Shown here one piece after another: positions 1-32,674 of a stretch of 32,674 bases of DNA. Position 1 is the stretch's first letter, and every line of letters starts with the position of its first letter. Origin of the DNA: a virus; IMG/VR virus record IMGVR_UViG_3300015374_000034, positions 1 to 32,674 of that record; one strand, written 5' to 3'. The notes under the pieces were generated by a model. That model saw only the letters and a program-made list of their open reading frames with translations, had not been told where the DNA came from and did not search any database. A program made the translations under genes and the position numbers.

Positions 1-157
1 GGGTGCTTGGACCGAGCGCGATCAGTTGGTTACGATCGCATGAATCGGTCGCTCTCTCCCCCACCGCCCGCTACTCGCAGGCGCGAGACTGGTCGATGGC
101 GTCGTCGGGTTGCTTTCGAGCGCCCTTTTCCCCCCACAACAACGGCAGGACCCCCTC

Positions 158-505
158 TTGGCCAAGCAAGTGACCAGCATCTGCGACTGGCGAGACCACG
201 CGGACGGACCCGTGTGTGGCAAGCCGGCGCCCTACGACGCGACCTTCCGCGTCGACGGGATGACGCTGACCGGCGACCTGTGCCTCCAGCACAAGGACCT
301 CACGATCGAGAGGCTGCGTCTCTCCGGCATGGTGCCCCACCACATCCAGCTCGACGGCAAGCCCCGGCAGACCTACATCACCGCCAGCGGCAAGGTCGTC
401 TCCGGGAAGGACATCCGAGCGTGGGCGATGGACCAGAACAAGCTCCACACCACGTCCGGACGACTACCCGAGGTCCTGATCCAGGAGTACCTCGCCGTGC
501 ACTAG
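158..505 (+). CDS. Lsr2-like DNA-binding protein with N-terminal Cys/His cluster
   Basis: About 115 aa. The C-terminal 35 residues (IRAWAMDQN..., SGRLP, IQEYLA) match the pattern of the Lsr2 C-terminal DNA-binding domain, which in Lsr2 binds AT-rich minor grooves through an RGR-like loop; here the loop reads SGR. The N-terminal half has C-D-W, C-G-K-P and C-L-Q-H groups that could bind zinc. There is no Lsr2-type N-terminal dimerisation domain, so DNA bridging is not implied. I chose the TTG at 158 because GGCAGGA lies 7 nt upstream; the GTG at 170 and a longer TTG at 110 are alternatives. The stop overlaps tail-to-tail with the reverse sigma gene within a shared CTAG (502-505). Likely role: a phage regulator or xenogeneic silencer antagonist (inference). 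Confidence 0.75.
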   Translation: MAKQVTSICDWRDHADGPVCGKPAPYDATFRVDGMTLTGDLCLQHKDLTIERLRLSGMVPHHIQLDGKPRQTYITASGKVVSGKDIRAWAMDQNKLHTTSGRLPEVLIQEYLAVH

Positions 506-1209
506 CGACGCAGCTCCTGCATGGCGTTGGAGCGGGTCTGGCGACACCACGCCGGGCTGATCTCCAGGCGCTCGGAGACCTCGCGCATGCTCAGGTCGTC
601 CACGTAGAGCGAGAGCACCAACACCCGTGAGCGTGGGCTCAGGCTGGCCGGCCGTGTCGCCAGCCGCGCCCGGAGCTCGGAGACCATGGAGACCACCTCG
701 GCCTCCGAGGACACCCCGCGGGTCTCGACCTCCTCGGCGTCGAGCGAGGCGTTGAGGGTCTGCTGCGCCAGGAGGGCGGCACGGACCTCCTCGGGCTCCA
801 TGCGCGCCCGGTCCGCGATCTGCTCGATCCTGGGCTCGGAGCAGCCCTCATCCCACAACTCCTCGATCGCGGCCTGCACGATCTTCACGCGACGGCGCGT
901 CTGGCGAGCGAGCGGGTCCTGGCTGCGTTGGCCGTCGATGATCGCTCCCGTGATGACTCGGGTGCCGTAGGTCTCGAACTTCACCCCCATCTCGGGGTCG
1001 AACCTCTGAATCGCCTTGAGCAGCCCATGGTGGGCGTAGCTCAGGATGTCCTCGCGGTCCTGGTGCGCCGGCGCCTTGGCCAGCGCCTTGCGACCGAGGT
1101 AGGAGGCCAGCCCGGCGTACTGCGCCATGAGCAGCTCCAGCGCCTCCGGAGACCTCGTCTCGACGTACCCCGCCCACACCGCCGCCAGGGTGGCCTCATC
1201 CATGCTCAC
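502..1209 (-). CDS. Phage-encoded sigma factor, FliA/WhiG (sigma-28) type
   Basis: 235 aa, close to the usual size of FliA (about 240 aa). Region 2 (about residues 25-105) contains a core-binding helix followed by FDPEMGVKFETYGTRVITGA and IIDGQRSQD, the pattern of sigma-28/WhiG proteins (KFETYA-x-RIRGAMIDE). Region 3 spans about 106-158. Region 4 (about 187-235) has LSPRSRVLVLSLYVDDLSM followed by a helix-turn-helix ending NAMQELRR, like the FliA/WhiG region 4.2. I chose the GTG at 1209: GGAG lies 5 nt upstream and the start overlaps the stop of the upstream gene as GTGA, so the two are translationally coupled. An ATG at 1203 is the alternative. It would redirect host RNA polymerase to phage promoters; the repeated GCCGAAGT boxes downstream resemble the sigma-28 -10 element. 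Family assignment is strong; the target promoters are inference. Confidence 0.88.
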   Translation of the reverse strand: MSMDEATLAAVWAGYVETRSPEALELLMAQYAGLASYLGRKALAKAPAHQDREDILSYAHHGLLKAIQRFDPEMGVKFETYGTRVITGAIIDGQRSQDPLARQTRRRVKIVQAAIEELWDEGCSEPRIEQIADRARMEPEEVRAALLAQQTLNASLDAEEVETRGVSSEAEVVSMVSELRARLATRPASLSPRSRVLVLSLYVDDLSMREVSERLEISPAWCRQTRSNAMQELRR

Positions 1210-1634
1210 GGTGACTCCGGTTGTACGCAGAAGCAGGTGATGTGCCGCGTGCCGCCTACCTGCGTCACGCAGCTGCACGTCGTGCCGTCGACGAAGTGCT
1301 GCACCGTGGTCTGCGGGGCATGGCCCGGTCGACTCGACGTGGTCGCCACGCTGTAGCAGGCGCGACACCCGCACCCGCTCTTGCAGCGGGTCGTGGTCGT
1401 CTCCACACGCAGCCTCGGCAGGATCTTGTGCCTGCACCGCAGCCACCGCTCCAGCTCGTCACGTTCGGCGCCGACCGGCGGCTCGTACGGCTCCAGGTCG
1501 GTGTCGTAGAACTGGAGCAGAAGCCCGCCCGGGGTGAGCACGGTGAACGCCTCGATCTGGTGGTCGAGGTCGGTGACGCGGCACTCCATGGCGGTCTCCT
1601 CGAACCACAGCCAGTCACCCACCTCGACGTCCAC
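1206..1634 (-). CDS. Hypothetical protein with cysteine-rich C-terminus, sigma operon leader gene
   Basis: About 142 aa from a GTG start at 1634. The in-frame TTG at 1646 is possible; the longer extension to 1718 uses rare codons and looks non-coding. The first half is acidic and tryptophan-rich (VGDWLWFEET, LLLQFYDTDLEPYEPPVG). The second half has many cysteines (RCKSGCGCRACYS, TTCSC, HITCFC), suggesting metal binding or disulfides. I do not recognise the family. It is the first gene of a two-gene reverse operon and its TGA overlaps the GTG of the sigma gene, so co-production is likely. Such pairing would fit an anti-sigma or sigma-modulating protein, possibly redox or zinc responsive, but nothing in the sequence proves this. 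Confidence 0.6.
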   Translation of the reverse strand: MDVEVGDWLWFEETAMECRVTDLDHQIEAFTVLTPGGLLLQFYDTDLEPYEPPVGAERDELERWLRCRHKILPRLRVETTTTRCKSGCGCRACYSVATTSSRPGHAPQTTVQHFVDGTTCSCVTQVGGTRHITCFCVQPESP

Positions 1635-1654
1635 CCATCCATGCAAGCAGCGAG

Positions 1655-1669
1655 CGCAAGAACTTCTGG
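1655..1669 (-). promoter_or_regulatory. AGAAGTTCTTGCG box, candidate promoter of the sigma operon
   Basis: Reading the reverse strand, CCAGAAGT (1669 to 1662) is followed by TCTTGCG. The same AGAAGTYCTTGCG string occurs at 14495 and 30235 on the forward strand. The centre of an AACG palindrome lies 34.5 nt upstream. If the sigma factor recognises this box, its own operon would be autoregulated. Confidence 0.45.
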
Positions 1670-1697
1670 GCGTCGACGAGAGCTGGTACCAAAGTGG

Positions 1698-1709
1698 CAA
1701 CGCCCGTTG
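1698..1709. promoter_or_regulatory. Palindromic operator-like site CAACG-CC-CGTTG
   Basis: Member of the recurrent CTCAACGSSCGTTGAG family. It sits upstream of the reverse sigma operon, centre 1703.5, exactly 34.5 nt from the start of its CCAGAAGT box. Confidence 0.6.
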
Positions 1710-1760
1710 AGACGGCATCAGCCTCCGGCCGCGGCCCAGCTGGCCGCCGGCGACACCGGT

Positions 1761-1778
1761 CTCAACGCGCGTTCTGAG
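1761..1778. promoter_or_regulatory. Palindromic operator-like site with AACG-CG-CGTT core
   Basis: CTCAACGCGCGTTCTGAG, an imperfect copy of the same family with centre 1768.5. It lies 18.5 nt upstream of the GTCGAAGT box that precedes the forward gene, and about 65 nt from the palindrome serving the reverse operon. The divergent region 1635-1828 therefore carries one site per direction. Confidence 0.55.
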
Positions 1779-1786
1779 GGCACCGT

Positions 1787-1794
1787 GTCGAAGT
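1787..1794 (+). promoter_or_regulatory. GTCGAAGT box, variant of the GCCGAAGT promoter element
   Basis: One mismatch from GCCGAAGT. A GTG in frame with the next gene begins exactly 7 nt downstream (1802), the spacing seen at the leaderless starts. Here, however, a strong AAGGAGGAG and an ATG at 1829 lie further down, so the transcript may simply have a short leader. Confidence 0.5.
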
Positions 1795-1828
1795 CCTCAG
1801 CGTGACCCGAGCCAAGGAGGAGTCCGTC

Positions 1829-2023
1829 ATGGCTGAACGCGAGAAGGGCGTGGAGACGATGCCCTGCCCGAACTGCGGGACGGACCGTCCCGTGAGCCCG
1901 CAGCCCGACGGCAGCAAGTCGGTCGAGGCGTGCCCGAAGTGCTACCCGGCGCCCGCGCCCGAGAAGGCTGCCGCCCCGACGCCGGCTCGCGAGGCCGGCA
2001 CCGACATCCCGAAGGAGAGCTGA
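1829..2023 (+). CDS. Small zinc-ribbon-like protein
   Basis: 64 aa from the ATG at 1829, preceded by AAGGAGGAG at 8 nt. An alternative GTG at 1802 would add nine residues and would be leaderless. Two cysteine pairs, CPNC (near residue 12) and CPKC (near 36), form a C-x2-C...C-x2-C zinc-ribbon pattern. The C-terminus is Pro/Ala-rich and probably unstructured. First of three small forward genes. Function unknown; it could bind nucleic acid or protein. Confidence 0.7.
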   Translation: MAEREKGVETMPCPNCGTDRPVSPQPDGSKSVEACPKCYPAPAPEKAAAPTPAREAGTDIPKES

Positions 2024-2025
2024 CC

Positions 2026-2226
2026 ATGTCCGAGCCCAAGTCCGCCGTGAAGAAGGCGCAGTCGAGCCAGGCCGAGAAGCAGGCCGAGACCCAGAAGGCC
2101 GCCGCGAAGAAGGCGCCGTCCCGCAAGGAGGAGCTGGCCGCGGACTTCCCGGTCCGGCGCTCCGGTCTCGACTCCGTGCCTCACGACGTGCTCAACCCCG
2201 CCTACGCGATCGACACCAGCAAGTAG
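2026..2226 (+). CDS. Small Lys/Ala-rich hypothetical protein
   Basis: 66 aa. ATG at 2026 with GAAGGAG upstream, 2 nt after the previous stop. The first 40 residues are Lys/Ala/Gln/Glu-rich (AVKKAQSSQAEKQAETQ) and look helical or disordered, with a basic character. The C-terminal 25 residues are more ordered-looking (DFPVRRSGLDSVPHDVLNPA). No family recognised; basic tails of this kind often contact nucleic acid. Confidence 0.65.
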   Translation: MSEPKSAVKKAQSSQAEKQAETQKAAAKKAPSRKEELAADFPVRRSGLDSVPHDVLNPAYAIDTSK

Positions 2227-2229
2227 CTC

Positions 2230-2397
2230 ATGCGCAAGGGGCACTGGCCCACCACGCTGTGCTGGTGCCGGCCCCGCGTCGAGGTCTGCCCGGACTGCGG
2301 CGGCACAGCGATCCTCCATCGCGACGTCGCAGTCCGGCCGGACGTGCGCGACCGGGCTTACTCCCCCTCGGGCGCCCCGGTCTGCCCCACGCCCTAG
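2230..2397 (+). CDS. Small cysteine-rich hypothetical protein
   Basis: 55 aa from the ATG at 2230, three bases after the previous stop. It contains C-W-C and C-P-D-C groups (residues 11-23), a likely zinc knuckle. No good ribosome site of its own is visible, so translation may depend on coupling. Its TAG overlaps the TAG of the reverse gene 2394-2618 within CTAG. Real but unrecognised. Confidence 0.55.
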   Translation: MRKGHWPTTLCWCRPRVEVCPDCGGTAILHRDVAVRPDVRDRAYSPSGAPVCPTP

Positions 2398-2618
2398 CGT
2401 CGCTCGATCTCCTCGGCGGTCAGGCAGTCCACCAACATCTGCACCCCGCGCTCCTCAGCGTCGGGCCCCTCGAAGCCTGTCCACACCGACACTGCGACGT
2501 CTCGCGCAGGACTCCCCGTGATGACCGCGATCGCGACCACGTCAGGGTCGTGCTCGGCCACGATGTCACGCAGCTGCTCAAGGACTTCTGGGCCGAGGTC
2601 TCGTGCCTGATCCACCAT
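2394..2618 (-). CDS. Small acidic hypothetical protein
   Basis: 74 aa from the ATG at 2618. It is acidic with two helical segments (LGPEVLEQLRDIVAEHD, LVDCLTAEEIERR) around a beta-like stretch (DVVAIAVIT). There is no Shine-Dalgarno sequence, but TACGTT ends 6 nt before the ATG, as in a leaderless promoter. Upstream codon use deteriorates, so longer starts were rejected. It ends tail-to-tail with the forward gene in a shared CTAG. Function unknown. Confidence 0.6.
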   Translation of the reverse strand: MVDQARDLGPEVLEQLRDIVAEHDPDVVAIAVITGSPARDVAVSVWTGFEGPDAEERGVQMLVDCLTAEEIERR

Positions 2619-2630
2619 CCCCGCAACGTA
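2619..2630 (-). promoter_or_regulatory. Candidate leaderless -10 (TACGTT) of gene 2394-2618
   Basis: On the reverse strand, GTTACGTT is followed by six bases and the ATG. The other isolated reverse gene (10637-11047) has GTTACGGT with the same spacing. No clear -35 element was found. Confidence 0.4.
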
Positions 2631-2701
2631 ACAAAGATCTTCTGCACAGCGCCCGGAAGTTGTAGACGACCTCAATAGGATCAGGCCAACGCTGTTGATG
2701 G

Positions 2702-2709
2702 GACGAAGT
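2702..2709 (+). promoter_or_regulatory. GACGAAGT box in the 2619-2820 divergent intergenic region
   Basis: One mismatch from GCCGAAGT, about 110 nt upstream of the nuclease gene. The intergenic stretch 2619-2820 holds no other convincing gene. A CAACGCTGTTG near-palindrome lies at 2687-2697. Weak candidate. Confidence 0.25.
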
Positions 2710-2820
2710 CCAAGCCCGTCCGGCTTCGGAGGACAAGCCCCCCGGCGCTTGAGGGTCCAGCCCTCCAGCCTCTCTGGCAGAACTACCAACGCGCACGCGC
2801 GCGCGAGGAGGTCCGTCGTC

Positions 2821-3186
2821 GTGCTCGAAGCCGAGCTCCAGGCGCACATCATGCTGCTGTGCAGGACGCTGGGGCTGCTCGTCTACCACACCCACGACAG
2901 CCGGCGCTCCCAGGCGGGCTTCCCTGACCTGGTGATCGTCGGCGCGAAGGGCGTGCTGTTCCGCGAGTTGAAGAAGGCCGACGGCAAGGTCTCGCCGGAG
3001 CAGCAGGAGTTCCTCGACGCGTTGACGGCCGCCGGCTGTGACGCCGCGGTGTGGCGCCCGGTCGACTGGCCGCAGCGCATCCAGCGCGAGCTCCAGGCGC
3101 TCGGGCGAGTGCCACGTCAACGGACGTTGAGCCCCGATCAGGTCCGGGCCCACCTCCAGAAGCGCGTTACGCGAAAGTCGTCCTGA
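2821..3186 (+). CDS. VRR-NUC domain endonuclease (PD-(D/E)XK fold)
   Basis: 121 aa, the size of a stand-alone VRR-NUC domain. Visible motifs are GFPDLVIV (Asp36), FRELKKADGKVS (Glu49 and Lys51, the E-x-K of the catalytic core) and QQEFLDAL (Gln61), in the usual order. GTG start at 2821 with GAGGAGG 9 nt upstream; the longer open frame to 2695 is GC-rich filler. Proteins of this family are structure- or Holliday-junction-directed nucleases and often sit beside phage terminases, where they may help resolve or trim DNA before packaging. Near the 3' end (3118-3129) the gene contains a good copy of the AACG palindrome. Confidence 0.85.
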   Translation: MLEAELQAHIMLLCRTLGLLVYHTHDSRRSQAGFPDLVIVGAKGVLFRELKKADGKVSPEQQEFLDALTAAGCDAAVWRPVDWPQRIQRELQALGRVPRQRTLSPDQVRAHLQKRVTRKSS

Positions 3187-3252
3187 CGGTGCCAGAAACG
3201 TTCCATCGCTGACCTAACCTGAGGTCACAGCCCCAGAACGTGAGCGCCTGCT

Positions 3253-3897
3253 TTGTCGCAGACGACAGTGACTGGCCAGCGGCCTCGTCACAAGGTCCGC
3301 ACCATCACCGGCGGAGAGATCTCCCTGCTCCACCGCCAGGAGAAGACCTTCTACGACGAGGCCAAGACCAAGTACCTCTCCGAGTACCTGTTCACCCAGG
3401 CCAACGACTTCCGCACCCTCGATCGGCTGCTCCTGCTGGAGGTCCAGAACTTCCGCGCGCAGTGGATGCTCGCCGCCGGCATGGACTACGACGGCGTGGA
3501 CCTCGACGCCAAGGAGGAGGTCGAGCTGCGCCGCACCGTCAAGGACGTCGGCGCGCAGATCAACGAGATCCAGACCGCCCTCGGGCTGACGAAGGCGCAG
3601 CGCGACAAGCAGACCCACGACTCGGTGGGCGGCTACATCATGACGCTCAAGAACGCCGCCAAGGCCCACGGCATCAAGCGCGAGAAGGAGCTCGGCAAGG
3701 CCATCGAGCTGACCAAGGAGCTGTTCGCGATCTGCGGGCGCTACCGGCGCTCGAACGAGGAGGAGCGGCGCAAGGCAGGGATCGAGTCGGCTGAGGACAT
3801 CGTCGACTGGATCAGCGAGTACATGAAGCCGGAGTTCGACGCGGTCGACGCCTACTTCCGCGAGCACGAGCAGAAGTTCTGGGTGCGGGACCTGTGA
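3253..3897 (+). CDS. terS: Probable terminase small subunit
   Basis: 214 aa from the TTG at 3253; the GTG at 3268 is an alternative, and neither has a clear ribosome site. The protein is helical and charged. The segment NDFRTLDRLLLLEVQNFRAQ followed by a long helix and NEIQTALGLTKAQRD resembles the layout of P27-type small terminases, which have a helical oligomerisation region followed by an N-x2-LGLT-like element. Position supports this: it opens the operon that ends with the large terminase. Its role would be to recognise the packaging site and dock the motor. Similarity is by pattern only; other helical DNA-binding proteins are possible. Confidence 0.55.
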   Translation: MSQTTVTGQRPRHKVRTITGGEISLLHRQEKTFYDEAKTKYLSEYLFTQANDFRTLDRLLLLEVQNFRAQWMLAAGMDYDGVDLDAKEEVELRRTVKDVGAQINEIQTALGLTKAQRDKQTHDSVGGYIMTLKNAAKAHGIKREKELGKAIELTKELFAICGRYRRSNEEERRKAGIESAEDIVDWISEYMKPEFDAVDAYFREHEQKFWVRDL

Positions 3898-4289
3898 ACC
3901 GCTACCTGCCTCCTGGCCTGCTGGAGCTGGTCGCCTCCATTGACTACAAGCCCGGCTGGGAGTTCCACCTCCGAACCGAGGTTGAGCCCGACGGGTCCGG
4001 CGGCCTCCAGTTCCAGGTCATCTCCGACACCGAGGACTCCCAGAACCTCGCACGTCGCATCCGGGTGCGTCACTCCTTCCTCGTCCCGGCCGCGTCGTAC
4101 AACCGCGACACCTGGGCAGCGTGGCTGTTCGACCGGGTCCGCGACGTCGAGACCCACGAGGCCGGCGAGTTCTTCCGGATCGACGGCTACCGCGAGTTCG
4201 CGCCCCACCACTCCAACGGCGAGGACCCCTATCGGGTCTGGCATGTCGGCGACCACGCCACCGCACGCAAGCGAGCAGGTGACCCATGA
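3894..4289 (+). CDS. Hypothetical protein in packaging operon
   Basis: 131 aa. GTG at 3894 overlaps the previous stop (GTGA), so it is translationally coupled. Rich in aromatic and charged residues (LELVASIDYKPGWEFHLRTE, EFFRIDGYREFAPHHS), soluble and apparently globular. No family recognised beyond general resemblance to small proteins found near actinophage terminases. Function unknown. Confidence 0.75.
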   Translation: MNRYLPPGLLELVASIDYKPGWEFHLRTEVEPDGSGGLQFQVISDTEDSQNLARRIRVRHSFLVPAASYNRDTWAAWLFDRVRDVETHEAGEFFRIDGYREFAPHHSNGEDPYRVWHVGDHATARKRAGDP

Positions 4290-4813
4290 GCGACAACTGG
4301 CAGCGGCTCCTCGACGGCCACCAGCACGGCGCCGACTCCGAGACGCCGGAGTTCTGGGAGCAGTACCTCGCCGACCACCCCGACGTCCTGCACCGGCTCC
4401 TGGCCGACATCTACACCGCGACGTACGGCAGCGAGAAGCCGCCGACGCTCGACGACCTGTGGGAGATGATGGCCGTCCCGCAGTTCAGCACCGAGACGTT
4501 CGGCCCGGCCGTGCTCGACCTGCTCGGCGATCGCAGTGTCCGCTGGCTGGCCTCCCAGATCGGCACCTCGCACGTCCAGCTGTCGCGCTACCTCAACGGC
4601 AGCCGGCCGATCGTCAGCGTCCACGACCACCGCGGCTCCATGAAGCGGATCGAGTCGATTGCGCGCGTATTGCGCGTACACCCGTCGTTCTTCGTGGAGT
4701 GGCGCCGGCTCTGGATGATGTCGCTGATCGACAGCGCGTTCAGCGCCCAGCCGTCGCTCTCGATCGGCATGTTCCGACGCTTCTCCGGGTTCGAGAAGGC
4801 CGCAGCCTCATGA
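4286..4813 (+). CDS. Helix-turn-helix DNA-binding protein in packaging operon
   Basis: 175 aa, ATG overlapping the previous stop as ATGA. Residues 83-130 form an XRE/Cro-like HTH: RSVRWLASQIGTSHVQLSRY, then NGSRPIV, then SMKRIESIARVLRVHP, as in phage repressor-like proteins. The N-terminal 80 residues are acidic and helical, and the C-terminus is aromatic. It could bind the packaging site, regulate the operon, or be the factor binding the repeated AACG palindromes; nothing here decides between these. Being inside the operon rather than in an immunity region argues against a classic repressor. Confidence 0.75.
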   Translation: MSDNWQRLLDGHQHGADSETPEFWEQYLADHPDVLHRLLADIYTATYGSEKPPTLDDLWEMMAVPQFSTETFGPAVLDLLGDRSVRWLASQIGTSHVQLSRYLNGSRPIVSVHDHRGSMKRIESIARVLRVHPSFFVEWRRLWMMSLIDSAFSAQPSLSIGMFRRFSGFEKAAAS

Positions 4814-5049
4814 CCGCGCCGTTCGTCGGCGACCCGGAGATCGGCCGCGAGGTCGCGTGCGTCGGGAAGCGCCGCTACAACAGTCGACGCGAGGCCAGGG
4901 CGCACCGTAACCGCCTCAAGGGCGGCGGGCCGCTGAACATCTACCTCTGCCCGTTCTGCGGCTGCTACCACCTCGGCCACATGCCCCGTGACATCCGGCG
5001 TGGCAAGACGGGCAAGGACAACTGGCGCCGCCGGCGGGGCATCGCATGA
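4810..5049 (+). CDS. Small basic zinc-finger-like protein
   Basis: 79 aa, ATG at 4810 overlapping the previous stop (ATGA). YLCPFCGCYHLGH (about residues 46-58) is a compact C-x2-C-x2-H type metal site common in small phage proteins. The rest is strongly basic (GKRRYNSRREARAHRNRLK, NWRRRRG), which suggests nucleic-acid binding. An upstream Cys (VACVG) may complete the zinc site. Exact role unknown. Confidence 0.75.
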   Translation: MTAPFVGDPEIGREVACVGKRRYNSRREARAHRNRLKGGGPLNIYLCPFCGCYHLGHMPRDIRRGKTGKDNWRRRRGIA

Positions 5050-5366
5050 GGCGCCGCGTCAGAGGCCAGCACCCGACTCGCCTCGTCGACGACGAGGCCG
5101 ACCTCCTCGCCCCCGACGAGGCCGACGCCTTCGAGCCGCACGTCGTCGACTGGCCGATCGGCGGCATCATGATGGAGGAAGACGGCTGCGAGCCCGACAC
5201 GCACGTCTGGGGCCCGTCGTACGTCCTGCCCGACGTCGTGACGGAGGACAGCGACCGTCGCGCGGCCTACGCCGGCTGCACGAAGTGCGCGGCCATGATC
5301 CGACTAGAGCCCGCGCCCCTCGACATGCACGACCGCGACGCCATCGAGAGGTGGCTCGACTCGTGA
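5046..5366 (+). CDS. Acidic hypothetical protein preceding TerL
   Basis: 106 aa, ATG overlapping the previous stop (ATGA) and its own TGA overlapping the terminase GTG. Basic first 12 residues, then very acidic (VDDEADLLAPDEADAFEP). A later GCTKC pair could hold metal. No family recognised. Tight coupling to the large terminase suggests it is made in similar amounts and may act in packaging (inference). Confidence 0.7.
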   Translation: MRRRVRGQHPTRLVDDEADLLAPDEADAFEPHVVDWPIGGIMMEEDGCEPDTHVWGPSYVLPDVVTEDSDRRAAYAGCTKCAAMIRLEPAPLDMHDRDAIERWLDS

Positions 5367-7030
5367 GCGCCATCCCCGTCCTCGACGAGGAGGACTGCTA
5401 CCTCGCCGCGATCCTCGACGACGCCAGCGGTGTTGAGCTGGCCGAGTTCTCATGGATCGACGAGGAGCAGATCGACGCCTGCTTCCGCCTCTGGGACTAC
5501 CAGTGGGTCTGGTACCGCAACGAGGACACCTTCCAGATCGACTGGTGCGGCCGAGCGGTCGGCAAGTCCGTCGGCATCATGATGCGCGCCTTCGCGTTCC
5601 CCTTCACCCACGCCGGCCAGGAGATGCTCATCACCGCGCCGGAGCTCAACCACCTCCGGCCGGTCACCGACAAGGTCGAGCACCTGCTCCGCTCCACACG
5701 CCTCGGCTCCGCCATGCTCCCGACCACCCGCGGGCAGGGCATCAACCACCAGCCCCAGTTCCAGGTCCAGTTCATCAACAACGCCCGGATCATCAGCCGC
5801 CTGCCCAACCGCGACGGCCGCGGGGTCAAGGGCATGCACCCCCTCGTCATCGAAATGGACGAGGGCCAGGACTTCCCCGACAACGGGTGGACCGAGCTGA
5901 TCGAGACCATGAAGGCCGGCACGCCCGGAGCCCAGTGGCGCGTGCACGGCGTGTCCCGAGGCGTCCGCGACCGCTACTACAAGTACACGATGGGCGAGGA
6001 CCCCGACCTCCCCTTCACCGTGCACCGCTACATGGCCATGGACCGGCCCAACTGGGGTCCCGCCGAGCGCAGGGCCAAGATCGCGATCTACGGCGGCTCC
6101 AGCGACAACGTCGACTACCGCCGCAACATCTACGGCGACCACGGCGACGCCACCAACCCGGTCTTCGTGCTCGCGCGGCTGCTCGCGTGCGTCCGGATCA
6201 ACGAGGACGCGTGGGCCACCGAATACAACGACAACGTCTACGCCCAGATCAAGGTCAACGACGAGCTGCTGCGCCAGAGCGGCGCCCCGATCGAGATGTT
6301 CCTCCAGTTCCCGGGCAACCACCTCCACGAGCGCTACCACTCCTACTGGGCCGGCGCCGACATCGGCTACACCCGCGACCCCAGCGAGTTTCTGGTCTTC
6401 GGGGCGATGAAGCACCCCAAGGACAAGGACGCTGACCTGCTCCGGCTCCTGGCGCGCATCCACCTCATGCGGATCAGCGCCGCCAACCAGGCCCAGGCGA
6501 TCAAGGCCGTCTTCGACTTCTACGGCGAGCGGCTCCGCGCGTTCTCCATGGACAAGACCGGCAACGGCCTGCCCCTGTGGCAGGAGCTCGACCCGGAGGC
6601 CGTCGGAACGCACGTTACGCAGCGTCGTACGCCCGAGCACATCAGCCGGCGCATCCGTGGCTACAACTTCTCCTCCAAGGTCGCCGTCGAGTTCGACGAC
6701 CGCCAGCTCAAGGACAAGGAGACCCAGCTCGACGCGGTCATCCAGAAGAACGTGGTGGAGTTCGGCACCGACGAGTTGCGCAAGCTCGTCGACATGGGCC
6801 GCATCGAGCTGCCCTACGACCGCGAGCTGCTCACCGAGTGGCAGGGCCAGGAGATCCAGTACGTCCGCGACGAGGGCTCCGCGGCCGGGCTCAAGACCCG
6901 GTACGGCGGCGGCTCGTTTCACACGCTCGACGCCGCCAAGATGTGCATCGCCGGCAAGAGCCTCACCGCGATCGAGACCGCGCTCAACGCCACCAAGGAG
7001 CGCAAGCCGGTGCTCGCCCGGTTCGGCTGA
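5363..7030 (+). CDS. terL: Terminase large subunit (ATPase and nuclease)
   Basis: 555 aa, a normal TerL length. GTG at 5363 overlaps the previous stop as GTGA; longer starts run into the preceding gene. The ATPase domain has a Walker A variant GRAVGKS (residues 63-69) and Walker B LVIEMDE (161-167), with a coupling-type segment after it. The RNase H-like nuclease domain shows GADIG (Asp333), SMDKTGNG (Asp397) and a C-terminal HTLDAAKM, giving the three metal-binding acidic residues. It pumps DNA into the prohead through the portal and cuts the concatemer. The stop is immediately followed by a GCCGAAGT box, so a new transcription unit begins here. Confidence 0.95.
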   Translation: MSAIPVLDEEDCYLAAILDDASGVELAEFSWIDEEQIDACFRLWDYQWVWYRNEDTFQIDWCGRAVGKSVGIMMRAFAFPFTHAGQEMLITAPELNHLRPVTDKVEHLLRSTRLGSAMLPTTRGQGINHQPQFQVQFINNARIISRLPNRDGRGVKGMHPLVIEMDEGQDFPDNGWTELIETMKAGTPGAQWRVHGVSRGVRDRYYKYTMGEDPDLPFTVHRYMAMDRPNWGPAERRAKIAIYGGSSDNVDYRRNIYGDHGDATNPVFVLARLLACVRINEDAWATEYNDNVYAQIKVNDELLRQSGAPIEMFLQFPGNHLHERYHSYWAGADIGYTRDPSEFLVFGAMKHPKDKDADLLRLLARIHLMRISAANQAQAIKAVFDFYGERLRAFSMDKTGNGLPLWQELDPEAVGTHVTQRRTPEHISRRIRGYNFSSKVAVEFDDRQLKDKETQLDAVIQKNVVEFGTDELRKLVDMGRIELPYDRELLTEWQGQEIQYVRDEGSAAGLKTRYGGGSFHTLDAAKMCIAGKSLTAIETALNATKERKPVLARFG

Positions 7031-7038
7031 GCCGAAGT
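7031..7038 (+). promoter_or_regulatory. GCCGAAGT promoter box
   Basis: Exact box directly abutting the terL stop. If it is a -10 element, transcription would start near 7045 and give a leader of about 65 nt before the ATG at 7110. No conserved -35 is visible. Confidence 0.55.
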
Positions 7039-7052
7039 CCTCCGCAGAGCCG

Positions 7053-7091
7053 TAGCCCGTGAGGGGCTAGGCCAGATGCCCGTGATGGGCA
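7053..7091 (+). promoter_or_regulatory. Twin leader hairpins with CCC-GTGA-loop motif
   Basis: Two successive small hairpins lie in the leader of the next gene: TAGCCC/GGGCTA (7053-7069) and TGCCC/GGGCA (7077-7091). Both have loops beginning GTGA. The AGGAGGG ribosome site follows directly. Possible RNA-protein binding site. Confidence 0.45.
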
Positions 7092-7109
7092 GAACAGGAG
7101 GGCATAGCC

Positions 7110-7529
7110 ATGCCACGCGAGACCGTCTTCACTCCGTACCCCCACGACCCCGCCACCGGGCCGGCGCCGTTCCAGATCCACGTCGGCTGGCAGCGCGACC
7201 AGGACGTCCAGGTCGGCATCGGCACCCCGGAGACCGGCACCGGGCAGTACCACATCGTCGACCACGTCTACGGCGACGACGTCGAGCGCATCGGTCAGCT
7301 CATGCAGACCTTCCTCATCGAGAACAGCATGGGCGTCCAGCACGACTTCCGCACGTCCGACGCGGAGCGCGATTACCACGCTCTGCTGGGCCGCGGGGTG
7401 CTCGACGCCGTCACTGGCTCGAACCCGTTTGGTACCGACATCTGGTGGCGTCCCGGCCGCGCGCAGATCAACACGCTGATCCGCCTGCTCCGCAAGGCGC
7501 GCGACGCGGCGTACGGCCGCGACGAGTAA
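7110..7529 (+). CDS. Hypothetical protein between terminase and portal modules
   Basis: 139 aa, ATG at 7110 with AGGAGGG about 7 nt upstream. Aromatic N-terminal half (FQIHVGWQRDQDVQVGIGTP), helical middle (VERIGQLMQTFLIEN), basic C-terminus (INTLIRLLRKARDAAYGRDE). No family recognised. It has its own promoter box, a structured leader and a terminator immediately downstream, so it forms a single-gene unit, perhaps a separately controlled early or regulatory product. Confidence 0.75.
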   Translation: MPRETVFTPYPHDPATGPAPFQIHVGWQRDQDVQVGIGTPETGTGQYHIVDHVYGDDVERIGQLMQTFLIENSMGVQHDFRTSDAERDYHALLGRGVLDAVTGSNPFGTDIWWRPGRAQINTLIRLLRKARDAAYGRDE

Positions 7530-7539
7530 ACCAGCCAGC

Positions 7540-7577
7540 GACAGCCCCGTCCCAACGCCCGTTGAGACGGGGCTGTC
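7540..7577 (+). terminator. Hairpin terminator with operator palindrome at its tip
   Basis: A 38-nt inverted repeat: outer arms GACAGCCCCGTC / GACGGGGCTGTC are perfect (12 bp). After one mismatch the inner arms CAACG / CGTTG surround a CC centre. The inner part is a full copy of the AACG palindrome family (7553-7564). There is no U-tract, as is common for actinobacterial terminators. Confidence 0.7.
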
Positions 7578-7681
7578 GTGAGCTCGACGCCGGCGAGCGT
7601 GCACCATCGGCGCACTCTCAGCCCCGTTTTCGACAGAAACCTGCGGGAAACGGGAGTTGAGGAGCGTTTAGAGGCGTTCAG

Positions 7682-7696
7682 GCCGAAGTCTGCTCC
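7682..7696 (+). promoter_or_regulatory. GCCGAAGT box with 7-nt spacing to a leaderless GTG
   Basis: GCCGAAGT occupies 7682-7689, followed by seven bases and the GTG at 7697. No Shine-Dalgarno sequence is present, which fits a transcript starting at the start codon. A degenerate operator (AACGGGAGTTGAG) lies at 7649-7661. Confidence 0.65.
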
Positions 7697-8125
7697 GTGC
7701 CGACGACCGAGATGCAGGAGGACCGCTTCGGCCCCTCCAGTGCAGCCCCCGCAGCGCACGAGCCTCCCTCGATGGAGCAGCTGGTCCTGCTGTTCTCCTC
7801 CACGATCAACGCGCTCGGCGCGCCCGGCTACCTGGGGACCAGGGCCGAGGTGGAGAAGGAGCTGGACCTCATCGCTGCCGCGATGCGGACGTTCTACGCC
7901 AAGCCCGCCGACATGGTCATGCGCGAGTGCTCGGCGTACACCGGCCGGCTCACCGAGCTCGCGGTGCTCCTGCACCGCCGTGAGGGCGAGAGCCGGCACT
8001 GGACCAGGGTCCGCACCCAGCAGGTCCAGCGGTTCATCGACGAGCTCGACCGGCAGTGGAAGACCGCCAGCCGGCTGATCGAGGTCTCGCGTCAGGACCT
8101 CGCCGTGATGAGGGGGCAGGTGTGA
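7697..8125 (+). CDS. Hypothetical helical protein preceding portal
   Basis: 142 aa from the GTG at 7697, chosen because it lies exactly 7 nt after GCCGAAGT; the internal ATGs at 7712 and 7772 lack ribosome sites. After a disordered 30-residue N-terminus the protein is almost entirely helical (TRAEVEKELDLIAAAMRTFY, RVRTQQVQRFIDELDRQWK). Its TGA overlaps the portal GTG (GTGA), so it is coupled to portal synthesis. Could be a portal-associated or head assembly protein. No family recognised. Confidence 0.75.
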   Translation: MPTTEMQEDRFGPSSAAPAAHEPPSMEQLVLLFSSTINALGAPGYLGTRAEVEKELDLIAAAMRTFYAKPADMVMRECSAYTGRLTELAVLLHRREGESRHWTRVRTQQVQRFIDELDRQWKTASRLIEVSRQDLAVMRGQV

Positions 8126-9786
8126 CTGTCGTAGTCCGCGAGAACGCGGTGCTCAACACCGCGGACGGCATGCCGTGGATCAACGCTGCCGGCGACGAGT
8201 TCACCAGCGCCGTGAAGCCCTACGTCGACAAGGTCGCCCGCGAGATCGCGAACTGGGTGGACCGCACCCGCACCGCTGGCCGCGGGCCCAGCCTGTTCAA
8301 CCGCGCCGCCTACGTCGCGCCCGACAACCCCTACTCCCAGATGGCCACCGCGCGATCCGCGGTGGAGAACGACGACGTCATCGGCGGGGTCTGCGACGTC
8401 ACCGAGGGCCTGATCTTCCAGGGCCTCAAGTGGGAGTCCGAGGACCCGCTCGCGGCCGACATCTTCAACCAGCTGGGCACCGACCTCGACCTCGACTCGT
8501 TCGCCCGGCAGTGGCACCGCGAGGACTTCATCTACAGCCAGTCGATCGTCGGACTGTGGTGGGGCCGCAAGACCTACACGCCCAAGGCGAAGACCGAGAA
8601 GGGCAAGCGGTCCAAGAAGAAGGTCACCATGGCCTGCCCGGTCGCGTGGACCTTCCTCGACCCCACCAAGGTCGTCCCTCTGCGCCCTGGCCCGTTCGGC
8701 GAGGACCGCCTCGCGTGGCACGCCACGCCGTATGAGATGGCCGCCGCCGCGGCCGGCGTGAACGGCGAGTACATGGACCCGCTGCTGGCCGAGTTCACCC
8801 TCGGCAAGATCAACGTCAACGACCGCGTCGAGCGCGAGCTCGTGATCCGCTGGGGCTTCGACCCGGATCGGCTGCTGCTGCTCAACCCCATGACGGTCTT
8901 CCGGATGACCCGCACCAAGATGACCTACGAGCGGTTCCCGATCATCCGGCTCAAGTCGACCTTCCCGCTGCTCGACCTCAAGCAGCAGCTGATCGAGGCC
9001 GACCGCGTCAGCCTCGTCGGCGCGGCCAACTTCATCCTGCTCGTGCGCCAGGGCACCAAGGAGGAGCCCGCCACCCAGGAGGAGATCGACAACCTCAAGG
9101 ACAACTTCAAGGTGGTCGCCAAGCTCCCCGTCGTCGTCGGCGACCACCGCCTCCAGATCGACATCATCACCCCGGCCCAGGAGCACGTCCTCCAGAGCGA
9201 GAAGTACGACGTCCTCGACCGTCGCATCCTCCAGCGCACCATGGGCGCGCTCACCATGGGCAGCAGCGGCCAGCGCAACGAGTCGACCGTCACGATCGCC
9301 CGCGGCGTGGCCCGGCTGCTGGAGAACCGGCGCCACATGATGAAGCGGACGCTGGAGCGCGAGATCGCGCGCCGCATCGTCGACCACCCCGACAACGCCG
9401 ACCTGTTCGAGCACGAGCCCAACCTCGTGTTCACCCCGAAGAACGTCCAGCTCGACGACGACGCCGAGGTGGCCCGCTCGATCATGGCGCTGCGCACGAT
9501 GAACGAGATCTCCCGCGAGTCGACGCTGGAGCACTTCGGGTTCGACCAGGCCACCGAGGCGCTGCGCCGCGAGTTCGAGAAGGACGCCGGCTACGACGAC
9601 ACCTTCAAGACCGTCGTGCCGTTCTCCGCGACCGGCGGCCAGGGCGACAACCCCGACGGGACGCCCACGCCCTCCAACGTTGACGGAGCCAAGGGCGGTC
9701 GCCCGGCTGGCGGCGGCAACTCTCCGCAGTCCCCCCAGGGCCAGGCCGGCGGACGCAATAGCCGGGGCCAGAAGTCGCCGAAGTAG
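8122..9786 (+). CDS. Portal protein
   Basis: 554 aa, typical of siphovirus portals. GTG at 8122 overlaps the previous stop. Features: N-terminal helical part with NRAAYVAPDNPYSQ, a DPTKVVPL strand motif, a long middle helix region (FPLLDLKQQLIEADRVSL) matching the stem/crown layout, and TMGALTMGSSGQRNESTVTI, the segment often seen before the C-terminal helices. The last about 50 residues are Gly/Asn/Pro-rich and disordered. It forms the dodecameric ring at the head vertex through which TerL pumps DNA. Gene order (between TerL and protease/scaffold) confirms the call. Its final codons carry the promoter box for the next gene. Confidence 0.9.
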   Translation: MTVVVRENAVLNTADGMPWINAAGDEFTSAVKPYVDKVAREIANWVDRTRTAGRGPSLFNRAAYVAPDNPYSQMATARSAVENDDVIGGVCDVTEGLIFQGLKWESEDPLAADIFNQLGTDLDLDSFARQWHREDFIYSQSIVGLWWGRKTYTPKAKTEKGKRSKKKVTMACPVAWTFLDPTKVVPLRPGPFGEDRLAWHATPYEMAAAAAGVNGEYMDPLLAEFTLGKINVNDRVERELVIRWGFDPDRLLLLNPMTVFRMTRTKMTYERFPIIRLKSTFPLLDLKQQLIEADRVSLVGAANFILLVRQGTKEEPATQEEIDNLKDNFKVVAKLPVVVGDHRLQIDIITPAQEHVLQSEKYDVLDRRILQRTMGALTMGSSGQRNESTVTIARGVARLLENRRHMMKRTLEREIARRIVDHPDNADLFEHEPNLVFTPKNVQLDDDAEVARSIMALRTMNEISRESTLEHFGFDQATEALRREFEKDAGYDDTFKTVVPFSATGGQGDNPDGTPTPSNVDGAKGGRPAGGGNSPQSPQGQAGGRNSRGQKSPK

Positions 9787-9791
9787 GGAGC
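9777..9791 (+). promoter_or_regulatory. GCCGAAGT box inside portal 3' end, 7 nt from the next ATG
   Basis: GCCGAAGT at 9777-9784 spans the last portal codons and stop; seven bases later comes the ATG at 9792. The spacer contains GGGAG, so translation could use either a ribosome site on a longer mRNA or a leaderless start. Confidence 0.55.
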
Positions 9792-10640
9792 ATGACCGTG
9801 ACCAGCAAGGCTCAGCTGCGCGACGACCTGCACCGCCGCTACGGTCGCGATCGCGCCGCGGTGATGTCGCCGCAGGAGATGCACGACAAGGCCGTGAAGA
9901 TGGGCGCCAACTGCCCCGGCATGGGCAAGCAGAAGGCCGGCGACGTCGCGTGGGAACGAGCGTTCGTACTCCACGCCGAGAGCGGCCGGACGGTCATCAC
10001 CGCACCGGTGCGCGAGATCGCCTCGAACAACCCGGCCTTCACCCTGCTCTCGGGTCGACTCGTCGGCGCCGACGAGCCCAACCGCAACGGCGCCCTGTGG
10101 ACTAGCGAGGACCTCCAGATGGGCGAGGGCTCCGTTGCTGGCGGGCCGCTGAACTGGCTCCACGACGACACCAAGAACATCGGCTGCCTGCTCGACGGCC
10201 GGATGACCGCGGCCACCGACGACGTGCCCGCCCACATCGCCACCAACGCCGCCGTGTGGTCGTTCCTGTTCCCCAACGAGACCAAGGTGATCGCCAGCGC
10301 CGCCCGCGCCGGCGACCTCTACTACTCGATGGAGTGCGTCAGCCGCGAGGTCTCCTGCGTCGGCGACAACGGCTGCGGGGAGTCCTTCTCCTACGCCGAC
10401 TACGAGGCCAAGCGCACGTGCGCGCACCTGCGCGAGCGCTCCTCGACGCGCCGGTTCGTCGACCCGCTGTTCCTCGGCGCCGCGGTGATCGTCCCGCCCG
10501 TCTCCCCCGGCTGGGCGCAGGCCAACGTCGAGCTCGCGCGCCAGGCCGCTGCCGCCGCCGAGACGATCCACGAGGACCACCTCACCAAGCAGCAGGCGCA
10601 GGACCTCGCCGCGCAGATCCTCAGCTGGGCCAACCGCTAG
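9792..10640 (+). CDS. Probable prohead maturation protease
   Basis: 282 aa, ATG at 9792 with GGGAG. Middle region shows the layout of herpesvirus/HK97-type prohead proteases: LSGRLVGADEPNRNGALWTS, then GPLNWLHDDTKNIGCLLDGR with a candidate catalytic His, then LYYSMECVSRE with a candidate catalytic Ser. A cysteine cluster follows (C-x6-C, NGCGE, RTCAHL), a possible zinc site less usual for the family. C-terminal helix QQAQDLAAQILSWA. It would cleave scaffold and capsid delta-regions. Position between portal and scaffold agrees. Its TAG ends in a shared CTAG with a reverse gene. Confidence 0.7.
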   Translation: MTVTSKAQLRDDLHRRYGRDRAAVMSPQEMHDKAVKMGANCPGMGKQKAGDVAWERAFVLHAESGRTVITAPVREIASNNPAFTLLSGRLVGADEPNRNGALWTSEDLQMGEGSVAGGPLNWLHDDTKNIGCLLDGRMTAATDDVPAHIATNAAVWSFLFPNETKVIASAARAGDLYYSMECVSREVSCVGDNGCGESFSYADYEAKRTCAHLRERSSTRRFVDPLFLGAAVIVPPVSPGWAQANVELARQAAAAAETIHEDHLTKQQAQDLAAQILSWANR

Positions 10641-11047
10641 AGCAGCACCTCGCTGTTCAGCACGAACATGCGTGACGCGAAGGCCTCATCGGCGACCGGG
10701 TCACTGCACACCAGCTGGTGCTCGACGATGTCGTGCCGGCCGCGGTCGACCCATCCGTTCCGGTACGCCTGCGCGCGTCGTACCTGGCTGGTCACGCCCA
10801 GGGCGGCGAGCGTGACCACGATCAGCATCCCGACGAAGGCTGCCCAGCCAGTGGCCTGCACCGCGAGGAAGACTCCGGCCAGCATCGCCAGGAACTTGAC
10901 CAGCACCAGGGGCACCATCCATCGCGCTCGGGACTGCATCTCGACGTAGCACTTCTCCCAGACCTGGCCCTGCTGGAACGCCCACTCGAACGGCTGCGGC
11001 ATCCGCGCCGCTTGACGCAGCTGACGCTCGATCTCCTCGTGATCCAT
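10637..11047 (-). CDS. Reverse-strand two-TM membrane protein inside structural region
   Basis: 136 aa on the opposite strand to all neighbours. Two adjacent hydrophobic segments (about residues 45-63 and 68-86: PLVLVKFLAMLAGVFLAV; AAFVGMLIVVTLAALGV) lie between a charged amphipathic N-terminal region and a soluble C-terminal domain of about 45 residues. ATG at 11047 with TACGGT ending 6 nt upstream, as in a leaderless promoter; a weak GGTGAG is also present. It is monocistronic and convergent with the protease, sharing CTAG. An independently expressed membrane protein in this setting suggests a moron-like gene, perhaps superinfection exclusion (inference only). Confidence 0.65.
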   Translation of the reverse strand: MDHEEIERQLRQAARMPQPFEWAFQQGQVWEKCYVEMQSRARWMVPLVLVKFLAMLAGVFLAVQATGWAAFVGMLIVVTLAALGVTSQVRRAQAYRNGWVDRGRHDIVEHQLVCSDPVADEAFASRMFVLNSEVLL

Positions 11048-11058
11048 GCGCTCACCGT

Positions 11059-11068
11059 AACGCGCGTT
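11059..11068. promoter_or_regulatory. Palindrome AACGCGCGTT at the promoter of the reverse membrane gene
   Basis: Perfect 10-bp palindrome of the AACG family, centre 11063.5. It overlaps the edge of the candidate -10 (TACGGT, 11059 to 11054 on the reverse strand), a position suited to repression. Confidence 0.5.
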
Positions 11069-11090
11069 CAGACCCCGGAGCCGATGCCGT

Positions 11091-11106
11091 CTGAACGCCC
11101 GTTGAG
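11091..11106. promoter_or_regulatory. Palindromic operator-like site CTGAACG-CC-CGTTGAG
   Basis: Centre 11098.5, lying 35.5 nt upstream of the GCCGAAGT box of the scaffold-capsid operon and 35 nt from the palindrome of the divergent reverse gene. Confidence 0.6.
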
Positions 11107-11112
11107 CGCGAA

Positions 11113-11141
11113 CTAGCGCCTGCGGCCAGGTCAGCCGAAGT
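11113..11141 (+). promoter_or_regulatory. Promoter of scaffold-capsid operon: CTAGC - GCCGAAGT
   Basis: CTAGC at 11113 and GCCGAAGT at 11134-11141 are 21 nt apart, start to start. The same pair at the same distance occurs ahead of the major tail protein (17734/17755). Sigma-28 promoters have TAAA about 19 nt before GCCGATAA, so CTAG may be the -35 here. Leader of about 55-60 nt to the ATG at 11205. Confidence 0.6.
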
Positions 11142-11204
11142 CACCCCTCGAACGGCGGTCGAGCCAAACCCCTCGACCCAGACAGGTGTGAGGAGGCAAG
11201 GCAC

Positions 11205-11738
11205 ATGGCCGACACGGACAAGACGTTCACCGAGCAGGAGCACATCGCGATCCTCGCGGATCGCGTGGCGAAGGAGACCGCTTCTCTGACCGAGCAGATC
11301 AACACGCTCACCACCGAGAAGACGGATCTGGAGTCCAAGCTCGACGTCGCCGAGAGCGCCAAGGTCGCCGCCGAGCAGGCCAAGGAGACCGCGGAGAAGG
11401 AGCTCGCGGACTTCAAGGCAGGGCTCGACGAGCTGGCCCAGGCCGAGGCCCGCAAGGGCGAGCGGCTCGACAAGGTCAAGGAGGTCGCGGCCCACCTCGG
11501 GGACGACTTCCTCGCCGACGAGGCCCGCGTACAGCGGATCGTCGCGATGAGCGACGACCAGTTCGAGGGCTATGTCGCCGACCTCAAGACGACCGCCCCG
11601 GCGACCACCTCGACGGGTGCCCCGGCCCCGCGCGAGACCGCCATGGCCGGCGCCGCGAGCGCCGCCGCCGGCGGGGCGCCGACCGAGTCCGCCGGCCGGC
11701 AGTTCCTGCTCGGCCGCTACATCCCGAAGGGGGACTGA
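11205..11738 (+). CDS. Scaffolding protein
   Basis: 177 aa, ATG with GAGGAGG upstream. Residues about 10-85 form a highly charged coiled coil (EQINTLTTEKTDLESKLDVA, AEQAKETAEKELADFKAG), followed by a short helical domain and an Ala/Thr/Pro-rich linker, ending in FLLGRYIPKGD. This composition and the place directly before decoration and capsid genes are typical of phage scaffolds, which guide capsid assembly and are then removed by the protease. First gene of a three-gene operon. Confidence 0.85.
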   Translation: MADTDKTFTEQEHIAILADRVAKETASLTEQINTLTTEKTDLESKLDVAESAKVAAEQAKETAEKELADFKAGLDELAQAEARKGERLDKVKEVAAHLGDDFLADEARVQRIVAMSDDQFEGYVADLKTTAPATTSTGAPAPRETAMAGAASAAAGGAPTESAGRQFLLGRYIPKGD

Positions 11739-11741
11739 CCC

Positions 11742-12290
11742 ATGGCCTCCGACTACGGCCTCAACTTCGGGTTCCGGCGCTCCGACGAGTCGATGGCGAC
11801 CCGCGAGGGCCGCTTCAAGACCCCGGCCACCGGTGACCCGCTGCTCCAGGGTTCGGCGGTCTCGCTGGACCCGGCCACGCCCGGCTACCTCAAGCAGGCG
11901 GACGCCAATGCCGACCCGGTGACGGGTCTGACTGGCCTCCTCGTGCAGGAGGAGAGCCACATCCCGGACCGGTTCAACGAGGTCCTGCTTCTCGGCCACG
12001 ACTCCTACGACCTGGGGCGCTGCAAGCTCGACCAGCTCTCGGTCATGTGGGCCGGCGTCGGGACCAAGGTCTGGTTCCGCAACACGGCGGCGTACGCCCG
12101 GGGCTCGCGCTCCAAGGACGCCGTCACCCTCGTCGACGTCACCGGAGTCGCCGTGGGCGACCCGCTGGTGTGGGACGGGTCCAAGTGGGTCAAGGGCGAC
12201 GGGACTCCCGCCGGCTGGCTCACCGTCACCGCCGTTTCCGGCACGGGCGCCACCGCAGGTGCCTACGTCGAGGCCGTCGTCACCTTCTGA
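11742..12290 (+). CDS. Capsid decoration / head-stabilisation protein
   Basis: 182 aa starting 3 nt after the scaffold stop. Beta-rich with no long helices; repeated Gly/Thr/Val strands (AVTLVDVTGVAVGDPLVWDG, WLTVTAVSGTGATAGAYVEA) resemble phage head decoration proteins that stud the outer capsid. Position between scaffold and major capsid gene is the usual one for this class. No sequence-specific motif was identified, so function rests on context and fold type. Confidence 0.65.
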   Translation: MASDYGLNFGFRRSDESMATREGRFKTPATGDPLLQGSAVSLDPATPGYLKQADANADPVTGLTGLLVQEESHIPDRFNEVLLLGHDSYDLGRCKLDQLSVMWAGVGTKVWFRNTAAYARGSRSKDAVTLVDVTGVAVGDPLVWDGSKWVKGDGTPAGWLTVTAVSGTGATAGAYVEAVVTF

Positions 12291-12307
12291 GAGGGGGGAC
12301 CAACACC

Positions 12308-13297
12308 ATGAGCACCAAGACCATCGACGACCTCCTGGCCGCCAAGTCTGGGCTGGACCCGTGGGGCCGGCAGAAGGCCGGTGACCTCGCGGAGTACCAG
12401 CGCGCGAAGGCCGCCCTCAACCAGGAGGCCAAGGACAACTGGCACCGGGAGGAGTGGCACCGCGAGCAGGCCGCCATCCTCGCGGAGCGCCTCGACTACG
12501 GCTTCCAGTTCGAGAACCTGTTCGGCACCTACTTCGAGGTCCGCAACGTCGGCGAGTTCGACACCGTGGAGATCTCGGAGCGCCGGGGCATGCAGGTCTT
12601 CTGGACCGCCCGCGGTGGCTACATCGACGAGACCCAGCTCAAGACCGAGCGGTTCACGGTCCCCCGTGACACCATCGGTTTCCACGTCTCGGAGTTCGCC
12701 GACAAGCTGCGCGCGAACTACGCCGAGACGCTGGAGCAGCTGGCGGACCTCGCCATGCAGCGCCTCGACGCCGAGGTCAACCGCCGGATGTTCCAGCTGC
12801 TCCAGGCAGCGATCCCGTCGTCCTCGCCCTACTACGTCAACGCGACCACGGGCATGACCAAGGACGACCTCGACACCGCGCTGCGCGAGGTGTGGGACGC
12901 CGTCAAGCCGAACAACGGCACGATGCCTCCGATCACGATCCTCGGTCGGGCCACGATGATCGACAAGATCAGCGACGTCATCACCGACGCCTCTGCTCTG
13001 TTCGACCCCGAGGCCACCTCGGAGATCCGCCGGCTGGGGCGCATCGGCGTCTACCGCGGCGCCAACGTGGTGCGCATCCAGAACTACACCGACGAGAACG
13101 ACGCCTCCTACATCCCGGACAACGAGCTCTGGGTCTTCGGCGGCACCGTCGGTCTGTTCGCGAAGTACGGCGGCATGCAGAGCAAGTCGTGGGAGGAGAA
13201 CACGGTGGACTACCGGCACATCCGTGGCCGGATGGACTGCGGTGGCCTCGTGTACCACCCGGACCGCGCCCGTCGCATCGTGGACGGCAGCGTCTGA
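12308..13297 (+). CDS. Major capsid protein (HK97-like fold)
   Basis: 329 aa from the ATG at 12308, with a GAGAGGGGGG ribosome site; open frame upstream belongs to the previous gene's shadow. The N-terminal about 60 residues are helical and charged, like a delta-domain. Later segments fit an HK97-type E-loop, spine helix (LEQLADLAMQRLDAEVNRRM) and P/A domains (PITILGRATMIDKI, FGGTVGLFAKYGGM). A strong terminator follows 20 nt after the stop, so the capsid message ends here rather than running into the connectors. Confidence 0.88.
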   Translation: MSTKTIDDLLAAKSGLDPWGRQKAGDLAEYQRAKAALNQEAKDNWHREEWHREQAAILAERLDYGFQFENLFGTYFEVRNVGEFDTVEISERRGMQVFWTARGGYIDETQLKTERFTVPRDTIGFHVSEFADKLRANYAETLEQLADLAMQRLDAEVNRRMFQLLQAAIPSSSPYYVNATTGMTKDDLDTALREVWDAVKPNNGTMPPITILGRATMIDKISDVITDASALFDPEATSEIRRLGRIGVYRGANVVRIQNYTDENDASYIPDNELWVFGGTVGLFAKYGGMQSKSWEENTVDYRHIRGRMDCGGLVYHPDRARRIVDGSV

Positions 13298-13317
13298 CCT
13301 CGCCCCGCCGCTCAACA

Positions 13318-13351
13318 CAGAACCCCTGGGACCACAGTCCCGGGGGTTCTG
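13318..13351 (+). terminator. Strong hairpin terminator after capsid gene
   Basis: 15-bp stem (CAGAACCCCTGGGAC with GTCCCGGGGGTTCTG, one G-T pair) around a CACA loop, without a U-tract. It closes the scaffold-capsid operon and sits 21 nt before the next promoter box. Confidence 0.85.
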
Positions 13352-13372
13352 TCCATGTTCGGGCGCTCTCGG

Positions 13373-13387
13373 GCCGAAGTACTCGTC
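13373..13387 (+). promoter_or_regulatory. GCCGAAGT box with 7-nt spacing to the leaderless endolysin ATG
   Basis: GCCGAAGT at 13373-13380, seven bases, then ATG at 13388. No ribosome site precedes the ATG. It lies just after the capsid terminator, making the lysis cassette a separate unit. Confidence 0.7.
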
Positions 13388-13930
13388 ATGAGCAGGAGTG
13401 AGAACGGCTGGCCGGCGATCGCGAGCAACTCCTCGTCGCTGCTGTACACGTGGGTCCTGCCCGTGGCCGACCACGAGAAGGACTACGTCCACCTCCGCTG
13501 CCACCGCGGCTCCGCGGGTTTCGTGCTCTGCCACTGCGCGATGCGCTGGGACGGCATGATCGAGGACATCGACGGCGGCATCGTCGACGACTGGGGCTGG
13601 GCGTTCCGGCCGGTCCGCGGCTACTCGACCGTCCTGAGCAACCACTCCAGCGGGACCGCGCTCGACCTCGACGCCATCAAGCACCCGTTGGGCCGCGACA
13701 CCTTCGACGACGCGGACACCGCGACCATGCACAAGCTGCTCAAGATCTACGACGGCACGATCCGCTGGGGCGGCGACTACCACAACCGCCTCGACCAGAT
13801 GCACATCGAGCTGAACGACGGGGTGACCATGGCCGACGTCGAGCGCGTGGCCAAGAAGCTCATGAAGACGCCTCGCGGCCAGCGCCTGCTGGCAGCCAAC
13901 CCCTCTCAGAAAGTGGTGATCCTGTCATGA
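13388..13930 (+). CDS. Endolysin, M15 family L,D/D,D-peptidase
   Basis: 180 aa, a single catalytic domain. The M15 zinc motif S-x-H-x2-G-x-A-x-D is seen as SNHSSGTALDLD (His86, Asp93). IRWGGDY (about 126-131) and QMHIEL (His139, with Asp136 just before) supply the remaining catalytic and zinc residues. Such enzymes cut the peptide stem or cross-bridge of peptidoglycan. No separate wall-binding domain, signal peptide or membrane segment is present, so release would depend on the holin encoded next. Start chosen by the promoter spacing; the upstream extension has no ribosome site. ATGA overlap to the next gene. Confidence 0.9.
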   Translation: MSRSENGWPAIASNSSSLLYTWVLPVADHEKDYVHLRCHRGSAGFVLCHCAMRWDGMIEDIDGGIVDDWGWAFRPVRGYSTVLSNHSSGTALDLDAIKHPLGRDTFDDADTATMHKLLKIYDGTIRWGGDYHNRLDQMHIELNDGVTMADVERVAKKLMKTPRGQRLLAANPSQKVVILS

Positions 13931-14022
13931 CCTGGTCCAAGTCCGAGGTCCTGCTCCTGCTGATCCTCGTCACGCTGTGGATCGACATCCTGTTCGTGGG
14001 CGCGAAGGCGCTGATCCGATGA
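13927..14022 (+). CDS. 31-aa single-TM membrane peptide of lysis cassette
   Basis: Tiny gene reading MTWSKSEVLLLLILVTLW then IDILFVGAKALIR. It has a charged start, one hydrophobic helix of about 20 residues and a basic end. ATG overlaps the endolysin stop (ATGA) and its TGA overlaps the next ATG in the same way, so all three are coupled. Probably a holin partner, antiholin or pinholin-like peptide; which of these cannot be told from sequence. Confidence 0.65.
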   Translation: MTWSKSEVLLLLILVTLWIDILFVGAKALIR

Positions 14023-14309
14023 GCCTGCTCAACCGGCTCCTCTCGGTGCCGAACCTCGTGCTCGGCGCCATCACCTCCGGCCTCGGCCTCCTGGTGCTGT
14101 TCGGCGTGGACCTCTCCGACGCCCAGATCGGCGGCATCCTCGCCTTTCTCGGCGCCGTGATCGCGCTGGTCACCGCGATCGTGGTGCCCTCGGGCCAGGT
14201 CATCGCCCAGCAGAAGCCCGGCGATGAGCCGGTGAAGGCGACGAAGGCCGCCGCGCTGCGCTGGGGCCTGCGCGAGGGATCGACCGTGACGGTCGACCAC
14301 GCGGCGTAA
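14019..14309 (+). CDS. Holin
   Basis: 96 aa with two hydrophobic segments (about residues 12-28, LVLGAITSGLGLLVLFG, and 37-56, GGILAFLGAVIALVTAIVV) joined by a short acidic turn (VDLSDAQI), and a charged C-terminal tail. This is a classic small two-TM holin layout, and it directly follows the endolysin. It would form membrane lesions that let the M15 endolysin reach the wall. ATGA overlap with the preceding peptide gene. Confidence 0.8.
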   Translation: MSLLNRLLSVPNLVLGAITSGLGLLVLFGVDLSDAQIGGILAFLGAVIALVTAIVVPSGQVIAQQKPGDEPVKATKAAALRWGLREGSTVTVDHAA

Positions 14310-14319
14310 CATCGGCCGT
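14307..14319 (+). promoter_or_regulatory. Candidate leaderless promoter TAACAT, 7 nt before ATG 14320
   Basis: TAACAT at 14307-14312 overlaps the holin stop, and the next ATG follows after seven bases with no ribosome site. It resembles a housekeeping-type -10. The -35 (CGTGAC) is weak. Confidence 0.35.
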
Positions 14320-14454
14320 ATGTGGATCGTGCTCTGGCTGGCGATCATCACGGTCGCCTCGTTCTACTGCGGCGCTGTGATGGCGACTGGACGCCAATGG
14401 CCGTTCCGCAACCCGCTTGAGGAACGGCGGCACCGCAAGATGCACGACGTCTGA
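14320..14454 (+). CDS. 44-aa single-TM membrane protein ending lysis cassette
   Basis: Starts MWIVLWLAIITVASFYCGAV, one N-terminal hydrophobic helix, followed by a basic cytoplasmic-like tail (EERRHRKMHDV). Too short for many gene callers. No ribosome site, but a TAACAT box lies 7 nt upstream. It could be an accessory lysis protein. The stop overlaps the start of the following AACG palindrome. Confidence 0.55.
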   Translation: MWIVLWLAIITVASFYCGAVMATGRQWPFRNPLEERRHRKMHDV

Positions 14455-14464
14455 ACGGGCGTTG
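14453..14464. promoter_or_regulatory. Palindromic operator-like site GAACG-GG-CGTTG
   Basis: Centre 14458.5, exactly 34.5 nt upstream of the CTAGAAGT box at 14493. Only 85 nt before the next gene start. Confidence 0.6.
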
Positions 14465-14492
14465 CCAAAAAAGATCCACTGCTCCGTCGACG

Positions 14493-14508
14493 CTAGAAGT
14501 CCTTGCGG
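14493..14508 (+). promoter_or_regulatory. CTAGAAGTCCTTGCGG box, promoter of connector operon
   Basis: AGAAGTCCTTGCGG (14495-14508) is identical over 14 bases to 30235-30248 and nearly so to the reverse-strand box at 1669. A leader of about 40-45 nt with a GAGGAGG site leads to the ATG at 14550. Confidence 0.5.
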
Positions 14509-14549
14509 CTCGTGATCTGCTTGACCCAAGCGCACACGAGGAGGACGCA

Positions 14550-15062
14550 ATGGCGCAGAGCTTCGCCACCGGCGAGAAGGAGATCTGGGAGTCGACCATC
14601 GAGGGTCGAGTCTCGGTCGTGGTCCTGAATAGCCGAGGACGCGAGCAGACCATGAGCATCCGCGGCAAGGGGGCGCGGCTCCGGCTGACCACCGAGGAGC
14701 GCGTGCTCATCGAGGAGCAGGTCCGGTACCGGCAGAACAACCCGTTCCGCAACGGCATGCTGGTCCAGGTCGGCGGACCCAAGCCGGCGCCCGGTGAGGA
14801 CGGCCAGCTGCCGGACACCGAGCAGGCCCTCCTCGACTCCGACCTCAAGGCTCTCTACGACCTCAAGGACAGCGACTTCGAGGACGCGGTGAAGTCGCTG
14901 TCGGAGGTCAACGTCCGTCGACTCAAGGGCATGGTCTCCGAGGCCGACGCGTCCAAGAGCCAGATCGACTTCCTCGACCTCTACATCGAGCAGCAGTGGC
15001 CTCTGGGGGGGGACACGCCCTCGAATGCTGAGGCTCGCGGCGACCGTACGGTCACCGTGTAG
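14550..15062 (+). CDS. Hypothetical structural-module protein
   Basis: 170 aa, ATG with GAGGAGG. N-terminal beta-type segment (TIEGRVSVVVLNSRGREQTM), middle with a basic helix (LTTEERVLIEEQVRYRQNNP), then acidic helices (SDLKALYDLKDSDFEDAVKS). It stands first in the connector operon and alone between its promoter and the terminator at 15109, so it is probably a separate transcript. Possibly a head or connector accessory protein. No family recognised. Confidence 0.75.
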   Translation: MAQSFATGEKEIWESTIEGRVSVVVLNSRGREQTMSIRGKGARLRLTTEERVLIEEQVRYRQNNPFRNGMLVQVGGPKPAPGEDGQLPDTEQALLDSDLKALYDLKDSDFEDAVKSLSEVNVRRLKGMVSEADASKSQIDFLDLYIEQQWPLGGDTPSNAEARGDRTVTV

Positions 15063-15108
15063 GGCACGCCATCTCGGGTCGCCGTCAGACCGCCCGGGGT
15101 GGCGTTAC

Positions 15109-15152
15109 GAGGCCCGTCCCTGATGCGCTGGGTTGCCGCAGGGGCGGGCCTC
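15109..15152 (+). terminator. Hairpin terminator after gene 14550-15062
   Basis: 14-bp stem (GAGGCCCGTCCCTG with CAGGGGCGGGCCTC, one G-T pair) and a 16-nt loop. No U-tract. It ends 10 nt before the next GCCGAAGT box. Confidence 0.75.
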
Positions 15153-15162
15153 TCCACGCTTG

Positions 15163-15177
15163 GCCGAAGTCTCAGAC
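15163..15177 (+). promoter_or_regulatory. GCCGAAGT box with 7-nt spacing to leaderless GTG
   Basis: GCCGAAGT at 15163-15170, seven bases, GTG at 15178. No ribosome site. As at 13373, the box lies immediately behind a terminator. Confidence 0.7.
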
Positions 15178-15687
15178 GTGACGACCCAGATCAGCACGCT
15201 CGTTCCCGCGTTCAAGCGGGAGCTGGCTGTGCCGGGAGCCTTCGACACGGTCTTCCCCGACGCGACCACCGCCGACCTCGTCGGCTCCCTGGCGGACGGC
15301 TTCGCCGAGGCCCAGCTGTTCGGGTTCTTCAAGACGACCACGCTCACCGAGAACGCCGGCGACTGGGATGCGAGCCCCGACCTGTCCGCGGCCGGTGGCG
15401 CGCTCATCGTGATCTACGCCAGCATCCGCACCATTCGCGCCCAGCTGCGCAACCTCAAGACGCTCCAGCGCTACAAGGCCGGCCCCGTCGAGTTCGAGAC
15501 CGGCAGCGCGGCCACCGTGCTCACCCAGGAGCTCAAGTTCCTCCAGGACCGACTCAAGGACATCATCCGGAACGCAGAGGGCTCTGCTCGCGCCAGCGCC
15601 GGGCTGGCCACGGTGTTCGACAACTACCTCGCGCGCGAGTGCGCCATGGCCTCGTGGGGCGGCTTCTACCCGCACGAGTGGAGGTAG
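15178..15687 (+). CDS. Probable head-tail connector (adaptor) protein
   Basis: 169 aa. The GTG at 15178 was chosen because it lies 7 nt after GCCGAAGT and has no competing ribosome site. Mainly helical (ATTADLVGSLADGFAEAQLF, LIVIYASIRTIRAQLRNLKT) with a tail ending in GGFYPHEWR, consistent with the helical adaptor ring that docks below the portal. First of five coupled genes leading to tail completion. Assignment is from position and fold type only. Confidence 0.6.
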   Translation: MTTQISTLVPAFKRELAVPGAFDTVFPDATTADLVGSLADGFAEAQLFGFFKTTTLTENAGDWDASPDLSAAGGALIVIYASIRTIRAQLRNLKTLQRYKAGPVEFETGSAATVLTQELKFLQDRLKDIIRNAEGSARASAGLATVFDNYLARECAMASWGGFYPHEWR

Positions 15688-15690
15688 GTC

Positions 15691-16137
15691 GTGTCCAAGG
15701 ACTTCACGCCCCCCGACTTCGACAAGGCGGCGGTGCTCGAAGGGCTGCACACCGCGATGGGGTTCGGGCAGCCCACCCGCACCGAGGACCGCGCGACCTT
15801 CTACCTGCCCAAGGCGATCGTCGACACTCCGGCCGCGCTCGACCTCCATGGCGTGCCCTTCGACCCCACGGTCAAGCGGGTCGTGAGCACCACCAAGGTG
15901 CAGGTCCCGTGCGCCGTGGAGTTCTACAACGGCGCCGAGGTGATCGAGACCTTCGGCCAGGTCTCGGCCACCCACATCGTCGTCACCCTGCTCGACCCTG
16001 AATACCAGCAGGTGAAGGATTTTCTCTACATCGTGGCCGGCGGAGACAAGTACATCCGCAGCGAGACCCAGCCCCCGGTCGCGCTCGGCTCGATCGACGT
16101 CTGGCAGGTCTGGGCGCAGGCGGAGAACGAGCGATGA
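15691..16137 (+). CDS. Probable head-closure / stopper protein
   Basis: 148 aa, GTG with GGAGG upstream, 3 nt after the previous stop. Beta-rich (VKRVVSTTKVQVPCAVEFYN, ATHIVVTLLDPEYQQVKDF), with a central strand set suited to a small head-closure ring protein. Its TGA overlaps the next ATG. Function by position: second connector gene after the adaptor. Confidence 0.55.
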   Translation: MSKDFTPPDFDKAAVLEGLHTAMGFGQPTRTEDRATFYLPKAIVDTPAALDLHGVPFDPTVKRVVSTTKVQVPCAVEFYNGAEVIETFGQVSATHIVVTLLDPEYQQVKDFLYIVAGGDKYIRSETQPPVALGSIDVWQVWAQAENER

Positions 16138-16664
16138 CCTACCCGCGCCACGCCAGCCGGCACGTGCTGGCCACCGTCACCAACATCGTCACGGCCCAGC
16201 TCGCCATTCTCGACTGGGACGACGACACCAACCTCCCGTTCGGGCCCCGGTTCGCCGCGCCGGTCACCTTCACCGACGCCCCCGCGATCGCCGCCGACCG
16301 CCTCGCCGACGGCGTCGGTCCGGGCACCGTGAGCATCACGCTCGGACCCGAGCTCTACCCCGAGGAGCAGGAGCTCGGCGGACCCTCGTCACGCCAGGAC
16401 TACCCCATCTTCGTCGACCTGTTCCAGCCGACGTACGCCGCCTGCACGGCGCTGGCCAACGACGTCCGCGACACCCTGCTCGGCCGCTTCCCCGGAACGC
16501 GCCGACACATCAGCGTCGTCGACCAGACCGACGGCGACCCCATCGACGGCTGGACCTGCGAGCTCAGCGACGTCGAGATCGTCCGCCCCGAGGTGCGGCT
16601 CCCCGTGTTCTGGCAGGTCGTCAAGGTGACCGCCGAGGTCTACTTCCCCGAGGTCCAGTACTGA
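16134..16664 (+). CDS. Probable minor head or tail-terminator protein
   Basis: 176 aa, ATG overlapping the previous stop (ATGA). Mixed alpha/beta: PGTVSITLGPELYPEEQEL, DYPIFVDLFQPTYAACTALA, LPVFWQVVKVTAEVYFPE. The pattern of a central sheet with a helix of the YAACTALANDVRDTLLGRF type is like tail-terminator proteins (lambda gpU class) that cap the tail tube. A minor capsid role is the alternative. Confidence 0.5.
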   Translation: MTYPRHASRHVLATVTNIVTAQLAILDWDDDTNLPFGPRFAAPVTFTDAPAIAADRLADGVGPGTVSITLGPELYPEEQELGGPSSRQDYPIFVDLFQPTYAACTALANDVRDTLLGRFPGTRRHISVVDQTDGDPIDGWTCELSDVEIVRPEVRLPVFWQVVKVTAEVYFPEVQY

Positions 16665-16951
16665 TGGCCAACCAGTTCATCCGCAACCTCATGGGCGAGC
16701 AGCGCAAGCGCGCGCTCGGCAGCGTCATGACCTATGTCGAGCGCGAGGTCTACCCACACCTGAGCGAGTCCCAGCAGAAGGCCCTCCGACACCGCATCGT
16801 CAGCGCCCTGACCCAGTACCACGACACCGCGCTGGACGTGCTCAAGTCCGCGGTCGACGACGGCGGAGTGGTGAACCAGGAAGCCCTCGCCGCGCTCACG
16901 CGCATGGACGCCAACCTCTCCACCCTGGCCAAGCAGGTCGGCCGTGGCTGA
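16664..16951 (+). CDS. Small helical hypothetical protein in connector operon
   Basis: 95 aa, start sharing one base with the previous stop (TGATG). Entirely helical and charged (RNLMGEQRKRALGSVMTYVE, SQQKALRHRIVSALTQYHDT). It overlaps the next gene by 8 nt. Not recognised; perhaps an assembly accessory. Confidence 0.7.
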   Translation: MANQFIRNLMGEQRKRALGSVMTYVEREVYPHLSESQQKALRHRIVSALTQYHDTALDVLKSAVDDGGVVNQEALAALTRMDANLSTLAKQVGRG

Positions 16952-17588
16952 CGGGCTCCAGGTCCGCTTCGAGGTGACCCCCTCCCCCGCCCTGCGTAAC
17001 GCGCTCGGCCAGTACACCAGCGAGGGCGCCCAGGGGCAGTACAACGAGAACCGCGTGCTGGCTCAGATGCTCTCGGTTCGACTGGGGCTGCTCATCGCCA
17101 CCCGCGTCAACTTCGGGAAGCGCGCTGCGGCCAGCTCTAAGCGGCTGGAGCGCACGTCAGTCTCCAGAGAGAACACGGTCGTCACCAAGGAGTTCGTCGG
17201 GATCGGTCGGCCGGACTGGCTGGACCGTTCCAACGCGAAGTACTGGCGCACCTTCGAGGAGGGCTCCGCCGCCGTGTGGCGCCACCCGTTCGTCGGCACC
17301 TTCCTGTTCCCCAAGGGCCGGGTGCCCTACCCCCAGCCCGGCGGACACGGAAGCCTCCCCGGCCTGCGCACGGCACGGGAGCCCTTCCTGCACCGGATGG
17401 GCCGCGACGACCTGTTCATCGTCAAGCGCGAGATCGCGCCTGCCCACATCTACAAGCAGCTGTGGGAGGAGGCCCGACCGGACATCCGGAACTACTCGGC
17501 GCGCGCTGTGCAGGGGTATCTGGAGCGGCTGTTCGGGAAGGGCAACGTCGTGGCCGGGAAGGGCTTCACGCCGCCCGCCGTGCGCTGA
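16944..17588 (+). CDS. Probable tail-completion / HK97 gp10-like protein
   Basis: 214 aa, GTG at 16944 overlapping the preceding gene by 8 nt. Basic and mixed fold, with RVNFGKRAAASSKRLERTS near the N-terminus and IRNYSARAVQGYLERLFGKG at the C-terminus. Length, charge and position before the major tail protein fit the gp10-like/tail-completion class. Last gene before a long intergenic region, so it ends the connector operon. Moderate confidence. Confidence 0.5.
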   Translation: MADGLQVRFEVTPSPALRNALGQYTSEGAQGQYNENRVLAQMLSVRLGLLIATRVNFGKRAAASSKRLERTSVSRENTVVTKEFVGIGRPDWLDRSNAKYWRTFEEGSAAVWRHPFVGTFLFPKGRVPYPQPGGHGSLPGLRTAREPFLHRMGRDDLFIVKREIAPAHIYKQLWEEARPDIRNYSARAVQGYLERLFGKGNVVAGKGFTPPAVR

Positions 17589-17614
17589 GCAGACCTCCCC
17601 TTAGGTACTAACGT
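17586..17614 (+). promoter_or_regulatory. Weak housekeeping-type promoter candidate
   Basis: TGAGCA (17586-17591) and TAACGT (17609-17614) are separated by 17 nt at the start of the 227-nt region before the major tail gene. Fair spacing but imperfect hexamers. Confidence 0.25.
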
Positions 17615-17649
17615 CGCACCGGCCCAGCCTGTCCAGCCGACGACCTCGT

Positions 17650-17665
17650 CTCAACGGGCGTTGAG
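17650..17665. promoter_or_regulatory. Perfect-arm operator palindrome CTCAACG-GG-CGTTGAG
   Basis: Best member of the family: seven-base arms, eight if the flanking T/A is counted, around a GG centre (17657.5). First of two copies in the intergenic region 17589-17815. Confidence 0.65.
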
Positions 17666-17715
17666 ATCAGACCGGCCGGCCGCCCAGCTCGAGGAGCGCC
17701 GGCGACTTCTCGGGC

Positions 17716-17727
17716 CAACGGCCGTTG
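17716..17727. promoter_or_regulatory. Operator palindrome CAACGGCCGTTG
   Basis: Perfect 12-bp palindrome, extended by GGGC/GCCC flanks into a possible hairpin. Centre 17721.5, lying 33.5 nt upstream of the GCCGAAGT box at 17755 and 64 nt downstream of the other copy. Confidence 0.65.
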
Positions 17728-17733
17728 AGCCCA

Positions 17734-17793
17734 CTAGCACCTCCCCCAGCTGGGGCCGAAGTCCTCCGTCGAGGGCGCCACCGGCGCCGATAA
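17734..17793 (+). promoter_or_regulatory. Major tail gene promoter: CTAGC - GCCGAAGT, plus GCCGATAA
   Basis: CTAGC (17734) and GCCGAAGT (17755-17762) have the same 21-nt offset as at the scaffold operon. In addition, GCCGATAA at 17786-17793 is an exact match to the sigma-28 -10 consensus and stands 22 nt before the ATG, but no TAAA is found at the right distance and it overlaps a GGCGCC-ACC-GGCGCC hairpin. Confidence 0.6.
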
Positions 17794-17815
17794 GGCGTAC
17801 GGAAGGAGCCCGCTG

Positions 17816-19045
17816 ATGGCCGTCAAGGCAGGTCAGATCATCCACGTCGGCAACGGCACCGTGCTCATCGACCGCATCCAGACGGGCGGTCCGGGCCAGC
17901 TGAACATCCCCACCGAGAAGATCTACGAGCTCGGCAACTACAAGTCGGTCGCCACCGTGCGTGACGTGCCCGACCTCCAGTTCCAGCTCAACTCGCTGGA
18001 CGTCAGCACCGAGATCGAGATGCTCATGTGCGGCGTCACCTCGATCGACCCGGTCGACGGGCTGGACCTCGCGACGTGCGTCCCCATCGACATCGCCAGC
18101 CAGTTCAAGGCTGGCCTCGGAGCGACCGCCCCGTTCGCGGTCACCGACTCGGTCGCGGTCCCGTACCTCTACATGGAGTCGGTCTCCTACCGCTTCGGGC
18201 TGCGCGACAACGCCAGCCAGCAGATCTCCCTGCGCGGCGACACGATCTTCTACAACGCCGGCCCCTGCTACGTGCAGGAGGCCGCCGGCTCCGGCGCGGC
18301 CGGCCAGACCATCGTGACCGCGCACCCGGCGTACCAGGCCGCGGTCGACGACGACCGGCGCGTGCTCTCGGTCTCGGTCTCCGGCACCCGGCTGACCTTC
18401 GGCGTGGACTACACCGAGTCCTACGGCGCGGTGACGTCCGGTGCCGCGGTCACCACGATCACGCTGACCGACACCTACGCCGCCGACAAGACGATCCGGA
18501 TCATCTACGCCTCGCCGGACGCCCTCTCCTACCCCCAGAGCGTGCACCCCGACACCACGGTCAAGCCGGCCGCGGTCAAGGGCCGCGACATCGAGATCTA
18601 CGTCGGCGGCTACGACCCGAGCGACATCCCGGGCTCGCTGCCGAACAAGCTGCGCTCGGTCCAGTCGGTCAACGTCGACTGGCGCGTGACGCTGGACAAG
18701 GACGAGGAGTTCGGCAACCACTTCTCGGTCGCCCAGGACTTCGAGGTTCCGACGGTCAACGGCACCGTCAACATCAAGCCCCGTTCGGGCGACGAGCTGC
18801 TCAGCATCGTCCGCAAGATCACGGGCGTCACCGACGCGACCCAGTCGGTCGGCCCGGACACCGCGGTCCCCCTGGTGCTCGACGTCGTCATCAAGGACCC
18901 CGACACCGGCGACGTGGTCAAGCGCATCCACGTGCCCGACGCCCGCTTCACGGTGCCCGGCTTCACCGGCCAGGTGCAGCAGAAGCTGACGGTCGACCTC
19001 CCCTTCGAGTCCGACGAGGGCACCCTCCTCGTCTACGACGCCTGA
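17816..19045 (+). CDS. Major tail (tube) protein
   Basis: 409 aa, ATG with GGAAGGAG. Beta-rich throughout. N-terminal part AVKAGQIIHVGNGTVLIDRI, then a middle Ig-like or loop-rich insertion (about residues 165-235, VLSVSVSGTRLTFGVDYTES), and a C-terminal FTVPGFTGQVQQKLTVDLPF tube-type end. It polymerises around the tape measure. It is the first gene of the tail module and has a dedicated promoter and two operators, suiting a protein needed in hundreds of copies. Longer than many tube proteins, which the central insertion may explain. Confidence 0.85.
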   Translation: MAVKAGQIIHVGNGTVLIDRIQTGGPGQLNIPTEKIYELGNYKSVATVRDVPDLQFQLNSLDVSTEIEMLMCGVTSIDPVDGLDLATCVPIDIASQFKAGLGATAPFAVTDSVAVPYLYMESVSYRFGLRDNASQQISLRGDTIFYNAGPCYVQEAAGSGAAGQTIVTAHPAYQAAVDDDRRVLSVSVSGTRLTFGVDYTESYGAVTSGAAVTTITLTDTYAADKTIRIIYASPDALSYPQSVHPDTTVKPAAVKGRDIEIYVGGYDPSDIPGSLPNKLRSVQSVNVDWRVTLDKDEEFGNHFSVAQDFEVPTVNGTVNIKPRSGDELLSIVRKITGVTDATQSVGPDTAVPLVLDVVIKDPDTGDVVKRIHVPDARFTVPGFTGQVQQKLTVDLPFESDEGTLLVYDA

Positions 19046-19065
19046 GCAACACACATCGCTGACGG

Positions 19066-19102
19066 ACCGCCGGCTCGGGGATCGACCCCTCGGGCCGGCG
19101 GT
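19066..19102 (+). terminator. Imperfect GC-rich hairpin after major tail gene
   Basis: Arms ACCGCCGGC / GCCGGCGGT (9 bp) continue with mismatches through TCGGGG/CCCCTCGG. Probably a partial terminator that lowers expression of the downstream chaperone genes relative to the tube protein. Confidence 0.55.
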
Positions 19103-19115
19103 GCCCCATCTGGGG

Positions 19116-19135
19116 CTGGAACTGGAACTGGAACT
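19116..19135 (+). repeat. Short tandem repeat (CTGGAA)x3
   Basis: Three tandem CTGGAA units followed by CT, in the leader just upstream of the chaperone gene. No known function. GGAAC recalls ECF sigma -35 elements, but no -10 partner was found. Confidence 0.6.
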
Positions 19136-19152
19136 AGCAGAGAGGCACCAGC

Positions 19153-20055
19153 ATGGGTGCAGCCGTAACGCGGATCGTCGACCTGTTCTCCGAGGGCAAG
19201 GAAGTGTTCCTCGGGATGGACCCCACGACCCACAAGCCCATCGTGGTGTGGGTCAACAAGCTCAACTCGTTCGAGACGCAGGAGGCCCGCGCCGACGCCA
19301 ACGCCCGGCGCAGCGAGCGGATGCACGCGCTCGGCCAGCCCAACGCCCCCGAGAAGCTCGGCTTCGACGCCGAGGTGGCTCCCCTGACGCAGGAGATGCT
19401 CGCCCAGCGGATCGTGGAGAGCAAGGGCGACGAGATCTACCTCGACGTCATCAACGACATCGAGACCGACCCCGAGTGGCGCGAACGACGCGACCGCATG
19501 GAGCGGCTCCCCTCGCTGCTCGACGACTCTGGCGCGGCCGAGGACGACCCCCGCCGCGAGACCCTCCACCAGGACCAGGTCGACTGGCTCAAGGCCATCT
19601 CCGAGGGCCAGGCCAAGCGCCAGGCGGAGGTTCTCCGTGACGCCATGGAGCTGACCCGGGAGGAGCTGCTCGCCCAGCTGTGGGACCGGTACCGCCAGCG
19701 CGAGACCCTCGACGTCTTCATCGGCGAGCGCAAGGCCACCGCCCTGTACTTCGCGATGCGCGAGTGCGAGGCCGTTGACGTCGGAACGTCCGTTGAGCAG
19801 CCCGAGTGGGACCACGCCGGCTGCGACCACAGCAAGCGGCTGCTCACCGAGCGCAAGGAGGTCTACGCGCTCCCGGACCCCGTCGTCGAGAAGTGCAGCG
19901 CCGCGCTCGACGCCATGACCATCGGTACGAGGGCCGCGGGAAACTCGGCCGCTCCGTCGAGTTCCTCCGGGTCGTCGGAGCCTGCAAGCGCGGAGGCGGA
20001 GGACTCGACTCCCTCTACCCCGGAGGCGACGTCACCCGAGCCCCCTACGAGCTGA
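19153..20055 (+). CDS. Tail assembly chaperone G
   Basis: 300 aa. Acidic, helical protein with a low-complexity Ser/Pro/Glu C-terminus (about the last 45 residues). It is followed by an overlapping frame that continues after a -1 slip, the signature of tail chaperone G/GT pairs encoded before the tape measure gene. G and GT coat and chaperone the tape measure during tail assembly. The start ATG has a GAGAGG site. A slip at GGGAAAC (19938-19944, codon 264) would divert a fraction of ribosomes into the T frame. The tail beyond codon 264 is the unshifted product. Confidence 0.85.
   Translation: MGAAVTRIVDLFSEGKEVFLGMDPTTHKPIVVWVNKLNSFETQEARADANARRSERMHALGQPNAPEKLGFDAEVAPLTQEMLAQRIVESKGDEIYLDVINDIETDPEWRERRDRMERLPSLLDDSGAAEDDPRRETLHQDQVDWLKAISEGQAKRQAEVLRDAMELTREELLAQLWDRYRQRETLDVFIGERKATALYFAMRECEAVDVGTSVEQPEWDHAGCDHSKRLLTERKEVYALPDPVVEKCSAALDAMTIGTRAAGNSAAPSSSSGSSEPASAEAEDSTPSTPEATSPEPPTS
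19938..19981 (+). other. Programmed -1 ribosomal frameshift site
   Basis: GGGAAAC is in the correct phase (G GGA AAC) for tandem slippage. Six bases later a stem GCTCCG/CGGAGC (19951-19956 with 19976-19981) can form. After the slip, translation continues GKLGRSVEF in the -1 frame. Confidence 0.85.
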
Positions 20056-20270
20056 TCCTCGCGATCAACGCAGCCCTGGTGATCCTCGGGTATGCCGAGC
20101 TGCCGGAAGCCGAAGTACCCGACGAGGACATCTGGCACCACCCCGAGCGGCTTGAGGAGTGGTGGGAGGCAGTGAAGCAGCGGCGCGAGAACCCGGACAT
20201 GGAACCGGTGCCCAAGGCGTCCGAGAGCGACTTCGCGCAGAACGAACTGACCCTCCAGTACAAGGACTAG
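19944..20270 (+). CDS. T extension of tail assembly chaperone (GT fusion)
   Basis: 108 codons in the -1 frame, expressed only after frameshifting, giving a GT protein of about 372 aa. It has no start codon of its own with a ribosome site. The extension contains APYELILAINAALVILGYAE and an acidic helical part ending in FAQNELTLQYKD. T domains bind the tape measure and recruit tube protein in lambda-like phages. Stops 3 nt before the tape measure ATG. Confidence 0.8.
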   Translation, partial: LGRSVEFLRVVGACKRGGGGLDSLYPGGDVTRAPYELILAINAALVILGYAELPEAEVPDEDIWHHPERLEEWWEAVKQRRENPDMEPVPKASESDFAQNELTLQYKD

Positions 20271-20273
20271 CGC

Positions 20274-23200
20274 ATGGCGAGCGAGAAGTTCGAGACGATC
20301 GTCGGTATCCGGACCGATCCGGGCACCGCGGTCGCCGATGCCGAGCGCGTCATGCAGGAGGTCCTCTCGCGGATCGAGGCTGTCGGTCGCGGGGGCGGTG
20401 CGTTCGGCGGCCTCGGCAGCCAGCTCAAGCGCGAGCTCGACGAGGCCATGCGCGGCGTGTTCAGCGCCAATCTGGAGAACAGCCCCCTGTTCCGGTCGCT
20501 CACGCAGGCCCGGCGGCGCGCCCTCCAGGGGACCTTCGACGAGGCCAGCCCGAACCGCTTCGTCGCCGAGGCCAACCAGCTCCGCGCTGCCCAGCTGGCC
20601 TACGAGCGGTCCGTCACCCGGAGGGTCGGCCAGACCACGACCCCGTCCACCGGTCCGCTCGCCGGCATCAAGCTCCCGGCGTACTCCGACGCCAACATCA
20701 AGGAGAGCACGATCGCCTCGGCGACCGCCCGCGTGGCGGCGGCGCAGTCGAGGCTCGACAAGGCCATCGAGAAGGACATCGGGGCCTACCTCAAGGACGC
20801 CGATCGCGTCGAGCGCGAGACCGCCACCGCGACCGGCCGGGCGCGCCGGCTGGCCGACGCCAACGCGGCGCTCCAGCAGCAGGTCCCCTACCCCAGCTTC
20901 GACCCCTCAACGCGCGTTGGCCGTGCTCAGGAGAACGTCAACGCCGCCGACCTGCGGCTGGCTTCGGCCCGCGCCCGGCTCGCCGAGGTCACCGAGTCCG
21001 AGAGCCGCACGGCCACGCAGGTCTTCGGTGCGCGCATCGGCCTCCAGCAGGCCGAGTCCGGACTCAAGGCCGCGGAGGAGAACCTCCGTGTCGCCTACAT
21101 CCGAGCCGCCGAGGAGGCCCGGGCAACGGCCGGCGGCCCCGGCCCTGCGAGCCGGCCCGGCATCGGGCAGCAGTTCGCCCTCGGCTTCAAGGGCGCCAGT
21201 GACCGACCGTTCGCCGAGCAGATCGGTCAGGCCTTCAAGTTCTCGGTCTTCTACGGCACCGCCTACAAGATCCTGTTCGGGCTGACCCAGACCTTCCAGC
21301 AGACCCTCCAGGAAGGCATCCAGTTCCAGCAGGCCGTCACCGACCTGGCGCTCGCCACGGGCAAGACCCGCGACGAGGCCGAGAAGATGGCCGAGGACTT
21401 CGGCCAGTACTCCTCGCCCTTCGGGTTCGGCCCCTCGCTCGGCGCGCAGATCGGCGCGCGGGCCCAGGGCTACTACGGCACCACCGGCTCCAGCGACCAG
21501 ATCCAGCGACTGGTCGGCGAGGCCGCCGCGCGCGTCGTCTCCCAGACCGCGTTCGCCTCCGGTCAGAAGCCTGAGGACATCCAGGCCAACCTCGCCGCGG
21601 TCGGCCAGGCCTACGGGCTCGGCTACCAGAGCCAGCAGTACATCAGCGACCTCGACGCCTACTTCTCGCACCGCTTCGGCGTCCAGCAGGGCAACACCAT
21701 CGACGCCGTCGCCCAGTCCGGCACGGTGGGCAAGGCCGCGGGCTTCTCGCCCGAGGAGGTCTCCGCGATCGCCGCGGTGATCCAGGCCCGCACCGGCGCC
21801 ACCTCGTCGGCCACTGGCGGCTACCTCGCGCAGATCTTCTCCCGCGCCGGCGAGGGCTCCCTGACCGGGCTCGCGCAGCGCTACGGCATCAACCAGAACG
21901 CCGACTTCGCCACCCAGTTCCGTGCCCTCGCCGACATCTACCGCACCCGCCCCTCGGAGCGCGACGACATCAGCGCCGCCTTCGGGCGCGGCAAGGTCCA
22001 GAACGCCGTCATCGCCCTGCTCAACTCCTTCGACGAGGTGCAGAAGGCCGCAGAGGACGCCCGGACCAAGGCCCCCGGCTCGCTCCAGACCTCGGTCGAC
22101 CTGCGCCTCAACAACATCGGCGGCCAGATCCAGGAGCTGGTCGGTCAGCTCCGCGACTTCGCCAACGCCCTCGGCAAGAGCGGACTCCTCGACGACCTCG
22201 GCGTCCTGGCCATCACCACCAAGGACGTCGTTGGCGGCCTCACTGAGGTCCTCAACGTCTTCAACCAGCTGCCCCGTCCGGTGCGCGATGTCGTTACCGC
22301 GCTCGCCCTGCTCAGCGCCACGGCCAAGGTCGGCGCGATCGCGAATCGAGAGGCCACCGGAGGGTCGGCGCTCTCCTACCTGTTCGCCAAGCCCTCGTTC
22401 ACCCCCGGCGCCGCACCGGCCGTCTCCGGTGCGCTCTCCGCCGAGGCCGCAGCCGCCAGCGAGACCGCCGCCGCTCTGGCCGCAGAAGCCGCTGCCGCCA
22501 CCTCGGCCGCGACCGCCACCGGGGCCGAGCTTGCGATCGCCGAAGCCAACGTCGCCGCGCTCGGGTCGATGATTGCCACCGCCGAGGCCGGACTGGAGGC
22601 CTCCGCACTCCGGCTCTACGGCGCGCCCGGCTCACGGGCCGCACTCCAGGACACCCTCAACCAGAAGCGCATCGCCGGTACCGAGCGACTCGCCGCCGTG
22701 GAGGTCGAGGCCGCCGCAGCCGCCGACGCCCACACCGCGGCCCTGATCCGTCAGAGCGAGGCCACCGCCGCCGCTGGCACCGCCGCCGCCGCCGAGGCCG
22801 AGGCCCAGCTCGCGCTGGCCACCGCCGAGGCCGAGGCGACCGCCGCCTCGATCGCGGGGGGCAAGGCCAGCCCGGGCGGGATCATCACCGGCAACCTCGC
22901 CGGTCTCGGCCTCACCGCCGCCGCGATCGCCGACTTCGTCCTCATCAACAAGACCAGCGCCGTGCGACGCGAGCAGGCCCAGGCCGGCTCCGCGTACACC
23001 GACTACCGCAGCAACCTCGGCGACTCCGACCTCACCTCCGCCGAGGGCCAGCGTGCTCGTGCTGCCCAGGCCAAGCAGATCGCCGACCAGCTCAACAAGG
23101 CCACCGACGGACGGCTCGACCGCCTCCACAACATCGGCGACCGACTGTTCGGCGGCCAGTCCACCGCCGACCAGCTGCGCGCACAGAAGGAGGTTGCCGA

Positions 23201-25334
23201 GGCCGACCAGAAGCGCGCCGAGGCCAACGCCGCGCTGATCGAGAAGTACAGCCAGGCCACCGTCAACCCGCGCACCGCCGCGATCACCGGGTTCGACGAG
23301 GAGTCGCTCAAGTCCTCACTCGACACGATCGCTCGCTCCGGCGGCACGGCCAAGCAGCAGTTCGACGCTCTGGCCGCCAGCGTGGGTCGCAGCGGTGACG
23401 CCGCAGCTCGCGCCGCCGCCAACTTCCACCCCGACGTGATCGCCGCGCAGAACGCCGACGCGCTGACCGCACAGTTCATCGCCAACCCCGCCATCGCGAT
23501 CGGCACCAAGCCGAGCGCGGCCGGCGAGGACGTCAACCGCTGGTTCAAGGGCGCGTCCTTCGGCCTCTACGGCGGGCCGATCGACACCAAGGACATCACC
23601 AAGGAGGTCTACTCCCAGGCGTTCGCGGGCGGCGGCGTCCAGAAGCGGTTGCAGGCCGCGCTCTCTCAGATCACCTCCTTCGCCGACCTCGACCCCGAGA
23701 CCGTCAAGTCCCTCGCCAGCCAGATCGTCGGCACCGGCGCGCAGGACGTCATCAACGCCAGCGACGGCAAGCTCAAGGCGAGCGACTACGACACCATCCA
23801 GAAGGGCCTGATCGACCAGGCCACCGCGTTCCTGAACAACCTGCGCGACAGCGCCGTCCAGACCGGCAACGCGGTCAACCTCACGCAGGGTGAGCTCACC
23901 CTTCTCGCCGACCAGGCGCTGGAGATCGGCCAGAAGGCCATCGACGACCTGCCCCAGACCGACTACAACGGGCGCATCGACCAGGCGCGCGCCAACGTCC
24001 GCGCCATCGAGCGCTACATCCGGCACACCTCTGGCGGAACCAACAACGCCGAGGCACAGAAGGATCTCCGCGACGCGCAGAACGCCCTGGCCGAGGCCCA
24101 GTTCAGCCGCTTCGAGGCCCTGCGCAAGGCCGCCCAGGAGGACGCCCAGAGTCGCGGCGAGGCCCGGAACGTCGGCCGGCACTTCCTGGTCCAGGAGCTG
24201 CGCGCCGCCGCCGCTGCCAACGACCCCGACCTCCTCGCCCAGATCATCGGCCAGGCCGGCGACGACGCCATCGCCATCGCCAAGAAGGTGATCCGCGAGG
24301 CCGCTGCCGTCGCACAGGCCGCACAGGCCGCCGAGGCCAAGTCCGCGGCGCTGGTCGCCAACCTCGCCGGGGACTACACCAAGCCCGGCCAGCAGAGCAC
24401 CGCCAACCCGTTGCAGGACCTGCTCGACGTGCTCAACACCACCGCGAGCGCCGACGACTCCGGCAACGTCTACACGGGCACCGGTGTCGGCCCCAAGGAG
24501 ACCGCGGCCGACCGCTCCGTGGCCGCCGCCCAGGCCAACGCGATCCGCCGACAGGGCCAGATCGCCAAGGCCCGCGCCGACATCTACGCCGCCAAGGTGG
24601 CGATGGACGAGGCCAAGAAGGGCTCCGTCGCCTACTTCAACGCGCTCGGCCAGCTCTACCAGGCGCAGCAGGAACTGTCCGACGCGATCATCGCCTACCG
24701 GCAGAACCTGTACCTGCTCGGCCACGACATCACCAACCCGCTCACCCAGGCCCGCGCCGCCGTGATGGCCGCCGCCGCCCAGATGCGCGCCGACGCCCGT
24801 TCCGGCGCCGCGCCGGACCAGCTGGCCGCCGACCGGGTCGCACTCCAGCAGGCCCAGGCCGACGCGGAGAGCACCAAGTTCCAGCAGCGACTGGAGGCCG
24901 TGCAGACCGCCGACGAGCTCGGCCGCATCAGCCACACCAAGTACCTGTCCTACCTCCAGCACGAGCACGACCGGCTGGAGGCCGTCAAGCACCGCACCTA
25001 CCAGCAGCAGCAGGAGCTCAACCAGATCGACCAGCTGATGAAGCAGGCCGCGGACGCCATGCAGGGCCAGTGGAACTTCGGCGACATCAAGCTCCCCACG
25101 CCCTACGAGATCCAGCGCCGTGTCCAGGAGGTCTATGGCACCGCGGTCGGCGGCACCAACCACTCCAGCGATCCGTTCCTGCCCAACGGCGCGGTCGCAC
25201 CGATCCACGGTGGCGGCCAGCAGACCAACCAGATCTTCATCAGCGGCGCTGACATCGGCGCCGTCCGGAAGGTCCTCAAGGAGATCCTCGGCGACCGCGC
25301 CACCACCACCACGACCGCATCGAGGCACCGCTGA
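20274..25334 (+). CDS. Tape measure protein
   Basis: 1686 aa, the longest gene. It is helix-rich and Ala/Gln/Glu-rich, with long coiled-coil runs (about residues 700-900 are nearly pure Ala/Glu). A central hydrophobic part (AFKFSVFYGTAYKILFGLTQ, then a TMP-core-type stretch to about 640) fits the conserved tape measure core. At about 1.5 angstrom per residue the tail would be roughly 250 nm. No lysozyme or peptidase motif was recognised. It sets tail length and is probably ejected into the cell during infection. A perfect CAACGCGCGTTG palindrome lies inside the gene (20908-20919). Confidence 0.95.
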   Translation: MASEKFETIVGIRTDPGTAVADAERVMQEVLSRIEAVGRGGGAFGGLGSQLKRELDEAMRGVFSANLENSPLFRSLTQARRRALQGTFDEASPNRFVAEANQLRAAQLAYERSVTRRVGQTTTPSTGPLAGIKLPAYSDANIKESTIASATARVAAAQSRLDKAIEKDIGAYLKDADRVERETATATGRARRLADANAALQQQVPYPSFDPSTRVGRAQENVNAADLRLASARARLAEVTESESRTATQVFGARIGLQQAESGLKAAEENLRVAYIRAAEEARATAGGPGPASRPGIGQQFALGFKGASDRPFAEQIGQAFKFSVFYGTAYKILFGLTQTFQQTLQEGIQFQQAVTDLALATGKTRDEAEKMAEDFGQYSSPFGFGPSLGAQIGARAQGYYGTTGSSDQIQRLVGEAAARVVSQTAFASGQKPEDIQANLAAVGQAYGLGYQSQQYISDLDAYFSHRFGVQQGNTIDAVAQSGTVGKAAGFSPEEVSAIAAVIQARTGATSSATGGYLAQIFSRAGEGSLTGLAQRYGINQNADFATQFRALADIYRTRPSERDDISAAFGRGKVQNAVIALLNSFDEVQKAAEDARTKAPGSLQTSVDLRLNNIGGQIQELVGQLRDFANALGKSGLLDDLGVLAITTKDVVGGLTEVLNVFNQLPRPVRDVVTALALLSATAKVGAIANREATGGSALSYLFAKPSFTPGAAPAVSGALSAEAAAASETAAALAAEAAAATSAATATGAELAIAEANVAALGSMIATAEAGLEASALRLYGAPGSRAALQDTLNQKRIAGTERLAAVEVEAAAAADAHTAALIRQSEATAAAGTAAAAEAEAQLALATAEAEATAASIAGGKASPGGIITGNLAGLGLTAAAIADFVLINKTSAVRREQAQAGSAYTDYRSNLGDSDLTSAEGQRARAAQAKQIADQLNKATDGRLDRLHNIGDRLFGGQSTADQLRAQKEVAEADQKRAEANAALIEKYSQATVNPRTAAITGFDEESLKSSLDTIARSGGTAKQQFDALAASVGRSGDAAARAAANFHPDVIAAQNADALTAQFIANPAIAIGTKPSAAGEDVNRWFKGASFGLYGGPIDTKDITKEVYSQAFAGGGVQKRLQAALSQITSFADLDPETVKSLASQIVGTGAQDVINASDGKLKASDYDTIQKGLIDQATAFLNNLRDSAVQTGNAVNLTQGELTLLADQALEIGQKAIDDLPQTDYNGRIDQARANVRAIERYIRHTSGGTNNAEAQKDLRDAQNALAEAQFSRFEALRKAAQEDAQSRGEARNVGRHFLVQELRAAAAANDPDLLAQIIGQAGDDAIAIAKKVIREAAAVAQAAQAAEAKSAALVANLAGDYTKPGQQSTANPLQDLLDVLNTTASADDSGNVYTGTGVGPKETAADRSVAAAQANAIRRQGQIAKARADIYAAKVAMDEAKKGSVAYFNALGQLYQAQQELSDAIIAYRQNLYLLGHDITNPLTQARAAVMAAAAQMRADARSGAAPDQLAADRVALQQAQADAESTKFQQRLEAVQTADELGRISHTKYLSYLQHEHDRLEAVKHRTYQQQQELNQIDQLMKQAADAMQGQWNFGDIKLPTPYEIQRRVQEVYGTAVGGTNHSSDPFLPNGAVAPIHGGGQQTNQIFISGADIGAVRKVLKEILGDRATTTTTASRHR

Positions 25335-25768
25335 TGAGCGCGTACACGAACTGGGTTTACACCACCGTCAACGACGCGCTCACCGGCGCGACGGTCAAGG
25401 CCATGCTCCTCGGCAAGGACACCGGCGGCACCGACTACGTCCAGGACAACGCGACCCAGTCCTTCCGCGCCGACGTCACCGCCTTCGAGGTCGCCGGCAC
25501 CGGCTACACCGCCGGAGGCGTGGCCGTCACCGGCCTGACGATCACCGCCCCCGGCGACGTGCACCTCATCGTCGACGACATCGACTTCGGGACCCTCACT
25601 CTGACCGTCGACAGCATCAGCGCCGTCGTGCTGTACGTCGACACCGGCGACCCCGCAACGGACGTTCTGATCGCAGCCGACGTCTTCCCCGCCGTCGCCC
25701 TCGGCGGCGCCGACAACTTCACCTACGTCGTGGCCGCCGATGGGTTCGTCCTGTTCGAGGTGCTGTAG
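25334..25768 (+). CDS. Minor tail protein, beta-rich
   Basis: 144 aa, start sharing a base with the tape measure stop (TGATG). Almost all beta strands (VTAFEVAGTGYTAGGVAVTG, LTLTVDSISAVVLYVDTG). No helices beyond the N-terminus. Position directly after the tape measure suggests a tail tip component or a decoration of the distal tail. No specific motif. Confidence 0.65.
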   Translation: MSAYTNWVYTTVNDALTGATVKAMLLGKDTGGTDYVQDNATQSFRADVTAFEVAGTGYTAGGVAVTGLTITAPGDVHLIVDDIDFGTLTLTVDSISAVVLYVDTGDPATDVLIAADVFPAVALGGADNFTYVVAADGFVLFEVL

Positions 25769-26599
25769 GTGGCCACGCACACCGGCGTCTCCCAGGCCGT
25801 CCGGATCACCATTCCGGCCGGCTACCCCAACGCGACCTACCCCATCGCGCTCGGCTTCGTGGACGGCGACAGCGAGCTGGAGGAGGGCGAGGGCACGCTC
25901 GGCGTGTTCGTGCAGGGAGCGGCCCCTCTGGAGGACGTTACGTTCGCCCTCAACGACGGCACGAGCTGGATCGACGTCGCCACCGTCACCTCCGACGTCA
26001 ATGGCGATGTCGGGCCCGTCGACATCTTCATCCCCTACCCCGGCGTCACCGGCTCCCTACCCTTCCGTGCCACCTCCGCGAGCCACGGCACCGACGAGCG
26101 CACCATCGTCATTGGCGGCTTCGCCGGAGGCACCGCGGACCCCGGAGTCGACGCCCCGCCGGTACTCATCACCGGGTCGACCGGCCGGTGGGTCCTCCAG
26201 GACCTCCAGCCCGCCGGCCTCGGCTCCTGGGTGATGCCGGTCAACCCCACGAGCATGAGCAACCCGCACCTCACCAAGGTCGCCCTGGTCCGCTCGACCA
26301 CCTCACCGCGCACCGGCAAGCGGCACGTCTCCGAGAGCTCCGTCGAGGTCGCCCCATGGACCCTGGCCGGCTACTGCCCCGATGAGGAGTTCCACACCAA
26401 GCTCAAGGCCTACGCCGCACTCAACCGCCGGATCTACGTCATCGACCACCGCGGCCGGGCATGGAAGTGCGCGATCACCTCTCTCGACATCACCCCGCGC
26501 AAGCGCCAGATCCTCGACGACGGCTCTCCGCAGGACTGGGCCGCCGACTGGCGGATGGCCCTCGACATCGTCGACCAGACCTTCGTCCTCCCGACCTAG
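25769..26599 (+). CDS. Distal tail / tail tip protein with N-terminal beta domain
   Basis: 276 aa, GTG directly after the preceding stop. N-terminal about 115 residues look like an Ig or carbohydrate-binding type beta sandwich (VRITIPAGYPNATYPIALGF...). The C-terminal part (GRWVLQDLQPAGLGSWVMP, VEVAPWTLAGY, WRMALDIVDQTF) resembles Dit-like tail tip domains. It would form the ring joining tube to hub. The beta domain may aid surface recognition (inference). Confidence 0.55.
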   Translation: MATHTGVSQAVRITIPAGYPNATYPIALGFVDGDSELEEGEGTLGVFVQGAAPLEDVTFALNDGTSWIDVATVTSDVNGDVGPVDIFIPYPGVTGSLPFRATSASHGTDERTIVIGGFAGGTADPGVDAPPVLITGSTGRWVLQDLQPAGLGSWVMPVNPTSMSNPHLTKVALVRSTTSPRTGKRHVSESSVEVAPWTLAGYCPDEEFHTKLKAYAALNRRIYVIDHRGRAWKCAITSLDITPRKRQILDDGSPQDWAADWRMALDIVDQTFVLPT

Positions 26600-26612
26600 G
26601 AGGGGAGCCACC

Positions 26613-26987
26613 ATGACCCAGCGCTGGACCTTCCACGACCCGATCACCTCCGAGACCTTCACGTTCGCGATCAACCCCAACGCCATGACCGGCATCGGCG
26701 AGCAGCGCACGCTCACCCACAGCCGCAACCGGTACGGCGTCACCTCGACCGAGGGCACCAAGCGCGAGCGCGAGCTCACCTTCTCCGGCGTCGTCCGCTC
26801 CCAGGCCTTCTACGACTCCCTCGTGGAGTGGGTCGACAAGCGCAACGCCGTCATCGTCACCGACCACGTCGGCCGGCAGTTCCGGGTCTACCTGACCGAG
26901 TTCATCCCCACCGACCGAAGTCCCATCCCGAGGGCGCCGAAGCGCTGGCGCTACACCATCAAGTCGAAGCTGCTGGAGGAGCTGTGA
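26613..26987 (+). CDS. Minor tail protein (small Dit-like)
   Basis: 124 aa, ATG with AGGAGGGGAG upstream. FTFAINPNAMTGIGEQRTLT, ELTFSGVVRSQAFYDSL and VYLTEFIPTDRS look like the strand-helix pattern of a distal tail domain. It resembles the C-terminal half of the preceding gene in layout, so the two may be paralogous ring proteins. TGA overlaps the next GTG. Confidence 0.6.
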   Translation: MTQRWTFHDPITSETFTFAINPNAMTGIGEQRTLTHSRNRYGVTSTEGTKRERELTFSGVVRSQAFYDSLVEWVDKRNAVIVTDHVGRQFRVYLTEFIPTDRSPIPRAPKRWRYTIKSKLLEEL

Positions 26988-29233
26988 GGGTCGTAACCTC
27001 CGCTACCGACGCAGCGTGGCGCGGCGAGATCAAGGCCGGACCGACCCGGCCGGTCGTGCGCGCCACCACCCAGCGGATCTACCTCGGCAAGTGGCGCTAC
27101 AACACCGAAGACGAGCCCGGCGGCGACTACGACAACCACCACACCCGGGTCGGTTTCTACCGCAGCATCCTGTTCGGCCACGGCGGCGCCCCGCGCGAGA
27201 TCCCCAACCTCAAGCGCTGCGAGTGGAACCGCTCGACCGACCAGGACGTGGCCACCTGCACCCTGACGATCGCCAACACCCAGATCGTGCCGATCGGCTC
27301 CACCGGCGAGAACGCCGACGACTTCGAGTTGCGCGGCTTCCTGGCCTACAACCGCGGGCGCGACACCGAGGCGACTGCACGCTGGGGCTACGACGAGAAC
27401 CACTACACCAACTTCGTCATGCCTGACCGGATGGTCCGCACCTACGAGGGCTACGGCGCAGACTTCGACGTCGCACCCGGCGACGACGAGAACCTCTACA
27501 TCAGCGGCACCTGGCTCATCGACGACGTGAGCTACGACGCCAACGGCGACATCAGCGTGTCCATGCGCGACCTCGGCCGACTGCTGCTCGACCACATCAG
27601 CTTCCCGCCGATCGTGCCCTACGCCGACTACCCCATGACCTGGTCCAAGATCGCCACCCAGACCGTTCAGGCCCGGACCGCGACCGGCGGCAACTGGCGG
27701 AAGCCCGGCGGCCAGACCTCAAGCTCGAACGACAAGTACGTCGGCGAGGGGATCGTCGACGTCCCCACCTACGTTCAGCCCAACGGCTCCGTGCAGGGCC
27801 ACGGCGACCGCGCTCCCCTCTCCAGCTCCGCCAGCGACTACTGGCTCTCCACGGGGCAGGTCAGCCCCGAGGACTTCGTCTGGTGGGAGATGGACTTCAC
27901 CACCGCCCAGAACATCGCCGCCGTCCGCATCACCCCGTTCGGCGGGCCGTACAAGGTCTACGTCAGCCTCTACGACGGCACCGACTGGGTTGGCCGACGC
28001 GACATCCCCTACGGCTACGGCACCATGAACGGGCACGGCACCGACGACACCCTCGGCGAGATCAGCAGCGTCGACATCCAGGGCAACATCCCCTTCGCGC
28101 ACACCGAGGTCGTCGACCGCGGCGGCGTGGCCACCACGCTCACCTTCCGGCGCAAGTACGAGGGCATCAAGAAGGTTCGCATCACCCTCACCCGGCTGCG
28201 CAACATGACCGGCGAGAAGTACCCGTGGCGCGCCGGCCTGCGCGAGGTCGAGTTCTACACCGCAAGCTCGGTGGCCAGCCTCGGCTTCGGCACCGGCCCC
28301 GTGTCGCAGGCGGTCGGCAACTACCGCGACTTCACCGACATCGTCCGGTGGGTCTGCGCATGGTCGGGCTGGTGGTGGCCGCCCGACGACCAGGACAACT
28401 GGCAGAACTTCCGCGACACCCACGACCCGGCCGACCGCGTGCACTACACCTACGCCAGCGGGGACGCCGCGCTCACCAAGGGCCGGATCTGGGGCACGCT
28501 GGAGAACACCGGCACGGCGGGCATCGCCGACCTGACCGCCGACCAGTTCGACAAGCAGCCGCTGATGACGGCCATCCAGAAGGTCCGCGAGATCGTCGGC
28601 TACCAGTTCATGATCGACGAGTCCGGCGGCGTGGTGTTCCGTCGCGCCAACATCTGGAGCCCCGGCAACTTCGTCACCCGCGACCACAAGAGCACCCGCC
28701 GGAACCCGACCCGGACCACCGAGTGGGTCACCATCGACGAGGACGAGACGCTCCTCCAGTACGAGACCCGGCACAGCAGCCGCAACCTGCGCGAGCGGAT
28801 CTTCGTGGGAGCTGCCAACGGGCATTTCGGCGCCGTGGTCCGCGGCTACTCCCCGCTGCCCAAGACCGGCCTGCGCCGGGTCGCGGGCTGGCTCGACGAG
28901 AACTGGAAGAACAAGACCCAGGCGCTGGTGGCCGGCGACCTCATCGCCGCGCGCCAGATGTTCGACTACCGCCGCTCCCGGGTCACGATCTGGGGCAACC
29001 CCGCCATCCAGATCGACGACCAGTGCCGGATCTTCGAGCGCACCACCAACGAGACCTTCTACCACTACGTCCTGGGCATCAGCTCGGCGCTCGACATGGA
29101 GGCCGGCACGTGGGACTACACCATGGAGACCCACTGGCTCGGCCCCGACATCGACACCGCCTTCGTCGTCGACCCCGACCAGATGCAGCCCGCCACCCGC
29201 AACTACCTCGCTGCCGTGGGGGGTGAGAACTAG
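26984..29233 (+). CDS. Tail hub / tail-associated protein with discoidin-like insertion
   Basis: 749 aa, GTG at 26984 overlapping the previous stop as GTGA. The N-terminal region (LKRCEWNRSTDQDVATCTL, YISGTWLIDDVSYDANGDIS) resembles baseplate hub domains. Residues about 245-425 look like a galactose-binding (discoidin/F5-8C) module: DFTTAQNIAAVRITPFGGPY, KVYVSLYDGTDW and, near its end, IKKVRITLTRLRN with REVEFY. The later part (YQFMIDESGGVVFRRANIWS, RSRVTIWGNPAIQIDDQCRI) matches hub C-terminal domains. Likely the central tail spike base that contacts the host wall; the inserted domain may bind glycans. Confidence 0.7.
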   Translation: MRVVTSATDAAWRGEIKAGPTRPVVRATTQRIYLGKWRYNTEDEPGGDYDNHHTRVGFYRSILFGHGGAPREIPNLKRCEWNRSTDQDVATCTLTIANTQIVPIGSTGENADDFELRGFLAYNRGRDTEATARWGYDENHYTNFVMPDRMVRTYEGYGADFDVAPGDDENLYISGTWLIDDVSYDANGDISVSMRDLGRLLLDHISFPPIVPYADYPMTWSKIATQTVQARTATGGNWRKPGGQTSSSNDKYVGEGIVDVPTYVQPNGSVQGHGDRAPLSSSASDYWLSTGQVSPEDFVWWEMDFTTAQNIAAVRITPFGGPYKVYVSLYDGTDWVGRRDIPYGYGTMNGHGTDDTLGEISSVDIQGNIPFAHTEVVDRGGVATTLTFRRKYEGIKKVRITLTRLRNMTGEKYPWRAGLREVEFYTASSVASLGFGTGPVSQAVGNYRDFTDIVRWVCAWSGWWWPPDDQDNWQNFRDTHDPADRVHYTYASGDAALTKGRIWGTLENTGTAGIADLTADQFDKQPLMTAIQKVREIVGYQFMIDESGGVVFRRANIWSPGNFVTRDHKSTRRNPTRTTEWVTIDEDETLLQYETRHSSRNLRERIFVGAANGHFGAVVRGYSPLPKTGLRRVAGWLDENWKNKTQALVAGDLIAARQMFDYRRSRVTIWGNPAIQIDDQCRIFERTTNETFYHYVLGISSALDMEAGTWDYTMETHWLGPDIDTAFVVDPDQMQPATRNYLAAVGGEN

Positions 29234-29700
29234 TGGTCGACCAGGATCTTGCCCAGCGCGAGACCGACCTCGCCCGTGACGCTGCCAACAAGGGCGGGCC
29301 GGCCATGGCCAACTGCCACGTCCGAACCAAGGGCGCCGGTACATTCGCGTTCGCCAAGCGAATCGACTTCGGCCTGACATTCATCGAGCAGCCATTCCCG
29401 ATGTTCTGCTCCGAGGTCGACCTCGACGACGCAGACGACTATGGCTTCGAGTCCGGCGGCAACACCCCGGCGGGCACCCCGAGCCTGCCCCAGTGCACGG
29501 GCTACGTGACCTCGTGGGACACCGACGACCAGGGCAACTGGACCGGTTGTTGGGTCGCCGTCTCGGTGGTGTTCCCGTTCACTCCCCCGAGCTCGGTCCC
29601 CGACACCGCGCTGCCGATCAAGCACTACTTCACCTTCGCCGCCGTGGCCATCAAGGACCTCTCGGACAACGATGAGGACGCCATTCCGACCCCCGCATAG
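29233..29700 (+). CDS. Tail tip protein with H-type lectin-like pattern
   Basis: 155 aa, GTG sharing a base with the previous stop. FAFAKRIDFGLTFIEQPFP followed by GYVTSWDTDDQGNWTGCWVA and HYFTFAAVAIKD gives the alternating strand pattern of H-type lectin domains, which bind carbohydrate as trimers. It is the last tail gene and a candidate receptor-binding protein. An internal ATG at 29305 is a possible alternative start. The lectin assignment is by pattern only. Confidence 0.6.
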   Translation: MVDQDLAQRETDLARDAANKGGPAMANCHVRTKGAGTFAFAKRIDFGLTFIEQPFPMFCSEVDLDDADDYGFESGGNTPAGTPSLPQCTGYVTSWDTDDQGNWTGCWVAVSVVFPFTPPSSVPDTALPIKHYFTFAAVAIKDLSDNDEDAIPTPA

Positions 29701-30001
29701 CCTCCGCCATACACGGCTCCAATCGGGCGCGTCCTCCACTACCACCACACCCCGGGCAGACCAAGAACCGACACGCAGTTGGGCTTTGGACCCAAATGGC
29801 CCGTCTGGGCTATGGACAAGATGGCCCAGACTTCCCATATGGCGTCGGAATGTTTGGCGCGTAACGTTCGAGTCATCGCCCACCGCGGTTCACACGGAGT
29901 TCACATCCGGAACCCCGGGCGATCGGGTGCATGACCAGTTCGGGGGGGTCTGCCGTGCTCCCACGCACGCACACCCATCAACCTTTCGGGGAGGAAGACC
30001 T
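29701..30001 (+). promoter_or_regulatory. Long AT-shifted intergenic region after tail module
   Basis: 301 nt without a convincing gene and less GC-rich than its surroundings. It holds small inverted repeats (TTGGG/CCCAA near 29780-29795; TCTGGGC/GCCCAGA at 29804-29831), a repeated ATGGCCC, a direct repeat GTTCACA (29888 and 29899) and a TAACGT at 29862. Probably the promoter and leader of the next gene and the end of the tail message. Confidence 0.45.
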
Positions 30002-30214
30002 GTGTCCGCGCACCTGTTCGAGAACCTCAAGCCGCTATCCAGGAAGGCCGTCGATCACGCTCTTGACACTCAGGAATCAGGCACCATTGGCTGCCTCGCG
30101 CTGTTCTTCAACCAGGGCAACGTCGAGGCCCGCTACGTCGACGGACCCGTCCAGCTGGTCATGGACCTGTGGCGCTCCAAGCAGCCTCCGGGCGCGAAGG
30201 ACGTCACGAAGTGA
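30002..30214 (+). CDS. Small hypothetical protein after tail module
   Basis: 70 aa, GTG at 30002 with GGGGAGGAAG upstream. LFENLKPLSRKAVDHALDTQ then ESGTIGCLALFFNQGNVEAR and YVDGPVQLVMDLWRS suggest a compact alpha/beta protein. The longer open frame from 29672 runs through the AT-shifted region and is not supported. Stands alone between two intergenic regions. Function unknown. Confidence 0.7.
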   Translation: MSAHLFENLKPLSRKAVDHALDTQESGTIGCLALFFNQGNVEARYVDGPVQLVMDLWRSKQPPGAKDVTK

Positions 30215-30232
30215 CACCCGGGCAACTCGTCG

Positions 30233-30272
30233 CGAGAAGTCCTTGCGGACTGTCGGTGGCGACGTCTAGCGT
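30233..30272 (+). promoter_or_regulatory. Promoter candidate of the RNA element: AGAAGTCCTTGCGG and TAGCGT
   Basis: AGAAGTCCTTGCGG at 30235-30248 repeats the connector-operon box. Within it TTGCGG (30243-30248) is followed 18 nt later by TAGCGT (30267-30272), so a housekeeping reading as -35/-10 is also possible. Confidence 0.45.
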
Positions 30273-30278
30273 CACCAC

Positions 30279-30441
30279 ACGACTCGGATCGCGGTAGCGA
30301 ACTGGGACAACTGAACATCAGGACCTGAAGTGTCCTAGGGATCGCCCCACGAGGGGCAGATCGCCTGTCGCGTCGAGCCAGAGGGCTCGTAAGGCGGCTC
30401 ATCGCATAGCCAGAAACGGCTGTGCGATGAGCCGCCTTTTT
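30279..30441 (+). ncRNA. Candidate structured non-coding RNA
   Basis: No ORF is supported between the promoter box and the strong terminator. The stretch folds into a series of small hairpins: AGGAC/GTCCT (30320-30336), GCCCC/GGGGC (30344-30357), GAGCC/GGCTC (30375-30388), then the terminator. Own promoter, dense local structure and a U-tract terminator suggest a small RNA of about 160 nt, or a structured leader that is terminated before the next gene. Start is approximate. Confidence 0.45.
30391..30441 (+). terminator. Strong intrinsic terminator with U-tract
   Basis: Stem of 16 bp (AAGGCGGCTCATCGCA with TGCGATGAGCCGCCTT), extended by AGCC/GGCT around AGAAAC and followed by five T's. The only textbook terminator in the window, separating late genes from the DNA metabolism module. 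Confidence 0.92.
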
Positions 30442-30476
30442 GCATTTCCCGCCATTCCAACAGCCCGAGGAGAGCC

Positions 30477-30698
30477 ATGCCGCTCCACTACCGCGGAGAT
30501 CGTTCCGCGGTCTACGACCCGCAGCGACGCACCGGCCTGATCGGCAAGGTCATGGGGCCCGACGTCGACGGCCAGTACCTCGTCTGCACCGACGCCGCCT
30601 ACGACCCGGAGACCGACGTCACCACCGCCGAGGTCCAGATGGTCCTGCACCCCGAGGCCCGCCTCGCCGCGATGCAGCGGGAGCAGGAGGGCGCATGA
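30477..30698 (+). CDS. Small hypothetical protein opening DNA-metabolism operon
   Basis: 73 aa, ATG at 30477 with GAGGAGAG. LHYRGDRSAVYDPQRRTGLI and YLVCTDAAYDPETDVTTAEV suggest a beta-rich soluble protein. Its TGA overlaps the nuclease ATG (ATGA), so the two are coupled. Not recognised. Confidence 0.7.
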   Translation: MPLHYRGDRSAVYDPQRRTGLIGKVMGPDVDGQYLVCTDAAYDPETDVTTAEVQMVLHPEARLAAMQREQEGA

Positions 30699-31711
30699 GC
30701 GACAAGCAGCTGCTCCCGGAGATCACGCCGCTGACCGGGAACTTCCTCCGGCCCAACGGGCTCGGTGGCTACCTGATCCGCCAGTCCGACCTCTCCTCGT
30801 GGTCGCGCTGCCAGGCCCAGAAGATCTACGACGACCAGGCCAAGCACGACCCCGCGGCACCGCAGCCCCACGCCCTCTCCGCCACCGAGTTCGGCTCGGT
30901 CGTGCACTACGCGCTCATGCTCATGGAGCAGGCGATGCACGAGGGCCGCGAGGACGCCGTCGACATCGGCCTGAGCACCTTCGAGTTCTACTGGCAGCCC
31001 GAGAACATCGAGCGCCTGCCCGGCGTGCGCCGCATCACCGAGTGGCTCCCCCGCGAGACCTACGGCGGGCTCCGCGAGCGCGGCCGGCGCACGATCAAGG
31101 ACCACTACGACCTGCTGCGCAAGGACGAGTCCTGGCTGCTCGGGCTGGAGTACCAGTTCGCCGTCCCCATGCCGATCGCCGGCCGGACGCACACGCTCAC
31201 CGGGACCGTGGACCGGATCTCGATCCGCAAGGTCAACCGCAAGCCGTACCTCTCGCTGGACGACAACAAGACCGGGAAGCAGCCCACCTACCTGCGCTGG
31301 AACATGCAGGGCACGGCGTACGCGTGGGCGAGCACGACCCCGGAGTTCTGGCTCGGCTGGACCGAGTCGGGGATGCAGGCGCTGGAGGCTTTTCCCGCCG
31401 AGACCATCGGGCGTCTCGACGAGGTGTTCTCCAGCTGGGGCTATCGCCTCCACAGCGGCTCTCAGTGGGAGTTGCCGCTGGCCTCGCGTCGCTTCCGGTG
31501 GATCAACCTCAAGGAGAACAAGTGGGCCGACGGCGGGTGGCGTAACGCCCGCGACTACGCCCGCCTGATGCTCGCGGTCGACGCCTACGTGCGCGCCTGC
31601 GAGGCCGAGGTCTACGCCATCAACACCACCGGCGAGGTCTGCCGCTACTGCCCGTTCAGGACCACCTGCGGAGGCGTCGGACTCCCGGACGAGGAGGCCG
31701 GCGCGCCATGA
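30695..31711 (+). CDS. Cas4/RecB-like PD-(D/E)XK exonuclease with Fe-S cysteines
   Basis: 338 aa, ATG overlapping the previous stop. N-terminal Cys39 (SRCQ) and a C-terminal triplet C316, C319, C325 (CRYCPFRTTC) form the four-cysteine Fe-S cluster pattern of AddB/Cas4-type nucleases. Nuclease core: FGSVVHYAL (His71), GTVDRI (Asp173), LSLDDNKTG (Asp190, Lys192) and QGTAYAW (Gln205). Longer than Cas4 (about 200 aa) and nearer to phage RecB-like exonucleases. Followed by a RecA-like ATPase, so it likely resects DNA ends for phage recombination or replication. Confidence 0.85.
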   Translation: MSDKQLLPEITPLTGNFLRPNGLGGYLIRQSDLSSWSRCQAQKIYDDQAKHDPAAPQPHALSATEFGSVVHYALMLMEQAMHEGREDAVDIGLSTFEFYWQPENIERLPGVRRITEWLPRETYGGLRERGRRTIKDHYDLLRKDESWLLGLEYQFAVPMPIAGRTHTLTGTVDRISIRKVNRKPYLSLDDNKTGKQPTYLRWNMQGTAYAWASTTPEFWLGWTESGMQALEAFPAETIGRLDEVFSSWGYRLHSGSQWELPLASRRFRWINLKENKWADGGWRNARDYARLMLAVDAYVRACEAEVYAINTTGEVCRYCPFRTTCGGVGLPDEEAGAP

Positions 31712-31878
31712 GCGCGATCAAGCCTCGCAGGACCGGCTACGCCGAGGCCGACGCCCGACGCACGGCTATCGCCAAGACGCTCGCCCGGGTCAACCACCCG
31801 CGCAGCTACCCGCAGGACCACCCACCTTTCAACACCCTCGGCCTCGCTCTCCAGCAGGCCGTCGCAGAGAACGCCTGA
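31708..31878 (+). CDS. Small basic hypothetical protein
   Basis: 56 aa, ATG overlapping the nuclease stop (ATGA). Basic N-terminus (SAIKPRRTGYAEADARRTAI), a HPRSYPQDHPPF segment, and a helical end (LGLALQQAVAENA). Coupled to both neighbours, with AGGAGAG for the next gene just after it. Not recognised. Confidence 0.6.
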   Translation: MSAIKPRRTGYAEADARRTAIAKTLARVNHPRSYPQDHPPFNTLGLALQQAVAENA

Positions 31879-31889
31879 GAAGGAGAGAC

Positions 31890-32674
31890 ATGCCGCTCAT
31901 CATCAAGACCACCGGGTTCGAGGACTTCCTCGGGAAGAACGGGGGCGCCTACCTCAAGGCGCTCATCATGGGTGACCACGGTGTGGGCAAGACCCCGTTC
32001 GCCGCGCAGTGGCCCAAGCCCCTGCTGCTCGACTGCGAGAAGGGCCGGCTCTCGGTCGCCTCGATGGGCATCCCCTACGCCGAGGTCCTCACCTCGGGCG
32101 ACATGGACGCCGCGCTCGACATGCTCCGGCGCGAGTGCCTCAAGCCCGCGGCGTCCCGCAAGTACGAGACGCTCATCATCGACACCTTCGACTCCTACCA
32201 GCGCAAGCTCATCCAGGAGCGACTCAAGGCCGAGAAGAAGGAGTCCCTGTCCGGCTGGGCCGACTGGGGCTGGCTCGACGGCAAGATGATCGGCCTCATC
32301 GAGGCCATCCTCAACCTGCCGATGAACGTGGTGGTCAACCTCCACACCAAGGACGCCACCGAGGACGACGGAGAGACCCAGACCCTCGTCCAGAAGGCCC
32401 GCCTCAAGGGCGACATCAAGGACGCGATCTTCCAGGACTTCGACCTGATCGGCCACATGGAGCAGTCCTACATGGCCGACCCGGAGAAGAAGGGCGAGCG
32501 CATGCGCGTCCGCCAGATCCGCTGGCACTCCGAGCCCAAGTACCCCACGCTGCGCGACCGCTCCAACAAGCTGCCCCGCTTCACCGACGTCACCTTCACG
32601 CCCGACGACTACTGGCGGATCTTCAACAAGATCACCGAGGGGCTCGACGACCTTCCGAAGTCGCGTGATCTGGA
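31890..32674 (+). CDS. RecA-like phage ATPase (Sak4-type recombinase), truncated by window
   Basis: At least 261 aa, running off the right edge. ATG at 31890 with AAGGAGAG. Walker A GDHGVGKT (residues 28-35) and Walker B TLIIDT (94-99) in a RecA-fold core, then VVVNLHT and a long charged C-terminal region. This is the pattern of phage Sak4-like single-strand annealing or RecA-family ATPases that work with the preceding exonuclease in recombination-dependent replication. A P-loop protein of other function cannot be excluded. Confidence 0.75.
   Translation, partial: MPLIIKTTGFEDFLGKNGGAYLKALIMGDHGVGKTPFAAQWPKPLLLDCEKGRLSVASMGIPYAEVLTSGDMDAALDMLRRECLKPAASRKYETLIIDTFDSYQRKLIQERLKAEKKESLSGWADWGWLDGKMIGLIEAILNLPMNVVVNLHTKDATEDDGETQTLVQKARLKGDIKDAIFQDFDLIGHMEQSYMADPEKKGERMRVRQIRWHSEPKYPTLRDRSNKLPRFTDVTFTPDDYWRIFNKITEGLDDLPKSRDL

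Follow-up and report, generated by a model that had tools for sequence, protein, structure and literature searches.

A repeated box in a phage genome is most likely a sigma28-type -10 element and a candidate target of the phage's own FliA/WhiG-like sigma factor

Introduction

Phage sigma factors as such are already known, and in mycobacteria and actinobacteria leaderless promoters place TANNNT some 6-7 nt ahead of the start codon. FliA regulates flagella in bacteria, and WhiG regulates sporulation in Streptomyces. The published consensus for sigma28 promoters, TAAAGTTT-n11-GCCGATAA, is common to WhiG (PMC2859248, PMC8325347), and the E. coli aer promoter combines GCCGACAT with an upstream activator (PMC2859248). 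Leaderless mRNAs that lack a ribosome site are surveyed in two papers (PMC3898074, PMC4633059). A literature search yielded no description of a FliA/WhiG-type phage sigma factor together with its promoter code.

Here we analyze a 32,674-nucleotide stretch of viral DNA (IMG/VR record IMGVR_UViG_3300015374_000034, referred to as the window), in which an earlier note had described a -10-like 8-mer, GCCGAAGT, repeated at a fixed distance from start codons. Comparison with related phage contigs from 36 lineages strongly supported this box. It also pointed to what the note had missed: the probable sigma28 class of the box and the presence of a sigma factor gene in the window. The nearest named relative is Caudovirales GX15bay (MK557849; terminase 39%, capsid 41%). 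A search for the capsid in bacterial genomes for prophage or host assignment gave no match.

Results and Discussion

Placement of the box in the window

All eight plus-strand (gene-strand) copies of GCCGAAGT were recovered at the positions reported previously. Intergenic DNA makes up 6.6% of the window yet holds six of these eight. A scan of both strands found 11 copies; across 100 dinucleotide shuffles the count averaged 1.15 and never exceeded 5. The four genes said to begin exactly 7 nt after the box (7697 GTG, 9792 ATG, 13388 ATG, and 15178 GTG) do so at their annotated starts, and among 20,000 random 8-mers from the window only GCCGAAGT occupied this position more than once. The one-mismatch box GTCGAAGT (1787 to 1794, plus strand), reported with the same spacing to GTG 1802, was also correct, and GTCGAAGT is found upstream of the L010 orthologue.

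Some observations might suggest a chance or codon-usage artefact. The three minus-strand copies (21397, 25075, and 29366) are within plus-strand genes with no gene downstream, the copy at 20109 is weak and lies inside coding sequence, and counts of one-mismatch copies by strand do not favor the plus strand. Because of this last result, the analysis was restricted to exact or aligned boxes; a loose box pattern combined with a spacing profile was dropped as too noisy. However, the shuffles, the intergenic placement, the recurrence of the exact 7-nt spacing, and the conservation across lineages described below refute chance for the set of boxes as a whole, although the copies at 9777 and 20109 may be chance occurrences.

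Conservation among related phages

An unsupervised motif search over the 36 lineages found the box again at orthologous gene starts, and the box with its 7-nt spacing was conserved at orthologous genes in phages with 40-60% protein identity. The consensus across lineages was [G][C/T]CGA[A/T][G/A], and 60 aligned sites gave GCCGA(A/T)(G/A)N. Unseeded expectation maximization (EM) recovered GcCGAagt upstream of gene 15178 in 21 lineages (log-likelihood 43 versus 23 for shuffled sequence) and GCCGAAga upstream of gene 7697 in 27 lineages (51 versus 22). Over 36 loci, the gene strand had 27 occurrences of GCCGAW-N9-ATG and the opposite strand had 3, against about 5 expected on each. Outside the capsid group, L074, which has a FliA-like sigma factor, had two sites versus 0.09 expected; L076 to L080, also outside the group and with FliA-like sigmas, had too few sites for a test of the box.

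The box before GTG 7697 (7682 to 7689, plus strand) keeps its 7-nt spacing as GCCGAAGT in L010/L017, L013/L034, and L019 and as GTCGAAGT in L014/L016. At orthologues of gene 15178, whose box is at 15163 to 15170 (plus strand), the spacing was found in 12-13 of 21 lineages. Just 5' of this promoter is a terminator-like hairpin (15108 to 15152, plus strand; z -3.2 to -3.6); of 14 lineages, 10 have an orthologous hairpin with z no higher than -2.4. A similar hairpin (13316 to 13356, plus strand; fold z -4.8) is found just 5' of the box at 13373 to 13380 (plus strand), which precedes ATG 13388 of an endolysin gene (assigned by PHROG 1512). The endolysin reading frame might alternatively start at 13355, 5' of the box, but if translation starts at 13388 the family match already begins at residue 3. 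The genes served by this box and by the box at 7031 are present only in near-identical contigs.

The 7-nt spacing and the absence of a ribosome site agree with leaderless mRNA, and the spacing suggests that transcripts would begin at the start codon or one base earlier. The earlier proposal of four leaderless sites held for the spacing, which is exact at all four, but the box at 9777 to 9784 (plus strand) is doubtful. It overlaps the portal stop codon (GCCGAAGTAG), ATG 9792 is directly preceded by GGGAG, and no box was found upstream of the orthologous genes in relatives.

Three further plus-strand boxes have the start codon 53-71 nt downstream, with a separate ribosome site in between: one at 7031 to 7038, 71 nt upstream of gene 7110; one at 11134 to 11141, predicted to drive the scaffold/capsid operon (gene 11205); and one at 17755 to 17762, predicted to drive tail gene 17816. 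Transcripts from these boxes would have a leader of roughly 45-65 nt and a normal ribosome site. The promoter orthologous to 11134 is kept as GCCGAAGT in L014/L016, L017, and L046 and as GCCGATrN in distant relatives, and at the place orthologous to 17755 there is GTCGAAGT in L016, L018/L019, and L046. This arrangement bears on whether the box could be a noncanonical ribosome-binding site, with GAAG about 7 nt before starts. At the four genes described above its distance is like that of a ribosome site, but the three leadered boxes are followed by a ribosome site of their own, as they are in relatives, making such a function highly improbable. With the ribosome site excluded, EM upstream of gene 11205 yielded TGCCGAtG, and GAGGAGG in the relatives was a motif separate from the box.

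Promoter class

The box is most likely a -10 element of the sigma28/FliA/WhiG type, judging from its sequence and that of its relatives. The aligned GCCGA(A/T)(G/A)N sites are close variants of the GCCGATAA consensus, from which the last three bases of GCCGAAGT deviate, and a relative with 49% GC (L026) has the exact GCCGATAA 7 nt before a start codon twice. No sigma70-type promoter was found in a search of positions 7000 to 18000.

The -35 had been described as not conserved except for CTAGC at two structural promoters. CTAGC is indeed present, on the plus strand at 11113 to 11117, where TAGC is followed by a 16-nt spacer to the 11134 box, and at 17734 to 17738, with the same spacer to the 17755 box. 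However, aligned relatives do have a -35-like element at sigma28 spacing. At the leadered structural promoters, T(C)RGTTT is conserved at a distance of 15-16 nt on the 5' side of the box, and the fit to TAAAGTTT is best at this spacing. Among 26 leadered promoters, 19 have T at -19 (chi2 61.5, compared with a maximum of 39.6 in 2000 circular shifts). In a comparison with TAAA at 15 (14-16) nt, the T and GTTT were conserved but the AAA was not. The element is weaker at leaderless promoters than at leadered ones.

GCCGAAGT is short, repeated, and located 5' of operons, as might be the operator of a DNA-binding regulator rather than a core promoter element. Yet it is nonpalindromic, has a single orientation, stands at a constant 7 nt from start codons in many lineages, and is in register with a -35-like element; an operator role for it is very improbable. 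There is also a separate and better operator candidate. The palindrome AACGNNCGTT occurs 14 times in the window versus 0.24 expected, dispersed and 5' of many box promoters. One copy (1764 to 1773) is 13 nt upstream of the box at 1787, two (11059 to 11068 and 11094 to 11103) are upstream of the 11134 promoter, and two (17653 to 17662 and 17717 to 17726) are upstream of the 17755 promoter. A de novo motif search of the region orthologous to that of the 11094 copy recovered the palindrome, and most relatives have an equivalent 13-36 nt on the 5' side of the box; GX15bay has a single AACGNNCGTT in 29 kb. An XRE-type helix-turn-helix protein (4286 to 4813) was considered as the binder of AACGNNCGTT but set aside as unsupported because it occurs in lineages without palindromes.

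A FliA/WhiG-like sigma factor in the window

The protein of 233 amino acids encoded at 502 to 1203 on the minus strand is, by its sequence and predicted structure, a divergent FliA/WhiG-type sigma factor and a candidate reader of the box, as indicated by Pfam, NCBIfam, structural, and tree evidence. It has the family layout of sigma70 regions 2, 3, and 4 in one protein of 230-270 amino acids without region 1.1; Sigma70_r2 and Sigma70_r3 scored above the Pfam cutoffs, and region 4 scored just below (25.1 versus 25.7). The top NCBIfam model, TIGR02479 (FliA_WhiG), gave 116 bits, under the curated cutoff of 189.6, and the protein is therefore termed FliA/WhiG-like rather than a filed member. Homologues are present in near as well as distant lineages, and cousins in G020, G029, G038, and G040 pass that cutoff. 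Its model resembles WhiG and sigma28, its nearest solved relatives being WhiG 6pfv and FliA 6pmi. A tree placed it in the FliA/WhiG clade, apart from SigF/G/B and SigA, with support of 100/99. FliA residues D81, R84, and R91, determinants for reading the (extended) -10, align with D90, R93, and R100 of the window protein, and none of the three varies among five phage sigmas. The window protein lacks the arginine that FliA has at position 74.

Our preferred reading, to which we assign a probability of about 0.75, is that GCCGAAGT is the -10 element of phage sigma28-type promoters and that its most likely reader is this sigma factor. The sigma factor would bind host RNA polymerase and direct it to the GCCGAAGT boxes, recognition relying mainly on the composite GCC-GA(A/T) -10; the -35 at 15-16 nt, T(C)RGTTT or TAGC, is weak. 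The structural and lysis operons, predicted to be late genes, would be switched on from these boxes.

The same promoters might instead be read by the host's FliA/WhiG, with the phage sigma only assisting or having another role, such as redirecting host genes. FliA-type sigmas were found in four close lineages (the window, G002, G004, and G007) and in G020, G029, G038, G039, and G040; none was found in the long box-keeping contigs G014, G021, G024, and G031 or in a search of the complete genome of GX15bay, which has GCCGATGA 7 nt before an ATG. The sigma-less lineages share the promoter grammar, and their boxes are closer to the host consensus (L026 GCCGATAA/T/C). The retention of boxes in lineages with no detected sigma suggests that another sigma may act there, most simply host FliA/WhiG. 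We consider host reading in place of the phage sigma unlikely: the closest lineages with sufficiently complete contigs have both a divergent sigma of their own and a common divergent GCCGAAGT, and many actinobacteria are nonmotile and nonsporulating.

Reading of the box by the phage's own sigma could be one part of a broader pattern, which we offer tentatively. A mostly uncultured but widespread phage group may run its structural genes by a sigma28/WhiG code, some members with a diverged sigma of their own and a matching diverged GCCGAAGT and others with host FliA/WhiG, which would couple the making of virions to motility or sporulation of the host, and AACGNNCGTT may be a phage-specific site for an upstream regulator.

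Comparison with known systems

If the preferred reading is correct, the uncultured phages of this large group could have their late promoters and leaderless starts annotated, and they would provide a simple test system for joint change of sigma factors and -10 sequences. The sigma-less lineages hint that phages may connect their late genes to a motility or development regulon of the host.

The predicted redirection of host polymerase to phage promoters by a phage sigma is like that of the middle and late sigmas of SPO1-type Bacillus phages. However, those sigmas and the sporulation-like phage sigmas of the SigF/G/K-like dormancy type (PMC9429907) are from different branches, whereas the sigma in the actinophage-like contigs studied here belongs to the FliA/WhiG branch and has a promoter grammar to match. 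A fixed distance from -10 to start is shared with the leaderless promoters of mycobacteria and actinobacteria, but in place of TANNNT the -10 here is of the sigma28 type. Like the promoters of sigma28/FliA and Streptomyces WhiG, the phage promoters have a GCCGA -10 core and a weak, T-first, T-rich -35-like element at 15-16 nt. They differ in that the box of the window clade ends in AGT instead of TAA, the -35-like element is TCRG/TAGC rather than TAAA, and the promoters are in phage late operons and, by prediction, are often leaderless.

Distribution of the box in the window

Scanning the window recovered all eight plus-strand copies of GCCGAAGT, the proposed -10 element, that the earlier note had reported (7031, 7682, 9777, 11134, 13373, 15163, 17755, and 20109), and also three minus-strand copies, each within a plus-strand gene. 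Six of the eight plus-strand copies are intergenic, and intergenic DNA comprises 6.6% of the window. Four copies are exactly seven bases upstream of an annotated start (N7 spacing), as claimed; among 20,000 random 8-mers from the window, none but GCCGAAGT itself occurred more than once at that place before starts. The copy at 9777, which is at the portal stop codon and is not conserved, is better left out of the promoter set, as is the coding copy at 20109. Leadered boxes 7031-7044 and 17755-17768 have 14 identical bases in common, GCCGAAGTCCTCCG.

Conservation in related phages

The window (32,674 bases; IMG/VR virus record; 67-71% GC) encodes a terminase (5363-7030), capsid (12308-13297), endolysin (13388-13930), and tape measure (20274-25334). 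Its close relatives are uncultured viral contigs throughout; among named phages, Caudovirales GX15bay comes nearest (39-41% identity). A 214-amino-acid protein (3253-3897), kept in most relatives, is possibly the small terminase subunit, a guess from its position. A noncoding inverted repeat at 30395-30445 (GGCTCATCGCATAGCC...GGCTGTGCGATGAGCC, then TTTTT) is terminator-like.

Upstream regions of orthologous genes were compared across 36 dereplicated lineages. Orthologues of gene 7697 have GCCGAAGT-N7-ATG in three lineages (L010, L013, and L019) and GTCGAAGT-N7-ATG in L014. Those of gene 15178 have GCCGAAGT in L011, L013, and L018 and GTCGAAGT in L010, L016, and L046, with N7 spacing retained in 12 to 13 of 21 lineages. 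Boxes were also at orthologous places for the leadered scaffold promoter 11134 (L014, L017, and L046) and, as GTCGAAGT, for the tail promoter 17755 (L016, L018, and L046). Distant lineages have GCCGATGC, GCCGATAC, or GCCGATAT. An unseeded EM motif search, of the kind that the earlier note had suggested, recovered the box upstream of 15178 and 7697 orthologues, and upstream of 11205 orthologues once the ribosome site was excluded. Summed counts of GCCGAW-N9-ATG, which make no use of orthology, agree with this conservation (27 on the gene strand versus 3 on its complement; expectation, about 5 per strand).

In L026 (IMGVR_UViG_3300050821_001948), a contig of 49% GC in which no sigma gene was detected, the box is GCCGATAA, and several canonical GCCGATA(A/T/C)-N7-start promoters are present (8671, 11850, 14854, and 19563).

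Proposed leaderless units and promoter type

Except at 9777, the N7 boxes lack a ribosome site, which bears out the earlier claim for three such genes. The box is not itself a ribosome site, because it also lies 53 to 71 nt ahead of genes that have a ribosome site of their own. If the last T of the box is -7, transcripts would begin at the start codon or one base before it. A strong hairpin is conserved ahead of the 15178 box, where 10 of 14 lineages have z ≤ -2.4, and a second hairpin precedes the endolysin box; the proposed order would be terminator, promoter, leaderless gene.

The published flagellar/WhiG consensus is TAAA at -35 and GCCGATAA at -10 (PMC8325347); the E. coli form is TAAAGTTT-n11-GCCGATAA, and the aer promoter has GCCGACAT (PMC2859248). 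Aligned phage boxes read [G][C/T]CGA[A/T/C][G/A]. The -35 region had been considered unconserved except for CTAGC at 11113 and 17734. CTAGC does correspond to TAGC at 16 nt, but 26 aligned leadered promoters also conserve T at -19 from the box (19/26), G at -16, and T at -15 to -13. For T at -19, chi-square was 61.5 versus a maximum of 39.6 among 2,000 circular shifts, and the fit to TAAAGTTT was highest at 15- to 16-nt spacing; independence is overstated in these values because the sequences are mutually related. Positions 7000-18000 yielded no sigma70-type promoter.

A second motif

The palindrome AACGNNCGTT (extended form, TGNYAACGNNCGTTRNCA) has 14 copies in the window versus 0.24 expected (ca. 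58-fold), at 1699, 1764, 3119, 6607, 7554, 9955, 11059, 11094, 14454, 17653, 17717, 19785, 20909, and 25657. Across 36 related lineages there are 207 copies versus 7.0 expected (ca. 30-fold), and bacterial loci are at chance level (6 versus 5.5); density in 20 actinomycete genomes is about 2 to 20 per million bases. In most lineages the palindrome precedes the scaffold promoter box by 13 to 36 nt, and it is found within genes too. Copies are frequently paired upstream of sigma28-type promoters. It may be an activator site, a site for a repressor with dispersed sites, or have a replication or packaging role. A strong hairpin downstream of gene 7110 (7541-7580; GACAGCCCCGTC...GACGGGGCTGTC) has the AACGCCCGTT palindrome in its loop. 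An XRE-like helix-turn-helix protein (4286-4813), upstream of the terminase and kept in nearly all related lineages, including lineages lacking AACGNNCGTT, may have a regulatory or packaging role.

The sigma factor and its relation to known systems

Minus-strand gene 502-1203 encodes a 233-amino-acid sigma factor. Its top NCBIfam model is FliA_WhiG, with a score under the curated cutoff; among solved structures, Streptomyces WhiG and E. coli FliA are its best matches, and its predicted structure resembles WhiG and sigma28. The tree joins it to the FliA-type sigmas and separates these from SigF/G and SigA (support, 100/99); it falls in a distinct phage clade. FliA residues D81, R84, and R91, which are -10 determinants, are conserved. 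Homologues were found in three related contigs (G002, G004, and G007), with more FliA-like homologues in five (G020, G029, G038, G039, and G040); full-length matches in the bacterial genome scan had at most 32% identity.

No FliA-type sigma gene was found in several long contigs or in the complete GX15bay genome, which retain boxes. Host FliA/WhiG may read the boxes in contigs without their own sigma, and boxes in sigma-less lineages are closer to the host consensus. Given those genomes, the claim that the window's sigma factor reads the window's boxes stands as a strong inference. The mechanism is of an ordinary kind, a phage sigma factor and its promoters. The variant, in which late genes of a phage are under a FliA/WhiG-type code, is one for which we found no description in the literature searched.
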